From assembly GCF_018383905.1 (NCBI RefSeq), contig NZ_JAGYWA010000005.1, positions 372,001 to 436,000 of the forward strand: DNA of 64,000 nucleotides, given 5' to 3'. Every line of letters begins with the position of its first letter. Position 1 is the stretch's first letter. Under the pieces are notes generated by a model. That model was given only the letters and a program-made list of their open reading frames with translations, was not told the DNA's origin and did no database searches. The stretch comes from Flavobacterium branchiicola. Lineage in GTDB: Bacteria; Bacteroidota; Bacteroidia; Flavobacteriales; Flavobacteriaceae. This document shows positions 1-64,000 of the stretch, one piece after another. Made by a program: the position numbers and the translations under genes.

Positions 1-3000
1 TGAAATTAAAAACACCTAAAGCTGGTGCAGCCTACAAGCCCTTAACAGGTACAATCATTTATGATGAAGGAAAACCCGGAGTGACCAATGTATATGCTTC
101 AAAACCATACGCGTGTTTTAAAGAAATTACAGATGAAGTTAAAGATGCTAAAGACGGTGTTTATACCGTAGCAGATATAATGACTTCTGAAGGAAAAGTG
201 ACACCAGGAGGTAATTCAGGTGGATGGTCTATTTTTGTAGTTTATAAAGATCCGTTATTACCAAACAAGTTTATCACAAGTTTTAATGGTTTTGGTATTA
301 TCAGAGCGAGTGATCCACCGTTGGTGATTCCTGTTTCTGGTTTTAGAACGAATCCGTTTGGAGATGTAAATGCAAAACTGGCTTTTGCTGCGTTAGAAGG
401 TGATGCTTCTTTAAAAGGAGACGGACTTAGTATACAAGGTGCTAAATCTGCAACAGCAGGTAATATTTCTTCACTGGTAAGACCAATTGCACCAGGTACT
501 CCAGGTACACCAAACTTTTTTAATAGTACAATTACCGATGGTGATGTTATTTTGGCGGGTCGTACCCCTGGGAGTATAAACACTTTGGGTTATGATACCG
601 GTGTAGTAAAAATTGACAATACAGGTAATACGATTATACAGAATAATGAAACAGATGCTAATCTTACGATTAACACTTCTCAGGATTCTTATTATATGTT
701 TTTTACTGCCTTATCAGTAGAAATTATTGCGCCAAAAATTGTATTGCGCAAAAATGTACTGGATACAAATGATAAAAATATCGGCGCTCAATCAGTAAAT
801 CTGGATCAGGAACTTCGATATGAACTTAAGTTTAAGAATGAAGGAAATGATAGTGCTAAAGGTTTTACAATTACCGATGTTCTCCCACAAAATGTAATTT
901 TTAATGGGCTTTCAGACATCATGGTGATGGATAAAAATATTACCGCAAGCTATGATGCTGCTACCAGAACACTTTTGTTTACAGTACCAGACTATATGGT
1001 AGTTTCTAAACAAGCTGGTGGTAGTGAGTATACCATTAAATTTAAAGTTCGTGTTGTAAAAGATTGTAATGAACTAGTTGATGCTTGTTCTAACGAGATT
1101 AAAAATACGGCAGTTTCTAAATATTTTGGGGTTTTAAATACAACCAAAGAAGGATTTGGAGAGGGTAGTTATTCAACAATATCTGAGTGTAATGTTGGAG
1201 AACCTACATCAACCAATTTCTTAGTAGGTATAGACAAATGTTTATTTAGCAGAGATGTTTCTTTATGTGGTACTGCTGTTTTAACAGCTGCGTTGGGTTA
1301 TACTACTTATGTATGGAAAGACCAAAACGGTGTTATTTTCGGTGGTAATAACAGACAGGTTACTGTAAATAAAGAAGGAGTCTATACCGTTGAGAATAGC
1401 GGTGCTGTAAATTGTAAACCAATTAAGCAGACTTTTAATGTAACGGACTACCTTAAAGGAACAATCAAAAATCCGATAAAAGGAGATAATATTGATCCTG
1501 CAACAGGAGAAGCTTATGGTTGCGTTAGGGATAAGAAACCTTTCCCAAAAATTTTCTTATGTGGTTTAAACGATAAGAGATTTATTGACACTAAAATTGT
1601 TGGTGCAACAAGTATTACATGGCAGGAAACAAAAGATGTACCGCCGGCAAGTGATCCTAATCCGGATAGCTGTCCTTACGAGGGAGCTACAAACTGGACT
1701 ACTTTAGCAACCGGACCTACATATACTGTTGACAAAGCAGGTGTATTTAGACTTTTGGTTAATTACGGTAACACTTGTGTGGTAATGCATTATTTTAATG
1801 TTTACCAAAACTTGCTTGATCCAAAAGCTGAAAAACAAGATATAATTTGTGATACAAAAGGACAAATTAGAGTTACAAACCCGCCAGAAAATTCAGGATA
1901 TGTTTATAGTCTTGACGGTATTAATTACCAACCTGAAAGTACTTTTAATAATGTTGCTGAGGGAAGTTACAAAGTTCAGATTAGACAATCTGAATTAATA
2001 AACGGTGTAATTTCTACATGTCCGTTTTTTGTAGATGTAGATGTTGAAAAGCTTGATTTAGTTACAAAACTAGAAGTTACAAATCCTATTTGTACAGGTG
2101 ATTTAGGTACTATCAAAGCTAATATTGAAAATGTTCCTGGTGATTATAAATTTATCCTTAGAAAAAAAGGAAGTACAGTTGAGATTGAAAACACTGGATT
2201 CATAAAAAATAATTATAAAGTATTCACGGGTGTTGAACCAGGTTTTAAGTATGAAGTTTTGATGTCTACGACTCACAATGGTTGTGCCGAGACTAAAGAA
2301 ATAGAAGTATTTGATTACCGTTTAACAGCTAGTGCTAAACTTACTAAAAACCTTTCTGCATGTGGTGACGGACAAATTACCGTAACTGTGACTGGAGGAA
2401 CTCCAAGACCAGGACCACCACCATATTATATGTACTATGTAAATGGTAATCCGGATTATTTTACAACTCCTGATATTCCTGTAACACTTGCAACTCTTCC
2501 TGCAGATGGAAAATACAATATTGTTGTAGTAGACGATAAAGGTTGTAAGGTTACTATACCTACAATCACTGTAGTTCCTATAGCAAAACCAACTATTACA
2601 GTTACTCCAAGTGAGGTTTTCTGTTATGGTGCAAATAGCGGAAACATCAAAGTAGATGTTACTCCGGCAGATTCTGGTTATACCGTTTCTTATAGCATCG
2701 ATGGTGTTAATTTTAACTCAATTTCACCAATTACCAATTTAACTCCTGGAGATTATTCTTTAATAGTTAAATATTCTTATGACAATGTAGAGTGCGTTGA
2801 TCCGGCAAGACCTGTTACGATCAAAGGCCCAGCTTTCCCGTTAACAGCTTCTGCAGGGGTTTCTGAACTGGCAGGTTGTGGATTGCCAGGATTTGAATAT
2901 CAGGGTAAAGTTAGAATTACTAATCCACAAGGTGGAACACCTTTTTATAAATATAGTTTCGACGGTCAAAAAACTTGGATTGATGAAAATGAAGCTTATG

Positions 3001-6000
3001 TTAATCCGGGAACACATACTTTATATATAAAAGATAGTAAAGATTGTATTTATGCAATGTCGGGTGTTGTTTTAGATCCTAAACCAGCCGACCCTACAAT
3101 AGCACTTGATCCAACCGTTTATAATTGTAACGGAACAGGAAAAACTACTGCAACTGTTACTAATAGCGGTGGTAAAAATTATACTTACGAGTACTATATT
3201 GATGGTAAACCAAATACACCAATTACAAATAATGTATTTGATAATGTAATTACAGGTTCTCACACAATATCTGTAAAATATAAGTTAGTCTCTGTTCCAA
3301 CGTATAGTAATTTATTACGTGAAGATTTCGGAACAGATTTATTTACTTACACAGCCACTTCATCTCCAGATGGATCTTCGCCTGGTATTAATCCTGCTTT
3401 TTGTTGGGAGCGACAAATAGAGGCTACGAAATGTAATGCTGATAGATTATTTGCTAATGGTGAATATACAGTTACGAGTAGTTTACGAAATAATCCTTAT
3501 CACGGGTGGCAGAATCCAATTGATCATACTAGTAATAGTAGAACTGGTGGTAGGTATTTAGCAGTTGATGCGGGTACTGCAATTCCAAATAACGCAGTTC
3601 TTTATAGAAAAACAATTAAAGATATTATTCCGGGGCAGCCTATTCAGGTTAAATTCTTTGCTACGAATTTATTGAAAGTAGGGAATCCACAACCAGATGC
3701 TTCTTTGACAGTTGAATTACAAAATGCTGCAGGAGTACCATTATCATCACAATCTACCGGAAAAATACCTAAAACTAATGGTTGGGTAGAATACAACAGA
3801 ACAATTGATCCGGGCAGCAACTCAACTTTAGATTTTGTATTGCGATTGGAAATTTCTCAAGTAGACGGAATCGATTTTGCTGTTGATGATATAGAAGTAT
3901 ATCAATTACCTAAATCATGTGTTACGGAGAAAAAATTCGATATTATTATTGATAGTAATAAAGCGTTTAAACCTTCAGAGCCTTTAGTTGATGATGCAAC
4001 TTGTAGCGATAAAAACGACGGAAAAATTACCTTAACAGTAGAAAATTTTGATACTGTAAATGGTTATAAATATTCGATTGATAATGGTGTAACATGGAAT
4101 ACAGCTACTGTTTCTCCATTTACTATTTCTGGATTAGGAAAAGGAATCTACAATGTTATTATTAAAAATGACGATGCAGGTTTATGTTCAAGCAGTTTCA
4201 GTAAAGAAATAAAAGCGCCGTTGACTCTTACAACAACAGCTAGTATTACGACGCCTCCAACTTGTAAAAAAGGAGCGTCAATTACAGCAATCCCAGGTGG
4301 AGGAACACCTAAATACCAATACGAACTACGTTTGGCAGATGGTATTACACCATACCGAGCTTTCCAGGATTTAGCTACATTTGACGATGTACCTGACGGA
4401 ACTTATACGGTAGTAGTACGTGATAAATCAACTTGTTCTTCTACGGCTTCAGATGTTGTAACGGTTACTTCACCTGTTAAGCCAACAATCGAATTGGATG
4501 TAACATCAGACTTATGTTATGATGTAGCAAACAAAGCGACTTTAATTGTTAAAGTAAATGGAGGAAAAGCTCCATTTAATTACAGTCTGGATGGTCAACC
4601 ATCTCAAAAAACTAATACATTTATAAATGTTGCACCTGGTACGCATTCAATTACAGTAATTGATGCTAATCTATGTGAGGCAGATGCTATTACAGGAATT
4701 CAAATTGGAAAACCAATAGTAGTAAATACAAAAGTTACTAAACCTATTGATTGTACAGGAACGCCTGACGCTGAAATTACAGTTACTGCAACAGAGGGAA
4801 TTGCTCCATATACTTATGAAGTTTCTACTGATGGCGGAACTACTTTTAACCCAATGTTAACTAATGTTTACAAAACACAAACAGTAGGAAGCTATATCTT
4901 TAAAGTTACAGATTCAAAAGGATGTTCTGCTACAGGTACAGCAGTTAATGTTGTTACTAAATTAGAGCCAACAGGTTCAATAGTAAGCCAAACAAATCCA
5001 AAATGTAATAATGATGCAAACGGACAATTTACAGTTTCAGGATCAGGTGGTTCAGGAGCTCCATATGAGTTTAGTTTTGACGGAGGTGGTTTTAGTACAA
5101 CTTCAACATATTCTAATTTAGATGCTTTCGTAGGTGCTGTAAACAGTAAAAAGTATACATATCAGGTAAAAGACAGTAAAGGTTGTTTGTCACCGGTTTA
5201 TGATGTTATTTTAAACAACCCTACAAAAGTAGAAGCTTCGGCTACATTCCCAGCCAATACAAATTGTAGCAGTACAGTTATCATTACATCAAAAGGTGAT
5301 GGTGGTTCTGGTACTTATACTTACAGTTTTGGCGGAAGCACAACTTATACTGGCGTAAATACATTAACAGTAACCCTTAAAGCTACTACACAGGATATTA
5401 CTTATTCTGTAAAAGATGCACAAGGTTGTATTGATACAGATAAAATTACAGTTCCGGCATTTAATGCGCCAACAAAAATTAATTTCTCTGTACCGGCAGC
5501 AATTACTTGTAACTTAACATCAACAAGTATTACATTGACTACTACTGGAGGTATTGCTCCATACAAATATGAAATTACAGCAGGACCGGTTACCGGAAAC
5601 AATACTACTGGTATATTTACTGGTTTAACTCCTGGAAGCTATTCATTTAAAGTAACAGACGCAAATGGTTGTTCTATTACAGATACTAAAACCATAAATG
5701 GTGCCACTACAATTTCTGCTTCAGGCTCAAAAACTGATGAATTATGTGTGGGTGACAAAAATGGTACAGCAACGTTTACAGTTAATGGTGTAAGTAGTAC
5801 AGGTAATTTCACATACACTTTAACACCAAATGCTGGAACACCAAGTCTTACAGGAAACGTAGTAACTTATACTGGTTTACCTTCAGGAACTTATAATTTT
5901 GAAGCTATAGACAAAACAACAGGTTGTAAAACAGATTCTGAAAAAGTAGTTATTGATGCTGCAACAGCTATCGATTTTACTGTTACAGCTTCAAAAATTA

Positions 6001-9000
6001 ACTGTTCAACTACAGTTTCAACATTAGATATTACTGGAATAACTGGTGGAAGACCTGGATATGAATATGCATACGCAGCGAGTCCGTCTACAGTTCCAAC
6101 AACAGCTTACGGTACAACTTTAAAAGTAGACACGGCAATTTTAACAACTTCAATTGATGTTTATGTTAAGGATTTAAACAATTGTTTTAAAAAGAAAACA
6201 GTTACTGTTTTAGCAGAAGACGCTCCTAAAATTGATCCTGTTGCAACACAATGTTATACTGGTACCCCAATTTCAGTAACTATTACTGGTACATATGTGG
6301 GAACAGCTACATTTAGTAAAGACGGAGTTAACTATGGTACATCTAATACTTTTAATTTAACACCTGGTACTTATACATTATCTTTAAAAGACGGTTTTGG
6401 TTGTCCTGCCTCAATTTCTTATACAGTTGCAGAAAAATTAACAATCACTCCTGAAGTTGTAGAAGATATTGCATGTACACCAAACACAACAATTAAATTA
6501 ACTTCTGCTGGAGGTACAGGAACACACACTTATGCGGTGTCGTTCAATAATGGTACTTATACAACAACTACAAGTCCATATACTGCGACAGTAGCAGGAA
6601 ATTATAAATTTAAAGTAACAGATTCTGCTAATCCTGCTTGTAGTGCAGAAACTGCTGTAATACCAGTTACTTTAAAACCAACTGTTTTAACTATTAAAGT
6701 AGATAAAACACACGTAAAATGTAATGGAGGTTCTACAGGTACTATTTTAGTAACGCCAACTTCTGGTAAAGCTCCATATACATATACTATTACAAGACAA
6801 GGTACACCAGCAACTGTATATACAGTGAATAACCCTTCAGGAGTAACTGAGGGAGTTTATGACATTGTAGTTAAAGACGCTATTGGTTGTGAGGTTACAG
6901 ATCAGGTAACTATTACTGAGCCAACGAAATTAGTTGTTACGGCAAATGCTAATCCGTTTACTTGTGATGTTACTAATACAAAACAAGGAACATCAGTTAT
7001 CATTGATTTACCAAATACAGGAACTGCTCCATATACCTACAGTTTTAATGGAGGATCGTTTACAGGTGTAAATACTTTACCAGTTACTGATAATGGTGCA
7101 GACCAAATTATTAAGTATGCTGTAATGGATGCTAACGGTTGTACTGCGTCAGGTCAATTAACAATAAACAAACTTGATCCGCCAAAAATTACAAAAGTAG
7201 ATGTAACTCCAATTTATTGTAATCCAGCAACTAGTCAGACTAGTACTGCGACAATTTCATTATCTAGAGCAATTTTACCAACAGATTCATTTGTAATTGT
7301 TGCTGGACCAGTAGTTAATACAACTGGTGCAACAACAGGTGTTTTCACCGGACTTACAGCAGGTAACTATACTTTTAGAGTTATTGCAGGTAATAAATGT
7401 TATGATGACTTCTTTAAAAATATACCTCCGGTAGATCCGTTTACTGCGATAGCGACAAAACTAAACGATGTGTATTGTTTTGCTACTCCAAAAGAAACTA
7501 CAGGAAATATCAGATATAATGTAGGTGGATTTAAAACAACATACAGCTATACCGTAAATGGTGGAACAGCTGTAACAGGTCAGACAGCAGCTATTTTTAC
7601 ATTGCCAAATCTTGGAGAAGGTAAATATGATGTTGTATTTACAGATGAAACAACATTATGTATTATTTCAACTTCAATTACAATTACGCAGCCAACAGAT
7701 GCTTTAACATTAACGGTTGATTCTAATAAAAATGCAAACTGTAAAGTTTCTACAGCGACTGTTACAGTTAGCGCGACAGGAGGTACACCAGATTACAAGT
7801 ACGCTTTTGTACAAAATAACGTAACTCCTTTAGATACAGATTATAAAGGATTAACAACGGTTAGTCTAAATCCGGCGATCACTACAGATTGGGATGTATG
7901 GGTTAAAGACAGCAAAGATTGTACTTACAAAGTAGATCTTAAAATTGCTATGGATACTAAACCAACAGTTACGGTTAAAGTACCAAATCAATGTACTGCA
8001 TCAGGAAATACATTCCAGATCGTAGCTACAGGAGCAGATGGAGTAGCACCATACACGTATTCAATTAGTACAGGTGCTGCACCAAGTCCGGCAGATACAT
8101 TTACAGTATCAGCGGGTACTTATACTATCACGGTTACAGATGCTAATGGTTGTACAGGAACTATTCCGGTTACGGTTTACGATGCTCTTGCAGTGCGTGC
8201 AGATCTTGATAAAGATTTAACTTGTACGGCTCTTGCACCGACAGATGCTACAATTACTGTAAAAGTTGTTTCTGGAGGAAAAGCCGGATTCAGCTATAAA
8301 GTAAAATTTAACGGAGGTGCTTATTCTGCAACAGGAACAGCTTTCGCCGGAACATCATTCCCTTATACAACTTCTGCAGCTGGTACTTATCAATTTGAAA
8401 TTACAGATGCAAATGGTTGTACAAAAGAAACTGCTGTAATTACAGTTTCTACGCCAGATACAGTAACTGCTTCTGCAACACCAAAAAATCCTACTTGTAA
8501 TGGTGATACAGATGGTTCTGTAACGCTTAAAGGACTTACAGGAGTTGGACCGTTTAAATATATTTTTAACGGAAGCGCTTTGTCAGACCAAACTGTTTAT
8601 GGTGGTTTAGCAGCTGGAACTTATTCTTACACTGTAAGAGATGCTAAAGGCTGTGAAATTATCGGTACTGTAACATTATTACAACCAGCTAAAATTGATC
8701 CGATTATAAAGCCATGGGGAATTACATGTAGTAGTACACAACCAGGTAGTATTGACGTATCGTTAAGCACTTCTTCAGGTGGTACTGCTCCGTTTATTTA
8801 TCATTTGTATGATAATAACATGAAAGAAATTGGGAGTTATACTGCCAATACAACAGCAGATGCAAATGCAGTTCATAATTTCCCAGCTTTACCTTTTGGA
8901 GATTACTACCTTAACATTGTAGATGCAAATGGTTGTAAGTTTGAGAGTAATGCAATAAGAATTGAGCCTCTTCCGTATTTGAAATTTAATGCACAAACTA

Positions 9001-12000
9001 TTGGAGCAAATTGTACCGATGGTGTTTCTGTTAAATTAGAAGTTACAGGTGGTACTGCGCCATTCATATATTCAATTTATGGTATTGGTACTACATCAGG
9101 TTCTACAACTGCTACTGATTATACATTTATTAAATTAGATCAAAATACAAAATACACTTTCTTAGTAGTAGATAGTGGTGGATGTCCATCTTATTTAGAT
9201 TATACCACAGGTAAAATTTCAGATGTTACCGTTACTGCTACAACAAAAAATGTAACTTGTTTTAATGCTGCAAATGGGGAAGTAACATTCTCTGTAAAAC
9301 AGCCGGGTGCAGGTGTTACTAACGTTTATTATGAGCTTAGAGATAATCTGACAAATAAACCATTTATTCCGGGTATTGATGGTACAACTTTACCGGCATC
9401 TCCGTTTGATGGTACAATTACCAATTTAAAACCAGGTAACTATACACTTTATATTAAAGAGATAGGTGGAACAATGTGTTCAACAACGACGATCTTCAGA
9501 ATCACAGAGCCAGCTTCTGAGCTTACTGCTGATTTTGATGGTATAGTAAACGCTAATTGCCGTAGTAATGCTTTTGTAACTATCAAGGCAAAAGGTGGTA
9601 CAGGTCCTTATACTTATGCTGCAGCACTTGCACCTACAGTGCCAAATCCTGGTGCTTTAGACACAAGTAATGTATTGGAGCTTCCTTATGATGCTGCAAC
9701 AAGCAATAACTTTAACATCATCGTTAAAGATGCAAACGGATGTACGTATCCTTTAACTTTAGTGATTACAAAAGACGAAAGCCCAATTATCGGTTTATCA
9801 GTGGCAAACAAATGTGCTGCTGAGGATAATTATGGAATTGTGGTAGCGCTAAACAATGTAGGAGTAACTCCATATGCTATAAAAGTGGATAGTGGTGATT
9901 TTGTAACTTATACAGGAACATTCCCTTATACTATTACAGGATTACATTCAGGAGATCATACAGTTACAATTAAAGATAAAAACGATTGTACAGATACTAA
10001 AACAATCAAAATTGATGCTCCGCTATTAGTAGTTCCAGAGATCATAACGCATCCTGATTGTGGTACAAGCAACGGAGAAATTTTACTAAAACCATCTGGA
10101 GGTTCAGGAAGTTATGCTTATAATATATTTCCACCAGATCCAAGTATAGTAATTACAGGAAATAGCATTACAGGTTTAAAATATGGTAAATATACCGTAA
10201 CAATGAGCGATGTTAACAATGTAGGTTGTTCAACTACAGCAGACTTTGAATTGAAAGAAGCAACACCAGTAACTTTTGATGCTGTTGTAACTCATCCTCT
10301 TTGTAAAACTGATGCCAACGGAACTATAACAGTAAACCTATTACCAGGTAATGACGAACCAACATATACGTATGTTATTACATCAGCGACTGCGACACCG
10401 CTTCCTATTGGAATTACACAAGCAGACAATGTGTTCTCTAATATTCCGGATGGAAAATATACTATTACAGTAACTTCTGGTAAAAAATGTTTTACATCTC
10501 ACACTTATGATGTTATTGAACCAGCAGTTGCTTTAGGAGCAAGTGTAGTGTTTAAAGATTTTGGATGTACTACAGGTTCTACACCAGATCAGGCAGTAGT
10601 AACAGTAACTGGTACAGGTGGAACAGGTCCTTATGCATATAATTTTGACGGAAGTGATATATACACTAATGTTAATAGTATATCGGTTAGTGCCAGCGCT
10701 TCAGCGCAAACAGTTAACTATTATGTAATAGATAAAAATGGCTGTAAATTCTCAGGTACTCAGAATATTGCTGGATTCATACCATTAGATGATATTAAAT
10801 TTGATGTAACAACAGCACCAACGTGTCCGTTAAAAGAAACTACTATTACATTAACAGTAGTTGGAGGATATGCAATTTCGAAATACGAAATGATTTCTCC
10901 GGTTTACAAGGATAACGGAACTTCTGCAGTATTTGCAAACTTAACAGCAGGTAACTACATGTTTAAAGTTACAGATGCACGTAATTGTTCTATTGAGAGA
11001 CCTTATAAAATTGAACCTCTTAATCCAATTGACATTGTTAAAACTTCTTCACTTAATGTGAGTTGTAACACAGCAAACGGAACAGATAACAATGGAGAAG
11101 CTACATTTACAGTGTCAAGTTTCAGCGCAAGCGGAAATTATGATGTTGTTGTAACAAGTACACCGGCAGCATTGCCATACAATACGCCAACAATTGCAAC
11201 AGGTGTTACAGCAGATGTTATCACTGTAACAGGATTGGTACAAGGAACGTATACAGTAACAGTAACAGACAAAACTACATTATGCTCAAAAGGCGATAAT
11301 GTCACTATTACTATGCCGGCAGCAATTGATTTTACACCAAATGCTACGACAGTATATTGTTCTCAACAAGATTCTCAAATTACCGTTACAGGTATAACAG
11401 GAGGTACACCAAATTATAAATATGCAGTAGTTAAAGCAGGAGATCCAAAACCAACAACTTTTGGAGATATTAGTGTACCAGTTACAGTAGCGACAGCTTT
11501 AACTGATTTAGATTGGGATGTTTATGTACAAGATGCAAATGGTTGCGTTTCGTTAGCGAAAACAGTATCGGCACAATACGATGCAGCACCAGTTCTTAAT
11601 GTACCGGCTCAACAATGTTTTAAAGGTACAGATATCACAATTGATTTTGCTGATGCTTTAATCTCTACAACGTACAATGGTAATAAAACATTTACAGTAA
11701 ATGGTTTAGCAACAGGAAGCAGCATCACATTTAAAGATGCTGGAAAATATACAATCGTTCTTACAGACGATCATGGTTGTTCAGCTACAATCGATTATAT
11801 TATTGAAAAAGAATTAACGGTAAGCGCAACAATCAAAAAAGAATTGTTCTGTACAGGTGCAGTAGATGCAATAATTGATGTTGAAATAAAAGGTGGTAAA
11901 GGATCCTACCAATATCAAATGTACTATAATGGTGCTGTGTCAGGTGGTGTAACAAATACCGCTGGTGATTTTAGTGTATCAGTTAGTTTAGCTGGAGATT

Positions 12001-15000
12001 ATCATTTCGAAATTACTGATAGTAATTCACCAGTATGTCCGGCAGTGAGTTTGCCGGTTACAGTTGAAGCTCCGGTAATACCAAAATTAACGCCATCACA
12101 AATCAACGTGAAATGTTTTACTGATAGTAATGGAGAATTAACAGTGGTACCTAGCGATGGTGTTGCACCATACACATTTACAATTACAGGTCCAGTTAAC
12201 CATACAGGTGACACAAGCGGAACTTATACAGGTTTAAAAGCTGGTTTTTATGATGTAACAGCAACAGATGCTAAAGGATGTTCTAATACAGTTAATATAG
12301 AAATTACGGAGCCTAAAGAACTTACTGCTGATGCTGCATTCCCGCCAAATACTACTTGTAGTATTGCAACGGTAATTACCGTAACAGGTCACGATGGTAC
12401 ACCAACAGGTATAGGAACCGGATATTATTATAACTTTAATAATACAGGTTATGATACCGTAAATACATTTACTGTAAATGACGATGATAACGGTACAGTT
12501 CAAACAGTTTGGTATACTGTTAAAGATAAAAATGGTTGTGAAACAGCTCCACAATCAATAGTTGTTCAACCATTAAACAAACCATCTGCTCTATCATTCG
12601 CAGCAACAGCAGTTACATGTGCAGCGGCTACAAGCGATGTTACAGTGACGGCTACAAATGGTGTAGGAGCGTTAGAGTTTAAGATTATCGAAATTAATGG
12701 AGTTACAGGTACATATACTGCGATTTCAACAACAGGAAATGCAGTTCCGGCTGTATTTACAGGATTATTACCTGGTGACTATAAATTTATGGTAACAGAT
12801 AGTAATGGTTGTTCTTATACTGATTCATTTACAGTAAAAGATGTAGTTAAAATCCAGACAACTGGTCAGGCTACAGATAAAACTTGTGTTTACACAGATG
12901 ATGGAACAGCAACATTTACTGTTTCTGATTTCGAAGGAACGTACACATATACAATTACTAAAAACACTGGTACGCCTTCGGCTCCAGTTACAACATCTCT
13001 TACTGAAATTGTTTTAACAAACTTAACAATAGGAGATTATAAAATTAGTGTTGTAGATGATGCTACACAATGTCCATCAGAATTTACGGTGACTGTAAAA
13101 GACCCAATTGCGGTAACAGTTACAGAAGAAGGAAATGTTAATGCAAATTGTACGACTTTCGCAACTGTTACAGTTGCTGGTCATGGAGGAATAGCAGATT
13201 ATACCTATTCATTTGTTCCTGCAGGGGCTCCTTATGGTACATTTACAGATGAGGCAACAAGAAAATTAAATCCGGCAACAGCAGCATGGTATGTTTATGC
13301 TATGGATCAAAAAGGATGTATTTCTGCTCCTATAACAGTAAACATTACAACAGATCCGTTACCAGCAGGATTTACTGCAACGGTAACAACACAATGTGCT
13401 GATGCTTTAGGTAATTACGAAATTGTAGTTACTCCTGGTACAGGAATGGGACCATTTACTTATAGTATTGGTGGTGGATTCCAGTCAGAATTAGAATTCA
13501 TTGTAAAAGCACCTGGAACTTACGATTTAGTAGTTAAAGATAAATTTGGTTGTCCATTTACATTTACTGCAGCGGTAACAATTTTACAACCAGTAGATTT
13601 AGTTATTGATAGTAAAGTATTGCCAACTTGTAAAGATGGTGACGGAGAAGTAACAGTAACTGCAACAGGAGGAACTGGAAACTTTAGCTACACTATTGAT
13701 GGAGGTATAACAGTTACAACAACACCGGCAGTATTTGATAAGCTAACAGCTGGTTCACATACAATTATAGTGACCGATTTAGGAGCTAATAACTGTACGG
13801 ACAAAGTGACGTTTGAATTAAAAGCTGCAACTGAAATTACAGGATTTAAAGTAGTTGCTACTAATGTTTCATGTTTTAATGGTAACGACGGAACTATTAC
13901 GGCAAGTTTAGATCCAACAAGTGATGGAGTAAACGATAACCCGATTTACATGTACAGTATTGATGGCGGAACACCTCAGGATGATCCTGTATTTAAAGGA
14001 TTAATAGCTGGAGATTACATTGTAAGTGTAATTTCAGGAAGAGGTTGTACTGATGATTTCCCGGTTAAAATTACACAACCAGATCTTATTGTAGTTCCAA
14101 CTCCAGATGTGGTTCAATATCTATGTACTACTGATAATGTAAGCAACTTTGCAACTATTACAGTAAATGGTGTAACCGGTGGTACAAAAGATTATACTTA
14201 CACATTTATCAAAGCCGGAACACCAACTCCTGTGTACGTAGGACCTAGAAATTTCTATACAGAAACAGATTATGCTGGTGGAACTTATACTATAACCGTT
14301 ACTGATCGTAATAACTGTTCAGGTGCTGCTGTTGGAACATTCACGATTGATCCATTTATTGCGATGGATAAAGTAGTAATCGATGTAAACCAACACATAA
14401 CTTGTGCAGTTAAAGAAAACATTACAGTAACTGTAAAATCAAAAGCAGGTGTTAATGTACCGGGTACATTCAAGTACACACTTACAGGAATTAACGGAAC
14501 TGTATATGGACCGATTGATACCACCGATGGAATCTTTACAGGTTTAGAAATTGGTAATTATTTAGTTACAGTTTTAAATACAGTAACAGGATGTACAATT
14601 CAGAATGTTCATTTCATCTCTGATCCAAATACATTTGAGATCCAAGCCGTTCCTGTTGCAAGTAAAATTTGTTATGGAACTAGTGATGGTAAAGTAGTAT
14701 TAACTTTTGTTGATAATCAACTTAATCCGAGCAATGACGCAGGAGCATTCGATTATACAATTACAGGGGTTACGGCTACTGGTCCGGTTACGCTTACAGG
14801 ATCAACAACAGATGCAGGTCCATTTGAAATTGGAAGCCTTAAAGCGGGGACATACAATGTTATTGCTAAATTAAAAGGAACACCAACATGTGAAGTAACA
14901 ACTGTATTTACAATTGACCAACCAACAGCAGAGCTTATAGTGACAAAAACACAATCAGAAATTACTTGTCTTGCAGGTAATAACGATGGAGTAATTGTAG

Positions 15001-17198
15001 CTTCAGCAACTGGAGGATGGCCAGGTCAATACTTATACCAATTAGTAGATGCTACTACTAATGCTGAAGTTAGACCATACAGCGCTTCACCAGTATTTGA
15101 CAAATTAATGGCTGGAAACTATAAAGTGAATGTTATAGATGGTTTCGGTTGTATAGCCTCTGTTAATGCAAGTTTAGTTAATCCAACACCAATTAGTATT
15201 ACAATTAGTGCTACACCAATGCTTACTTGTTTCGACAACGAAGACGGAGTACTAACAATCAATACAATCAATGGTGGTTCAGGAAACTATATCTATACAC
15301 TACACGGTGTATTGGTAGACGGAACTGTAATTACAGCTAAATCACAAGGAGCAAAACAGTTTACAGATCTTAAAGCAGGAACATATTATATTACTGTAAA
15401 TGATAGCTGGACTTGTACAAACGATTCTAACAAAGTAACTATTGCAGAGCCAGCATTGGTAAAAGCAACGGTGGAAATTTTCTCAACAGAAACTTGTAAA
15501 AATCCACCGGTTATTATATTGAGAGCTTCAGGCGGAACACCACCTTATACGTATAGTGCTGATGGAATTAACAACTTAGGAACATTTGCTTCATTTACTA
15601 CTATTACATTGCCGGTGACAAATGCTAAAACAGAATACAAGTATTTTGTACAAGACTCAAAAGGATGTAAGAGCTATGTGTCTAACACTACAGAATTCTT
15701 ACCAGTTCCTGAGTTAGGATTCGAGCGTGAAAGCAAAATTGATATTAGATGTAAAGGAGGTTCTACAGGATCTATTACTGTACTTGCAAAAGGAGGTTTA
15801 GGAAACTATATCTATACGTTACAAAATGGTGCAGGAGTAAATATCACTCCGGCTCCGGTACAAACGACGCCAGGTTCATTTACAAATTTACCTATCGGTG
15901 ACTACATTGTAAAAGTAACAAGCTTAGATTGTTCTGTGCCATCAATGTTATTCAAGTTAACAGAACCAAATGCTCCATTAGAAGCAACAGCAGTTCCAAC
16001 TGATTTAACTTGTAACGGATTCAATAATGGTAAAATAACAGTAAACGCTAAAGGCGGAACAGGAATTTATAAATACGCTATTGAGCCGGAATTTAGACAG
16101 TTCTTTGATAAAAACGTATTCGAAAACCTTAAACCAGGATTCTATGATATCTTAGTTCAGGATGAAAACGAATGTTATATCTTCCTTAAAGATGTTGAAG
16201 TAAAAGAACCAGGATTGCTTATTGCAACCGAAATTCCAAACTCAATGATCCCAGAGGTATGTGTTGGAGACAAAAACGGTGCATTCAGTATTGAAATCAC
16301 TGGAGGAACAGCTCCTTATACAGAAAGTCTGGATAACGATAAAGGACCTTACCTTCCGGTAACAGGAAACACAAGAGACTATACAGGTCTTACAGGAGGT
16401 ATGCATACCGTTTACATTATCGACAGTAAAGGATGTACTAGCGAAGTAGTAATCGATATGCCATTACCGGTAGTACTTGATCCAACTGCTGAAGTAAATT
16501 ATGACTGTGTTGACAATAAAGCGGCAAACAGAGTTACAATTACGGTAGACGAAAGCATTACAGACCTTTCAGAGGTAGATTACCAATTGGATGGTACAGG
16601 TGCTTTCCAGACAAGTAACATCTTCATCAATGTTGCTCCGGGTAATCACTTCGTAGTGGCGAGACATACAAACGGTTGTGAAGTGCCAACGGCAAGTTTC
16701 AACATCATTGGATATGAGAAATTAGTATTATCATTATCTGAAGAAAAAGGAGTTTGGAATGTTATTACAGCTACAGCAGTAGGTGGAGGTGGTGACTATA
16801 TGTACAGTATTGATGGCGGAAGCTTCACTACAGAAAATAAATTTAAAATTTACAAAACAGGTACATATACAATCACAGTAAGAGACAAAAACGGATGTAC
16901 AGATACTAAAGAATATTTCATTAAGTATGTAGACGTTTGTCTTGACAATTACTTTACTCCAAACGGAGATGGTGTTTACGATACTTGGGGACCTGGTTGT
17001 ACAAATATTTACAACAACCTTGAATTCTCAATCTTCGACAGATACGGTCGTGTAATTGCTAAATATCACTATGGTCAAAAATGGGACGGAAGATACAATG
17101 GAGAGGAATTACCTTCTGGTGATTACTGGTATGTTCTTAAACTAAATGATGAGAATGATGGAAGAGAGTTTGTTGGACATTTCACTTTATACAGATAA
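1..17198 (+). CDS. sprB: SprB-type giant gliding adhesin, 5' end outside window
   Basis: This is a cell-surface adhesin exported by the type IX secretion system. In gliding flavobacteria SprB is carried along the cell surface by the gliding motor. The reading frame is open from base 3, so the start and signal peptide lie upstream; 5,731 codons are visible, and Flavobacterium johnsoniae SprB is about 6,500 residues. Visible order: a DUF11-like beta-sandwich (about 735-1130), two Ig-like Cys-containing segments (about 1250-1810), several dozen SprB repeats of roughly 80-105 residues, a non-repeat jelly-roll-like insert (about 3306-3915), then a type B C-terminal sorting domain starting near 16936 with the motif YFTPNGDGVYDTW. 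The next gene is sprF, the SprB-specific secretion partner, which supports the name over other CHU_C-domain adhesins. Long minus-strand frames inside it are shadows. Orthology to SprB is inferred from size, repeats, sorting domain and neighbour. Confidence 0.9.
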   Translation, partial: KLKTPKAGAAYKPLTGTIIYDEGKPGVTNVYASKPYACFKEITDEVKDAKDGVYTVADIMTSEGKVTPGGNSGGWSIFVVYKDPLLPNKFITSFNGFGIIRASDPPLVIPVSGFRTNPFGDVNAKLAFAALEGDASLKGDGLSIQGAKSATAGNISSLVRPIAPGTPGTPNFFNSTITDGDVILAGRTPGSINTLGYDTGVVKIDNTGNTIIQNNETDANLTINTSQDSYYMFFTALSVEIIAPKIVLRKNVLDTNDKNIGAQSVNLDQELRYELKFKNEGNDSAKGFTITDVLPQNVIFNGLSDIMVMDKNITASYDAATRTLLFTVPDYMVVSKQAGGSEYTIKFKVRVVKDCNELVDACSNEIKNTAVSKYFGVLNTTKEGFGEGSYSTISECNVGEPTSTNFLVGIDKCLFSRDVSLCGTAVLTAALGYTTYVWKDQNGVIFGGNNRQVTVNKEGVYTVENSGAVNCKPIKQTFNVTDYLKGTIKNPIKGDNIDPATGEAYGCVRDKKPFPKIFLCGLNDKRFIDTKIVGATSITWQETKDVPPASDPNPDSCPYEGATNWTTLATGPTYTVDKAGVFRLLVNYGNTCVVMHYFNVYQNLLDPKAEKQDIICDTKGQIRVTNPPENSGYVYSLDGINYQPESTFNNVAEGSYKVQIRQSELINGVISTCPFFVDVDVEKLDLVTKLEVTNPICTGDLGTIKANIENVPGDYKFILRKKGSTVEIENTGFIKNNYKVFTGVEPGFKYEVLMSTTHNGCAETKEIEVFDYRLTASAKLTKNLSACGDGQITVTVTGGTPRPGPPPYYMYYVNGNPDYFTTPDIPVTLATLPADGKYNIVVVDDKGCKVTIPTITVVPIAKPTITVTPSEVFCYGANSGNIKVDVTPADSGYTVSYSIDGVNFNSISPITNLTPGDYSLIVKYSYDNVECVDPARPVTIKGPAFPLTASAGVSELAGCGLPGFEYQGKVRITNPQGGTPFYKYSFDGQKTWIDENEAYVNPGTHTLYIKDSKDCIYAMSGVVLDPKPADPTIALDPTVYNCNGTGKTTATVTNSGGKNYTYEYYIDGKPNTPITNNVFDNVITGSHTISVKYKLVSVPTYSNLLREDFGTDLFTYTATSSPDGSSPGINPAFCWERQIEATKCNADRLFANGEYTVTSSLRNNPYHGWQNPIDHTSNSRTGGRYLAVDAGTAIPNNAVLYRKTIKDIIPGQPIQVKFFATNLLKVGNPQPDASLTVELQNAAGVPLSSQSTGKIPKTNGWVEYNRTIDPGSNSTLDFVLRLEISQVDGIDFAVDDIEVYQLPKSCVTEKKFDIIIDSNKAFKPSEPLVDDATCSDKNDGKITLTVENFDTVNGYKYSIDNGVTWNTATVSPFTISGLGKGIYNVIIKNDDAGLCSSSFSKEIKAPLTLTTTASITTPPTCKKGASITAIPGGGTPKYQYELRLADGITPYRAFQDLATFDDVPDGTYTVVVRDKSTCSSTASDVVTVTSPVKPTIELDVTSDLCYDVANKATLIVKVNGGKAPFNYSLDGQPSQKTNTFINVAPGTHSITVIDANLCEADAITGIQIGKPIVVNTKVTKPIDCTGTPDAEITVTATEGIAPYTYEVSTDGGTTFNPMLTNVYKTQTVGSYIFKVTDSKGCSATGTAVNVVTKLEPTGSIVSQTNPKCNNDANGQFTVSGSGGSGAPYEFSFDGGGFSTTSTYSNLDAFVGAVNSKKYTYQVKDSKGCLSPVYDVILNNPTKVEASATFPANTNCSSTVIITSKGDGGSGTYTYSFGGSTTYTGVNTLTVTLKATTQDITYSVKDAQGCIDTDKITVPAFNAPTKINFSVPAAITCNLTSTSITLTTTGGIAPYKYEITAGPVTGNNTTGIFTGLTPGSYSFKVTDANGCSITDTKTINGATTISASGSKTDELCVGDKNGTATFTVNGVSSTGNFTYTLTPNAGTPSLTGNVVTYTGLPSGTYNFEAIDKTTGCKTDSEKVVIDAATAIDFTVTASKINCSTTVSTLDITGITGGRPGYEYAYAASPSTVPTTAYGTTLKVDTAILTTSIDVYVKDLNNCFKKKTVTVLAEDAPKIDPVATQCYTGTPISVTITGTYVGTATFSKDGVNYGTSNTFNLTPGTYTLSLKDGFGCPASISYTVAEKLTITPEVVEDIACTPNTTIKLTSAGGTGTHTYAVSFNNGTYTTTTSPYTATVAGNYKFKVTDSANPACSAETAVIPVTLKPTVLTIKVDKTHVKCNGGSTGTILVTPTSGKAPYTYTITRQGTPATVYTVNNPSGVTEGVYDIVVKDAIGCEVTDQVTITEPTKLVVTANANPFTCDVTNTKQGTSVIIDLPNTGTAPYTYSFNGGSFTGVNTLPVTDNGADQIIKYAVMDANGCTASGQLTINKLDPPKITKVDVTPIYCNPATSQTSTATISLSRAILPTDSFVIVAGPVVNTTGATTGVFTGLTAGNYTFRVIAGNKCYDDFFKNIPPVDPFTAIATKLNDVYCFATPKETTGNIRYNVGGFKTTYSYTVNGGTAVTGQTAAIFTLPNLGEGKYDVVFTDETTLCIISTSITITQPTDALTLTVDSNKNANCKVSTATVTVSATGGTPDYKYAFVQNNVTPLDTDYKGLTTVSLNPAITTDWDVWVKDSKDCTYKVDLKIAMDTKPTVTVKVPNQCTASGNTFQIVATGADGVAPYTYSISTGAAPSPADTFTVSAGTYTITVTDANGCTGTIPVTVYDALAVRADLDKDLTCTALAPTDATITVKVVSGGKAGFSYKVKFNGGAYSATGTAFAGTSFPYTTSAAGTYQFEITDANGCTKETAVITVSTPDTVTASATPKNPTCNGDTDGSVTLKGLTGVGPFKYIFNGSALSDQTVYGGLAAGTYSYTVRDAKGCEIIGTVTLLQPAKIDPIIKPWGITCSSTQPGSIDVSLSTSSGGTAPFIYHLYDNNMKEIGSYTANTTADANAVHNFPALPFGDYYLNIVDANGCKFESNAIRIEPLPYLKFNAQTIGANCTDGVSVKLEVTGGTAPFIYSIYGIGTTSGSTTATDYTFIKLDQNTKYTFLVVDSGGCPSYLDYTTGKISDVTVTATTKNVTCFNAANGEVTFSVKQPGAGVTNVYYELRDNLTNKPFIPGIDGTTLPASPFDGTITNLKPGNYTLYIKEIGGTMCSTTTIFRITEPASELTADFDGIVNANCRSNAFVTIKAKGGTGPYTYAAALAPTVPNPGALDTSNVLELPYDAATSNNFNIIVKDANGCTYPLTLVITKDESPIIGLSVANKCAAEDNYGIVVALNNVGVTPYAIKVDSGDFVTYTGTFPYTITGLHSGDHTVTIKDKNDCTDTKTIKIDAPLLVVPEIITHPDCGTSNGEILLKPSGGSGSYAYNIFPPDPSIVITGNSITGLKYGKYTVTMSDVNNVGCSTTADFELKEATPVTFDAVVTHPLCKTDANGTITVNLLPGNDEPTYTYVITSATATPLPIGITQADNVFSNIPDGKYTITVTSGKKCFTSHTYDVIEPAVALGASVVFKDFGCTTGSTPDQAVVTVTGTGGTGPYAYNFDGSDIYTNVNSISVSASASAQTVNYYVIDKNGCKFSGTQNIAGFIPLDDIKFDVTTAPTCPLKETTITLTVVGGYAISKYEMISPVYKDNGTSAVFANLTAGNYMFKVTDARNCSIERPYKIEPLNPIDIVKTSSLNVSCNTANGTDNNGEATFTVSSFSASGNYDVVVTSTPAALPYNTPTIATGVTADVITVTGLVQGTYTVTVTDKTTLCSKGDNVTITMPAAIDFTPNATTVYCSQQDSQITVTGITGGTPNYKYAVVKAGDPKPTTFGDISVPVTVATALTDLDWDVYVQDANGCVSLAKTVSAQYDAAPVLNVPAQQCFKGTDITIDFADALISTTYNGNKTFTVNGLATGSSITFKDAGKYTIVLTDDHGCSATIDYIIEKELTVSATIKKELFCTGAVDAIIDVEIKGGKGSYQYQMYYNGAVSGGVTNTAGDFSVSVSLAGDYHFEITDSNSPVCPAVSLPVTVEAPVIPKLTPSQINVKCFTDSNGELTVVPSDGVAPYTFTITGPVNHTGDTSGTYTGLKAGFYDVTATDAKGCSNTVNIEITEPKELTADAAFPPNTTCSIATVITVTGHDGTPTGIGTGYYYNFNNTGYDTVNTFTVNDDDNGTVQTVWYTVKDKNGCETAPQSIVVQPLNKPSALSFAATAVTCAAATSDVTVTATNGVGALEFKIIEINGVTGTYTAISTTGNAVPAVFTGLLPGDYKFMVTDSNGCSYTDSFTVKDVVKIQTTGQATDKTCVYTDDGTATFTVSDFEGTYTYTITKNTGTPSAPVTTSLTEIVLTNLTIGDYKISVVDDATQCPSEFTVTVKDPIAVTVTEEGNVNANCTTFATVTVAGHGGIADYTYSFVPAGAPYGTFTDEATRKLNPATAAWYVYAMDQKGCISAPITVNITTDPLPAGFTATVTTQCADALGNYEIVVTPGTGMGPFTYSIGGGFQSELEFIVKAPGTYDLVVKDKFGCPFTFTAAVTILQPVDLVIDSKVLPTCKDGDGEVTVTATGGTGNFSYTIDGGITVTTTPAVFDKLTAGSHTIIVTDLGANNCTDKVTFELKAATEITGFKVVATNVSCFNGNDGTITASLDPTSDGVNDNPIYMYSIDGGTPQDDPVFKGLIAGDYIVSVISGRGCTDDFPVKITQPDLIVVPTPDVVQYLCTTDNVSNFATITVNGVTGGTKDYTYTFIKAGTPTPVYVGPRNFYTETDYAGGTYTITVTDRNNCSGAAVGTFTIDPFIAMDKVVIDVNQHITCAVKENITVTVKSKAGVNVPGTFKYTLTGINGTVYGPIDTTDGIFTGLEIGNYLVTVLNTVTGCTIQNVHFISDPNTFEIQAVPVASKICYGTSDGKVVLTFVDNQLNPSNDAGAFDYTITGVTATGPVTLTGSTTDAGPFEIGSLKAGTYNVIAKLKGTPTCEVTTVFTIDQPTAELIVTKTQSEITCLAGNNDGVIVASATGGWPGQYLYQLVDATTNAEVRPYSASPVFDKLMAGNYKVNVIDGFGCIASVNASLVNPTPISITISATPMLTCFDNEDGVLTINTINGGSGNYIYTLHGVLVDGTVITAKSQGAKQFTDLKAGTYYITVNDSWTCTNDSNKVTIAEPALVKATVEIFSTETCKNPPVIILRASGGTPPYTYSADGINNLGTFASFTTITLPVTNAKTEYKYFVQDSKGCKSYVSNTTEFLPVPELGFERESKIDIRCKGGSTGSITVLAKGGLGNYIYTLQNGAGVNITPAPVQTTPGSFTNLPIGDYIVKVTSLDCSVPSMLFKLTEPNAPLEATAVPTDLTCNGFNNGKITVNAKGGTGIYKYAIEPEFRQFFDKNVFENLKPGFYDILVQDENECYIFLKDVEVKEPGLLIATEIPNSMIPEVCVGDKNGAFSIEITGGTAPYTESLDNDKGPYLPVTGNTRDYTGLTGGMHTVYIIDSKGCTSEVVIDMPLPVVLDPTAEVNYDCVDNKAANRVTITVDESITDLSEVDYQLDGTGAFQTSNIFINVAPGNHFVVARHTNGCEVPTASFNIIGYEKLVLSLSEEKGVWNVITATAVGGGGDYMYSIDGGSFTTENKFKIYKTGTYTITVRDKNGCTDTKEYFIKYVDVCLDNYFTPNGDGVYDTWGPGCTNIYNNLEFSIFDRYGRVIAKYHYGQKWDGRYNGEELPSGDYWYVLKLNDENDGREFVGHFTLYR
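1818..16900 (+). repeat. Tandem SprB repeats within sprB
   Basis: Tandem protein repeats of the SprB-repeat family. Each has a Cys shortly after its start followed by Gly/Asn-rich GxI or GxxT, then GG.xPYxYS, a GxY stretch near the end, and a closing DxxGC. They have diverged in DNA sequence, so this is a protein repeat and not a recent DNA tandem array. The series is broken once, near 3306-3915, by an unrelated domain. I estimate around fifty units from length divided by period; I did not align them. Confidence 0.85.
3306..3915 (+). other. Non-repeat jelly-roll-like domain inside sprB
   Basis: About 200 residues that lack the SprB-repeat pattern. It opens with LREDFGTDLFTY and ends with DGIDFAVDDIEVYQLP, an ending typical of carbohydrate-binding or MAM-like jelly-roll domains in Bacteroidota surface proteins. 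It lies between repeats on both sides and could be a ligand-binding module. The fold assignment is inferred from these short signatures only. Confidence 0.5.
16936..17198 (+). other. Type B T9SS C-terminal sorting domain (CHU_C family)
   Basis: The last roughly 87 residues begin CLDNYFTPNGDGVYDTW and contain LEFSIFDRYGRV, the paired WDGRYNGEELPSGDYWY block, and a final FVGHFTLYR. This is the gliding-motility-associated type B sorting domain (TIGR04131) that directs export by the type IX system and needs a SprF-like partner, which is encoded next. Confidence 0.93.
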
Positions 17199-17241
17199 CA
17201 GATTAGAGCCCCAAATTATGTTATCTAAAAAATTTATTACA

Positions 17242-18216
17242 ATGAAAAAGTTTATTTTATCCTTAGTACTCATGGCTGTAACAACAAGTTACAGCCAAGA
17301 GCTAAACCTACCGGTATTTACGCAGTATTTAGCTGATAACCCTTTTGTACTTTCACCTGCTTATGCAGGTATTGGAGACAATCTTAGAATTCGTGCAAAT
17401 GGACTTACACAATGGGTTGGGATTAAAGACGCACCCGAAAACCAGTCGTTATATGCTGATTTCAGGATTTTAGATCGTTCGGGAGTTGGACTTTCTGTTT
17501 ATAATGATAAAAACGGATACACAAGACAAACAGGTGCCAAGATATCTTTTGCGCACCACCTTATTTTGAATTATTATTCAAAGCAATACCTGTCTTTTGG
17601 TATTTCGTATAACTTCAATAGTTTTAGAATCGATGTTGATGAATTCAATAATACAATAGAACATCCTATTCTGGATCCGTCGGTTACAGATAATCGTTAT
17701 ACAGCAAATAACAACTTTGACATTAGTGCTTTGTACCGAAACAAGAACTTCTATTTAAGTTTCAATGCCAATAACGTATTAAAGAAAAACACTGATAAAT
17801 ACCGTGGAGTTGAGCCTAACTTGCTTTCCAATTATCAGGTTTACACCGGAATTGTTTTAACTGATGGTGAAAACAGACGTATCGAGTACGAACCATCTGT
17901 TTACTACCAGTACTTTGCCAGTGATAAACGTTCTACAACCGATTTCAACTTCAAATACAGACGTTACAATCGTTACGAAGATTATTATTGGATTGGAGTT
18001 TCGTACCGTTTCTTAAACGATCAATTTCCAAAACCATTATCAGTTGGGCCAATGGCTGGTTTCATGAAATCCAGATTTTACTTCGGATATTCTTATCAGG
18101 TTATGTTCAACGATCTTGGAAACTACAATACAGGTACTCATTCAGTAACTATAGGTTTTGATTTCTTGCAGTCAATAAGTAATTGTCCTTGTACGCAGAG
18201 TCCGGTTCACGACTAA
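17242..18216 (+). CDS. sprF: PorP/SprF family outer-membrane secretion partner
   Basis: Outer-membrane protein of the PorP/SprF family. In F. johnsoniae, SprF is needed for secretion of SprB to the cell surface. The chosen start gives 324 residues beginning MKKFILSLVLMAVTTSYSQ, a clean signal peptide cleaved after SYS. Longer in-frame starts at 17146 (inside sprB) and 17218 exist but would put extra residues in front of the signal peptide. Family traits seen: LPVFTQYLADNPFVLSPAYAG just after the signal, many alternating beta strands, and QSISNCPC near the end. It lies 43 bases after the sprB stop on the same strand, so the two are almost certainly cotranscribed. Function is inferred from family and position. 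Confidence 0.9.
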   Translation: MKKFILSLVLMAVTTSYSQELNLPVFTQYLADNPFVLSPAYAGIGDNLRIRANGLTQWVGIKDAPENQSLYADFRILDRSGVGLSVYNDKNGYTRQTGAKISFAHHLILNYYSKQYLSFGISYNFNSFRIDVDEFNNTIEHPILDPSVTDNRYTANNNFDISALYRNKNFYLSFNANNVLKKNTDKYRGVEPNLLSNYQVYTGIVLTDGENRRIEYEPSVYYQYFASDKRSTTDFNFKYRRYNRYEDYYWIGVSYRFLNDQFPKPLSVGPMAGFMKSRFYFGYSYQVMFNDLGNYNTGTHSVTIGFDFLQSISNCPCTQSPVHD

Positions 18217-18377
18217 TCAAGATGCAAAACCATTTTTAAAGGCAAATAAGCCCTTATCATAAAGCGAGTCGCAACATTATGTGTTTTTACCGCAATAATT
18301 TGAAATAAACTGGCAATAACATTAAATTTGAATACTATCAATTGTACCTTCAAAACGATAGCGATCAAATTCGATTT

Positions 18378-19469
18378 ATGAAAGCAAAATTTTCACTTTA
18401 TGCGAAACATATAGTACTGTGCCTCGCTTTTTTATTTTTGCCGTATGCCTTCACATCGACAAATACTATTTTTTCGTTGCCGCATTTGTACACCAATGCA
18501 CACGATCGTATTTACTTCTTTATCTATTTTACGCTCCTTTGCTTTTTCTATTTTAACTATTACTACTTAATTCCTAAGTTATATTTCACAGATAAAAAGC
18601 TCGTTTACTATGGCATCATCGCCATTTTTCTATTATTTTTTCTTTGGATTTCTACCGTTCTGGATCATCCAAGCCGAAACTTTTTAGACTTTAGAGACCA
18701 GCCCGTTCATTTTACAAATATGCATCGAATATCTCCCGATGGTTTTCGCCCGCCGCCACAAATGGAAAGAGAAATGCCATTTGAATTTAAAGGAGGCCCG
18801 CCAACACAATACAGTCATACAACTTTGGTTTATTTAATCGGAGTTATTTCAAGTTTGCTTTTTGCCATTTCCGGCAGACTTCAAAGTGTAGAAGAAGAAA
18901 AAGTAAAATCGGAACTCGCATTTTTAAAAGCCCAGATAAATCCCCATTTCTTGTTTAATACCTTAAACAGTATTTATGCTTTGGCTTTAAAAAAAGACAA
19001 TAAAACACCCGATGCTGTAATTCAGCTTTCAGAATTAATGCGGTACATCATGACCAATTCAAATGATGAAGTTATTGATTTACCCAAGGAAATAAATTAC
19101 ATCAATAATTTTATTTCACTCCAAAAAACACGTTTAGGGAATACCGTAATTGTAGATTATAAAGTAACCGGAAATAGTTTTGGAAAACAAATCACACCGC
19201 TTATTTTGATATCGTTCATAGAAAATGCCTTTAAGTATGGTGTAAATCCCGATCAGACTTCAGAAATTTGTATTAGTATTGATATCAAAGAAGATCAGCT
19301 CATTTTATGGGTTTCCAATAAAAAAATCGACTCAGTTTATTCAGAATCCGGAATTGGACTCCAAAATACGATCAAGCGACTAAAATTAGTATATCCCAAT
19401 AGACATCAGCTTAAAATTATTGACACTCCGGATAAATACACCGTAAACTTATCTATAAAACTGGCATGA
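18378..19469 (+). CDS. LytS/YehU-type sensor histidine kinase
   Basis: Membrane sensor kinase, 363 residues from the ATG at 18378; a TTG 36 bases upstream in frame is less likely. About four hydrophobic segments occupy the first 170 residues, with a Pro-rich extracytoplasmic stretch (RPPPQMEREMP) before the last one. The cytoplasmic part is a His_kinase (LytS-type) domain with the phospho-acceptor in QINPHFLFNTLNS (His190) and the ATPase N-box SFIENAFKYGV. The next gene, a LytTR regulator, overlaps its stop by four bases (ATGA), so the pair is translationally coupled. The signal is unknown. The pair follows sprF by about 160 bases, so a link to the adhesin is possible but not shown. Confidence 0.88.
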   Translation: MKAKFSLYAKHIVLCLAFLFLPYAFTSTNTIFSLPHLYTNAHDRIYFFIYFTLLCFFYFNYYYLIPKLYFTDKKLVYYGIIAIFLLFFLWISTVLDHPSRNFLDFRDQPVHFTNMHRISPDGFRPPPQMEREMPFEFKGGPPTQYSHTTLVYLIGVISSLLFAISGRLQSVEEEKVKSELAFLKAQINPHFLFNTLNSIYALALKKDNKTPDAVIQLSELMRYIMTNSNDEVIDLPKEINYINNFISLQKTRLGNTVIVDYKVTGNSFGKQITPLILISFIENAFKYGVNPDQTSEICISIDIKEDQLILWVSNKKIDSVYSESGIGLQNTIKRLKLVYPNRHQLKIIDTPDKYTVNLSIKLA

Positions 19470-20170
19470 TAAAAGCAATTGCATTAGATGACGAGCCATT
19501 GGCATTAGAAATTCTTCAGAATTTATGTGATACGATCGATTACATAGAACTGACCAGAACCTTCACGAAATCTGATGAAGCCTTTAAGTACCTCAAAAAA
19601 TATCCCGTCGATTTATTGTTTTTAGACATCAATATGCCATCGATTTCCGGTTTAGATTTTTATAAAAAGCTGCCAGTTAAAACCATGGTTATCTTTACAA
19701 CCGCACATTCAGAATTTGCTGTTGAAGGTTTTACACTCAGCGCAACCGATTATCTTTTAAAACCCATTTCGCTAGCCCGTTTTCAGCAGGCAGTAGAAAA
19801 AGCATCTTTACAATTAAAATTACTGAGCCAGAACATTGAGCAGCAATACCTTTTTATTCGTGCCGATTACAGTTTGATTAAAATCCTGTTTTCTGACATT
19901 TTATATATTGAAGGCTTAGACGATTATCTTAAAATTCATATTCAGAATCAAAAGACTGTTGTGGCAAGAATGACCTTAAAAGCCATACTTCAGAAATTAC
20001 CAGAAACAGAATTTATTCGCGTGCATCGCTCGTTTATTATTCCCGTTTCTAAGATTGAGAAAATCAGGAACAAAGTGATCTTCATTGACAATGCCGAAAT
20101 CCCGATTAGTGCAAGTTATGAAGAAGCCTTTTTTTCAATTTTAGATCAAAAACAAAATCAACAAAAATAA
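19466..20170 (+). CDS. LytTR-family response regulator
   Basis: Two-domain response regulator, 234 residues. The N-terminal receiver has the acidic pair Asp8-Asp9 (LDDEPLAL), the phospho-acceptor Asp54 in LFLDINMPS, a Thr in FTTAHSEFA and the Lys of LLKPIS. The C-terminal LytTR DNA-binding domain begins near residue 128 (LFIRADYSLIKILFSDILYI) and includes FIRVHRSFI. It overlaps the kinase gene by four bases and is its obvious partner. LytTR regulators bind direct repeats upstream of their targets; I could not identify a target site here. Confidence 0.92.
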   Translation: MIKAIALDDEPLALEILQNLCDTIDYIELTRTFTKSDEAFKYLKKYPVDLLFLDINMPSISGLDFYKKLPVKTMVIFTTAHSEFAVEGFTLSATDYLLKPISLARFQQAVEKASLQLKLLSQNIEQQYLFIRADYSLIKILFSDILYIEGLDDYLKIHIQNQKTVVARMTLKAILQKLPETEFIRVHRSFIIPVSKIEKIRNKVIFIDNAEIPISASYEEAFFSILDQKQNQQK

Positions 20171-20320
20171 AATTTTTACTACAAAACAAACTTTTTCTTT
20201 CGTTCACCGCATAAATTTTAGCCTTTACCTCAAACTTTTCTGAACGCTGTAATTTCTAATAATTTTACTTGAAAATAACTGTTAATCATTCAATTGAAAT
20301 AACATTTAAATCAAAAAGAA

Positions 20321-21073
20321 ATGAAAAGAAAAGAGTTTTTAAGAGGTTTGGGTTTAGTAGGAATTGGCTCTTTGGCCATCCCGATTATTAATTCCTGCAG
20401 CAAGGACAATGATTCTTCAGACACTTCTACAGATACAGGTTCGGGTTCAGGATCTGGTTCCGGTTCTTCATCTGGTGATTGTTCCGTAACGCCGTCAGAA
20501 ACCGCCGGACCTTTCCCGACAATTACACCATCTTCACTGGTAAAATCAAATATTGTAATGGACAGAACAGGTGTTGGTTTTACGATCAACATTACAATCA
20601 AAAATACAAAAGCAAATTGCGAAGTTTTAAAAGACGCTATTGTAGATATTTGGCATTGCGATAAAGACGGCTATTATTCAGAATACGGAGGAACCGGAAT
20701 GCAATCTGTAAATTATACTTCTGTACACTTTTTAAGAGGCAGACAAACCACAGATACAAATGGTTTAGTAACCTTTACCTCCATTTTTCCTGGTTGGTAT
20801 TCCGGCAGAGCAACGCATATTCATGTACACATTTATAATGCAAGCGGAACCTCATTATTAGTAACCCAAATTGCTTTTCCCGAAGGTTCAAATAGCGCAG
20901 TAGCTTTAGTAAACGCATCTTCAGCAAACGGATATACTAAAGGATTAAGTGGTTATACTTATAATACATCCGATAATGTATTCTCAGATTCGACAACAAA
21001 TGAAATGGCAACCGTTACCGGAAACATAACCGAAGGCTTCGTTTTGGCACACACCATAAACGTGGCAAGTTAG
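20321..21073 (+). CDS. Secreted intradiol ring-cleavage dioxygenase-like lipoprotein
   Basis: 250-residue protein of the intradiol dioxygenase superfamily (catechol and protocatechuate 3,4-dioxygenases), predicted to be exported. It begins MKRKEFLRGLGLVGIG and has a lipobox-like INSC at residues 23-26, followed by a Gly/Ser-rich linker, so it is probably a lipoprotein. The four iron-ligand positions of the family are visible: one Tyr in DKDGYYSEY, one Tyr in FPGWYSG, and the two His of ATHIHVHI. Extracytoplasmic members of this group often lack known substrates, so the reaction is uncertain. The next two genes follow closely on the same strand. Confidence 0.8.
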   Translation: MKRKEFLRGLGLVGIGSLAIPIINSCSKDNDSSDTSTDTGSGSGSGSGSSSGDCSVTPSETAGPFPTITPSSLVKSNIVMDRTGVGFTINITIKNTKANCEVLKDAIVDIWHCDKDGYYSEYGGTGMQSVNYTSVHFLRGRQTTDTNGLVTFTSIFPGWYSGRATHIHVHIYNASGTSLLVTQIAFPEGSNSAVALVNASSANGYTKGLSGYTYNTSDNVFSDSTTNEMATVTGNITEGFVLAHTINVAS

Positions 21074-21089
21074 ATTTAAACAACACAAA

Positions 21090-21791
21090 ATGATAGCGCA
21101 AATTCCAGCTCAGATCTATAAGTCAGATACACGAGGTATTTTCCATTCAGAAAAGCACAATTGTTTCGCGACTTTTAATTTTGAACATTACCATGATTTA
21201 TTCAGAACAGCTTTCGGAAGTTTAAAAGTTTTAAACGAAGTAATATTGGCGCCCCAACAAGCAATCACAAGAGAAATTAGTGCAAATACAAATGTGATTA
21301 TTTTACCGCTGTTTGGCGGTGTTGAGTATAAAGATAATAATGGTAATGAGGAATTTTTGCGCTTAGAGCAAATTAGGGTTATGGCTGCCGATGATGATTT
21401 GTCTATTGAAGTTTTTAATCCGTATGAAAGTGAAAATATCAGTTATCTCGAAATTAATTTCCAGATGGGAAAGCAATATTTTAAAAATTACTTTCAACAA
21501 TATGAATTTGATTTCCATTCGCGAAATAAACTAAACAACTTATTCGAAATCGAAAAAGCAATTGGTTTTATTGGCGTTTACGACGGAAGAAAAGAAGATT
21601 CTTATACATTGAAAAATCCGGAGAATGGCGTCTTCGTTTTCATAATTCATGGTGCTTTTGAAGTCGAAAATCGATTATTGGAAGCCAAAGACGGTTTAGC
21701 GCTCAAAAAAACAGAAGCCATAGAATGGGAAGCACTATCTGAAAACGCCGTTTTGTTAGTAATAGAAGTTCCATTAAAAGATGAAAATTAA
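21090..21791 (+). CDS. Pirin/cupin-like protein
   Basis: 233-residue soluble protein without a signal peptide. The N-terminal half resembles the cupin fold of pirin-related proteins: HYHDLFRTAFGSLKVLNE, then a Gly turn in LPLFGGVEYKDNNGNEEFL. The usual metal-binding His set of classical pirins is not obvious, so catalytic activity is doubtful. It follows the dioxygenase-like gene by 16 bases and overlaps the next gene by 11 bases, suggesting one transcript. Family placement is by eye and moderate. Confidence 0.55.
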   Translation: MIAQIPAQIYKSDTRGIFHSEKHNCFATFNFEHYHDLFRTAFGSLKVLNEVILAPQQAITREISANTNVIILPLFGGVEYKDNNGNEEFLRLEQIRVMAADDDLSIEVFNPYESENISYLEINFQMGKQYFKNYFQQYEFDFHSRNKLNNLFEIEKAIGFIGVYDGRKEDSYTLKNPENGVFVFIIHGAFEVENRLLEAKDGLALKKTEAIEWEALSENAVLLVIEVPLKDEN

Positions 21792-22284
21792 AAACATTAA
21801 ACTGGCTTATCGAATTGTCCTTGACAACACATCAACATTTTTATGGGATAAATATGTGTTTGAAGATACTTTCAAAGAATATCAAATGCAAAGTCAGCAA
21901 TTTAATTCAGTTGCCAATCCAAAAAATACGTTCAGAGAATTATTAGCCGAAAATGAAAAAGCCCAACAATTGCATTTCTTAACCGGAATTGCCGCAAACA
22001 GTTATGTAGAAGAGCTTAAAGGTAATTTTCACAGAGTTACCGATGTTTTGGGCAATAATTATTTTCCGTTTATCAATTATCAGCTCGATATTATCAATAC
22101 AGACAGTACAGATATTTCGAAACATCGAATCGGTATCACATTTTATTCTCCTTTGCTAACGTATTTCGGAATCGTTGAAGGAAATTACCTTGTTTCGAAA
22201 AATAGCGATGATACCAATGAATATGAAACGCTTATGTTTCCTGTACAAAAGAATTTGTCTATCTGCTATATCCAAAAAGAGTAG
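21781..22284 (+). CDS. Protein of unknown function
   Basis: 167-residue protein that I do not recognise. It begins MKIKNIKLAYRIVLDN, has no signal peptide or membrane segment, is rich in aromatic residues, and contains alternating polar and hydrophobic stretches such as HRIGITFYSPLLTYFGIVEG that suggest beta strands. Its start lies 11 bases inside the preceding pirin-like gene, so the two are probably translationally coupled. A terminator-like hairpin follows at 22328. It is likely a real gene because of the coupling and ordinary codon use, but no function can be assigned. Confidence 0.7.
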   Translation: MKIKNIKLAYRIVLDNTSTFLWDKYVFEDTFKEYQMQSQQFNSVANPKNTFRELLAENEKAQQLHFLTGIAANSYVEELKGNFHRVTDVLGNNYFPFINYQLDIINTDSTDISKHRIGITFYSPLLTYFGIVEGNYLVSKNSDDTNEYETLMFPVQKNLSICYIQKE

Positions 22285-22327
22285 CGAGACATAAAAACCA
22301 AAAACAAAAATAATTCGTTTCATTTTT

Positions 22328-22366
22328 GCCTTTTCTGTCAGTCTGTAGGCAGGAAAGGTTTTTTTG
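22328..22366 (+). terminator. Possible intrinsic terminator after the three-gene unit
   Basis: GCCTTTTCTG pairs imperfectly with CAGGAAAGG and is followed by a run of seven T. It lies about 45 bases after the stop at 22284. Confidence 0.5.
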
Positions 22367-22507
22367 TAATAAGAAGCCTGACCAAATTGAGAGCAGAAAT
22401 TGTGTTTAATATTTAATAAACCAATTTATTTGTGAAATTATAACGTTTTCGTTGTTTTAGTTAACGATTTTTTGTTTTTTTCGAATTTATTACATCAGTA
22501 AAAGGTC

Positions 22508-22515
22508 TATATTTG
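22508..22515 (+). promoter_or_regulatory. Possible pgk promoter -7 element
   Basis: TATATTTG fits the Bacteroidota -7 consensus TAnnTTTG, 34 bases before the pgk start. I see no TTG at the expected 17-23 bp upstream, so support is partial. Confidence 0.4.
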
Positions 22516-22549
22516 TTGTTCTTTCTAAAAAATTAAAAAAAACTATCAA

Positions 22550-23734
22550 ATGAAAACTTTAAACGATTTCGATTTCAAAAATAAAAAAGCAATAATCCGT
22601 GTTGATTTTAATGTGCCTTTAGATGAAAATTTCAATGTAACGGATGCAACACGTATTGAAGCAGCTAAACCAACTATTGACGCTATTTTAGCGCAAGGCG
22701 GAAGCGTAATTTTAATGTCGCATTTAGGAAGACCAAAAGGCGCTGAAGAAAAATACTCTTTAAAACATATTTTAAAAACAGCTTCAGAAATTTTGGGTGT
22801 TCAGGTTAAATTTGCTGAAAACTGTGTAGGTGAAGCTGCTCAGACTGCTGCAAAAGATTTAAAACCAGGTGAAGTTTTATTATTGGAAAATTTACGTTTT
22901 CACGCAGAAGAAGAAGCTGGAGATGTTGCTTTTGCAAAAGAATTAGCTTCATTAGGAGATATTTATGTAAATGATGCTTTTGGAACTGCACACAGAGCGC
23001 ACGCTTCTACAACTATTATCGCACAATTTTTTCCAAATGATAAATGTTTCGGAACATTATTGGCTAAAGAAATTGACAGTTTAAACAAAGTACTTAAAAA
23101 CAGCGAAAAACCGGTTACTGCTGTTCTTGGAGGATCTAAAGTTTCTTCTAAAATCACCGTTATCGAAAATATATTAGATAAAGTAGACCATATGATTATT
23201 GGTGGAGGAATGACTTTTACTTTCGTTAAAGCACTAGGTGGTAAAGTTGGAGATTCAATCTGTGAAGACGATAAACAAGAGTTAGCACTTGAAATTTTAA
23301 GATTAGCAAAAGAAAAAGGAGTTCAGATTCATATTCCGGTAGACGTAGTTGCTGCTGATGATTTCTCAAATACAGCAAACACACAAATTGTAGACGTAAC
23401 AGCTATTCCTGACGGATGGCAAGGTCTTGATGCAGGTCCTAAATCTTTAGAAAACTTCAAAAAGGTAATTTTAGAATCTAAAACTATTTTATGGAACGGT
23501 CCTTTAGGCGTTTTTGAAATGGAAACTTTCTCTAAAGGAACAATTGCATTAGGTGATTATATCGCTGAATCTACTAAAAACGGTGCTTTTTCTCTAGTTG
23601 GAGGAGGAGATTCTGTTGCAGCTGTAAAACAGTTCGGATTTGAAGACAAAATGAGCTATGTTTCTACTGGTGGCGGGGCAATGCTGGAAATGTTAGAAGG
23701 CAAAACACTACCGGGAATAAAGGCAATTTTATAA
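22550..23734 (+). CDS. pgk: Phosphoglycerate kinase
   Basis: Glycolytic enzyme that transfers phosphate between 1,3-bisphosphoglycerate and ADP. It is 394 residues, the usual bacterial length. Diagnostic motifs: the N-terminal RVDFNVPLD block, [28 protein letters not shown], the nucleotide-site [10 protein letters not shown], and GGGDSVAAV followed by [14 protein letters not shown] at the end. The start [13 protein letters not shown] matches Bacteroidota homologues. It is a single gene with terminator-like sequence upstream and its own -7 element, followed by the transglycosylase gene on the same strand 113 bases later. Confidence 0.97.
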
Positions 23735-23807
23735 CAGAATAGGACAATTAACATTTTTTTACCTATATTTAAGCCCTAAACTTTTTAAGTTTGCAGAAAT
23801 ATAGAGA

Positions 23808-23828
23808 CTATAATTGTCTGAATTATAG
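23808..23828 (+). promoter_or_regulatory. Inverted repeat in the leader of the transglycosylase gene
   Basis: CTATAATT and AATTATAG form a perfect 8-bp inverted repeat with a 5-base centre, 20 bases before the start at 23848. A TAAGTTTG (-7-like) lies at 23786-23793. It could be an operator or a leader hairpin; nothing here decides which. Confidence 0.35.
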
Positions 23829-23847
23829 AATTTTAAATTAATGTTAT

Positions 23848-25689
23848 ATGATTATAAAGAAAATATCCATCTTAGCTACTGCACTTTTTTCGGCAACTAT
23901 GTTTGCACAGGAAAGTGCAGTTGCAAAGCTGGAAATTAACCCCGAAGTAAAATTATCGTATTTAGATTCTGTTAAAAGTACTTTCAAAAAAAACGAGATG
24001 GCTGCAAAAGCAGACAGTCTTTGGATGAAAGAATTAACCAGCCTTGATATTTACGACGATTTATCAAAAGACATCCAAACCATAAATAAGGATGTTACGG
24101 TTGATGAAGAATTGCCAACAGAGTTGTTAAAGCAACGTTTACAGGCAATGAACGAAAAGTCACCTTTTAATATTGAATACAATCAAGGATTAGAAAATAT
24201 CATAAAGTCATTCCTTAAAAATCGGAAAAAATCGTTTTCCAGATTAATGGCTTTATCAGAATACTACTTCCCGATCTTCGAAGAGTCTTTCGCAAGACAC
24301 AATATTCCTTTAGAAATAAAATATTTAGCCGTTGTTGAATCCGCTTTAAACCCTAAAGCAGTTTCTAAAATGGGCGCAACCGGTCTTTGGCAATTCATGT
24401 ACGGAACCGGAAAACAATACGCACTTAAAATTGACTCGTATATTGACGAACGTAGTGATCCTATGAAAGCTACAGCAGCTGCGAGTGAATACATGACCAA
24501 AATGTTTGATGTTTTTGGTGATTGGGAACTTGTTTTAGCTTCTTACAATTCAGGCCCAGGAAACGTAACAAAAGCAATTCGTCGTTCTGGCGGACAAACA
24601 AAATACTGGGATATTCGTAATTTCCTTCCAAAAGAAACACAAGGATATGTACCAGCTTTCTTAGCAACAATGTATCTTTTTGAGTACCATAAAGAACACG
24701 GAATAAATCCGGAAAGAGCTGTGGTTAAAAACTTTGAAACCGACACACTGAACATTAAAAGAGAAATGACATTCAAGCAAATCGCAGATTTGTTAGACAT
24801 GCCGCAATCTCAAATTCAGCTTTTAAATCCATCTTATAAGTTAAATGTAGTTCCTTATTATCAGGGAGAGCAACATGCTTTACGTTTGCCAAAAGATAAA
24901 ATAGCAACATTTGTTTCTAATGAAGATAAGATTTATGACTATGTTGCGTATCAATCTACAATAAAGTCTATACCAGCAAGACTGGCAATGAAAATTGCTC
25001 CAAAGGTTAGACCTCAGGTTCAGTCGGAAAAGGCGATAAACACCGATTTGCAACTGTATAAAGTGAAAAAAGGAGATAACTTAGGCGCAATTGCAGATAA
25101 ATACAATGTTAATGTTTCGGATATTAAAAAATGGAACAATCTTAAATCTAATGCCGTTGCATTAGGAAGAACATTAAAAATTAAATCTGATGTAGACCCG
25201 GTTAAAGCTTCAAAAGAGATAAAATCAATTCCTGCTGTAGAGAAAAAATCTGAAGAAGCAATTGCAAGTACAGATGATAAAGACAAAAACGCAGGTCAGC
25301 CTCAGGAGTATGTTGTAGCTGCTGGAGATAATTTAGGCAGCATTGCTAAAAAATTCGGTACGACTATTGCGGAGTTAAAAGAATTAAATAATTTAACGTC
25401 TAATAATATCGGTTTAGGAAAAACAATAGTGATTTCTAAAGATGTTCCGGAAATTCAAGAAACTTCAACAGCTAATACAGCTATTGCATCAAATGCTTCA
25501 ATTGATTCTTTCAAGAAAAGTGCAACATCTGCAAAAAGCATCAGCGAAGATTATTACGTTAAAAAAGGAGATTCTTTATACAGCATTTCAAAAAAATATC
25601 CTGGAGTTACGATTTCGGATATTAAAAAATGGAATGGTATAAAAGATGGAGATATTAAACCCGGAATGAAACTTAAAATAAACGGATAG
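23848..25689 (+). CDS. MltD-like lytic murein transglycosylase with three LysM domains
   Basis: Exported 613-residue enzyme that cleaves the glycan strands of peptidoglycan. A signal peptide (MIIKKISILATALFSATMFA) is followed by a mostly helical region, then a soluble lytic transglycosylase domain with the catalytic Glu164 in AVVESALNPKA and the supporting GATGLWQFM and LASYNSGPGNV motifs. Three peptidoglycan-binding LysM domains follow at about residues 402-447, 487-532 and 569-613, each opening with YxVxxGDxLxxIxxK. Order and length match MltD of Bacteroidota. The next gene encodes a DUF4837 lipoprotein starting 45 bases downstream, a common arrangement in this group. Confidence 0.93.
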   Translation: MIIKKISILATALFSATMFAQESAVAKLEINPEVKLSYLDSVKSTFKKNEMAAKADSLWMKELTSLDIYDDLSKDIQTINKDVTVDEELPTELLKQRLQAMNEKSPFNIEYNQGLENIIKSFLKNRKKSFSRLMALSEYYFPIFEESFARHNIPLEIKYLAVVESALNPKAVSKMGATGLWQFMYGTGKQYALKIDSYIDERSDPMKATAAASEYMTKMFDVFGDWELVLASYNSGPGNVTKAIRRSGGQTKYWDIRNFLPKETQGYVPAFLATMYLFEYHKEHGINPERAVVKNFETDTLNIKREMTFKQIADLLDMPQSQIQLLNPSYKLNVVPYYQGEQHALRLPKDKIATFVSNEDKIYDYVAYQSTIKSIPARLAMKIAPKVRPQVQSEKAINTDLQLYKVKKGDNLGAIADKYNVNVSDIKKWNNLKSNAVALGRTLKIKSDVDPVKASKEIKSIPAVEKKSEEAIASTDDKDKNAGQPQEYVVAAGDNLGSIAKKFGTTIAELKELNNLTSNNIGLGKTIVISKDVPEIQETSTANTAIASNASIDSFKKSATSAKSISEDYYVKKGDSLYSISKKYPGVTISDIKKWNGIKDGDIKPGMKLKING

Positions 25690-25708
25690 TAAAAAAAACA
25701 TCTAAATT

Positions 25709-25748
25709 TGGGTTTTATTTCATAAATTAAAAAAATGAATAAAACCCA
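25709..25748 (+). promoter_or_regulatory. Terminator-like hairpin overlapping a start codon
   Basis: TGGGTTTTATT (25709-25719) and AATAAAACCCA (25738-25748) are perfect 11-bp inverted arms with an 18-base loop, followed by TTTTTTG. The ATG of the next gene (25735-25737) sits at the loop edge, touching the right arm. It resembles an intrinsic terminator or attenuator that would also hide the start codon. Confidence 0.5.
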
Positions 25749-26700
25749 TTTTTTGTTTCTAATAATACCGTTTTTGCTTTTATCATGTCTAAAAACCGAT
25801 AAGCAACCACAGCCTGTATCAGGAAAAACCAATACGATTTCGATAATTATCGATGATCAGTTGTGGTACGGAGAAGTTGGCGACAGTATTCGTAATAAAT
25901 TTGCCTCGCCCGTTTTGGGACTTACTCAGGAGGAACCACTTTTTACAATAAATCAATATCCTGCCAAATTACTCGAAGGCTTCGTGACCGATAGCCGAAG
26001 CATTATTATTGTAAAAAAAGCAGCAACAGAAAAGTTCGAATACATTCGAAGTAAAAACCTTCCGCACAATACCTTTCGCATTTACGCAAAATCAGTAGAA
26101 GATATAATTTGCAGTCTCGAATTAAATTCGGCTCAGATTATCAAGATGATTAGAGACTCGGAGATTCAAAAAATTCAGGAGGACAATAGTAAATCATTAC
26201 TGCATCCTGCAATTATCAAGAATAAATTTCACATTAATATTCAGATTCCGGTTGGTTATGAATATATGCTGCATAAAAAGAATTTTATCTGGCTTAAAAA
26301 AGACATCATCAGCGGAAACACCAGTTTACTTATTTACCAGATTCCGCTTCATAACTTTAAAAAAAATAACGTAGTCTCAGACATTATCAAAATGCGTGAT
26401 TCTGTTGGTTATTATATCAAAGGCAGAGAACCCAATACCCGTATGATTACAGGCGAAGCTTATGCCCCTTATTTCTCTACGATACTTTTAGACGGAAAGA
26501 AAACCTATGAAACAAAAGGAACTTGGGAACTCAAGAACGATTTTATGGCAGGCCCTTTTATTAATTATGCTATTGTAGATGAAAAATACAATAGAATACT
26601 GGTGATTGAAGGTTTCTGTTATTCGCCTTCCAATCAGGAACGCGATTTAATGCTGGATCTTGAAGCGATTATTAAATCGGTTAAGATAGATAAAAGATAG
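25735..26700 (+). CDS. DUF4837 family lipoprotein
   Basis: 321-residue predicted lipoprotein: signal peptide MNKTHFLFLIIPFLLLSC with the lipobox Cys at residue 18. The body matches my recollection of the DUF4837 family of Bacteroidota, including ISIIIDDQLWYGEVGDSIR near the start and VIEGFCYSPSNQERD near the end. The function of the family is unknown. It lies 45 bases after the transglycosylase gene, so a role in the cell envelope is plausible. Its start codon sits in a perfect hairpin (25709-25748). Confidence 0.8.
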   Translation: MNKTHFLFLIIPFLLLSCLKTDKQPQPVSGKTNTISIIIDDQLWYGEVGDSIRNKFASPVLGLTQEEPLFTINQYPAKLLEGFVTDSRSIIIVKKAATEKFEYIRSKNLPHNTFRIYAKSVEDIICSLELNSAQIIKMIRDSEIQKIQEDNSKSLLHPAIIKNKFHINIQIPVGYEYMLHKKNFIWLKKDIISGNTSLLIYQIPLHNFKKNNVVSDIIKMRDSVGYYIKGREPNTRMITGEAYAPYFSTILLDGKKTYETKGTWELKNDFMAGPFINYAIVDEKYNRILVIEGFCYSPSNQERDLMLDLEAIIKSVKIDKR

Positions 26701-26708
26701 TTTTATTT

Positions 26709-26806
26709 GTTTCAAGTTTCAGGTTTCAGGTTTTTTGCGTTGTTTGATTATTGATGTCTTTCTTAGCGGCAGTTGTTCTAACTTGAAACGTGAAACCTGA
26801 AACTTG
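26709..26806. repeat. Intergenic inverted repeat, GTTTCAGGTTTC family
   Basis: GTTTCAAGTTTCAGGTTTCA on the left is answered by AACTTGAAACGTGAAACCTG on the right around a roughly 45-base loop. A second copy of this family lies at 56036-56100. Both follow the 3' end of a plus-strand gene. Confidence 0.6.
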
Positions 26807-26874
26807 GAATCTAAAACAAATGCCTTTATAATTTTTCTTACTTTTGTTTATAACAAACATAAAAACAAATAGTT

Positions 26875-27516
26875 ATGAAAAAGTTAACCGCAACATTAGT
26901 AATTTTAGTATTGTGTTTTATTTCTTGTAAAAAAGAAGAAAAGACCGAAGTTGTTACAACAAAAGATTCAGATAGTATAAAAACAGAAGAGCCGGTTGCA
27001 GAAATACCTGTAGATTCTGCCACACAAGCCAAAGCATGGCAAGCTTATGCCACTCCCGGAGAACCGCACAAATTATTAGCAGATGAAGTAGGAACATGGA
27101 ATTGCGACATGACTTTTTGGTACGAACCAAATGCAAAACCAGAAAAAGCATCTTCGGTTGCTACGGTAAAAATGCTTCTTGGCGGACGTTATCAGGAAAC
27201 AGATTATAAAGGAACTATTATGGGCGCCCCTTTTGAAGGAAAAGGAACAGTCGCTTACAACAACGCAAGTAAGGAATATACCAACACATTTATCGATAAC
27301 ATGGGAACCGGAATGATGGTGGGCATGGGAACTTATAATGAGGCCAACAAAACAATGGAACTGAAAGGCGATGTTGTAAACCCAATAACAGGAAAAAAAT
27401 CACCATATCGTGAAGTATATACGATTGTTGATCCAACCACACGAAAATTGGAAATGTACGATACAAAAAATGGTGCCGAATATAAAAGCATGGAAATTAT
27501 CATGAAAAAGAAATAA
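26875..27516 (+). CDS. DUF1579 domain lipoprotein
   Basis: 213-residue predicted lipoprotein with signal MKKLTATLVILVLCFISC (Cys18), a charged linker rich in Lys, Glu and Thr, then a DUF1579-type domain: VGTWNCDMTFWYEPNA, LGGRYQETDYKG, APFEGKGTVAYNN and DNMGTGMMVGMGTY. Domains of this kind form a beta-barrel of unknown role. A TACTTTTG -7-like element lies at 26839-26846 and a terminator-like hairpin follows at 27604, so it is probably transcribed alone. Confidence 0.82.
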   Translation: MKKLTATLVILVLCFISCKKEEKTEVVTTKDSDSIKTEEPVAEIPVDSATQAKAWQAYATPGEPHKLLADEVGTWNCDMTFWYEPNAKPEKASSVATVKMLLGGRYQETDYKGTIMGAPFEGKGTVAYNNASKEYTNTFIDNMGTGMMVGMGTYNEANKTMELKGDVVNPITGKKSPYREVYTIVDPTTRKLEMYDTKNGAEYKSMEIIMKKK

Positions 27517-27603
27517 TTTTTAAAGGCTCAAAGTAGCAGAGGTTCAAAGGGACAAAGTTTCTCTTCGCTTTTGTCTTCCTGAAGAAGGCAAGATCACAAA
27601 ATC

Positions 27604-27633
27604 ACCCGATTGCAATTTGTAGTCGGGTTTTTT
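27604..27633 (+). terminator. Intrinsic terminator after the DUF1579 gene
   Basis: ACCCGA and TCGGGT form a stem with a 13-base loop, followed by TTTTTT. It is 88 bases past the stop at 27516. Confidence 0.6.
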
Positions 27634-27716
27634 ATTTGGATTCAGCATTTTTTATACCCAGAAAATAAAAAGTTAACTTTGCGACTTAGTGCCTTTGTGG
27701 CGAAACTTTAGTTAGA

Positions 27717-28163
27717 ATGGAATTAAAATGGAAAATAAAGCCTTTTGAGGCATTAACTGTTCATGAGTTATACGATTTGCTTAAAGTAAGAAGTGAGATC
27801 TTTGTAGTGGAGCAAAACTGCGTTTATTTAGATCTTGATGGTAAAGACAAGAAAGCATTGCACTTACTTGGCGAATATGATGGTAAAATTGTAGCTTATT
27901 CCCGCTTATTTGATGCCGGAATCAGTTTTGATAATGCCTCAATTGGAAGAGTAACAGTTCATGCAGATTATCGCGATAGAAAATGGGGACATGATTTAAT
28001 GCGTGAAGCCATTGCTGGAATAAAAGCAAATTTTGGAAAAGATAAAATTACAATTGGCGCACAGTTGTATTTAAAAAAGTTCTACGAAAGCCACGGTTTT
28101 GTTCAGTCAAGCGAGATGTACCTTGAAGACGATATCGAGCATATTGAGATGATAAGAGGATAA
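27717..28163 (+). CDS. ElaA-type GNAT acetyltransferase
   Basis: 148-residue acetyltransferase of the ElaA subgroup in the GNAT fold, which moves an acetyl group from acetyl-CoA to an unknown amine. Motifs: the N-terminal LYDLLKVRSEIFVVEQNCVYLDLDG characteristic of ElaA (shown as positions 20-44 only in outline: VRSEIFVVEQNC), the acetyl-CoA site GRVTVHADYRDRKWGHDLM, and KKFYESHGF near the end. A TAACTTTG -7-like element at 27674-27681 precedes it, and a strong palindrome at 28178 follows. The substrate is unknown. Confidence 0.88.
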   Translation: MELKWKIKPFEALTVHELYDLLKVRSEIFVVEQNCVYLDLDGKDKKALHLLGEYDGKIVAYSRLFDAGISFDNASIGRVTVHADYRDRKWGHDLMREAIAGIKANFGKDKITIGAQLYLKKFYESHGFVQSSEMYLEDDIEHIEMIRG

Positions 28164-28177
28164 TAATACTAATCGTA

Positions 28178-28210
28178 AAACCCGACAGGTTTTTAAAACC
28201 TGTCGGGTTT
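28178..28210. terminator. Perfect palindrome after the ElaA gene
   Basis: Arms of 16 bases (AAACCCGACAGGTTTT and its complement) around a single T, 15 bases after the stop at 28163. It can act as a terminator. Its core AGGTTTT/AAAACCT is the same as that of the REP-like repeats at 47.6-49.5 kb, with a different stem base. Confidence 0.65.
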
Positions 28211-28224
28211 GCTCATCAAGTTTT

Positions 28225-28674
28225 GTCATTTCGACGTAAGGAGAAATCACACTAGAAACTCGACAAAGATTGGCGATCCTCTTTACGGAATCCCGCGTGC
28301 GATTCCTCGTTCCTCGGAATGACAAGTTTGCGTGAAAAATGGTAGTATGAAATTATACGCAATCTTGTCATCCTGACGAAGGAAGGATCTCCGCAAGTAG
28401 CTCCACAAAGTAAATCAAAAGCAGTTTCCGCTTAGTTTTGTCATTTCGACGAAGGAGAAATCTCACTAGAAACTCGACAAAGATTGGCGATTCACTTTAC
28501 GGAAATTCTTATGTGATTTCTCCTTACGTCGAAATGACAAAACTGAGTGTGTAATTCGCTGCGGAAAAACTTTTCAGGATTGCTTGTGGTGAAGCTTTAA
28601 GTGTTTGCTATCTCTCAAGTTTCTCTACAATATTGTCATTTCGAAGTAAGGAGAAATCCTCGCAAGTAACTCCT
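28225..28674. repeat. Cluster of GTCATTTCGACG-type intergenic repeats
   Basis: Gene-free block between convergent genes (28164-28813). Four copies of a repeat start at 28225, 28366, 28440 and 28635 with variants of GTCATTTCGACGAAGGAGAA. The first and third copies are about 99 bases long, share an internal ACTAGAAACTCGACAAAGAT, and close with the inverted sequence (GGAATGAC or GAAATGAC), so each can fold into a long hairpin. A GCAACTTTGTTGC palindrome lies at about 28696-28710. The one frame reading into it (minus strand, 28325-28107) is a translation of the repeat, not a gene. Confidence 0.75.
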
Positions 28675-28813
28675 CACAACTAAATTAATTCTTAACAGCA
28701 ACTTTGTTGCAATAAATATTTTTAAAGCTGTAATAAGTTAAATTACAAGAGAATACCAGTATTTCTTAAAGTAATACTTTATGTCACTTTGCTATGTTTT
28801 AGGATTTAAAGCT

Positions 28814-29617
28814 TTAAATTTTGGTAATCAAAAACTCTACACGGCGATCAAAATTATCTCCCCTTCCCAGCGGATATTTATTGCCACAACCCTGATATGA
28901 CATTCGGTTTTTAGAAACTTTTTTCGAGCTCAAATAATTGAAAACAGTTTTGGCGCGATTCCAGGAAAGTCTTCTTTCGTTGGTGTCTTTGTCGATTCCG
29001 TCGCTGTAAATTTCGGGAGTGCAACATACGTGACCGCGAATCTCAAATTTTAGATTCTTTTGCGTTTGCAGTTTAGTGGCAATTTTATCAAGTTCTTTTT
29101 TTGAAGACGGAGTTAGCTTTGCGCTTCCAATATCAAATAAGATGCTTTCGAGATAGATTTTATCGCCAACTTTCAGATTATCTTTAAACGAAGTGTAAAT
29201 GCCTTTTCCAAAACTGTTACGTTTTACCACGATCAAATCAACCCGACGATTTTTGGTTCTCGTTTCGTGAAGATTTTCTACAGTGTCGGGTTTTACGACT
29301 ATGCGGCCTTTACCTTCCAGAATGACTATTTTGGTTTCATTGAATCCGGCAGAAACCAATAGATTCTGAATCGTATTGGCGCGATTATTAGATAACGCAT
29401 AGTTATACTCATCGTTACCACGATCATCGCAGTAGCCATAAATTTGTATCGACTCTACTTTTGTAGTGTCAATAGATTTAATAAAATTAGTTACAATTTC
29501 GGTTTGTTTGGGAGTCAGATCATATTTGTCAAACTCAAAATAAATGGTTTCAATGGGTTTTTGTTGTGCCGATAAATTGTAAATAATAAACAGAAATAAG
29601 GGTAAACAAATTTTCAT
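28814..29617 (-). CDS. Tandem OmpA-like domain protein
   Basis: 267-residue exported protein with signal peptide MKICLPLFLFIIYNLSAQ. Unusually it consists of two OmpA-type peptidoglycan-binding domains and no beta-barrel. The first (about 22-130) contains YFEFDKYDLTPKQ, GYCDDRGNDEYNYALSNNRA and VILEGKG. The second (about 160-267) contains LFDIGSAKLTPSSKKELD, RGHVCCTPE, ERRLSWNRAKTVFNYL and a final DRRVEFLI. It is the last gene of a tight minus-strand series (rnpA, DUF4349, S41 protease, this gene), starting 8 bases after the protease stop. A role in tethering outer membrane and wall is likely. Confidence 0.87.
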   Translation of the reverse strand: MKICLPLFLFIIYNLSAQQKPIETIYFEFDKYDLTPKQTEIVTNFIKSIDTTKVESIQIYGYCDDRGNDEYNYALSNNRANTIQNLLVSAGFNETKIVILEGKGRIVVKPDTVENLHETRTKNRRVDLIVVKRNSFGKGIYTSFKDNLKVGDKIYLESILFDIGSAKLTPSSKKELDKIATKLQTQKNLKFEIRGHVCCTPEIYSDGIDKDTNERRLSWNRAKTVFNYLSSKKVSKNRMSYQGCGNKYPLGRGDNFDRRVEFLITKI

Positions 29618-29625
29618 TTCTTTTT

Positions 29626-31263
29626 TTACATTTTTAAAATCGTTTTGTACTCAGTTTGATTATTTAAAACGTTGACTGCTTTTTTAATTTCTGAATTGTT
29701 TTTGATATAAAATTGATATAAACCTTCCTGATACTGATATCTTTTGATTAACTCTTCCTGAATCAGATTTCGGATTTCTTTTTGATTTTTGTCTAATAAA
29801 GTGTTTTCGCTCTTTTCTAAAGCCGCAAGTAACTGCTGATATTCCGGAGCGATTGTTTCGTCTATTTTTTCGTTTTTAGCTGCGTTAAGCGTGTTTTTTA
29901 ATGCAATCTCGGTCTCTGTATCAAAACTGATTTTATTTGTTTTTAAATACTGCTTAAAACTCGTGTAATCGGCATCACTTACCACAGGGATTTTATCTCC
30001 AAGATTTGGGTTTTTGTAATAATACGTCGTGGCATAATCAAAAATACCATCGTTTTTTAGCAATGCTGTCGTAATTGGACTCATTTTGGTTTCGTCTAGT
30101 TCAATATCCGGCAAAACGCCACCACCGTCATAAACGGTTCTTCCTTTTCTGGTTTTAAACGCATTAAAGTTTTTAGCATCTGTTTTTTGAGCCACTCCAT
30201 TTTTATCTTTATGAGCATAATCCAAAGCCTGAATACAACGACCAGAAGGAGTATAGTAGCGGGAAATTGTAACTTTCAGTTGAGTTCCGTAAGTTAAATC
30301 AACAGAACGTTGCACCAGACCTTTACCAAAACTACGGCTTCCTAAAATTACGGCACGATCAAGATCCTGCAAAGCTCCCGATACAATTTCGGAGGCAGAG
30401 GCACTTCTTCCATTTACTAAAATGGCCAGCGGAATTTGAGTGTCAACTGGTTCTTTGTTTGTTTTGTAAGTGTTATTATGTTTTTCGATTCTTGATTTTG
30501 TAGTTACAATAACCTCATTCTTCGGAACAAATAAATTACAGATATCAATAGCCTCATTCAACAATCCACCCGGATTTCCTCTTAAATCAAGAACGATTTG
30601 TGTTGCTCCATCTGCTTTTAGTTTTTCTAAAGCTTCTTTAACTTCACTAGATGCTTTACGACTAAAATGTGCTAAAACAATATAACCAGTTTTATCATCG
30701 ATTTTTCCGTAAAACGGAACAGATTTAATATCAACTTCATCCAAAATCAATTCAGTTGTCATTGTTTTTCCCTGACGAAGGTATTTTATCGCAATTTTGG
30801 TATTTTTAGTTCCCTTTAGTAATTGCGAAGCATCATCTTTAAAATCGGCAATTAAAACATCACCAATCTGTATGATTTCGTCTCCGGCTTTTAATCCGGC
30901 TTTGTCGGCAGGATAGTTTTTGTACGGTTCGCGAACAATTAATCTGTCTTTCTTCCTGGCGATCATAGCACCAATTCCGGTATATTCGCCCGTATTGTTG
31001 ATTTTGAAATTAACAACATCCTGCTCATTAAAATAAACCGTATAAGGATCCAGACTTCCTAACATGCTCTTAATGGCTTTGTCCATTAAATCGCCCGGAT
31101 TAGTTTCGTCTACATAATTTGTATTGACCGCTTTAAACAGCGTTGTGAAAATTTCTATTTGCTTGGCAATTTCAAAAAAATCGTCTTTGAAACTAGTTCC
31201 AATAAATAAAAACCCTGCCGCAACAGTGGGTACAATGAATCTCTTTTTTAAATATGGATACAT
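29626..31263 (-). CDS. S41 family C-terminal processing protease
   Basis: 545-residue periplasmic protease of the CtpA/Prc type, held by an N-terminal hydrophobic segment (FIVPTVAAGFLFIG). Order: helical cap (30-85), PDZ domain (about 90-170, GIGAMIARKKDRLIV and KAGDEIIQIGD), then the S41 catalytic core with LDLRGNPGGLLNEA, the catalytic Ser in NGRSASASEIVSG (around 287-291) and Lys314 in SFGKGLVQ. The C-terminal 150 residues are helical. It starts 2 bases after the DUF4349 stop and is followed 8 bases later by the OmpA-domain gene, consistent with a cell-envelope operon. Substrates are unknown. Confidence 0.94.
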   Translation of the reverse strand: MYPYLKKRFIVPTVAAGFLFIGTSFKDDFFEIAKQIEIFTTLFKAVNTNYVDETNPGDLMDKAIKSMLGSLDPYTVYFNEQDVVNFKINNTGEYTGIGAMIARKKDRLIVREPYKNYPADKAGLKAGDEIIQIGDVLIADFKDDASQLLKGTKNTKIAIKYLRQGKTMTTELILDEVDIKSVPFYGKIDDKTGYIVLAHFSRKASSEVKEALEKLKADGATQIVLDLRGNPGGLLNEAIDICNLFVPKNEVIVTTKSRIEKHNNTYKTNKEPVDTQIPLAILVNGRSASASEIVSGALQDLDRAVILGSRSFGKGLVQRSVDLTYGTQLKVTISRYYTPSGRCIQALDYAHKDKNGVAQKTDAKNFNAFKTRKGRTVYDGGGVLPDIELDETKMSPITTALLKNDGIFDYATTYYYKNPNLGDKIPVVSDADYTSFKQYLKTNKISFDTETEIALKNTLNAAKNEKIDETIAPEYQQLLAALEKSENTLLDKNQKEIRNLIQEELIKRYQYQEGLYQFYIKNNSEIKKAVNVLNNQTEYKTILKM

Positions 31264-31265
31264 GA

Positions 31266-32117
31266 TTATTCTTTTTTTCTTCTTTTTAATCTTTTTCTAA
31301 TAAAATACGCAAATACGACAAATAAAACTATAAACGGCCAGGAACTTAACAATGAAAGCAATAAATCGGATAAAGTGTAGAATCCAGATTTAGTAGCATT
31401 CCAAAGTTTAGAACCGTATGAAATTTTAATGCCTTCTTTTTCGGGTATTGTTTTATAAAACTCAATAGTAATTGTACTCTCAGAAACACGGCTTTCCAAA
31501 TATTTTAATTGCCCTTCTTTGGATTCAATTTCTTCACGAATAGCAGAAATTTGTTCTTCGATTTCTAAAATTTCACTTACTTTATTGGCTTTCTTTAAAA
31601 TTTCGAGATAGCGTTCTTCGAGTTTTTTCTTTGTTTTTAATCGGGAAGTTAAATCGATAAATTCTTCTGTAACATCATGTGCTGATATATTTTTAACTTC
31701 AAAATAAGAAATACCTTTAGAAACATCATTTATAAAACGATCAAAATTCTGGCTTGGTACTTTTATCGTAAGATTTCTAAAAAGAGTTCCAAAATCTTTT
31801 CCTTCAGAATCATTTATAATTCGAGCTTTATTATTTGTAACCGCTTTTTGAATTTGATTAAAAGAGTTTTCTAAATTATCGGTTTCAAATTTTAAAGTCG
31901 CTTCTTTAATTATTTTTTGCTCGATTTGCTCTTTGAATTTCGGAGGTGACGGTGGTTCTGGAGAAGAAGGATCAGGTTTTTTGTCATAAGCAACGTTTTC
32001 TACTTTTGCAGGCATTTGAATAGAAGAAACAACAATATTATCTTCGTTTGAAGCTCCAGTTTTATTACAGCCAGAAAGAACTAAGACAAAAACAACTAAA
32101 AAGAGAAGATGTCGCAT
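31266..32117 (-). CDS. DUF4349 membrane lipoprotein
   Basis: 283-residue predicted lipoprotein: signal MRHLLFLVVFVLVLSGC (Cys17), a Pro-rich linker, a DUF4349 region with the coiled-coil stretch RLKTKKKLEERYLEILKKA and EIEEQISAIREEIESKEGQL, then a C-terminal membrane helix (WPFIVLFVVFAYFI) ending in RKRLKRRKKE. A lipid anchor at one end and a helix at the other would bridge two membrane faces or lie along one. The family function is unknown. It lies between rnpA and the S41 protease gene on the same strand. Confidence 0.85.
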   Translation of the reverse strand: MRHLLFLVVFVLVLSGCNKTGASNEDNIVVSSIQMPAKVENVAYDKKPDPSSPEPPSPPKFKEQIEQKIIKEATLKFETDNLENSFNQIQKAVTNNKARIINDSEGKDFGTLFRNLTIKVPSQNFDRFINDVSKGISYFEVKNISAHDVTEEFIDLTSRLKTKKKLEERYLEILKKANKVSEILEIEEQISAIREEIESKEGQLKYLESRVSESTITIEFYKTIPEKEGIKISYGSKLWNATKSGFYTLSDLLLSLLSSWPFIVLFVVFAYFIRKRLKRRKKE

Positions 32118-32198
32118 AAAGTTTCAATTTAGAGCTAAAACTACAATTTTTTTATAATTTTCTATCTAATTTGAGAAACAAAGTTGTGTTTGAGAAAA

Positions 32199-32603
32199 CT
32201 AAGACTCTTTTTTAGTTTCAGAATCTGGAGTTTTGTTTACTTGCAGTAAAAATTTTTCAAATAACTGAATCGTTTTGGTATTGATTTCTTCGTAAGATAA
32301 ACGGTCTTTACTTTGGTAAAAAAACATTATAGAATAAGAACCTTCTGCGTTATTCCAAAGTATATGTTTGTTAAGTCTGTAGGTTTCTCTCAAGACTCTT
32401 TTGAAGTAATTTCGGTCTACGGCTTTCTTGAAATATTTCTTAGAAACCGAAACACCAAGTTTGATTTTTTCTCCCGAATTATCTTCCTCCTGACGATAAA
32501 CCAGACGAAGTGGATATTTTGATACCGATTTTCCTTCAGAAAACAGTAATCCAATCGTTGTTTTGCTTTTTAAGCGTTCGTTTTTTGGGTAAGTAAAGTT
32601 CAT
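32199..32603 (-). CDS. rnpA: Ribonuclease P protein component
   Basis: 134-residue RnpA, the protein subunit of RNase P that helps mature tRNA 5' ends. Motifs: FTYPKNERLKSKTTIGLLF at the start, KLGVSVSKKYFKKAVDRN, and the basic signature DRNYFKRVLRETYR in the RNR region. Length and basic character fit. rpmH, its partner in many bacteria, is not adjacent. A TACCTTTG -7-like element lies upstream on the minus strand (32635-32642). It shares a 125-base divergent spacer with the acyltransferase gene. Confidence 0.93.
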   Translation of the reverse strand: MNFTYPKNERLKSKTTIGLLFSEGKSVSKYPLRLVYRQEEDNSGEKIKLGVSVSKKYFKKAVDRNYFKRVLRETYRLNKHILWNNAEGSYSIMFFYQSKDRLSYEEINTKTIQLFEKFLLQVNKTPDSETKKES

Positions 32604-32728
32604 TTAATTCAGAAAAAATTTGCAAATTCTGTGGCAAAGGTACAATTAAACGATAAAAACCGTTATTGTTTTCAATTTTTATACGGCTAAAAATTAATTT
32701 ATTACTTTTGGCAATTAATTTTTTAAGC

Positions 32729-33469
32729 ATGCAAAAGATAATTTCGTATCCCATATCCGTTATTTATTATTTATGTTTTGGATTGTGTTTGGTGGTTTTT
32801 CATCCAATACAATGGATTTGCTTAAATGTTTTTGGTTATCAGGCACACAAAAAAAGTGTTGATTATCTGAATTTTTGGCTTTTAAGATGTACTAATCTTG
32901 TTGGAACTACTTATAAAGTCACTGGAGTAGATGATATTCCGAAAGGAGTTCCAATTATTTTTGTCGCAAATCATCAAAGTATGTACGATATCGTGACAAT
33001 GATTTGGTACTTTAGACGTTTTCATTGTAAATTTGTGAGTAAGAAAGAGTTAGGAAGCGGAATTCCGAGTGTTTCTTTTAATCTGAAACATGGCGGATCT
33101 GTGCTTATTGACCGTAAAGACCCTAAACAAGCTATCCCGGTAATTAAAGGCTTGTCTGAATATATCGAAAAAAATACCAGATCTGCGGTTATTTTTCCTG
33201 AAGGAACACGTAGCAAAACTGGAAAACCGAAAGAATTTGCACAAAGCGGTTTAAAAATCCTTTGCAAATATGCGCCCTCAGCTTATGTTGTTCCGGTTAG
33301 TATAAACAATTCCTGGAAAATGGTGCGCTATGGTATGTTTCCGGTTGGTTTAGGAAATCACCTGACTTTTACAGCACACAAAGCTATGGCTGTAAAAGAT
33401 TATGATTTTGCCGATTTGATGGCTTTAACAGAAAAGGCTGTGGTAGAAGGAGTAAACGAGTATAAATAG
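32729..33469 (+). CDS. 1-acyl-glycerol-3-phosphate acyltransferase (PlsC family)
   Basis: 246-residue membrane-associated acyltransferase that makes phosphatidic acid in phospholipid synthesis. The chosen start (MQKIISYPISVIYYL) avoids 21 extra residues from an upstream ATG at 32666. Motifs: the catalytic NHQSMYD (H-X4-D) box, KKELGSGIPSVSFNLKHGG, and FPEGTRSKTGK. An N-terminal hydrophobic segment (VIYYLCFGLCLVVF) anchors it. A TACTTTTG -7-like element at 32703-32710 is 19 bases before this start, which supports it. The next gene, an acyl-ACP desaturase, begins 50 bases later, so both serve membrane lipid synthesis. Confidence 0.9.
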   Translation: MQKIISYPISVIYYLCFGLCLVVFHPIQWICLNVFGYQAHKKSVDYLNFWLLRCTNLVGTTYKVTGVDDIPKGVPIIFVANHQSMYDIVTMIWYFRRFHCKFVSKKELGSGIPSVSFNLKHGGSVLIDRKDPKQAIPVIKGLSEYIEKNTRSAVIFPEGTRSKTGKPKEFAQSGLKILCKYAPSAYVVPVSINNSWKMVRYGMFPVGLGNHLTFTAHKAMAVKDYDFADLMALTEKAVVEGVNEYK

Positions 33470-33519
33470 ATTTAATTTTTAGTTGATCTAAAATTTAAAT
33501 CCCAAATCTAAAATAAGTA

Positions 33520-34512
33520 ATGTCTATAAAAAACATTAGATTAGAAGTGATGCAGTTTTTGGAAAAAAACGTTGACAGCTTCGTTGAACAGTATTTAATT
33601 CCAGTGGAAAAAATTTGGCAGCCGTCAGACTTTTTGCCTAATTCTGAAGGAGATAACTTCTTTGAAGAGGTAAAAGAATTACGCGAAATTGCTAAAGAAT
33701 TACCATACGATTTCTGGGTTACGCTTGTTGGTGATACTATCACTGAGGAAGCTTTGCCTACATACGAATCATGGTTAATGGATGTGGAAGGTATAAACCA
33801 AGTGGAAAACGGTGGCAATGGATGGTCTAAATGGATCAGACAATGGACCGGAGAAGAAAACCGCCACGGAGATCTTTTAAATAAATACTTGTATTTGTCT
33901 GGTCGTGTGAACATGCGTGAAATCGAAATGACAACACAGCATTTAATCAACGACGGTTTTGATATTGGAACTGGATCTGATCCGTACAAAAACTTTGTAT
34001 ATACCAGTTTTCAGGAATTAGCAACTTATGTGTCGCACAACAGAGTAGCTCAAATGGCTAAGAAGTTTGGTGACAATAAATTGTCTAAAATGTGTAAAAT
34101 GATTGCAGGTGACGAAATGCGTCATCATCATGCTTATAGCGAATTTGTTACCAGAATTTTTCAGGTAGATCCAAGCGAAATGATGTTGGCTTTTCAATAC
34201 ATGATGAAGCAAAAAATCGTTATGCCAGCTCACTTTTTAAGAGAATCTGGACAAAAAATAAGTACTGCATTTGAGCAATTCTCTGATTCTGCACAACGTA
34301 TCGGTGTTTATACAGCAAATGATTATGTTGATATCATGCAGAAATTAATCACCAAATGGGAAATTGATAAAATCTCTAATTTGACTGATGAAGCAGAAAA
34401 AGCACGTGATTATTTAATGAAATTGCCGGCTCGTATGGCAAAAGTATCTGAAAGATTAGTAATTCCGCAGGAATCACACATCTTTAAATGGGTTGAACCA
34501 GCGAGACTATAA
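33520..34512 (+). CDS. Acyl-ACP desaturase (FA_desaturase_2 family)
   Basis: 330-residue soluble di-iron enzyme that puts a double bond into acyl chains carried on acyl carrier protein. The two iron-ligand signatures are visible: EENRHGDLLNKYLY near residue 112 and DEMRHHHAYSEFV near 203, plus an upstream Glu in EEALPTYESWL. Length and helical composition match plant-type stearoyl-ACP desaturases found in Bacteroidota. It follows the PlsC-family gene by 50 bases. A terminator hairpin follows at 34577. Confidence 0.93.
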   Translation: MSIKNIRLEVMQFLEKNVDSFVEQYLIPVEKIWQPSDFLPNSEGDNFFEEVKELREIAKELPYDFWVTLVGDTITEEALPTYESWLMDVEGINQVENGGNGWSKWIRQWTGEENRHGDLLNKYLYLSGRVNMREIEMTTQHLINDGFDIGTGSDPYKNFVYTSFQELATYVSHNRVAQMAKKFGDNKLSKMCKMIAGDEMRHHHAYSEFVTRIFQVDPSEMMLAFQYMMKQKIVMPAHFLRESGQKISTAFEQFSDSAQRIGVYTANDYVDIMQKLITKWEIDKISNLTDEAEKARDYLMKLPARMAKVSERLVIPQESHIFKWVEPARL

Positions 34513-34576
34513 ATTTTAGATTGCAGATTTTAGATTTAAAATTGATTTTTGTAATTAATATTGATATTGAAATTTT

Positions 34577-34619
34577 TGTTGATTGTTGAGGTTTCAAAAC
34601 TTTGACAATCAACATTTTT
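34577..34619 (+). terminator. Intrinsic terminator after the desaturase gene
   Basis: TGTTGATTGT (34577-34586) and ACAATCAACA (34605-34614) form a perfect 10-bp stem followed by TTTTT. Confidence 0.7.
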
Positions 34620-34665
34620 ATTTAAAAGAATACTATTTCTTAACAGTAAATACCACGGAACAATT

Positions 34666-35319
34666 ATGAGTAATCCTGCTTTAATACATAAAACAATCTC
34701 TTTTGTAAAAGAAAAACTAAATGATGCCGAAGGCGGACACGATTGGTTTCATATTGAGAGAGTTTATAAAAATGCACTTTTAATTGCAAACGATACCAAT
34801 TGTGATTTGGTTGTGGTACAGTTAGGCGCATTGCTTCATGATATTGCCGACAGTAAATTCCATAATGGCGATGAAGCTATAGGGCCAAAGACAGCCCGTG
34901 CGTTTTTAGAAGCCGAAAATGTTTCTGAGGATACAATCCAGCATGTAGTCAATATCATTGAAAATATCTCTTTTAAAGGCGGAAATTTTGAAAAGAAGTT
35001 CTCTTCTGTCGAATTAGATATTGTGCAGGATGCCGATCGCCTAGATGCGATAGGAGCAATTGGAGTGGCAAGAGCCTTCAATTATGGCGGATTTAAAAAC
35101 AGAGCATTATACGATCCGGAAATTGCTCCCATGACAAATATGACAAAAGAGGAGTACAAAAAGAATAATGCCCCGACAATAAATCATTTTTACGAAAAGC
35201 TTTTACTCTTAAAAGATAAAATGAATACAGAAAAGGGTAAAGAAATCGCTGCAGAAAGACATCGTTTTATGGAATTATTTCTTGCTCAGTTTTATGCCGA
35301 GTGGGAAGGGGTGAAGTAA
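34666..35319 (+). CDS. HD-domain phosphohydrolase
   Basis: 217-residue soluble metal-dependent hydrolase of the HD superfamily (YedJ-like subgroup). Metal-binding motifs: HDWFHIERVYKNA (first His), LGALLHDIADSKFH (the HD pair) and DADRLDAIGAIGVARAF (last Asp). A terminator separates it from the desaturase gene upstream, so it is likely transcribed alone. The substrate is probably a nucleotide or phosphate ester but cannot be set from sequence. Confidence 0.9.
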   Translation: MSNPALIHKTISFVKEKLNDAEGGHDWFHIERVYKNALLIANDTNCDLVVVQLGALLHDIADSKFHNGDEAIGPKTARAFLEAENVSEDTIQHVVNIIENISFKGGNFEKKFSSVELDIVQDADRLDAIGAIGVARAFNYGGFKNRALYDPEIAPMTNMTKEEYKKNNAPTINHFYEKLLLLKDKMNTEKGKEIAAERHRFMELFLAQFYAEWEGVK

Positions 35320-35334
35320 ATTTTTATTAAAAAT

Positions 35335-35463
35335 TTAGCTGATATATTTATACATCATATAGAAATAAGTAATTGTCGCAGCGCATAAAAAACCTAATGT
35401 AAACCACAGTAATCGGGCAACTCTGTTGTCTCTTATTATTTCCATTCTATCTTCTTGTGTCAT
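35335..35463 (-). CDS. Small membrane peptide, 42 residues
   Basis: A short frame starting MTQEDRMEIIRDNRVARLLW, with one membrane-spanning stretch (LLWFTLGFLCAATITYFYMM) and a short tail KYIS. A charged cytoplasmic N-terminus followed by a helix is typical of bacterial small membrane proteins. It converges on the HD hydrolase gene (15 bases between stops). I do not recognise the family. Support is its composition and clean hydrophobic pattern; comparison with relatives would settle it. Confidence 0.55.
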   Translation of the reverse strand: MTQEDRMEIIRDNRVARLLWFTLGFLCAATITYFYMMYKYIS

Positions 35464-35565
35464 TTTAGATAAGTTTTAGAAATCAAAAGTAACGACAGAA
35501 AATATACAAACAGGTCATTTTAGGCTTTTAAAATAGCAGAATAAGACATTTTTATACCTTCAAAC

Positions 35566-35609
35566 AAAAAAGCTTCAGATAGATTTTAATTTCTATCTGA
35601 AGCTTTTTT
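35566..35609. terminator. Strong bidirectional terminator of the feo operon
   Basis: An 18-bp perfect stem (AAAAAAGCTTCAGATAGA and its complement) around an 8-base loop, with A-runs on one side and T-runs on the other. It ends the feoA-feoB-peptide operon on the minus strand, 42 bases past the last stop, and would stop transcripts from the other side too. Confidence 0.85.
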
Positions 35610-35650
35610 ACTTTGCAGCTATGAACCTTTGCTTCTTTGTTTCTATCTTT

Positions 35651-35776
35651 TTAAGAACATCCACAATCAGTTCCGTTACCGCAGTCTTTTTTCTTTTTGG
35701 ATTTCCAGAAGAATTTTTTGATCAAAAAAGCAACTGCAAATCCTAATATAGCAAAGGCAATAATTTCCTGTATCAT
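35651..35776 (-). CDS. FeoB-associated Cys-rich membrane peptide
   Basis: 41-residue peptide: one membrane helix (IIAFAILGFAVAFLIKKFFW), a basic stretch KSKKKK, then DCGNGTDCGCS with three Cys. This is the pattern of the FeoB-associated Cys-rich membrane protein family. It begins 6 bases after the feoB stop in the same direction. A role in iron delivery through FeoB, perhaps like FeoC, is inferred from position. The terminator at 35566 follows. Confidence 0.85.
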   Translation of the reverse strand: MIQEIIAFAILGFAVAFLIKKFFWKSKKKKDCGNGTDCGCS

Positions 35777-35782
35777 AACTTT

Positions 35783-37882
35783 TTATTTTAAGAATTGATA
35801 GGCTAATAATGCTGTAAAGTAAGCCAGACCACTCATAAACACAAGTTGCATTGCCGGCCATTTCCAGGAATTAGTCTCTTTTTTAGTGATTGCCAGTGTA
35901 CTGGCACATTGCATGGCAAAAGCATAAAACAGCAATAAGGATATTCCCGTTGCAAAATTGAATACTTTTTGCCCATTTTCAGGATGAATTTCCTGCTGCA
36001 TTTTACTTTTTATGGTTGCTTCGTTGTCACTGTCACCAACACTATAAATTGTGGCAAGCGTTCCAACAAAAACTTCGCGGGCAGCAAACGAACTAATTAA
36101 CGCAATCCCGATTTTCCAATCGTAACCCAAAGGCGCAATTGCAGGTTCGATTGCTCTTCCCATTAAACCGATATATGAATTCTCTAATTTTTGAGAAGCC
36201 ACTTCGTTTTCAAACTGAGCTTCATCAATTTTGGTGTCTGCGAATCTTTCTTTTACAATAGTTTCCGCCTCATTAAAATCTTTTCCCGGACCATAAGAAG
36301 CTAAGAACCATAAGATAACAGAAATCGCTAAAATGATTTTACCCGCACCAACCACGAATGCTTTGGTTTTCTCGACAACATTGATTCCCACATTTTTAAA
36401 AAGGGGTAATTTATAACTTGGCATTTCGACCACGAAATACGTTTTTGAGTCCAATTTTAAAACCTTATTTAAAATATAAGCCGATATAATTGCTGTAGCA
36501 AATCCTAAAACATAAAGAAACATCAATGTTAATCCCTGAAGATTTAAAATTCCAAAAACACGTGTACTCGGAATTACCAACGAAATGATAATGGCGTAAA
36601 CAGGTAATCTTGCTGAACAAGTTGTGAATGGCGTTACCAAGATCGTAATAAGGCGTTCTTTCCAGTTTTCAATATTTCGGGTTGCCATAATTGCCGGAAT
36701 TGCACAGGCAGTCCCCGAAATTAAAGGCACAACACTTTTACCCGAAAGCCCAAATTTGCGCATAATTTTATCCATCAGGAAAACAACACGGCTCATATAA
36801 CCGCTTTCCTCCAGAATGGAAATAAACAAAAACAAAAAGGCAATTTGCGGAATAAAGATTATGACACCACCAATTCCCGGAATAATTCCCTGCGAAAGCA
36901 AATCGGTCAAAATACCACTTGGTAATTCTGCTGCTGCCCAAGCGCTTAAGGATGCGAAAGTGCTGTCAATAAAATCCATTGGAATTGTTGACCAGCTAAA
37001 TATCGACTGGAATATTAAGAATAAAATAGCAAAGAAAATAACGTAACCCCAAACTTTGTGCGTTAAAACACGATCCAGTTTAGCGCGAATGTCTTTTGCC
37101 ATCGAAGCATCGACTTTTAAACCTTCTTTAAGAACCTCATTGATAAACTGATAACGTTTAATAGTTTCCTTTTGCTGTAATCGTTTTAATTCTGAATGCG
37201 ATTTGGTAAAAGTACTTCTGATTTCATTTCGGTCTAAATTCGAGAAATTAACGTCTTGTGTAATAACAAGCCATAATTTATATAAAAGCTGATTCGGAAA
37301 AGCATGTTGCAACTTTTCAAAATACGGTTCATCAATTACTGAAGCATTTAAGCAAGGTTCATGCGGAATCGTTTTATAAGAAACAATAAGGTTTTTTAAT
37401 TCTTCAATTCCCAAACCTTTACGTGAACTTACAAGAGCTATTTTAGTTTTTAGTTTTTCTTCTAAATACGGAATGTCCAATGTAATTCCTTTACGCTCCA
37501 TACGATCAGACATATTGATTACCAGAATTGTCGGAATTTCAAGGTCTTTTATTTGAGTGTAAATCAGCAGGTTTCTTTTCAGATTTTCAACATCTGTTAC
37601 TACAACTGCTACGTCTGGATATAATTTGTCGTTTTTGTTTAGTAAAAGTTCAATTACCACACTTTCGTCCATTGAACTGGCGTTCAAACTATACGTTCCG
37701 GGTAAATCCAGAATGTTGGCTTTAATGTTATGAGGTAATTTACAAAAGCCCATTTTTTTCTCCACCGTAATGCCGGGATAATTCCCAACCTGTTGATTTA
37801 AACCGGTAAGCTGATTAAATACAGAAGTTTTTCCGGTGTTCGGATTCCCAATCAGGGCAACGTTAATATTCTGAATGCTCAT
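35783..37882 (-). CDS. feoB: Ferrous iron transporter FeoB
   Basis: 699-residue Fe(II) importer in the inner membrane. The N-terminal G domain has the G1 motif GNPNTGKTS (12-20), G3 in DLPGTYSL, and G4 NMSD. It is followed by a helical linker and the two Gate regions with around eight to ten membrane helices, including the conserved SGTACAIPAIMATR and TTCSARLPVY motifs. It overlaps the feoA stop by one base (TAATG). Downstream lies the Cys-rich FeoB-associated peptide. Length and order are standard for Bacteroidota. Confidence 0.97.
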   Translation of the reverse strand: MSIQNINVALIGNPNTGKTSVFNQLTGLNQQVGNYPGITVEKKMGFCKLPHNIKANILDLPGTYSLNASSMDESVVIELLLNKNDKLYPDVAVVVTDVENLKRNLLIYTQIKDLEIPTILVINMSDRMERKGITLDIPYLEEKLKTKIALVSSRKGLGIEELKNLIVSYKTIPHEPCLNASVIDEPYFEKLQHAFPNQLLYKLWLVITQDVNFSNLDRNEIRSTFTKSHSELKRLQQKETIKRYQFINEVLKEGLKVDASMAKDIRAKLDRVLTHKVWGYVIFFAILFLIFQSIFSWSTIPMDFIDSTFASLSAWAAAELPSGILTDLLSQGIIPGIGGVIIFIPQIAFLFLFISILEESGYMSRVVFLMDKIMRKFGLSGKSVVPLISGTACAIPAIMATRNIENWKERLITILVTPFTTCSARLPVYAIIISLVIPSTRVFGILNLQGLTLMFLYVLGFATAIISAYILNKVLKLDSKTYFVVEMPSYKLPLFKNVGINVVEKTKAFVVGAGKIILAISVILWFLASYGPGKDFNEAETIVKERFADTKIDEAQFENEVASQKLENSYIGLMGRAIEPAIAPLGYDWKIGIALISSFAAREVFVGTLATIYSVGDSDNEATIKSKMQQEIHPENGQKVFNFATGISLLLFYAFAMQCASTLAITKKETNSWKWPAMQLVFMSGLAYFTALLAYQFLK

Positions 37883-38121
37883 TACAAATTGGTTTTGATA
37901 AGTTCAACTTCAATTTCACGAGCAGTTTCTATACGAATAGCGACATGCGAACCGTTTATGTCTAAATATAAAGGATCTCCAAAAGGAGCAATTTGAAGTA
38001 ATTCGACCAAGCTGCCCGGCAAACAACCCATTTCTAATAACTTTAGAGGAATAAGATCGATATCAAAATCTTTGATAATGGCTTTTTCGCCTTTTTTCAG
38101 AGTGTGAATTGTATTTTGCAA
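37882..38121 (-). CDS. feoA: FeoA domain protein
   Basis: 79-residue SH3-like cytoplasmic protein that works with FeoB in Fe(II) uptake. Motifs: LKKGEKAIIKDFD, LLEMGCLPGSLVELLQIAPFG (positions about 28-48) and HVAIRIETAREIEVE. It is the first gene of the operon, with a promoter (TTG-N18-TATTTTTG) just upstream at 38147-38175. Confidence 0.95.
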   Translation of the reverse strand: MQNTIHTLKKGEKAIIKDFDIDLIPLKLLEMGCLPGSLVELLQIAPFGDPLYLDINGSHVAIRIETAREIEVELIKTNL

Positions 38122-38125
38122 GCTT

Positions 38126-38146
38126 ATTTAGATTGAATTTAGATTG
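38126..38146. promoter_or_regulatory. Direct repeat in the feoA leader
   Basis: ATTTAGATTG occurs at 38126-38135 and again at 38137-38146, a spacing of 11 bases, between the feoA promoter and start codon. On the coding strand the units read CAATCTAAAT. They contain TCTAAA, half of the mntH operator, but in direct and not inverted order, so a regulator site is only a suggestion. Confidence 0.35.
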
Positions 38147-38175
38147 CAAAAATAGACAATTATTCTTTATTTCAA
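38147..38175 (-). promoter_or_regulatory. Promoter of feoAB
   Basis: On the minus strand TTG (38175-38173), an 18-base spacer and TATTTTTG (38154-38147) match the Bacteroidota consensus TTG-N17-23-TAnnTTTG. It ends 25 bases before the feoA start. Confidence 0.7.
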
Positions 38176-38224
38176 GGCATTTAACACCTTTGAAAATGCT
38201 AAATCTTTCTAAAAATAAGGGATT

Positions 38225-38890
38225 TTACTCTTTACACAAGAAATCGATGTCTTCCAAAAGACGTTTGATTTCTTCTTTGTTTGTTCCGTCATAAAAACCA
38301 CGAACACGTCTTTTTTGATCTACCAGAACAAAATTCTCAGTATGAACCATATCATATAATTGATCCGGACGACCTAACTTAACCGCCAGATAAGATTTTC
38401 TGGCCATGGTATAAATGTCTTTTTTATCGCCGGTAACCAAATTCCACTTACTGTCAACAACGCCATATTTTACGGCATAAGCTTTAAGTACAGAAACGCT
38501 GTCAACTTCCGGGAAAACAGTGTGTGAAAGCAACATCACTTTTGGATTGTTTAAGACTGCTTTTTGAACATCAACCAGATTGGTAGACATTTTTGGACAG
38601 ATAGATCCGCAGGTTGTAAAAAAGAAATCGGCAACATAGATTTTTCCTTCGTAATTTTTTTGAGTAATGGTATCGCCATTTTGATTAACAAACGAAAAAT
38701 CGGCAATAGTGTGATATTTACTTTTGTATTGAACCGTACTGTCAACCAATTCCGGATTTACATCGGCAGGATTATAAATTGGTAATGTTTTTTGTGGCTT
38801 TAATGCAGAATAAAATAAAGATATAGTAACAACCGAAAAGACAATTAAAACAATAAAGAATTTGCGGTATTTATAAAGAAGCGATTTCAT
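38225..38890 (-). CDS. SCO family copper/redox protein
   Basis: 221 residues from the ATG at 38890 (a start 18 bases upstream is less likely). An N-terminal membrane anchor (FFIVLIVFSVVTISLFYSAL) holds a thioredoxin-fold SCO1/SenC domain. Copper ligands: the CxxxC of TTCGSICPKM and a His in DMVHTENFVLVDQ. Such proteins deliver copper to cytochrome oxidase CuA or act as thiol reductases. It lies upstream of feoA in the same direction, but 104 bases and a promoter separate them. Confidence 0.9.
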   Translation of the reverse strand: MKSLLYKYRKFFIVLIVFSVVTISLFYSALKPQKTLPIYNPADVNPELVDSTVQYKSKYHTIADFSFVNQNGDTITQKNYEGKIYVADFFFTTCGSICPKMSTNLVDVQKAVLNNPKVMLLSHTVFPEVDSVSVLKAYAVKYGVVDSKWNLVTGDKKDIYTMARKSYLAVKLGRPDQLYDMVHTENFVLVDQKRRVRGFYDGTNKEEIKRLLEDIDFLCKE

Positions 38891-38971
38891 AAAAATAATT
38901 TGGCGCAAAAATACGAAAAGAGCATTTTAAAAGTCGCAATTTTAATGCTTTTTAACAAGTTAGATTTTTTA

Positions 38972-39111
38972 TTAATCTCGCAAAGTTGCAGAGTCGCAAA
39001 GTTTTTTATTTAAGTTAAAGATCGCTGATCTTTAAATCATTCTATTGATAAACTTAAAACGCAAAGCTTAGAAAATTTAAGTTTTGCGACTCTGCGACTT
39101 TGCGAGATTAA
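38972..39111. repeat. Long intergenic inverted repeat, GCGACTTTGCGAG family
   Basis: TTAATCTCGCAAAG at 38972 and the inverted GACTTTGCGAGATTAA ending at 39111 are the outer parts of arms of about 30 bases with two mismatches, around an 80-base centre that itself contains AAAGATCGCTGATCTTT. A second copy of the family is at 63533-63604. It lies between the transporter stop and the SCO start, both on the minus strand. Confidence 0.7.
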
Positions 39112-39135
39112 AAAATCAACGAAATGAAAATTCCT

Positions 39136-40059
39136 TTAAACTTTTGGTTTTCGGATGGATTTATTAACCAGATATATTCCGGACAAGGTTACAATACTGC
39201 CTATAATAATAGCCTGCGTGAGCATTTCTCCAAAAATAAGCGAACCTAAAATCATAGCTACAATTGGATTGATGTATACATAAATGCTGCTGATTTCTGT
39301 TGGAAGATGTTGCAACGTATAAATGAAGGCAATAAAAGTAAGTACAGAACCGATAATTACCAGATAAGCAATTGCCCACCAGGAAACGCTTGGTATTTTA
39401 TCTAAAGAAATGTTCATACCCAAAGGTTCTGTAATGCCGTAAAGTATAAAACTCGAGATAAGCATTTGAAGTCCTAAACTAAAATACGGATTAAAACTTG
39501 CTGCTTTTTTCTTTGTATGTAATATTCCGAAAGCCCATGTAATGGTTGAAACAATAGTTAACAGAATTCCGAATTGAAAATCGGGTTTAAAAAACTCTGT
39601 TAAATGATCCATGAAAATAATACAGATTCCGCCAAAACTGATTAAAATTCCGGTTAGTGCCAGTTTTGCTACTCTTTCGCCTTTAAAGAAATTAATCATA
39701 ATAATCCATACAGGAAATATAGCGCTGATAATAGCGCCCAATCCCGAGCTGATGTATTTAACTCCCCAGGTACTTAAACCATTGCTGCACACAAAATTTA
39801 AAAAGGTAAGAATCAGGATTGTTCCCCATTGTTTTCCTTTTGGCCAAGGTTCTTTTTTTAAAACGAAATAGGCAACATACAATATTCCTCCAAAAAACTG
39901 ACGAATCGTGGCTAATTGAAGTGCCGGCATATGTTTTACACCTTCTTTTGAGGCAAGCCAGGTCGTTCCCCAGGCAAAACTTACCCAACATAATGCGAGA
40001 ATTGGAAATCCAATAGCTTCAATTTTTCCTGAAAAGGCATTCTGAATTTTTGCTTTCAT
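39136..40059 (-). CDS. EamA/DMT family transporter
   Basis: 307-residue inner-membrane protein with about ten hydrophobic segments arranged as two EamA repeats, each of about five helices. The first opens LALCWVSFAWGTTWLASKEGV, typical of the family; the second includes TEISSIYVYINPIVAMILG and a short basic tail. Drug/metabolite transporters of this group export amino acids or other small molecules; the substrate cannot be given. No operon partner is obvious. Confidence 0.9.
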   Translation of the reverse strand: MKAKIQNAFSGKIEAIGFPILALCWVSFAWGTTWLASKEGVKHMPALQLATIRQFFGGILYVAYFVLKKEPWPKGKQWGTILILTFLNFVCSNGLSTWGVKYISSGLGAIISAIFPVWIIMINFFKGERVAKLALTGILISFGGICIIFMDHLTEFFKPDFQFGILLTIVSTITWAFGILHTKKKAASFNPYFSLGLQMLISSFILYGITEPLGMNISLDKIPSVSWWAIAYLVIIGSVLTFIAFIYTLQHLPTEISSIYVYINPIVAMILGSLIFGEMLTQAIIIGSIVTLSGIYLVNKSIRKPKV

Positions 40060-40262
40060 CCTGATTTAAATTCGATTAGCAAATATTCCAAAAACAATTT
40101 TATTTATTGTAAGAAAAGTAAAAGTTAATTCATGAAAAGATTTAATGATTTCTATTAATCGGGTGTAATAAAAATACTTCTTTTTGTCTATTAGAAAAAT
40201 TTTAACATATAATATCAAAATTTAACAATAAGTTTGTATTCGCACTAAAAACTTAAATAATA

Positions 40263-42323
40263 ATGAAAAGACAACTAAGCAAACCATTGTTTTGTGCTTT
40301 TTCGGTAATGTTTTCATTAACTGCCGTTAATGCTCAGGATACAACTTCAAAAGAACCGGGTATAAATGTTTCTTACATGGATACTAAAATTAGTCCGACT
40401 CAGGATTTTTTTAAATATGTAAACGGAGCCTGGCTAAATAAAACGGAAATCCCGAGTGACAGAACAACCTGGGGAAGTTTTAATGAGTTAATTAAAAGAA
40501 CAGACAAAGATGTAATGGCTGTTTTGAAGGAAGCTTCGAAAAACCCAAGTTACAAATCGAATACAGATCAGGGAAAAGCGATTAATTTATTCAATACTTA
40601 TCTGGATTCTGTTGGAAGAAATAAAAGAGGGATTGAGCCTTTAAAACCTTATTTGAAAAAAATCGACGCAATTAAAAATGTTACTGATGTTCAGAAATAT
40701 TTAGTCGAAATGGAGAAAGAAGGCGGTTCTGGATTTTTTGGAATTTACATCGGAGCTGACGACAAAAACAGTTCTAAAAATTCTGTAAACCTTGCTCCAA
40801 GTCAACTTGGACTTTCAGATAAAGATTATTACGTTTCTGATGAAAAAGATTCTAAAGAAAAGCGTGCTAAATATGAATTGCATGTAGCAAGAATGCTTCA
40901 GTTTATTGGAGAATCGCCAGAAAAAGCAAAACAAAGTGCTGCTGAAATTTTAGCTTTAGAAACAGAATTGTCTAAACCAAGATTAAACAGAGTTGAAAGA
41001 AGAGACAGCCGTTTACAATACAACCCAATGACAGTTGCTGATATTCAAAAGTTGACTCCAGCGATAAAATGGAACGATTATTTTACAGGTTTAGGAATTA
41101 CGAAATTAGATACTGTAATCGTTTCTGAACCTAAATACATGACTGCTTTGGAAACTGTTTTTAAAGAAAACAAAGTTGCACAATGGAAAGAATATTTAAA
41201 ATGGGATTTGTTAAACAGCGTTGCCAGCAAATTGACAACAGAAATTGATAATGCAAATTTTGATTTTTACAGCAAAACATTAAGAGGTGCAATTAAACAG
41301 CTTCCTGCTGAAGAAAGAGCGCTAAATGTGGTTAATGGATCAGTTGGTGAGGCTCTTGGGAAACTTTATGTAGAAAAAGTTTTTCCTGCTGAAGCTAAAA
41401 ACAAGGCAGTTGATATGATTCATAATGTTATTACGGCGTACCAAAACCGTATTAATAATTTAAGCTGGATGTCTAAAGAAACGAAGGTAAAAGCAATTGA
41501 AAAACTTAATAAAATTACAATTAAGGTTGGATACCCAGATAAATGGAAAGATTATTCTGCTCTTGAAATTAAAAGTGTTGCAGAGGGAGGAAGTTACATT
41601 GAAAATGTTAAAAACATATCGAGATGGAATTTTAAGAAAAGCATAGATAAATTGTCCAAACCAGTTGATAAAACAGAGTGGCACATGTCTCCACAAACTG
41701 TAAATGCTTATTACAATCCATCTTACAACGAGATTGTTTTCCCGGCAGCAATCTTACAGCCTCCTTTTTACAATTATCAGGCAGATGAAGCTGTAAATTA
41801 CGGTGGAATTGGTGCAGTAATTGGACATGAGATTTCACATGGTTTTGATGATTCTGGTGCACGTTATAATGCCGAGGGAAATCTTGTTGACTGGTGGACA
41901 GAAGATGATTTAAAACAATTTACAGAACTTGGAACTAAATTAGCAGATCAGTATAGTGCTTTAGAGCCATTACCTGGAATTCATGTAGATGGTAAATTTA
42001 CTTTGGGTGAAAATATTGGTGATTTAGGCGGAATCAACGCTGCTTTTGATGGTTTACAATTGTACCTGAAAGCACACGGACGTCCGGCATTAATTGACGG
42101 ATTTACTCCGGAACAAAGATTCTTTATTTCCTGGGCTACCGTATGGAGAACTAAAACAAGAGATGAGGCACTTAAAAATCAAGTAAAAACAGATCCGCAT
42201 TCTCCGGGAATGTACAGAGCATATGTTCCAATTCAGAACGTTGATGCTTTTTACGACGCTTTCGCAATCAAGAAAGGGGATAAAATGTATATTGAGCCAG
42301 AAAAACGAGTTAAAATCTGGTAG
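40263..42323 (+). CDS. M13 family zinc metallopeptidase (neprilysin/PepO type)
   Basis: 686-residue exported peptidase. The N-terminus (MKRQLSKPLFCAFSVMFSL, cleaved near NAQD) is a signal peptide. The M13 N-terminal domain begins with SPTQDFFKYVNGAWL. The catalytic zinc site is HEISH at residues 522-526 within GAVIGHEISHGFDD, with the third ligand in ENIGDLGG. The C-terminus (MYIEPEKRVKIW) lacks the usual CxxW but ends in the same position. A TAAGTTTG -7-like sequence is at 40229-40236 and a perfect terminator follows at 42334. It probably degrades peptides in the periplasm. Confidence 0.95.
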   Translation: MKRQLSKPLFCAFSVMFSLTAVNAQDTTSKEPGINVSYMDTKISPTQDFFKYVNGAWLNKTEIPSDRTTWGSFNELIKRTDKDVMAVLKEASKNPSYKSNTDQGKAINLFNTYLDSVGRNKRGIEPLKPYLKKIDAIKNVTDVQKYLVEMEKEGGSGFFGIYIGADDKNSSKNSVNLAPSQLGLSDKDYYVSDEKDSKEKRAKYELHVARMLQFIGESPEKAKQSAAEILALETELSKPRLNRVERRDSRLQYNPMTVADIQKLTPAIKWNDYFTGLGITKLDTVIVSEPKYMTALETVFKENKVAQWKEYLKWDLLNSVASKLTTEIDNANFDFYSKTLRGAIKQLPAEERALNVVNGSVGEALGKLYVEKVFPAEAKNKAVDMIHNVITAYQNRINNLSWMSKETKVKAIEKLNKITIKVGYPDKWKDYSALEIKSVAEGGSYIENVKNISRWNFKKSIDKLSKPVDKTEWHMSPQTVNAYYNPSYNEIVFPAAILQPPFYNYQADEAVNYGGIGAVIGHEISHGFDDSGARYNAEGNLVDWWTEDDLKQFTELGTKLADQYSALEPLPGIHVDGKFTLGENIGDLGGINAAFDGLQLYLKAHGRPALIDGFTPEQRFFISWATVWRTKTRDEALKNQVKTDPHSPGMYRAYVPIQNVDAFYDAFAIKKGDKMYIEPEKRVKIW

Positions 42324-42333
42324 ACTTATATTA

Positions 42334-42360
42334 AAAACGGCGCTTATTAAGCGCCGTTTT
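42334..42360. terminator. Perfect bidirectional terminator
   Basis: AAAACGGCGCTTA, one T, then the complement TAAGCGCCGTTTT. It lies between the convergent M13 peptidase and GyrI-like genes, 10 and 5 bases from their stops. Confidence 0.9.
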
Positions 42361-42365
42361 CATTT

Positions 42366-42815
42366 TTATTCAATAGCGATATAAATATCAACTTCAGCAT
42401 TTTCAGGGTTGTTGGCTTTTTCTCCATAAACTTCAAAATCAGTTGTAAAAGATCTTTTTAAATCTGAATTCCAAATTTTTATCCATTCATCAAAAACGAT
42501 TCCGTCAGAAAGTCTCCCATTTACAATATATCTTTCGTAAGAGGTTTGTTCAATTACTTTTCCTGTCATTCCTTCCGGAATATCATTTAAACTTTTTACG
42601 GCACATCCAATAATCGTTGTGTAAGGTTTGGTATGATCTTTTTCATAATCAGTATAAAGGCAAATGATATCTTGAGAAGTTTTATTGGGAATTTTTTCTG
42701 CAATTGCTTCCGTTATAAAAGTATTCCAAAGTACTGGAATGTCTTGTCCTGATTGTCCGTTTTCATTTGTTGTTCTAACCGAAATACCAATTACATTGAA
42801 TTTTTGAGTATACAT
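42366..42815 (-). CDS. GyrI-like effector-binding domain protein
   Basis: 149-residue single-domain protein of the GyrI-like small-molecule-binding (AraC effector-binding) family, without a DNA-binding part. Features: FNVIGISVRTTNENGQ at the start, IPVLWNTFI, CLYTDYEKDHT, and FDEWIKIWNSDLKRSFTTDFEVYG near the end. Stand-alone members bind varied hydrophobic ligands or inhibit gyrase; the ligand is not known. It is transcribed towards the M13 gene. A CAAAGTTA (-7-like on the minus strand) is at 42841-42848. Confidence 0.8.
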   Translation of the reverse strand: MYTQKFNVIGISVRTTNENGQSGQDIPVLWNTFITEAIAEKIPNKTSQDIICLYTDYEKDHTKPYTTIIGCAVKSLNDIPEGMTGKVIEQTSYERYIVNGRLSDGIVFDEWIKIWNSDLKRSFTTDFEVYGEKANNPENAEVDIYIAIE

Positions 42816-42907
42816 TTCTTTAAATTTATGATTAATGAATCAAAGTTAAAATGAACTGGTGACAATGGTATGTCAGTAGTTCGTAAAGATTTTAAAATTT
42901 AAGGCAT

Positions 42908-42937
42908 AAAAAATGGCGCAAATCTGCACCATTTTTA
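42908..42937 (-). terminator. Intrinsic terminator of the hemB-cytochrome unit
   Basis: On the minus strand AAAAATGGTGCA pairs with TGCGCCATTTTTT (one G-T mismatch) around a four-base loop. It is 24 bases past the cytochrome stop. Confidence 0.65.
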
Positions 42938-42960
42938 TTTGAGTAATATAAATTAGTCAA

Positions 42961-43368
42961 TTATTTCAAATTACTGTAAATATATGCTTCAATTGCTTTT
43001 AATTCATCATCAGACATTGCCTGAGTTATTGGCAGATTGGTTTTCATTACCGAAAACTGACTTGGGTCTACAATTGGTTCAGCATTTCCTTTTAAGAAAG
43101 TAACAATATCACCCTTTTTGTCTTTGTATGTTTTCCCGATTTCTTTAATGCTTGGTCCAATAACTTTTTGATCCGGCTGATGACAGGAAACACAGTTTCC
43201 GCTTCCTTCAAAAATTTCCTTTCCTAAATCTTCCGGTGTTTTGGCTTTCGCTGATTCACCTTCAGAAGAATCAGTTGTAATTTCAGTTGCTTTTCCAAAA
43301 GGTTCCTGACTTTCTTTTTTACAAGATGCAAAAGCTAAAACTGCTGCTAAGAATACTATTTTTTTCAT
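42961..43368 (-). CDS. c-type cytochrome lipoprotein
   Basis: 135-residue predicted lipoprotein (MKKIVFLAAVLAFASC, Cys16), with an acidic linker and one class I cytochrome c domain. The haem is bound at CVSCH (Cys59, Cys62, His63); a Met near SQFSVMKTNLPI is a candidate axial ligand. It begins 1 base after the hemB stop, so haem synthesis and a haem-binding protein are on one transcript. The probable role is electron transfer in the periplasm. Confidence 0.9.
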   Translation of the reverse strand: MKKIVFLAAVLAFASCKKESQEPFGKATEITTDSSEGESAKAKTPEDLGKEIFEGSGNCVSCHQPDQKVIGPSIKEIGKTYKDKKGDIVTFLKGNAEPIVDPSQFSVMKTNLPITQAMSDDELKAIEAYIYSNLK

Positions 43369-43369
43369 T

Positions 43370-44362
43370 TTATCTATTTAAAATTACAGCAGCTTCTTTT
43401 GCAAAATAAGTAGAGATAATACTCGCTCCCGCACGCTTAATGCAATAAAGTTGCTCTATCATAATTTTGTCATGATCTAACCATCCTCTTTCTGCTGCGG
43501 CCTTTACCATAGCGTACTCACCAGATACCTGATAAACTGCAACTGGCACATGAACGGCATTTTTTACCTCACGAACAATGTCTAAATAAGCCATTCCCGG
43601 TTTTACCATAACGATATCTGCACCCTCTTCAACATCTAATAATGCTTCGCGAATTCCTTCAATTCTGTTGGCATAATCCATTTGATAGGTCTTCTTATCT
43701 TTTGGGATATTTTGAGAATCTACCGGAGCAGAATCTAAAGCATCACGAAATGGTCCGTAAAACGCAGAAGCATATTTTGCGCTGTAACTCATAATACCAA
43801 CATTATGGTGTCCGTTTTCTTCCAATGCTTTTCTAATAGCCAAAACCCTTCCGTCCATCATATCACTTGGTGCCACAAAATCAGCTCCAGCTTCAGCATG
43901 ACTTAAACTCATTCTTGTTAAAGCATCAACAGTTGCGTCGTTTATTAATTGACCATTTTCAATGATTCCATCGTGACCATAAATCGAATACGGATCTAAA
44001 GCTACATCTGGCATTACAATCATTTCCGGAACAGCATCTTTAATTGCGCGGATAGTTTGTTGCATTAAACCATCTTTATTCCAGGCTTCAACACCTTTAT
44101 TATCTTTTAGACTGTCGCTTACTTTTACGTAGATATTAACGGCCTTAATTCCTAAATCCCAAGCTTCTTTTACTTCTTTAATCGTATTGTCTAATGAATG
44201 ACGATAAATTCCCGGCATTGACGGTATAGCAACTTTTACGTCTTTTCCTTCGGCAACAAACATAGGAAGCATAAAATCCTGCGGACTTAAGCTGGTTTCG
44301 CGAACTAAAGATCGAATAGATTCGTTGGTTCTTAAACGACGGTTTCTCTGTAATGGGAACAT
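43370..44362 (-). CDS. hemB: Delta-aminolevulinic acid dehydratase (porphobilinogen synthase)
   Basis: 330-residue cytoplasmic enzyme that joins two molecules of 5-aminolevulinate to porphobilinogen. Motifs: the Schiff-base Lys in MVKPGMAYLDIV, the second active Lys in SYSAKYASAFYGPF, and PSDMMDGR. The metal loop reads DVALDPYSIYGHDG, with Asp where zinc-type enzymes have Cys, so it is the Mg-type. It precedes a c-type cytochrome gene by 1 base and follows the hemF block on the same strand. Confidence 0.97.
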   Translation of the reverse strand: MFPLQRNRRLRTNESIRSLVRETSLSPQDFMLPMFVAEGKDVKVAIPSMPGIYRHSLDNTIKEVKEAWDLGIKAVNIYVKVSDSLKDNKGVEAWNKDGLMQQTIRAIKDAVPEMIVMPDVALDPYSIYGHDGIIENGQLINDATVDALTRMSLSHAEAGADFVAPSDMMDGRVLAIRKALEENGHHNVGIMSYSAKYASAFYGPFRDALDSAPVDSQNIPKDKKTYQMDYANRIEGIREALLDVEEGADIVMVKPGMAYLDIVREVKNAVHVPVAVYQVSGEYAMVKAAAERGWLDHDKIMIEQLYCIKRAGASIISTYFAKEAAVILNR

Positions 44363-44415
44363 AATATTTTAAATTTTAATTTTTTATACGGAAGATTATA
44401 GCGTTTTAGCGGGCT

Positions 44416-45354
44416 CTATAATCCTATTTTATCATTTACTTTATCATAAACTTGTTTCACTTTTTTTGGCGGATCAAATCGATATCCTACAGAAAGTTTT
44501 AAAGTAGCAATATTGTCATTTAATCTCGGGTCAACTTTATCATCCTGAAGAAAACTTACTGAATTAAGAGTCGCAAAACCAAAGAAACGATCATTATTAT
44601 AAGCTAACTTTAAATTGAAATCTGCCTGATACAAAGCTGAGGTATCTCCGTCAACATCATTAATTCCGGCACCAAATGCAAGTCCGGCACCAATTAGAAC
44701 CCTGTCGCTAATGACAAAGTTGTAAAAATAAGAAGGAGCCAATGTAAAAACATAAATATCACCGGGTGATGAATTTGGAGTGTTTAAGTCCAGATTGGTA
44801 TAATAGAAAGAAAAAGTCGGAATAAAACTTCCGGAACTTTTTGTTTGCCACTCATTTTGACTTACCAGTGTTTTAAAAGAGAATTTATCATTGAAAACAT
44901 AAGCCGTAGATCCCCCAATTTTTGTGGTGCGCATATGCGGCAGTTGAACAGTAAAATTATCATCACTTACATAAAATCCTTTTTGATTGATAAAAGTGAA
45001 CGACTGAATCCATTTCTTGTAATAAAAACGGGTATTGAAATTGAAATGCTTTGAATTGGAATCGCCTTTGTTTTTTCCTAGAAATTTAGGAGCAAAACCA
45101 ACAGTAACATCAATGATTTTATAGTTTAGATTAAAACCAATCTGTTCTCTTCTGTTCGGAATTAGGTTAAGATATATTTTAGGCTCCTGATTGTCTGAAG
45201 CAATCTGAAAACTATTTGAAGTGTCCAGATAATAAACACTGGCGGTAATTTTATCGCTATAAGATTTAAAATACGGATTCTGCAAAGTATCGTTTTGAGC
45301 AAAACACCCAAAAATACTGGCAAAAAATAATATGTAAATCAACTTTAGATCCAT
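44416..45354 (-). CDS. DUF6268-like outer-membrane beta-barrel protein
   Basis: 312 residues from MDLKLIYILFFASIFG; upstream in-frame starts would extend into hemF and remove the signal peptide from the N-terminus. Cleavage is near CFAQ. The body is a series of amphipathic strands ending in Tyr/Phe (FNTRFYYKKWIQSFTF, NDRFFGFATLNSVSF, KLSVGYRF), typical of an outer-membrane barrel. I recall similar proteins labelled DUF6268; the match is by eye. Its start overlaps the hemF stop by 10 bases, so it is cotranscribed with hemF, but any link to haem is unproven. Confidence 0.7.
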   Translation of the reverse strand: MDLKLIYILFFASIFGCFAQNDTLQNPYFKSYSDKITASVYYLDTSNSFQIASDNQEPKIYLNLIPNRREQIGFNLNYKIIDVTVGFAPKFLGKNKGDSNSKHFNFNTRFYYKKWIQSFTFINQKGFYVSDDNFTVQLPHMRTTKIGGSTAYVFNDKFSFKTLVSQNEWQTKSSGSFIPTFSFYYTNLDLNTPNSSPGDIYVFTLAPSYFYNFVISDRVLIGAGLAFGAGINDVDGDTSALYQADFNLKLAYNNDRFFGFATLNSVSFLQDDKVDPRLNDNIATLKLSVGYRFDPPKKVKQVYDKVNDKIGL

Positions 45355-46247
45355 TCGCGCGGATTTTCTAATACGTTTATCAGTTTTTCTTCTTCGCTTC
45401 CAGCTTCCGCGTGATGATCGTAAACCCATTGTACGTGCGGAGGAAGACTCATTAAAATACTTTCAATTCTTCCGTTGGTTTTTAAACCGAATAAAGTTCC
45501 CTTGTCATGGACCAGATTGAACTCAACATAACGGCCACGGCGAATTTCCTGCCAGGTTCTTTGTTCCGGTGCATAAGGGAGATTTTTTCTTCTTTCCACA
45601 ATCGGTACATAAGCTTCAAGGAAACTATTTCCAACTTCGGTTACAAAATCGTACCAGTTTTCCATAGACATTTGCTCATTTGCTTTGCAATAATCAAAGA
45701 ACAAACCACCAAGTCCGCGGGCTTCATTTCGGTGTGCATTCCAAAAATAAGAATCACATTGTTTTTTATATTTTGGATAAAATTCCGGATTGTGTTTATC
45801 GCAAGCCGTTTTACAAGTTTGATGAAAGTGGATTCCATCTTCTTCAAACAAATAATAAGGTGTTAAATCTTGTCCGCCGCCAAACCATTGTTGGATTATA
45901 TTTCCTGATTCGTCGTACATTTCGAAATATCGCCAATTGGCGTGCACAGTAGGAACCATTGGGTTTTTCGGATGAAGAACCAAACTTAATCCACAGGCAA
46001 AGAAATCGGCTTCACCAACATTGAACATCTTTTGCATTGTTTCCGGAAGTTTTCCGTGAACAGCTGAAATGTTTACACCGCCTTTTTCGAAAACTGCACC
46101 ATTTTCAATAACACGTGTTCTTCCACCACCGCCTTCAGGGCGTTTCCACAAATCCTGACGGAATTTTGCAGTTCCGTCAACCGCTTCTAGTCCCGCACAG
46201 ATTTGATCTTGTAATTGTTGTATGTAGGCGTAAAATTTATCTTTCAT
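45345..46247 (-). CDS. hemF: Oxygen-dependent coproporphyrinogen III oxidase
   Basis: 300 residues from MKDKFYAYIQQLQDQI; an upstream start at 46295 would add 16 residues and overlap the previous gene. It oxidatively decarboxylates coproporphyrinogen III to protoporphyrinogen IX using oxygen. Motifs: RPEGGGGRTRV, GVNISAVHGKLP, ANWRYFEMYD, QQWFGGGQDLTPYYL, HRNEARGLGGLFFDYC and GRYVEFNLVHDKGTLFGL. It overlaps its neighbours on both sides by about 10 bases, so it sits in a compact transcript. Confidence 0.96.
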   Translation of the reverse strand: MKDKFYAYIQQLQDQICAGLEAVDGTAKFRQDLWKRPEGGGGRTRVIENGAVFEKGGVNISAVHGKLPETMQKMFNVGEADFFACGLSLVLHPKNPMVPTVHANWRYFEMYDESGNIIQQWFGGGQDLTPYYLFEEDGIHFHQTCKTACDKHNPEFYPKYKKQCDSYFWNAHRNEARGLGGLFFDYCKANEQMSMENWYDFVTEVGNSFLEAYVPIVERRKNLPYAPEQRTWQEIRRGRYVEFNLVHDKGTLFGLKTNGRIESILMSLPPHVQWVYDHHAEAGSEEEKLINVLENPREWI

Positions 46248-46674
46248 AATTTTGTTTTTCATTTTCAGGCAGACTATCATAATATTTGAATGCAATATTC
46301 ATATCAAATACTATTGTAGTATCTTTCTTAAAGATCTTTATAAATCTTGAATTTGCTTTTTTTGATATTGAATCACCTATTTCAGCTTTTTCCCAAATAA
46401 TCGAACCAAATATTTTGCTTGAATCCTTTAATGTAAATTTAGGGGACATATGGTTATCTTTATCTAAATATTTTTTTACAATTAATCCAGAAAATTTTTC
46501 ACCAAACATCCTTCTATATGCGTCTTTACTCATTTTTGCTTCGTTTGAAAAATAGGAACAGGTGCTAACAAATATTGAAAAAAAGAGCATAATAAAAAAA
46601 CCTTGATATATTGGGCTTAATTTTTCAAATTTAAAATCAAGAACGGCTGTTAAAATATTTTCAAATGACGACAT
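46237..46674 (-). CDS. Membrane protein of unknown function
   Basis: 145 residues with one hydrophobic segment (GFFIMLFFSIFVSTCSYF, about 25-42) and a hydrophilic C-terminal part that contains GEKFSGLIVKKYLDKDNH and KKDTTIVFDMNIAFKYY. I do not recognise the family. The segment ending in Cys resembles a lipoprotein signal but lies too far from the N-terminus. Its stop overlaps the hemF start by 11 bases, so it is probably cotranscribed with the haem genes. Confidence 0.65.
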   Translation of the reverse strand: MSSFENILTAVLDFKFEKLSPIYQGFFIMLFFSIFVSTCSYFSNEAKMSKDAYRRMFGEKFSGLIVKKYLDKDNHMSPKFTLKDSSKIFGSIIWEKAEIGDSISKKANSRFIKIFKKDTTIVFDMNIAFKYYDSLPENEKQNYER

Positions 46675-46680
46675 TGATTT

Positions 46681-47229
46681 TTATTTCATGATTAAATATT
46701 CTGATTTAAGCAAACCGAAATAAACAGTATTTTCCAAAGTACCGTCACCATTTCTAAATTCGTCTCTTAAAATTCCTTCTTGTTTAAAATTGTGTTTTAA
46801 TGCAACACGCTGACTGGCGAAGTTTATTTCAGATGTACAGATAAAAACCTTGTTCATCATTAATTCATTAAAGCAAAAATCAAGCGCATGAGCAACTAGT
46901 TTTGATGTAATTCCTTTGCCTTGGTAATCTTCATCAGTAAAATAACCGAGCTCACATTTAGAAATGCGATAATGGATTGATTTTATGCATAAATAACCAA
47001 TCAAATTATTGGTTTGGACATCTCGTGCATAAAAATGAAAACCTTCTTTCTTTTCCTCTTTTTCAAGGCTGACTGAAATGAAGTTTTCTGCTTTTTCTAA
47101 AGAATCAGAATTAACTAATGTTACGGGAAAAGTTTTCTCGATATGATTTATATTCTTATCAATTAGTTTGTAGAACTCTTCTGGAAGAATATTTTCAATG
47201 CGTTCTGTTTTCCAATCCGTAAAACTCAT
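46681..47229 (-). CDS. RimJ/RimL-type GNAT acetyltransferase
   Basis: 182-residue N-acetyltransferase. Motifs: GYLCIKSIHYRISKCELGYF, then the acetyl-CoA binding loop DEDYQGKGITSKLVAHALDF, and CTSEINFASQRVALKHNFKQEGILRD typical of the RimJ/RimL/YdaF group. It probably acetylates a protein N-terminus or a small amine. It is spaced 6 bases from the next gene and 2 bases from the previous one on the same strand, forming a chain down to hemF. Confidence 0.9.
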   Translation of the reverse strand: MSFTDWKTERIENILPEEFYKLIDKNINHIEKTFPVTLVNSDSLEKAENFISVSLEKEEKKEGFHFYARDVQTNNLIGYLCIKSIHYRISKCELGYFTDEDYQGKGITSKLVAHALDFCFNELMMNKVFICTSEINFASQRVALKHNFKQEGILRDEFRNGDGTLENTVYFGLLKSEYLIMK

Positions 47230-47231
47230 TT

Positions 47232-47606
47232 CTATTTGTTTTTTAGTGAAGTAATCTTAGTATTTATCCCAAAAGAGAAAACTTTGCTTTCTTGCTGGAT
47301 ATATTGATAAATGGCTAAAACTTTATTTTTCAAATTATAATCGGATTTTGAAAATTCTAATAAAATATCTCCGAATTGTTCCAATTGTTCCCAATCAAAG
47401 TTAAGAGGAATTAGTCTTGTGATAAAATCTTCATTAGAATTATCAACTAAATCCCCAATATTTAAACCAAATTCTTTTAATTGATTTTCAATTTCTGCCT
47501 TTTGCAAAGCATTTAAGGGATAAGGGACAAAAACAAGTGTTCGTAACGTTTTGAGAACGTTATCGATTCTAATTTTTTCTTCGTCTCTTAAACCTTTGTT
47601 GAGCAT
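47232..47606 (-). CDS. Protein of unknown function
   Basis: 124-residue soluble, largely helical protein beginning MLNKGLRDEEKIRIDNVLKT, with ALQKAEIENQLKEFGLNIGDL in the middle and DWEQLEQFGDILLEF later. I do not recognise it. It is the first gene of a minus-strand chain (this gene, GNAT, membrane protein, hemF, DUF6268-like) with gaps of 2-6 bases or overlaps, so it may head the operon. REP-like repeats lie directly upstream at 47626-47720. Confidence 0.7.
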   Translation of the reverse strand: MLNKGLRDEEKIRIDNVLKTLRTLVFVPYPLNALQKAEIENQLKEFGLNIGDLVDNSNEDFITRLIPLNFDWEQLEQFGDILLEFSKSDYNLKNKVLAIYQYIQQESKVFSFGINTKITSLKNK

Positions 47607-47625
47607 AATTGTTTTTTTTCGTTTT

Positions 47626-47720
47626 CCTGCAAGGTTTTCAAAACCTTTTAGGTATCAATTGGTTGCTGTATTTAGAGAATTTTCTTATTTAGATCTACAA
47701 GGTTTTGAAAACCTTGCAGG
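47626..47720. repeat. REP-like palindrome pair, RAYT 3' side
   Basis: First unit CCTGCAAGGTTTTCAAAACC (47626-47645, right end decayed to TTTTAGG) and second unit CTACAAGGTTTTGAAAACCT (47695-47714, continuing TGCAGG to 47720), in opposite orientation with about 40 bases between. It lies just past the 3' end of the transposase pseudogene. Confidence 0.8.
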
Positions 47721-47731
47721 ACGAAACGAGA

Positions 47732-48284
47732 TCATTCAAAAGTATAAGTTTCATTTAAAAAATCATTCTTTTGATTATGACAAAAGATAAAGTTTTCAAT
47801 GTCGCCAAATAAATTTATAATTTCTTCTCTTTCTATTTTTGTTTCTTTATCCGACAAATACGCGTGATAAGATGAAAACCTGAAACTTCTGAAATCTAAA
47901 TCAAAATGATATTTAGGATTCAAATGAACATAAATGATCAGTCGTTTTAAATAAGTTTCGTCATTTAGTTTTATTCTTTTGAAATGCTTTTCGAATAAAC
48001 TTCCTGTTCTATTGATCTGTTTGTTGAATGCTTTTGCATACGAATTAAATAAATTTGAAAATGCCTGAGTAACTTCTTTTTCTTCAACATTCAAACGAAT
48101 AACCAAATGAAAGTGATTGTTCATTAAACAATTAGGCAAAAATTGAAATTTTATTTTCTGCATATTTGGCTAATTGTTTTAAGAAATAGAGCTTATTTGA
48201 ATCATTTTCAAAAATAGTTGTTCCGTTAATTCCTCGATTATAAATATGATAATAACAATCCTTTTCTAAAACTTCTAACTTCAT
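47732..48284 (-). pseudogene. REP-associated tyrosine transposase, frameshifted
   Basis: A Y1/HUH transposase of the RAYT (IS200-like) family, split by one frameshift. The N-terminal part runs from 48284 (MKLEVLEKDCYYHIYNRGIN) to a TAA in GCCTAATTGTTT near 48139. The remaining part continues in another frame with CLMNNHFHLVIR. Removing one A (GCCTATTGTTT) would restore the usual AYCLMNNHFH junction. The HUH motif (HFH) and catalytic Tyr region (FNSYAKAFNKQ) are intact, and the C-terminal LKRLIIYVHLNPKYH is present. It is bracketed by REP-like palindrome pairs at 47626-47720 and 48307-48395, the usual RAYT setting. A sequencing error is possible. Confidence 0.85.
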
Positions 48285-48306
48285 ATTGCAATTCTGTTAC
48301 GCAGGT

Positions 48307-48395
48307 CCTGCAAGGCTTTTAAAACCTTGTAGGTCTTCATCATCATAATTAAACTTCGCAAATTTATACCTACAAGGTTTTAAAAACCTTGCAGG
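48307..48395. repeat. REP-like palindrome pair, RAYT 5' side
   Basis: CCTGCAAGGCTTTTAAAACC (48307-48326, continuing TTGTAGG to 48333) and the inverse unit CCTACAAGGTTTTAAAAACC (48369-48388, continuing TTGCAGG to 48395), separated by 35 bases. The second unit lies 15 bases past the hemE stop and may also serve as its terminator. Confidence 0.85.
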
Positions 48396-48410
48396 AACGC
48401 AAAATATGTT

Positions 48411-49436
48411 TTAATTCCCGTATTCCTTCACAGCGTCAATAAACGCTTTTGCGTGATCTACAGGGATATGTGGTAAAATTCCGTGACCTAAATTTACAAT
48501 ATATTTGTCTTTTCCGAAATCGTCGATCATTTCGTGAACCATTTTCTTAATAGTCGGAATTGGAGAAAGTAATCTTGACGGATCAAAATTTCCTTGTAAC
48601 GTAATGTTTCCACCAGACAAGTAACGCGCATTTCTTGCCGAACAAGTCCAGTCAACTCCTAATGCAGACGCGCGGCTTTTACCCATGTCGCCAAGAGCAA
48701 ACCAACATCCTTTTCCGAAAACAATAACCGGAGTAATATCCGCTAAAGCGTCAACAATCTGGTTGATGTATTTCCATGAAAATTCCTGATAATCAACAGG
48801 AGAAAGCATTCCTCCCCAAGAATCAAAAATCTGAACAGCATTTACTCCAGATTTTACTTTTTCTTTTAAATATAGAATAGTTGTATCAGTGATTTTTTGT
48901 AATAAAGTATGGGCTGCAGCCGGGTTTGAAAAACAGAATCCTTTTGCAATATCAAAACTTTTAGAACCTTTTCCTTCAACCGCATAACAGAAAATTGTCC
49001 AAGGTGAACCTGCAAAACCAATTAACGGAACTTCGTCGTTCAACATTTCCTTTGTCAATTTTACTGCGTCAAAAACGTAACCTAAAGTTTCATTCACATC
49101 TGGAACAAATACTTTGTGAACATCTGCCAAAGAACGAATAGGATTTGGAATGATCGGACCTAAATTGTCTTTCAATTCTACGTGAATTCCCATTGCGCGT
49201 GGCACAACCAGAATATCTGAGAATAAAATTGCAGCATCTGGAGCAATTCTGCGAATTGGCTGAACGGTGATTTCAGCAGCTAATTCCGGAGTTTCGCAAC
49301 GTGTGAAAAAATCATATTTGTCGCGCAGTTCTCTAAATTCAGGTAAATATCTTCCTGCCTGACGCATCATCCATACCGGCGGACGTTGAACTGTTTCTCC
49401 TTTTAATGCTCTTAAAAATAGGTCGTTTTTTAACAT
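48411..49436 (-). CDS. hemE: Uroporphyrinogen decarboxylase
   Basis: 341-residue cytoplasmic enzyme that removes four carboxyl groups from uroporphyrinogen III. Motifs: the N-terminal signature [37 protein letters not shown] with the catalytic Asp, [16 protein letters not shown], and [11 protein letters not shown] near the end. A REP-like repeat pair (49453-49530) separates it from hemD, so it may be transcribed apart from hemCD or with reduced readthrough. Confidence 0.97.
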
Positions 49437-49452
49437 CTCTTATTTTCTTTAT

Positions 49453-49530
49453 CCTGCAAGGTTTTCAAAACCTTGTAGGTGTTGTTGTTGATTAATATAG
49501 ATACCTACAAGGTTTTGAAAACCTTGCAGG
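49453..49530. repeat. REP-like palindrome pair between hemD and hemE
   Basis: CCTGCAAGGTTTTCAAAACC (49453-49472, continuing TTGTAGG to 49479) and the inverse unit CCTACAAGGTTTTGAAAACC (49504-49523, continuing TTGCAGG to 49530), 24 bases apart. Same family and arrangement as the pairs around the RAYT gene. The whole can fold as one long hairpin in the intercistronic mRNA. Confidence 0.88.
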
Positions 49531-49542
49531 AAATCTCGTTTG

Positions 49543-50208
49543 TTATTTATATTCGTGTATTACATCTTCGATCACGTCTTCAATTGTTGGCTGATCTGCT
49601 ACGATGATGTTTTTGGTAATTTTTGATAAAGCTTCTGCGGTTGTGTCGCCAATACAGAAACAGATTTCTTTTTTGATTGTATTATCTTTTAGATAACTCT
49701 TAACACCAGACGGGCTGAAGAATAACAACGCTTCCGGGTTTGCTTTTATTTTCTGAGGCTGTAAAGAGGTATTATAAACTTCAATTTCGTTGAATTTTAT
49801 TCCCGCTTCTTTCAAAGCATCCGGCAAAGTATCTCTTCTTAAATTTCCACTGAAAAAAGTAAAGCTTTCATTCGCATAAATTAAAGTGATAATTTCAGCC
49901 AAATCAGAAGCGTAACCTGTGTAAGCCACAACATTAAAACCATTATCGCTTAATAGCGTTTTGGTTTTAAGTCCAACGCAATACACGTTTTTTTTCTTTA
50001 ATTCTTCTGACTTTGGATCGGATAAAACACTATGAACAGCATTTTGACTTGTAAATATCAGACTTTCGTTGAGGTCTTTTAATTCAAAAGGTTTGTTTTC
50101 GGTTTTGATAAAATCAGCTTCGATTAATTCAACTCCGTATTTCATCAACTCTTGTTTATGAAGAGGAGATAATATTTTAGTAGATAATATTTGAATCGAT
50201 TTTGCCAT
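49543..50208 (-). CDS. hemD: Uroporphyrinogen-III synthase
   Basis: 221-residue enzyme that closes hydroxymethylbilane with inversion of ring D. HemD sequences vary greatly; the support here is FTSQNAVHSVLSD, CVGLKTKTLLSDNGF, LLFFSPSGVKSYLKD and CIGDTTAEAL, in the order and spacing of the family. It overlaps the hemC stop by one base (TAATG), as in many haem operons. Confidence 0.93.
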   Translation of the reverse strand: MAKSIQILSTKILSPLHKQELMKYGVELIEADFIKTENKPFELKDLNESLIFTSQNAVHSVLSDPKSEELKKKNVYCVGLKTKTLLSDNGFNVVAYTGYASDLAEIITLIYANESFTFFSGNLRRDTLPDALKEAGIKFNEIEVYNTSLQPQKIKANPEALLFFSPSGVKSYLKDNTIKKEICFCIGDTTAEALSKITKNIIVADQPTIEDVIEDVIHEYK

Positions 50209-51131
50209 TATTTTTTCAGGGATTCTTTAATTTTCTGCATTAATTCAGTTCCGCCATTATTCAAAATCTCCTGAGCTGAGTTGAAGCCTAGTTTTTTCCA
50301 TTCTGAAATGTCAACTGTTTTGTTGACTTCCAGTTTTTGTTTTCCGTCAATAGATAGTAAAACACCTTGAAAATGTAAAGTATCTTCATCTTCATTATAC
50401 GTTACCAAAGCTCCGATTGGCGCTGTACATCCGCCTTCGAGCGTTCTTAAAAATTGACGTTCGATATGTGTACAAATTTCAGTTTCAATATCATTAAGCT
50501 GAGAAAGTGCATCTAATGTGTAATTATCATTTTCCATTGCCACAACCAACATGGCTCCTTGTGCCGGCGCCGGAATCATCCAATCTAAATTGATAAAATT
50601 CTCGGGTTTCAAGTTGATTCTTTCCAAACCAGCCGCTGCAAAAACAGCTCCGTCCCAGTCGTTATCTTTTAACTTTTGCATACGCGTATTTACGTTTCCG
50701 CGTAAGTCAACTACTGTATGATTTGGATATTTGTTAAACCATTGTGCCTGGCGACGCAAACTTCCGGTTGCGATGGTACTTGGATTGGTAAAATCAGGAT
50801 TTCCTTTATGGACTAAAATATCTAAAACATTGGCTCTTTCTAAAACCGCAGCCTGAACAATACCTTTTGGTAAAGCTGTTGGAACATCTTTCATAGAATG
50901 CACGGCAATATCAATATCGCCATTGATCATTGCAATGTCTAAAGTTTTAGTGAAAATTCCCGTAATGCCGAGTTCGTAAAGAGGTTTGTCCAGAATAATA
51001 TCACCTTGAGATTTTACGGCAACAATTGAGGTTTTATAGCCTAAATCGTTTAGTTTTTTTTCTACCGTGTGTGCTTGCCAAAGTGCTAATTCGCTATCGC
51101 GAGTTCCTATTCTGATTGTTTTTTCAGCCAT
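50208..51131 (-). CDS. hemC: Porphobilinogen deaminase (hydroxymethylbilane synthase)
   Basis: 307-residue enzyme that polymerises four porphobilinogens on a covalent dipyrromethane cofactor. Motifs: IGTRDSELALWQAHTVE, the catalytic AVHSMKDVPTALP, GTGSLRRQAQW (seen as ATGSLRRQAQW), DLRGNVNTRMQKL, and the cofactor-binding Cys in LEGGCTAPIGA. It is coupled to hemD by a one-base overlap. A 189-base spacer with internal direct repeats lies upstream, before hemA. Confidence 0.97.
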   Translation of the reverse strand: MAEKTIRIGTRDSELALWQAHTVEKKLNDLGYKTSIVAVKSQGDIILDKPLYELGITGIFTKTLDIAMINGDIDIAVHSMKDVPTALPKGIVQAAVLERANVLDILVHKGNPDFTNPSTIATGSLRRQAQWFNKYPNHTVVDLRGNVNTRMQKLKDNDWDGAVFAAAGLERINLKPENFINLDWMIPAPAQGAMLVVAMENDNYTLDALSQLNDIETEICTHIERQFLRTLEGGCTAPIGALVTYNEDEDTLHFQGVLLSIDGKQKLEVNKTVDISEWKKLGFNSAQEILNNGGTELMQKIKESLKK

Positions 51132-51138
51132 GTTTAGT

Positions 51139-51310
51139 TTTTTGAACCATATAAGTTATATAAGTAAATTTAAGCAGTTTGGGTAAAACAGAATTTTAAA
51201 TAAACTGAGATAACTTGGTTTTATTTTTGAGCCATATAAGTTATACAAGTAATTTAAGAGGTTTGGGTAAAACACAGTTTTTAAATGAACTTATATAACT
51301 TATATAGTTT
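51139..51310. repeat. Direct repeat and inverted flank between hemA and hemC
   Basis: Two copies of a roughly 68-base sequence (51139-51205 and 51224-51291), each starting TTTTTGAxCCATATAAGTTA and containing GTTTGGGTAAAACA. The end (CTTATATAACTTATATAG, 51290-51307) is the inverse of each copy's start, so the region can form alternative hairpins. It fills the whole spacer upstream of hemC. Confidence 0.7.
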
Positions 51311-51320
51311 AAATTTTGAT

Positions 51321-52571
51321 TTAAGATGCTTTTATTTTGAAGACTTTTTCGATCCATTCGATGCTTTCATCGACCATGGTGCTGTCGTCTTTTAAATGAT
51401 TTGCGAAATGTGTAGTGATTTTTTGAATGATTCTATTACTGATGATTTCAGCTTGTTCTTCATTAAAATCGGCGATTTTTTTACTTTGGAAATCCAATTC
51501 CGAAGCTTTGATCGCGTTTAGTTTTTCTTTTAAGGCGTTGATTGTCGGAGCAAATTTTCTGCCTTTCATCCAGATAACAAATTCTTCTTTGATTTCTTCA
51601 ATGATTCCTTCTGCTGCCGGAATGTGTAATTTTCTGTTTTCCAAAGTTTCATCTGTCAATTGAGACAAATAATCCATATGAATTAAAGTTACACCTTCTA
51701 ATTCCTCGACATTCTCATGAACGTTTTTCGGAATAGATAAATCCAGAATCAATAAAGGTTTTTTAAGATTTAAAATTGCTTTGTCAACCGTTGGGTTTTG
51801 CGCGCCCGTTGCAACAACTACAACATCGGCCTTTTGAAGTTCCAAATGTAATTCAGAGTAATCTTTAACAATCAAATTTAATTTTCCTGCTAATTTCTCT
51901 GCTTTATCTTTAGTACGGTTTATTAAAGTAATGTGTTCGTTTTTAGTATGTTTTACTAAATTTTCGCACGTATTTCTTCCGATTTTTCCAGTTCCGAAAA
52001 GCAAAATGTTTTTATTGCTGATATCTTCTACATTTTTAAGAATGTATTGTACCGATGCAAAAGAAACCGAAGTAGCACCAGAGCTAATTTCAGTTTCGTT
52101 TTTAATTCTTTTACTTGCCTGAATTACCGCATTTACCAATCTTTCCATAAAAGTATTGGCCAATCCTAAAGATTTTGAATGTGCAAAGCTGGTTTTGATT
52201 TGAGATATAATTTCGAAATCACCTAAGATCTGACTATCTAATCCTGTTCCAACACGAAACAAATGATTAATAGCTTCCTGATTTTTGTAAACGAAACCAA
52301 CTCTTTGAAATGCGTCAACAGATCCGTTACTGTTATCGCAAATCAATTTTATTAATTGAAATGGGTGTTCTGCAAAACCGTAAATTTCGGTTCTGTTGCA
52401 GGTTGAAGTTACAATTAAACTTTCTATTCCATCGTTTTTAGCTTGTTCAAGCAAACGCGTTTTTGCAGTTGCATCCAAACTAAATTGACCTCTGACCTCA
52501 GCATCAGCTTTTTTATAACTCAGACCAACTGAGTAAAAATAAAGGTGTTTCGGTACATTATTGTTTTCCAT
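51321..52571 (-). CDS. hemA: Glutamyl-tRNA reductase
   Basis: 416 residues from MENNNVPKHLYFYSVGL (an ATG three codons upstream is also possible). First enzyme of the C5 route: reduces glutamyl-tRNA to glutamate-1-semialdehyde with NADPH. Motifs: catalytic Cys in TSTCNRTEIYG, RVGTGLDSQILGDFEI, the Rossmann stretch ILLFGTGKIGRNTC and LILDLSIPKNVHENV. The next enzyme, hemL, is not in this window. It is divergent from the AraC-type gene across 228 bases and is probably the first gene of hemACDE on the minus strand. Confidence 0.97.
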   Translation of the reverse strand: MENNNVPKHLYFYSVGLSYKKADAEVRGQFSLDATAKTRLLEQAKNDGIESLIVTSTCNRTEIYGFAEHPFQLIKLICDNSNGSVDAFQRVGFVYKNQEAINHLFRVGTGLDSQILGDFEIISQIKTSFAHSKSLGLANTFMERLVNAVIQASKRIKNETEISSGATSVSFASVQYILKNVEDISNKNILLFGTGKIGRNTCENLVKHTKNEHITLINRTKDKAEKLAGKLNLIVKDYSELHLELQKADVVVVATGAQNPTVDKAILNLKKPLLILDLSIPKNVHENVEELEGVTLIHMDYLSQLTDETLENRKLHIPAAEGIIEEIKEEFVIWMKGRKFAPTINALKEKLNAIKASELDFQSKKIADFNEEQAEIISNRIIQKITTHFANHLKDDSTMVDESIEWIEKVFKIKAS

Positions 52572-52632
52572 AAAATTCACTTCATATAAAGTGCTACAAA
52601 ATTATTACTATAGTGTTTATAAAAGTAACGCT

Positions 52633-52644
52633 AAAAGTACTTTT
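52633..52644. promoter_or_regulatory. Palindrome in the hemA/AraC divergent spacer
   Basis: AAAAGTACTTTT is a perfect 12-base palindrome. CAAAATTA at 52596-52603 is a -7-like element for hemA on the minus strand, and TACTTTTG at 52699-52706 is one for the AraC gene. Neither has a TTG at the right distance. The palindrome is a candidate operator only. Confidence 0.35.
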
Positions 52645-52799
52645 TATATCGCTGTATGTTTTTTTGAACCTAAATAGGTGTTTTTGAGCAAAAAGAACTA
52701 CTTTTGTAGCAAAATCAACTCATTTCGAGTGATTTGTTTAGAGTGATTCTAAATAAGATTGGAGGTTTGTTTTGATTTTCTTTTCAAAAAAATATCGCT

Positions 52800-53672
52800 A
52801 TGAGTTCTCAGGAAATTATAAAAATTGAAGACGACTTTACGCTAATCCGTTTTCAAAATGACAGTTTAGAGTCTTTTTCTGCCCAGCATGAAATAGGTAC
52901 TGGTCTGATACAGTTTCACTTCGGGATAAAAGGAAATGCAAAATTCTTGTTCAATCAGGGTAGTTATGCTTTAGATTTGAAAGAAGAAAAATCATTGCTT
53001 TTATACAATCCGCAGAAAGAATTACCGCTTAATTTAGAACTTGCCCCAAACTCATGGGTCATTTCTGTAATTGTTTCCATCAAGAAATTTCACGCGTTGT
53101 TTTCTGCCGAAGCCGATTATATTACCTTTTTAAGTCCTGATAATAAAGATAAAAAGTATTATAACGAAGGAAATATCAGTCCGTCGATGGCAATTGTGCT
53201 CAGTCAGTTGTTTCATTATAACCTTCATCCGTCTATAAAAAATCTTTATTATAAAGGAAAAGGATACGAATTGTTGAGTTTGTATTTCAACAGAACCGAA
53301 GATCCAAATGCAGAACAATGTCCGTTTTTAATAGATGAAGACAACGTTTTAAAAATCAGAAAAGCCAAAGAAATTATCATCGCCAATATGGCTGAACCGC
53401 CAGGGTTACAAGAGCTGGCAGATGAAATTGGTTTGAATTTGAAAAAACTAAAAATGGGTTTCAAACAAATTTATGGCGATACGGTTTATGGATTTCTTTT
53501 TGATTATAAAATGGATTTTGCCCGAAAACTATTAGACAGCGGTTCGTATAATGTAAACGAAGTAGGACTGAAAATTGGTTACAGTACCGGAAGTCACTTT
53601 ATTGCAGCATTCAAGAAAAAGTTTGCAACAACTCCAAAAAAATATTTGATGTCGATTAATGCGAATGTTTAA
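52800..53672 (+). CDS. AraC-family transcriptional regulator
   Basis: 290-residue regulator. The N-terminal two-thirds is a beta-rich sensor-like region (TGLIQFHFGIKGNAKFLF, LLYNPQKELPLNLEL). The C-terminal third (about 190-290) is a double helix-turn-helix AraC domain: LQELADEIGLNLKKLKMGFKQIYG and VNEVGLKIGYSTGSHFIAAFKKKF (in part), then TTPKKY. It is divergent from hemA and 207 bases before hemH on the same strand, lying exactly between the two halves of the haem cluster. Control of haem synthesis is inferred from place alone. Confidence 0.88.
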   Translation: MSSQEIIKIEDDFTLIRFQNDSLESFSAQHEIGTGLIQFHFGIKGNAKFLFNQGSYALDLKEEKSLLLYNPQKELPLNLELAPNSWVISVIVSIKKFHALFSAEADYITFLSPDNKDKKYYNEGNISPSMAIVLSQLFHYNLHPSIKNLYYKGKGYELLSLYFNRTEDPNAEQCPFLIDEDNVLKIRKAKEIIIANMAEPPGLQELADEIGLNLKKLKMGFKQIYGDTVYGFLFDYKMDFARKLLDSGSYNVNEVGLKIGYSTGSHFIAAFKKKFATTPKKYLMSINANV

Positions 53673-53803
53673 AATTTTTTTGCCACTAATTTCACGAATT
53701 TACACTAATTAATATCTGCTAAATCTGCGGGAGAAATTGATTTTAGATATTCAACAATAATAAAAAAGTAACAATTATCATATTTCAAAAAAGAAGCAAG
53801 TTC

Positions 53804-53811
53804 TACTTTTG
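53804..53811 (+). promoter_or_regulatory. Possible hemH promoter -7 element
   Basis: TACTTTTG fits TAnnTTTG, 68 bases before hemH. No TTG lies 17-23 bases upstream. The spacer also holds a low-complexity copy of TTTCACGAATTTACACTAAT and AGCTTAAAGCCTAG-type repeats. Confidence 0.35.
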
Positions 53812-53879
53812 ACGAAATTTTTAAAAACAAATAAAAGCTTAAAGCCTAGCGCTTAAAGTCTAAAGCAAAAAAAACAATA

Positions 53880-54893
53880 ATGAAAGGCGTATTATTAGTA
53901 AACTTAGGATCTCCGGAAAGTCCAACTCCAAAAGACGTAAAACCATATTTAGACGAATTTTTAATGGATAAATATGTAATTGACGTTCCATATTTATTAA
54001 GAGCATTGTTAGTTCGCGGAATTATTCTAAGAAAAAGACCAGAAGAATCTGCACACGCTTACGCGAAAATCTGGTGGGAAGAAGGTTCTCCATTAGTAGT
54101 TCTTTCAGAAAGAATGCAGAAAAAAGTTCAGCCTTTAGTAAATGTTCCCGTTTCTTTGGCAATGCGTTACGGAAGCATGACAATCGAAAAAGGACTTCAG
54201 GAATTAAGCGATAAAGGAGTTACAGACGTAATGCTTTTTCCATTATATCCACAATATGCAATGGCTTCTACTTTGACCATTTTGGTTAAAGCCGAAGAAG
54301 TTCGCAAGAAGAAATTCCCTCACATGAAATTTACAGATGTGCCGGCATTTTACAATAAACCGGATTACATCAAGAATTTAGCAGACTCAATCCAGAAACA
54401 TTTAGTTGGATTTGATTACGATCATTTATTATTCTCCTACCACGGAATCCCGGAGCGTCATATTCGCAAAACAGATGTGACAAAATCACATTGTAAAATT
54501 GACGGTTCATGTTGTAATACGCCGTCTCCGGCGCACGAATTCTGTTATCGTCACCAATGTTACGAAACAACAAAACAAGTCATTAAATTATTAGGACTTC
54601 CGGAAGATAAATACAGCTTAACTTTCCAATCTCGTTTAGCGGGAGATAAATGGTTAGAACCATACACGGATGTTGAAATTGATAACATGCCGGCAAAAGG
54701 AATCAAGAAATTGGCAGTTGTTACTCCGGCTTTTGTTTCGGATTGTTTAGAAACTTTAGAGGAAATTGCAATGCGTGCCAAAGAAGATTTTGAAGCAAAT
54801 GGAGGAGAAGAGTTCTTAGCAATTCCGTGTTTAAATGACGACGACGAATGGTGTCAGACGGTAAGTAACTGGATTAACGACTGGTCTAAATAA
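53880..54893 (+). CDS. hemH: Ferrochelatase
   Basis: 337-residue enzyme that inserts Fe(II) into protoporphyrin IX, the last step of haem synthesis. Motifs: MKGVLLVNLGSPESPTP, EGSPLVVLSERM, MRYGSMTIEKGLQ, the catalytic His188 in FSYHGIPERH, and the Glu of CLETLEEI. Between residues 205 and 227 there are five Cys (205, 211, 212, 222, 227). It heads a short operon with a lipoprotein gene and hemJ. Confidence 0.97.
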   Translation: MKGVLLVNLGSPESPTPKDVKPYLDEFLMDKYVIDVPYLLRALLVRGIILRKRPEESAHAYAKIWWEEGSPLVVLSERMQKKVQPLVNVPVSLAMRYGSMTIEKGLQELSDKGVTDVMLFPLYPQYAMASTLTILVKAEEVRKKKFPHMKFTDVPAFYNKPDYIKNLADSIQKHLVGFDYDHLLFSYHGIPERHIRKTDVTKSHCKIDGSCCNTPSPAHEFCYRHQCYETTKQVIKLLGLPEDKYSLTFQSRLAGDKWLEPYTDVEIDNMPAKGIKKLAVVTPAFVSDCLETLEEIAMRAKEDFEANGGEEFLAIPCLNDDDEWCQTVSNWINDWSK

Positions 54894-54919
54894 TAGTAAT
54901 TGTTACAATACATAATAAA

Positions 54920-55477
54920 ATGAAAAAAATTTCGGTTCTGTTTCTTGCTCTAATAATTTTGAGCGGGTGTAAAAAAAGAGACACTTTTGAAAATAACACC
55001 TTCCTTGATAAAACTTTCAATTGGGAAATGAGTATTCCCGATGATTATGAAAAAGTTGATGTGAAAGAAAAAGGAGAGGTTAAAGGAGATTCAGCTATAG
55101 TTAAAAAAGAACGTTCTATTGTTGCTTTTAAGAGAGATAAAACCAATTATTTTTCAGCAAATTATGAAGATTATTCGGGAGATATTCGATCAACCGACTT
55201 GAAGATGAGATTGAAAGATTTTCTTCTTTTAAAGAATGTTGGTCAGGTTTATCCAAAAGGTAAATTGGGAGATTATGCGGTAAGTACTGAAAGTATTTCC
55301 GGTCTGGAGTTTAGAAAATCTACTATTGCAATAACTGAAGACGGAAAAACAGTCGCAACATTAGTTCTTTTTTCAAGAACTTTTATAGATAAAATCTTTA
55401 TCGCATCGATAGTATATGAAAACGAAGAGTACGGTAAAGAAATGATTGATCTTTTTAAGAAATCTACATTTAAATAA
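54920..55477 (+). CDS. Lipoprotein of unknown function
   Basis: 185-residue predicted lipoprotein: MKKISVLFLALIILSGC (Cys17), then FNWEMSIPDDYEKVD and further beta-rich sequence. I do not recognise the family beyond a faint likeness to PsbP-like lipoproteins. It lies 26 bases after hemH and 3 bases before hemJ, so it is part of that operon; any link to haem export or storage is a guess. Confidence 0.75.
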   Translation: MKKISVLFLALIILSGCKKRDTFENNTFLDKTFNWEMSIPDDYEKVDVKEKGEVKGDSAIVKKERSIVAFKRDKTNYFSANYEDYSGDIRSTDLKMRLKDFLLLKNVGQVYPKGKLGDYAVSTESISGLEFRKSTIAITEDGKTVATLVLFSRTFIDKIFIASIVYENEEYGKEMIDLFKKSTFK

Positions 55478-55480
55478 TAA

Positions 55481-56029
55481 ATGGAATATTATAACTATCT
55501 AAAATCGCTGCATCTTATTTTTGTGATTACCTGGTTTGCAGGTTTGTTTTACATTGTGCGTTTGTTTGTATATCAAATAGAAGCAAATGAAAAACCATCT
55601 CCCGAAAAGGAGATTCTGCAGGCACAATACAAAATAATGACCTATCGTTTGTGGTATATCATAACGTGGCCATCGGCAGTTTTGGCAAGTGTTTTTGCTT
55701 TCTGGATGCTTTTTTTTACCGATTTAGGAAACGCCTGGCTGAAAATGCCGTGGATGCATGTAAAATTGTGTTTTGTTTTCCTGTTGTATTTATATCACGG
55801 AAAATGTCATCAGATTTTTAAACAATTGCAAAATGATGAGGTAAAATATTCGAATAATTTTATGCGTTTATGGAATGAAGGCGCAACGATTATTTTGTTT
55901 GCCGTTGTTTTTTTAGTAGTTTTAAAAAATGCCATCAACTGGATCTATGGCGTAATCGGGATTATTTTATTCTCGGTTTTAATTATGCTGGGATTCCGGT
56001 TTTATAAACGAATCCGAGAAAAAAAATAG
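55481..56029 (+). CDS. hemJ: Protoporphyrinogen IX oxidase HemJ
   Basis: 182-residue integral membrane protein of the HemJ (UPF0093) family, with four or five helices. It oxidises protoporphyrinogen IX to protoporphyrin IX, the substrate of HemH. Conserved features: the His of YLKSLHLIFVITWFAGLFYI (His11), RLFVYQIEA, and the WMHVKLCFVFLLYLYHGKC block with its His and Lys. It is in the same transcript as hemH, and no hemG or hemY occurs in the window, so this fills the step. Some databases call such proteins CopD-like. Confidence 0.9.
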   Translation: MEYYNYLKSLHLIFVITWFAGLFYIVRLFVYQIEANEKPSPEKEILQAQYKIMTYRLWYIITWPSAVLASVFAFWMLFFTDLGNAWLKMPWMHVKLCFVFLLYLYHGKCHQIFKQLQNDEVKYSNNFMRLWNEGATIILFAVVFLVVLKNAINWIYGVIGIILFSVLIMLGFRFYKRIREKK

Positions 56030-56035
56030 TTTTTT

Positions 56036-56100
56036 TAGTTTCAGGTTTCAAGTTTCAAGTTGCCTATTGCAACGTAACCTGAAGCTTGAAACCTGAAACA
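56036..56100. repeat. Intergenic inverted repeat, GTTTCAGGTTTC family
   Basis: GTTTCAGGTTTCAAGTTTCA is mirrored by AGCTTGAAACCTGAAAC with a centre TGCCTATTGCA. Second copy of the family seen at 26709-26806. Confidence 0.65.
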
Positions 56101-56117
56101 AATCAAGCAAAACAAAA

Positions 56118-57590
56118 ATGCTAAACAACTTCAAAATGTCAATGCTTTCGCTTCGTACCAGGATTTTCCTGTCGATGATTGTATTGATTGTTGTAGCCTC
56201 TTTTTTATTAGCTTCAATTTCGATTATTCAGTTTAAAACCGAGGCTAAAGAATACCATCAGGAACGTTTAGAACGAAAAGAAAATGCAGTAAAAGAACAT
56301 ATCAATTACGTTCTTTCTACTACCACTTATCCGCTGAAAACCCAAAATCTTGATTTAATCTTCAAAGATAAAATCCACGAATTAGCGCAGATTCATAAGA
56401 TCGAAATCAATATTTACAGTCTTGACGGTAAATTACTAAAATCGTCAAAAGAATCTTTTGCGGTCGATAAAGCGCCGCCGCCCATTCCGGAATATATCCT
56501 GAAATTGGTTCGATCTTCAATCGAAAAACGTTTTGTAGATATTAAAACTATCGATGGAATCAAAAACAGATCTTCCTATAGTTTAATAAAAGATGAAAAA
56601 TTCAAACCACTCGGAATTCTAAATTTACCTTATTTAGAAGACGATGGATATTATGATAATGAGTTAAATACCTTTTTAATTCGTTTAAGTCAGGTCTATT
56701 CCTTTATGCTGATAGTGGCTTTTGGACTAGCTTATTTTCTTTCGACCTATATTACAAAATCACTAAAAACGATTTCTGAAAGACTGGAAGAAACCAATTT
56801 AGATCAGAAAAACGAAAAAATCGTTATTGAGGCGACCAGTAAAGAAGTTAACTTTCTGATCAAAGCTTATAACGGAATGGTGGATAAATTGGAAACCAGT
56901 GCCATTAAACTTGCTCAAAGTGAACGTGAAGAGGCCTGGCGAGAAATGGCAAAGCAAGTAGCACATGAAATTAAAAATCCGCTTACGCCAATGCGATTAA
57001 CGGTGCAGAGTTTTCAACGAAAGTTTGACCCGAATGATCCGGAAGTAAAGCAAAAAATGAACGATTACTCCGAAACTTTAATACAGCAAATTGATACCAT
57101 GACCGCTGTAGCTTCGGCATTTTCAAACTTTGCTTCTATGCCGGCACAACAAAACGAGACCTTAAACGTGGTTTCGGTTGTTGAACTTGCGTTAGATATT
57201 TTTAATGAAGATTATATTGTTTTTGAAAGTGACGAAGAAGAAATTATTTCAAAAATGGATAGAACACAGCTGATCCGTGTGATTACCAATCTGGTTAAAA
57301 ATGCGACTCAGGCAATTCCGGAAAGTCAGTTTCAAAAATCTATTCTGGTAACGGTGAAACGAAGAAATGATCATGTAGAAATTGCAGTAAAAGACAACGG
57401 AATTGGAATTGAGAAACAAGATACCGACCGAATTTTTGAACCAAAATTTACTACCAAAACCAGTGGAATGGGTCTTGGTCTCGGAATTATTAAAAACATT
57501 ATAGAAAATTACAAAGGAACAATTACCTTTGAGTCAACTTACGGAAAAGGAACCACTTTTAGAGTTTCTCTACCCATCACCAACTCATAA
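56118..57590 (+). CDS. NtrY-like membrane sensor histidine kinase
   Basis: 490-residue sensor kinase. Two membrane helices (about 17-38 and 195-214) enclose an extracytoplasmic domain. A HAMP region (YITKSLKTISERLEETNLD) follows, then the dimerisation domain with the phospho-acceptor His283 in QVAHEIKNPLTPMRL and the ATPase domain with NLVKNATQAIP (N box), KDNGIGIE (G1), and TTKTSGMGLGLGI (G2). No receiver domain or response regulator is adjacent, so its partner is elsewhere. The start at 56118 is chosen; an ATG 18 bases downstream is possible. The NtrY likeness rests on the HEIKNPLTPM box. Confidence 0.92.
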   Translation: MLNNFKMSMLSLRTRIFLSMIVLIVVASFLLASISIIQFKTEAKEYHQERLERKENAVKEHINYVLSTTTYPLKTQNLDLIFKDKIHELAQIHKIEINIYSLDGKLLKSSKESFAVDKAPPPIPEYILKLVRSSIEKRFVDIKTIDGIKNRSSYSLIKDEKFKPLGILNLPYLEDDGYYDNELNTFLIRLSQVYSFMLIVAFGLAYFLSTYITKSLKTISERLEETNLDQKNEKIVIEATSKEVNFLIKAYNGMVDKLETSAIKLAQSEREEAWREMAKQVAHEIKNPLTPMRLTVQSFQRKFDPNDPEVKQKMNDYSETLIQQIDTMTAVASAFSNFASMPAQQNETLNVVSVVELALDIFNEDYIVFESDEEEIISKMDRTQLIRVITNLVKNATQAIPESQFQKSILVTVKRRNDHVEIAVKDNGIGIEKQDTDRIFEPKFTTKTSGMGLGLGIIKNIIENYKGTITFESTYGKGTTFRVSLPITNS

Positions 57591-57601
57591 ATATTAGTGT
57601 C

Positions 57602-58384
57602 ATGAATTACGAAAATATTTTAATTGCTATTGAAGAGAAAATAGCAACTATTACTATCAACAGACCTGCAAAATTAAACGCTTTAAACAAAGAGACGATT
57701 AGCGACCTGAGTAAAGCGATCAAATTATTGGGTAAAAATGATGATGTTCGTGTTATTATTTTAACTGGAAGCGGAGAAAAAGCATTTGTAGCTGGAGCTG
57801 ATATTTCGGAATTTGCTAATTATACGATTATTGAGGGCGCACAATTGGCCGCCGAAGGTCAGGAATCTTTATTTGATTTCATCGAAAATCTTAAAAAACC
57901 TGTTATTGCAGCTGTCAATGGTTTTGCTTTGGGCGGTGGTTTAGAATTGGCAATGGCTTGTCATTTTAGAGTAGCTTCAGACAATGCAAAAATGGGACTT
58001 CCGGAAGTAACTTTGGGATTGATTCCTGGTTATGGAGGAACACAGCGTTTGCCTCAGTTAGTGGGTAAAGGCAAAGCAATGGAAATGATTATGACTGCTG
58101 CTATGATTTCTGCTGATGAAGCAAAACAATACGGATTGGTAAATTATGTTGTTCCTCAAGCTGAACTTCTTGATTTTACAAACGGAATCGCTCAGAAAAT
58201 TATAAAAAATGCTCCATTTGCTATAGCAAAAGCAATTAAAGCAATAAATGCCAATTTTGAAGATGGTAAAAACGGTTTCGATACTGAAATCAAATCATTT
58301 GGTAAATGCTTCGGAACTCAGGATTTTAAAGAAGGAACAACTGCCTTTTTAGAAAAACGAAAAGCAGAATTTACAGGAAAATAG
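57602..58384 (+). CDS. Enoyl-CoA hydratase/isomerase family protein
   Basis: 260-residue crotonase-fold enzyme, probably hydrating enoyl-CoA in fatty-acid or amino-acid breakdown. Motifs: GSGEKAFVAGADISEF (oxyanion loop), NGFALGGGLELAMACH and GLPEVTLGLIPGYGGTQRL. Both Glu residues that act in classical hydratases are present (in GGGLELA and LPEVTLG), which favours hydratase over isomerase activity. It begins 11 bases after the kinase stop, on the same strand. Confidence 0.93.
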   Translation: MNYENILIAIEEKIATITINRPAKLNALNKETISDLSKAIKLLGKNDDVRVIILTGSGEKAFVAGADISEFANYTIIEGAQLAAEGQESLFDFIENLKKPVIAAVNGFALGGGLELAMACHFRVASDNAKMGLPEVTLGLIPGYGGTQRLPQLVGKGKAMEMIMTAAMISADEAKQYGLVNYVVPQAELLDFTNGIAQKIIKNAPFAIAKAIKAINANFEDGKNGFDTEIKSFGKCFGTQDFKEGTTAFLEKRKAEFTGK

Positions 58385-58483
58385 TTATTTCACAGAGTCA
58401 CACGAAGAAAGCACAGAGCTTAACAAAGAATTTAAACCTTTGTACCTTTGTCTCTCAGAACCTTAGAACCTAAAAGAAAAAAA

Positions 58484-58882
58484 ATGTACGAACCAATATT
58501 TGCCCTTTTTTGTGAACGAGTTAGAGAAAGTATCCAGGCCGGAACTTTCGCAAAGCTTACTTTGGCAAAGACAATGGGCGACACAGAGATTAAAAATATC
58601 TATTTTAGACTGGTATTGAATGAGGATGATACTTGTTCTATATCATTGACAACCCGTTACAAAACCGAAGAGATTGAAAGTATTCATACTTTAGAAGAAG
58701 CCTTACTGGTTTTAGGAACTTATATTAAGAATCCATTTTTAACGGCTTTACTTTTTACAACGGATAATGACATTACCTTCAAAGTAAATAAAAAGAACGC
58801 GGGAAGTATTATCGAGCAGCCTCCAACGTTTAAAAATGCTTCACCGGTAATGTTGGAGATGATTGAAAAAGGAATTGTTTAA
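58484..58882 (+). CDS. Protein of unknown function
   Basis: 132 residues from MYEPIFALFCERVRESIQAG; a TTG 36 bases earlier lies in repeat-derived sequence and is rejected. The sequence has alternating strands (IYFRLVLNEDDTCSISLTTRY) and ends PPTFKNASPVMLEMIEKGIV. No signal peptide or membrane segment. I do not recognise the family. Upstream, TACCTTTG (58443-58450) resembles a -7 element but is itself part of a dispersed repeat. Confidence 0.65.
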   Translation: MYEPIFALFCERVRESIQAGTFAKLTLAKTMGDTEIKNIYFRLVLNEDDTCSISLTTRYKTEEIESIHTLEEALLVLGTYIKNPFLTALLFTTDNDITFKVNKKNAGSIIEQPPTFKNASPVMLEMIEKGIV

Positions 58883-58920
58883 ATAATGTTTTTAAGAGTT
58901 CATATCTCTATATAACTGCC

Positions 58921-58995
58921 TTGTCAGGCTGAGCGAAGTCGAAGCCACGTTTGCTGAATCACTTTGCGGGACTTCGACTTCGCTCAGTCTGACAA
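58921..58995. repeat. Intergenic inverted repeat, GCTGAGCGAAGTCGAAG family
   Basis: Two 24-base arms with one mismatch, TTGTCAGGCTGAGCGAAGTC at the left and GACTTCGCTCAGTCTGACAA at the right, around a 27-base loop. It lies between the convergent 58882 and 59065 gene ends and may end both transcripts. Confidence 0.8.
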
Positions 58996-59064
58996 AAAAT
59001 AAAACTTTTGCAGTTCTGTATGTTTCTGTGAAAAATCTTCGCGAATCTCTGTGAAATAAGTCTT

Positions 59065-59718
59065 CTAAACCAGCTTTACAAACAAATTAGAGGCAATTTT
59101 ATTCGAAATAGATAATTCCCTTTCATTGACTTTAATTTTTACCGATAAATCGAAAGATTCTTTAGAAAGAAATTGGATTTTAGAGCCTAAAGCAATTTCC
59201 TGTTTATCCAGATATTTCAAAAATTCAGAGGAAGTATCTTTTACACCAACACAAACTCCTGTCTGATTTTCCTCTAATTCCGATAAAAGCTGTTTCTCGA
59301 TTTTTACGATACGACCGTTTGCGTCCGGAATTGGATCACCATGTGGGTCTTCTGTCGGATTTCCCAGAAAATCATCCAGACGATTAATCAATTGCTCCGA
59401 TTTGATGTGTTCTAATTGTTCCGCAATATCATGAACCTCATCCCAGCTGAAGTTTAATTTCTCTACTAAAAATACTTCCCATAAACGATGTTTTCTAACA
59501 ATCATTTTGGCGGCTAATTTTCCGTTTTCGGTTAAGGAAACCCCTTGGTATTTTTTATAATTCACCAAATCTTTTTCCGCCAGCTTTTTAAGCATATCAG
59601 TAACCGATGAAGCTTTGGTTTCCATCATTTCTGCAATGGCATTGGTGCTCACTTCAGTTTCTAAAGCAGCAGTTAAGTGATATATCGATTTTAAGTAGTT
59701 TTCTTCTGAAAAAGTCAT
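59065..59718 (-). CDS. DtxR/MntR-family metal-dependent repressor
   Basis: 217-residue repressor that binds DNA when loaded with Mn(II) or Fe(II). The N-terminal winged helix (MTFSEENYLKSIYHL, ETKASSVTDMLKKLAEKDLV) is followed by the metal-binding dimerisation domain with RKHRLWEVFLVEKL and HDIAEQLEHIKSEQLINRLD, and by a C-terminal SH3-like FeoA-type domain (GSKIQFLSKESFDLSVKI). It lies 102 bases downstream of mntH on the same strand; the likely operator is in front of mntH at 61745. Confidence 0.92.
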   Translation of the reverse strand: MTFSEENYLKSIYHLTAALETEVSTNAIAEMMETKASSVTDMLKKLAEKDLVNYKKYQGVSLTENGKLAAKMIVRKHRLWEVFLVEKLNFSWDEVHDIAEQLEHIKSEQLINRLDDFLGNPTEDPHGDPIPDANGRIVKIEKQLLSELEENQTGVCVGVKDTSSEFLKYLDKQEIALGSKIQFLSKESFDLSVKIKVNERELSISNKIASNLFVKLV

Positions 59719-59725
59719 TCTTTTT

Positions 59726-59818
59726 AAGGTTCTAAGGTTTTAAGGGGCTGAGGTTCTAAGGTTTTTTTTAAAGTTTTGAAGAAACCTTAGAACCTTAGCA
59801 ACTCAGTGCCTTAGCACC
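59726..59818. repeat. Inverted repeat, AAGGTTCTAAGG family
   Basis: AAGGTTCTAAGGTTTTAAGG on the left (59726 on) and AAACCTTAGAACCTTAGCAA on the right (59782 on) are imperfect inverse copies. It fills the mntH-mntR spacer. Related words (CTCAGAACCTTAGAACC) occur near 58454. Confidence 0.65.
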
Positions 59819-59820
59819 TT

Positions 59821-61689
59821 TTATTTAACAATCAACAAAGGTATCGAAATTTTATGTCTTAATTTGTCTACGGTTGTGCCAAAAAGAATGTCTTTTAAAC
59901 CAGTGTGGCCGTGGGTTCCCATTACCAAAACATCAAAATTACCGGCATTGATGATTTTTGGTATTGTTGTATTGGGTTTTCCAAAACCAAGTTCAGTTTC
60001 TATTTTAAACCCTTTTTGAGTCAGCATCTCCTGATATTCCAGAAGCAATTTCTCGTCTATCGTAGTTTCGTGATCGTGCGTTTCGGTGCCATACATTAAA
60101 GCGCCAACCGTTTCAACAATGTGAATCAGGGTGTATTGCGTTTCCATTCCACCCAATTCGAAAGCATGATTAAGTGCAGCTTCATCAGCATTAGAAAAAT
60201 CAACAGAAATGGCAATATTCTTAACAGTCTGACTTGCTTTTGCTGTAAATTGAAGGTTTAAATTGTGTGGCGAATGATTCGTTATTTTCGATTTGGCTTT
60301 TGCTATGAAAGGTTTAAAAACAATGTATAACAATAATGCTAAGAATCCGAAAGCTAATGGAACTACAGTTAGCCATATAACAGTTGGATTGCTTGAAGCT
60401 TCAAGCCATGAAGTGATTTCGTCGTAAACCAATTTTGCATTCAACGACACAATAATTAGGGCAATTATCCAGGAAACAATCTGAGTGGTTGTCGTAATAT
60501 GAAAACCTTTCATTTTTGATTTGTCGCTCACAAAGTGAATAAGCGGAATAATGGCAAAACCTAGCTGAAGACTTAGTATTACCTGACTTAAGATTAGTAG
60601 TTTTCCAGTCACGCTTTCGCCATAAATATAAATTACGATTAAAGCCGGTACAATGGCGATTAAACGGGTTATAATACGACGCACCCACGGCTGAATACGT
60701 AAATGCAAATAACCTTCCATTACGATTTGTCCTGCAAGCGTTCCGGTTACTGTCGAACTTTGTCCTGCGGCAATCAAAGCAACGGCAAAAAGAATTGGCG
60801 CCCATTTGGTTCCCAATAAAGGTTCAAGAAACTGATGTGCATCCTGAATTTCGGCAACCTCAAACATTCCGTTTTTATGGAAAGTTGCTGCAGCAAGAAT
60901 CAGAATTGCTGCATTTACAAAAAAAGCTAGATTTAAAGCAATTGTCGAATCGATGAGGTTATATTTTAGAGCCTGTTTGATTCCAGCCGGTGTTCGGTCG
61001 AATTTTCGGGTTTGCACTAAAGAAGAGTGCAGGTAAAGATTGTGGGGCATTACTGTCGCACCAATTATACCAATAGCAATATATAAAGCGGCTGAATTTG
61101 GAATTGAAGGCACAAGTCCGCCAATTATTTTATGGATTTCGGGTTCAGCAAAAATCATTTCAAAAATGAACGAAAAACCAATAATTGCGACTAATACAAT
61201 AATAAAGGCTTCCATTTTTCGAATTCCTTTGTTGATTAGAAATAACAACAGAAAAGTATCCAAAACGGTGATCAGAACGCCTTCAAGCAGCGGAATTCCA
61301 AATAAAAGATTGATTCCGATTGCCATTCCAAGAACTTCGGCCAAATCACATGCGGCAATGGCAATTTCGGCCAAAAAGTATAAAATGTAATTGATATATT
61401 TTGAGTAGGTTTCTCTCGATGCCTGAGCAAGGTCACGTTGTGTTACAATTCCCAAACGGGCACTTAAACTCTGCAAAAGCAAAGCCATCAGATTACTCAT
61501 TAGCAAAACCCAGACAAGTGTATAGCCAAATTGACTACCACCGGCAATATCTGTCGCCCAGTTTCCGGGATCCATATATCCAACGCTTACTAAGTATGCC
61601 GGGCCTAAAAAGGCTAAAATTTTCCTGAATCCTGTTTTTTTATGCTCTGTGGCTACCGATTGGTTTACCTCTTCTAAAGATTTGGTCAT
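59821..61689 (-). CDS. mntH: Nramp Mn/Fe transporter fused to a UspA domain
   Basis: 622-residue divalent-metal importer. The first 450 residues are an Nramp transporter with about eleven membrane helices, the metal-site DPGN (residues 40-43 in GYMDPGNWATD), and TVMPHNLYLHSS in helix 6 with its metal-binding Met and His-rich start. Residues 488-622 form a universal stress protein (UspA) domain with the ATP signature GTHGHTG-X6-GTT (G-X2-G-X9-G-T). Typical bacterial MntH is about 410-450 residues, so the C-terminal domain is an addition. It has its own promoter and an operator at 61709-61762 and is followed by its likely repressor gene. Confidence 0.93.
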   Translation of the reverse strand: MTKSLEEVNQSVATEHKKTGFRKILAFLGPAYLVSVGYMDPGNWATDIAGGSQFGYTLVWVLLMSNLMALLLQSLSARLGIVTQRDLAQASRETYSKYINYILYFLAEIAIAACDLAEVLGMAIGINLLFGIPLLEGVLITVLDTFLLLFLINKGIRKMEAFIIVLVAIIGFSFIFEMIFAEPEIHKIIGGLVPSIPNSAALYIAIGIIGATVMPHNLYLHSSLVQTRKFDRTPAGIKQALKYNLIDSTIALNLAFFVNAAILILAAATFHKNGMFEVAEIQDAHQFLEPLLGTKWAPILFAVALIAAGQSSTVTGTLAGQIVMEGYLHLRIQPWVRRIITRLIAIVPALIVIYIYGESVTGKLLILSQVILSLQLGFAIIPLIHFVSDKSKMKGFHITTTTQIVSWIIALIIVSLNAKLVYDEITSWLEASSNPTVIWLTVVPLAFGFLALLLYIVFKPFIAKAKSKITNHSPHNLNLQFTAKASQTVKNIAISVDFSNADEAALNHAFELGGMETQYTLIHIVETVGALMYGTETHDHETTIDEKLLLEYQEMLTQKGFKIETELGFGKPNTTIPKIINAGNFDVLVMGTHGHTGLKDILFGTTVDKLRHKISIPLLIVK

Positions 61690-61708
61690 TGCTAAAATAT
61701 TGATTTTC

Positions 61709-61738
61709 CAAATATATAGAAAAATTATATTCGCTCAA
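61709..61738 (-). promoter_or_regulatory. Promoter of mntH
   Basis: On the minus strand TTG (61738-61736), a 19-base spacer and TATATTTG (61716-61709): a full match to TTG-N17-23-TAnnTTTG, ending 19 bases before the mntH start. Confidence 0.8.
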
Positions 61739-61744
61739 CAATAT

Positions 61745-61762
61745 TTTTAGACAAGTCTAAAA
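61745..61762. promoter_or_regulatory. DtxR/MntR-type operator upstream of mntH
   Basis: TTTTAGACAAGTCTAAAA is an 8-2-8 perfect inverted repeat lying 6 bases upstream of the mntH -33 element and directly after the Fur-family stop codon. Size and symmetry fit sites of DtxR/MntR repressors, and a repressor of that family is encoded just past mntH. Confidence 0.75.
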
Positions 61763-61763
61763 C

Positions 61764-62156
61764 TTAAATGTTAGAATTTAAACAATTCGGACATAAACCT
61801 GATAAAGTAAAATTGATCTCTTTTATTTTGTAATTGTGCGGCATAATATAACTTGGTTTTACATTCTCCAGACAAGTTATTTCATGGCAGTTTTCACAGC
61901 TAAAATGAGCGTGATTATGTATGTGCACACGTTGATGAGAATGATTGCATTTTGCATATTTTACCGTGCCGTCAAGATTAGATATTTTGTGAATGATATC
62001 ATCGTTTAATAAACGGTCAAGGATTCTGTAAATGGTAACGCGGTCACACAAATCGTTTATTTGTTTTTGAATTTCGGCGTGAGACAAGGCGGTCTTAGAT
62101 TTCTCAAAAATCTCTAAAACGGCTGTCTTTGCTGCGGTGTTGCGTGCTATTTTCAT
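61764..62156 (-). CDS. Fur-family metal regulator, Zur-like
   Basis: 130-residue repressor of the Fur family. The N-terminal winged helix includes LSHAEIQKQIND and DRVTIYRILDRLLNDDIIHK. The C-terminal metal-binding part has HSHQRVHIHNHAHFSCENCHEITC and a closing CPNC, giving two CxxC pairs for structural zinc plus a His-rich sensor region. The His/Cys content and the adjacent MerC-domain gene favour a zinc sensor, but Fur and PerR cannot be excluded. It is divergent from merC, and two copies of a GCAACAATrTTGC box lie between them, one overlapping its own promoter region. Confidence 0.88.
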   Translation of the reverse strand: MKIARNTAAKTAVLEIFEKSKTALSHAEIQKQINDLCDRVTIYRILDRLLNDDIIHKISNLDGTVKYAKCNHSHQRVHIHNHAHFSCENCHEITCLENVKPSYIMPHNYKIKEINFTLSGLCPNCLNSNI

Positions 62157-62179
62157 TTTATTAAATTAAAAAATTTTAA

Positions 62180-62194
62180 CGCAACAATGTTGCG
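62180..62194. promoter_or_regulatory. Operator 1 between the Fur-family gene and merC
   Basis: CGCAACAATGTTGCG: perfect 7-1-7 inverted repeat. It covers the -33 TTG of the merC promoter (62190-62192) and sits 24 bases upstream of the Fur-family start on the other strand. Confidence 0.7.
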
Positions 62195-62218
62195 ATTTTG
62201 TTTTTATATGTATATTTG
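62190..62218 (+). promoter_or_regulatory. Promoter of merC
   Basis: TTG (62190-62192), an 18-base spacer and TATATTTG (62211-62218): a full Bacteroidota promoter match, ending 32 bases before the merC start. Confidence 0.8.
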
Positions 62219-62230
62219 CAACAATATTGC
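62218..62230. promoter_or_regulatory. Operator 2 between the Fur-family gene and merC
   Basis: GCAACAATATTGC, a 12-of-13 match to operator 1, begins at the last base of the merC -7 element. With flanks, TGCAA and TTGCA form the inverted arms. Two near-identical sites bracketing the promoter suggest repression by the adjacent Fur-family protein. Confidence 0.65.
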
Positions 62231-62250
62231 ATTAAACAAATGTACAGAAA

Positions 62251-62604
62251 ATGAAGAAAACCACGACATCTTTTTACGATATTTTAGGAGTTTCAAGTGC
62301 AACCATTTGTTTGGTTCATTGTTTGATTTTTCCGCTCTTAACAATTCTTCCCTTCGGGATAATTCATAACCCCGTAATAGATTTGCTTTTTGCTTTAATT
62401 GGGTTATTTGCGGTAATCAAAATTATAAAAAAATCGTCTCTTTTAGTCTCGTCCATTTTGATTGTTTCAATGAGTTTGATTTGGATAAGCGTTTTGAGCG
62501 ATCTCTTTTTTGAGATTCATCTGGACTTAATTTATTTTGGAGGAACCGGAATGATCATCGGACATTTGATAAACTACAAGGTACATAAAAAACAGCATCA
62601 TTAA
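62251..62604 (+). CDS. MerC-domain membrane protein
   Basis: 117-residue inner-membrane protein with four hydrophobic segments. The first holds the family's Cys pair in ATICLVHCLIFPLL (CxxxC). MerC proteins are best known for mercury uptake, but in Bacteroidota similar proteins often stand next to Fur/Zur regulators, which suggests a role in another divalent metal. It shares an operator-rich spacer with the Fur-family gene and is followed 11 bases later by a flavoprotein gene, so those two are probably one transcript. Confidence 0.85.
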   Translation: MKKTTTSFYDILGVSSATICLVHCLIFPLLTILPFGIIHNPVIDLLFALIGLFAVIKIIKKSSLLVSSILIVSMSLIWISVLSDLFFEIHLDLIYFGGTGMIIGHLINYKVHKKQHH

Positions 62605-62615
62605 AAAAGTTTATT

Positions 62616-63524
62616 ATGAATAAAAGTAATTTCGAAGTGATTATCATTGGCGGCAGTTACAGCGGTCTGTCCGCGGCAATGAGTTTAGGACGTTCTTTGC
62701 GTCAGGTTTTGGTTATCGACAGCGGTTTGCCATGTAACAGGCAAACCCCGTATTCTCATAATTTTATAACACAAGACGGTGAAAAGCCCGCTGCCATTTC
62801 GGCGAAAGCCAAACTTCAGGTGGATCTTTACGAAACGGTTCAATTTTATAACGGACTTGCTGTAGAAGCTGTTAAAGTTAAAAATGGTTTTGAAGTTAAA
62901 ACCGAATCCGGTGCTGTGTTTGCTTCAAGAAAAATATTATTCGCAACCGGAGTAAAAGATCTCTTTCCGGAAATTCAGGGATTTGCCGATTGTTGGGGTA
63001 TTTCGGTTTTGCATTGCCCTTATTGTCATGGTTATGAAGTGAAAAATGAAAAGACAGCCATTATTGCCAATGGAGAAATGGGATTTGAATATGCAAAACT
63101 AATTTCAAACTGGACCAAAGATTTGAGATTATGCACCAATGGAAAATCAGAATTGACTTTGGAACAAACCGAAACTTTGAAAAGTCATGGTGTTTTGATT
63201 TTAGAAGAGGAAATCGATTCGTTTGAACATAGCGACGGATATATTTCGAATATTGTTTTTAGAAATAGAGAAAAGATTGAGGTTAAAGCTGCTTATGCAA
63301 AACCTCCCTTAGAACAACATTGTGAATTACCCGCAATTTTGGGTTGCGAACTTAATGAACACGGATTACTTAAAGTCGATTTTATGCAAAAGACAAGTAT
63401 CTCGGGTATCTATGCCAGCGGAGATTGTAGTACTCAAATGCGTTCTGTGGCTTTGGCGGTTTCTTCTGGCTCTTTTGCCGGAGCAGTTATTAATAAGGAA
63501 CTCATTGATGAGGATTTTAAGTAA
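62616..63524 (+). CDS. Thioredoxin-reductase-like FAD/NAD(P) oxidoreductase
   Basis: 302-residue flavoprotein. The FAD-binding Rossmann motif is IIIGGSYSGLSAAMSLGRSL near the start, the redox-active CPYC is in HCPYCHGYEV, and the second FAD contact is GIYASGDCSTQMRSVALAVSSG (in part) near the end. It resembles thioredoxin reductase in fold but is shorter-looped than classical TrxB, so its electron acceptor is uncertain. It follows merC by 11 bases, so it shares the promoter and presumably the metal control described there. Confidence 0.88.
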   Translation: MNKSNFEVIIIGGSYSGLSAAMSLGRSLRQVLVIDSGLPCNRQTPYSHNFITQDGEKPAAISAKAKLQVDLYETVQFYNGLAVEAVKVKNGFEVKTESGAVFASRKILFATGVKDLFPEIQGFADCWGISVLHCPYCHGYEVKNEKTAIIANGEMGFEYAKLISNWTKDLRLCTNGKSELTLEQTETLKSHGVLILEEEIDSFEHSDGYISNIVFRNREKIEVKAAYAKPPLEQHCELPAILGCELNEHGLLKVDFMQKTSISGIYASGDCSTQMRSVALAVSSGSFAGAVINKELIDEDFK

Positions 63525-63532
63525 GCCTATGA

Positions 63533-63604
63533 AAATCGCTCGCAAAGGCGCGAAGTCGTCATGTTTTATAAAAAAGCTTTGCGACTTCGCGTCTTTGCGA
63601 GATT
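63533..63604. repeat. Intergenic inverted repeat, GCGACTTTGCGAG family
   Basis: Left arm with CTCGCAAAGGCGCGAAGTCG, right arm with CGACTTCGCGTCTTTGCGAG, around a loop of about 20 bases. Same family as 38972-39111. It sits 8 bases past the flavoprotein stop and may end that transcript. Confidence 0.7.
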
Positions 63605-63698
63605 AAACAAATGCTTTGGATTCTTAAAAATAAAAATCTAACATATTGAAATCATTCAGTTTGAAAATTTTTCTTGCAGAATAATTATTTATCAAATT

Positions 63699-63724
63699 TA
63701 ATTTTTAGTTTTGTCTAAAAATTA
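63699..63724. promoter_or_regulatory. Second DtxR/MntR-like operator, before the receptor gene
   Basis: TAATTTTTAG and CTAAAAATTA are perfect 10-bp inverted arms around TTTTGT. The inner TTTTAG-N6-CTAAAA equals the mntH operator outside its centre. It overlaps a -7-like TAGTTTTG (63706-63713) and ends 10 bases before the start at 63735. Confidence 0.6.
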
Positions 63725-63734
63725 TTTTAATAAA

Positions 63735-64000
63735 ATGAAACATTTATTTTTGATTATATTAATACTTGCTGTAAAGAACTCTTATTCACAAAATATATCG
63801 GGTAAAGTATATGCAGATATTCCTCCGGCACAGGAAATTAATGTGGTGTTGTTAAATACAAACTTTAAAACACAAACTGATTCGCTTGGTTTTTATCAAT
63901 TCAGCAATATTCCGAATGGCTCGTATAAAATTGAAGTTACGTCGACAGGATTTAAACCGGTGATTAAAAGAATTTCAATTTTAGAAAATCAAAATTTAAA
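63735..64000 (+). CDS. N-terminus of an exported carboxypeptidase-like-domain protein, probable TonB-dependent receptor
   Basis: The first 88 codons of a gene that runs off the window. A signal peptide (MKHLFLIILILAVKNSYSQ) is followed by a CarboxypepD_reg-like beta domain: ISGKVYADIPPAQEINVVLL, TDSLGFYQFSNIPNGSYKIE, STGFKPVIKRI. This domain opens many TonB-dependent outer-membrane receptors in Bacteroidota, which is the likely identity. A DtxR/MntR-like operator lies just in front, hinting at metal or siderophore uptake. The plug and barrel are outside the window, so this is inference. Confidence 0.7.
   Translation, partial: MKHLFLIILILAVKNSYSQNISGKVYADIPPAQEINVVLLNTNFKTQTDSLGFYQFSNIPNGSYKIEVTSTGFKPVIKRISILENQNL

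Follow-up and report, generated by a model that had tools for sequence, protein, structure and literature searches.

SprB is the main adhesin of Bacteroidota gliding, and the closest known system is SprB of Flavobacterium johnsoniae, together with SprC, SprD and SprF. Published work on F. johnsoniae indicates that SprB leaves through the T9SS bound to SprF, that SprF makes a disulfide bond with GldK in the moving track (C343 of GldK; PMC12635249), and that the filament is dragged along a helical path so that the cell advances when the filament holds a surface. A split between static and mobile type B adhesins has been proposed (PMC12618676), the static ones having PorP-PorE type carriers. The closest solved relative is GhpA, the grappling hook protein A of Aureispira (PDB 9flp and others), a very large T9SS surface protein of related Ig-like modules that is used to catch prey, is solved as seven chains per entry (8 entries, 56 chains; stated to be a heptamer in a review), and has not been shown to ride a gliding track. 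In the streptococcal antigen I/II adhesins, repeats before and after a central domain probably pair to form a long stalk with the central domain at the tip; these proteins seem to have a helix and polyproline stalk, a Gram-positive wall anchor and no relation to the SprB modules.

The window analyzed here (64,000 nucleotides of Flavobacterium branchiicola, contig NZ_JAGYWA010000005.1, positions 372,001 to 436,000) opens inside a sprB gene on the forward strand. One open reading frame covers window positions 3-17198 and starts at an ATG 388 bases upstream of the window (position 371613 of the contig), encoding 5,861 aa in all, with residue r beginning at window position 3r-390. A total of 20 Pfam SprB repeats (PF13573) were matched in this frame at E <= 0.001, and an iterated profile detected 57 modules of ~85 aa, whereas 60 reversed or shuffled SprB proteins gave only 9 module hits in all at the same threshold. 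The type B T9SS C-terminal sorting domain (16941-17198, stop codon included) matched CHU_C (PF13585, 57.1 bits, cut-off 27) and TIGR04131 (92 bits, cut-off 35). The sprF gene (17242-18216, forward strand; 324 aa; PorP_SprF, 236.3 bits, cut-off 22.3) follows, its likely ATG lying 43 bases after the sprB stop. These results confirm the first-pass annotation, which had identified a giant SprB adhesin gene with its SprF partner.

The upstream context supports this assignment as well. Directly upstream are genes for a 485-aa SprC-like and a 1,635-aa SprD-like protein (the latter with a PorP/SprF domain plus a long Ala/Lys coil), preceded by genes of 150, 430 and 135 aa, which appears to be the order of the F. 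johnsoniae operon. The same order was found in a contig named F. johnsoniae CI04, whose SprB is 77-78% identical at the N-terminus and 62.4% identical over 5,782 aligned residues of the whole protein. The order sprC-sprD-sprB was found in 25 of 25 relatives or named loci inspected, with very long SprC-like frames in genomes G130 and G033 (genomes compared here are designated by G and a number). The tail of SprF, SNCPCTQSPVHD, carries the Cys-x-Cys motif, as do 19 of 19 complete SprF tails including this one (G105 and G032 had no complete SprF). GldK of this genome has, besides the cysteine near its N-terminus, two cysteines 58 residues apart, as C285/C343 of F. johnsoniae (PMC12635249). By comparison, the carriers of the PorP-PorE type static adhesins end in SPRFF without cysteine and are followed by an OmpA-like gene (judged by eye) in 8 of 8 cases in this genome, and SprF has no such neighbor. 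No PDB match to SprF was detected by sequence at E <= 0.01.

While the system itself is known, the architecture of the module chain has features that were not described in the titles and abstracts listed by our searches of open-licence full texts, namely a seven-module unit and matched arrays. The N-terminal region (window 1-1838; residues 1-742, the first 388 bases lying outside the window) is beta-rich with Ig-like/DUF11-like domains (DUF11, RrgB_K2N_iso_D2); an AF2 model of residues 1-760 had a pLDDT of 81.5 and a pTM of 0.65, with fold matches in PDB only to general Ig-like proteins and no sequence match at E <= 0.01. It is followed by an N-side flank of modules 1-11 (1839-5255), with a ~237-aa non-module insert at about 3282-3992 between modules 6 and 7, an N-side array of modules 12-25 forming two seven-module units (5256-8720), the central seven modules 26-32 at the exact middle of the module chain (8721-10556), a C-side array of modules 33-46 forming two seven-module units (10557-14138), and a C-side flank of modules 47-57 (14139-16925). 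The two flanks are fixed in number in the length classes. The center had its best sequence match (E 1.7e-48) and fold match to GhpA, though the latter is local (TM 0.19 over the query).

The seven-module higher-order repeat was evident from module similarities at lags of 7, 14, 21 and 28 (z of 6.0, 5.4, 6.6 and 4.2, respectively, against 2,000 permutations), with the best partner at a multiple of 7 for 34 of 51 modules, and the top lag was a multiple of 7 in 22 of 26 proteins. Palindromic (mirror-order) module similarity was not seen; the two arrays resemble each other in the same direction. To determine whether the chain lengthens in fixed steps, we counted the modules after the insert and obtained 23, 37, 51, 65, 79 or 93 in 68 of 72 proteins with the insert. 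In these 68 Flavobacterium proteins of the same layout (this one included) the total is thus 29, 43, 57, 71, 85 or 99, i.e., 29 + 14k, with k = 2 here. The extra modules lie as two arrays of k units each on either side of the seven central modules. The first-pass annotation had suggested that repeat number differs between strains and may set adhesin reach or ligand range; the number does differ between species, but in steps of 14 modules, seven in each of two arrays, and reach is therefore a plausible trait.

We next examined whether the two arrays change in lockstep. A path against the 57-module reference, with any jump at the same cost, gave equal changes in the N and C halves in 36 of 36 in-class proteins of other lengths (36 of 36 at penalties of 0.35, 0.5 and 0.8, 35 at 0.2, and 32 at 1.2), though with a 43-module reference the method was clean in only 31 of 51. 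Without any path model, the seven central modules were found at the exact middle in 68 of 68 proteins with a 57-class reference and again with a 43-class reference (36 and 51 of these, respectively, being of another class than the reference), and the flank blocks stayed at a fixed distance from their own end in 36 of 36. A tree of the center itself required 18 changes of length, or 16 if weakly supported nodes were treated as unresolved. Interestingly, one single-contig genome has four near-identical 1,740-nt units in the N array and four near-identical 1,782-nt units in the C array, and the pair G049/G079 (71 and 85 modules, mean module similarity of 0.80) differs by one unit in each half. 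In pairwise paths of the 12 closest pairs of different class, however, one (G207 with G351) was best fitted by a single jump of 14 on the N side.

Given these patterns, we propose that SprB may not be one extended string but a fold-back filament, in which the N-side and C-side arrays lie side by side in opposite directions, the seven central modules form the distal bend and contact region, and both ends lie near the cell. Under this hypothesis the filament lengthens only when each arm gains one seven-module unit, and the middle, not the N-terminus, would be the tip. It would also be a clean natural case of two repeat arrays in one gene held at equal copy number by selection on shape. We consider the fold-back reading only slightly more likely than not, and the fuller version, with the most variable modules at the tip and reach evolving by one unit in both arms at once, about as likely as not. 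No structure or contact map shows paired arms (an AF2 model of 13 central modules, available without coordinates, had a pLDDT of 81.7 and a pTM of 0.53). Reported filament lengths of ~150 nm and ~200 nm (the latter from PMC12635249) are shorter than ~64 modules end to end (~256 nm, if each module spans about 4 nm), though 200 nm fits neither reading well.

Other observations speak against the proposal. Mirrored covariation of module length or charge was not raised at the expected register (i+j = 58) in 32 proteins of 57 modules, although the test is weak. The least conserved stretch is at the exact center only in the 57 class (module 29), and is at 25 of 43, 26 of 29, 46 of 71 and 81 of 85 in the others. 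SprB of F. johnsoniae UW101 is published as 6,497 aa, and a published antigen peptide at its residue 3,627 fits reference module 32 best in several 57-module proteins, where it sits at 3,564-3,622 with 2,278-2,297 residues after it, against 2,870 in UW101. UW101 thus looks like an unequal case of two N units and three C units, although this was inferred without its sequence and the mapping is not certain, as in the F. branchiicola protein the peptide scores higher at module 18.

It is possible, though unlikely, that the arms are matched between molecules, with SprB working as an antiparallel dimer or a higher oligomer in which the N array of one chain lies against the C array of another. The same equal-arm pattern would follow, and GhpA is solved as seven chains per entry, but SprB chains are tied to the outer membrane by their C-terminus through SprF (PMC12635249, PMC12618676), so an antiparallel pair on one cell is hard to place, and a parallel GhpA-like bundle gives no reason for equal arms. 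A reading without structural pairing is similarly improbable, i.e., that ready-made symmetric middle regions are exchanged between species or that a mutational process changes both arrays at once. Between the close relatives G006 and G049 the middle diverges far more than the ends (similarity of 0.82-0.92 for modules 1-6, 0.83-0.91 for the last four, and 0.12-0.21 for modules 33-38), so exchange of the middle is likely and the 23-25 changes on trees of the ends overstate independence. Nevertheless, the tree of the center still needs 16-18 changes, near-identical young copies occur in equal number in both arrays of one single-contig genome, and we know of no DNA process that would duplicate units in both arrays at once. 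An arch without pairing, in which both ends are held at the cell surface and the arms are kept similar but do not touch, is about equally unlikely; the conserved ends and diverged middle of the close pair and the absence of mirrored covariation are in its favor, but a loose loop would tolerate a difference of one seven-module unit, which was not found in the 68 in-class proteins, and no anchor for the N-terminus is known to us. A rotational-phase reading (14 modules = one turn) was rejected as the sole cause, since it would allow 14 extra modules in one array, and the path method, in which one jump of 14 is cheaper than two of 7, gave 7 + 7 in separate halves in all nine 71-module proteins, although one pairwise path (G207 with G351) did give a single jump of 14. 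Least likely is an ordinary SprB whose repeat number varies freely and only sets reach, as although module number ranges from 28 to 99 in 87 proteins, the center stays in the middle in 68 of 68 and, of 117 frames of 3,000 aa or more, none lies at 5,000-5,750, 6,150-6,950 or 7,400-8,100 aa (a wider listing adds 5,338 aa in G033 and 6,744 aa in G344, both of another layout).

Collapse of repeats during assembly is not supported as a cause, as the units of this gene are too diverged to collapse (no tandem repeat was found, and the five direct-repeat families of 30 nt or more match at 64-86%) and the 85- and 99-module cases include single-contig genomes (G103, G267, G417 and G428). Beyond Flavobacterium, a SprF match at E <= 1e-60 was detected in 92 of 148 genera, but the length rule is shown for Flavobacterium only. 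A total of 95 SprB frames were read, of which 7 run off the retrieved stretch or contig. Of the other 88, 72 have the ~290-residue insert spacing, and four of these fall outside the classes, i.e., G121 (2,290 aa, frame broken by a stop, in a stretch with unknown bases), G038 (28 modules, a 29-type path with one module less), G335 (a 29-type core plus three-module loops), and G178 (masked letters, broken path). A weak extra N-terminal module in some proteins was set aside by anchoring on the insert; with a cruder rule, 62 of 87 counts fall on 29 + 14k directly and most of the rest are one module more. Among the 16 proteins without the insert, N and C skips were equal in 14 (in G033 with further large jumps that could not be interpreted) and off by one module in G396 and G344. 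Against the fold-back reading, some proteins with a short core lengthen by a single three-module array at the C end, and six of these 16 also show three-module loops near the C end.

The window lies at C40:372001-436000 (contig C40 of the genome, here G000), in a genome of 5.43 Mb that is 99.75% complete. One open reading frame fills window positions 3-17198, and with the upstream DNA it encodes a protein of 5,861 aa that starts 388 bases before the window. The protein carries SprB repeats (20 Pfam matches at E <= 0.001 in this frame) and a type B T9SS sorting domain, and sprF follows after 43 bases, with its likely start at window position 17242. Upstream, on the same strand, are three genes of 150, 430 and 135 aa, a 485-aa SprC-like protein and a 1,635-aa SprD-like protein with an N-terminal PorP/SprF domain, in what appears to be the order of the F. 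johnsoniae operon. The gene belongs to a known family, and the first-pass annotation, which had called it the sprB gliding adhesin gene with its sprF partner, was right about it. The upstream sprD (positions 14570-19477 of L009, a stretch of contig C40 upstream of the window) holds about 37 copies of a 51-nt tandem repeat coding an Ala/Lys-rich coil without cysteine. Open SprD frames ranged from 1,010 to 1,912 aa, although the shortest, which is followed by a gap of about 2 kb before sprB, may be broken, so the sprD repeats seem to vary while those of the window's sprB are diverged.

To place the locus among its relatives we compared the SprB N-terminus and the gene order. Named contigs with a close SprB N-terminus are those of Flavobacterium sharifuzzamanii, F. 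tistrianum, F. oncorhynchi and F. johnsoniae CI04. The order sprC-sprD-sprB was found in all 10 relatives and 4 named loci of a first set and in all 11 further relatives of a second, though in the relative genomes G130 and G033 the SprC-like frame is over 2,000 aa long. Downstream of sprF, a LytS-like kinase, a LytTR response regulator and a dioxygenase (window 18342-21073) lie between sprF and pgk here and in the relatives G079 and G083, whereas no match to them was found in the 13 other relatives in which both sprF and pgk were seen.

The Cys-x-Cys motif is present in 19 of 19 complete SprF tails, including that of the window. The GldK of this genome has two cysteines 58 residues apart besides the one near its N-terminus, like C285 and C343 in F. 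johnsoniae, where C343 makes the disulfide bond with SprF (PMC12635249). The published mechanism, in which the carrier SprF is tied by a disulfide to a moving GldJKN track, therefore applies by inference from sequence. The sorting domain of SprB is reported to be sufficient to send other proteins along the helical path (PMC12618676). Across the genome, at C10:348864-349733, C7:14739-15614 and eight other PorP_SprF loci, of 12 PorP_SprF proteins (one is SprD) three end in Cys-x-Cys, i.e., SprF, an orphan carrier, and one beside a 454-aa adhesin-like protein, and eight end in SPRFF. Interestingly, all eight of the latter and none of the three are followed by an OmpA-like protein of about 643-721 aa, as judged by eye. 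The cysteine motif may mark track-riding carriers. Two further large SprB-repeat proteins (C42:60476-64534 and C20:159486-163370; frames of 2,185 and 1,631 aa) have no PorP_SprF gene beside them and may use the orphan Cys-x-Cys carrier, as three orphan substrates share Fjoh_1677 in F. johnsoniae (PMC12618676).

A profile grown from the 20 Pfam matches settled at 57 modules over six rounds. A broader profile again gave 57, and 9 hits in 60 reversed or shuffled decoys. No tandem repeat was found at the DNA level, yet the order of the modules is not random. Modules 7, 14, 21 and 28 places apart are more alike than in 2,000 permutations of the order (z = 6.0, 5.4, 6.6 and 4.2, respectively), and for 34 of 51 modules the best partner lies at a multiple of seven. 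The strongest lag was a multiple of seven in 22 of 26 proteins, the others being those of G130 and G033 (lag 3), G098 (lag 9) and the broken frame of G121.

To determine how module number varies we read 95 SprB frames, i.e., that of the window, an initial set of frames, and those of 69 genomes. Seven ran off their stretch or contig, leaving 88, of which 72 show a spacing of ~290 residues after module 6. The number of modules after this spacing is 23 (n = 4), 37 (n = 17), 51 (n = 32), 65 (n = 9), 79 (n = 5) or 93 (n = 1) in 68 of the 72, and the other four are G038 (22), G178 (40), G335 (45) and G121 (10). With the six modules before it these make 29, 43, 57, 71, 85 and 99, that is, 29 + 14k. 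Among 117 frames of 3,000 aa or more in a listing of one per genome (E <= 1e-115), none lies at 5,000-5,750, 6,150-6,950 or 7,400-8,100 aa, while a wider listing adds frames of 5,338 aa (G033) and 6,744 aa (G344), both without the insert after module 6.

The similarity of module i with module i+7, averaged per class, shows two separate arrays, one on each side of a centre that does not repeat, and both grow by seven modules per class. To test this without favouring seven, we matched each protein to the 57-module reference by a path in which any jump costs the same. In 36 of 36 in-class proteins of other lengths the changes are equal in the two halves: -14/-14 (n = 4), -7/-7 (n = 17), +7/+7 (n = 9), +14/+14 (n = 5) and +21/+21 (n = 1). 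This holds for 36 of 36 at penalties of 0.35, 0.5 and 0.8, for 35 at 0.2 and for 32 at 1.2, and in the 57 class, with each protein matched against others of the class, 32 of 32 show no jump. With a 43-module reference only 31 of 51 paths are clean, because, as we read the jumps, C-side units then fall on N-side units. A simpler test that needs no path gave the seven central modules of the 57 class, or of the 43 class, at the exact middle of the chain in 68 of 68 proteins with either reference (36 and 51 of these, respectively, are of another class than the reference). As a control, flank blocks stay at a fixed distance from their own end in 36 of 36.

By parsimony the length class changes 25, 24 and 23 times on trees of the N-terminus, the C-terminus and both, respectively. 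However, the middle of the gene may be exchanged between species, as if it were a cassette, since close relatives can differ far more in the middle than at the ends (between G006 and G049, modules 1-6 are at 0.82-0.92, the last four at 0.83-0.91, and modules 33-38 at 0.12-0.21). A tree of nine central modules still needs 18 changes, or 16 if nodes with support under 0.7 to 0.95 are treated as unresolved. Among the 12 pairs of different class with the closest N-termini, the net jumps are equal in the two halves in 11 by our reading, whereas G207 with G351 is best fitted by one jump of 14 on the N side. G049 (71 modules) and G079 (85 modules) are alike throughout (mean 0.80) and differ by one unit in each half. 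Interestingly, G428 (99 modules, on a contig of 5.1 Mb) has four copies of a 1,740-nt unit in the N array (successive identity 1.000, 0.995 and 0.972) and four of a 1,782-nt unit in the C array (0.999, 1.000 and 0.990), against 0.28-0.32 outside, so young copies are equal in number on both sides there.

A count of units kept equal in two diverged arrays of one chain is hard to explain unless the arrays are matched in space, and the simplest arrangement for a chain whose C-terminus sits on SprF is a hairpin with the middle at the far end. Three further facts fit: in a close pair (G006 and G049) the ends are conserved and the middle is not, the least conserved seven-module stretch of the 57 class is centred on module 29, the middle, and the two arms differ in kind, the C arm being more acidic in 65 of 68 proteins. 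Assuming ~4 nm per Ig-like module, ~64 modules would span ~256 nm extended and ~128 nm folded, and reports give ~150 nm (PMC13104615) and ~200 nm (PMC12635249). The matched arrays are well supported within Flavobacterium, the one genus studied, whereas the hairpin is the reading that we consider most likely, though only somewhat more likely than not. The limits are one probable exception from the literature and the lack of a structure.

That exception is SprB of F. johnsoniae UW101, which is 6,497 aa long. A peptide at residue 3,627 used for an antiserum (PMC9950754) fits reference module 32 best in several 57-module proteins, where the match of that module lies at 3,564-3,622 with 2,278-2,297 residues after it, while in UW101 2,870 residues follow. 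This implies two units on the N side and three on the C side, an unequal case in the model strain, unless a unit was lost in assembly. The mapping was made by one peptide, without the UW101 sequence itself, and is not certain, as the peptide scores higher at module 18 in the protein of the window and at module 46 in that of G096. Other results also weigh against the hairpin. Mirrored covariation was not found, and the centre is not the least conserved part in the 29, 71 and 85 classes (modules 26, 46 and 81, respectively), perhaps because arrays are homogenised there. AF2 gave a fair model of modules 23-35 (pLDDT 81.7, pTM 0.53), but without coordinates, so no hairpin was seen. In addition, some proteins (G387, G421, G328, G320, G335, G344 and G130) have a 29-type core, the shortest, and a single three-module array near the C-terminus, with up to about 16 extra copies in G130, showing that a one-sided array does expand there. 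On the hairpin reading this is an unpaired stalk below the fold.

The N-terminal 760 residues model well (pLDDT 81.5) but match only Ig-like proteins in general. The central modules match GhpA, the grappling hook protein A of Aureispira (5,898 aa; 8 entries with 56 chains), by sequence profile (E = 1.7e-48) and, locally, by fold, and these hooks are reported to be a heptamer of a T9SS-secreted protein (PMC11205867).
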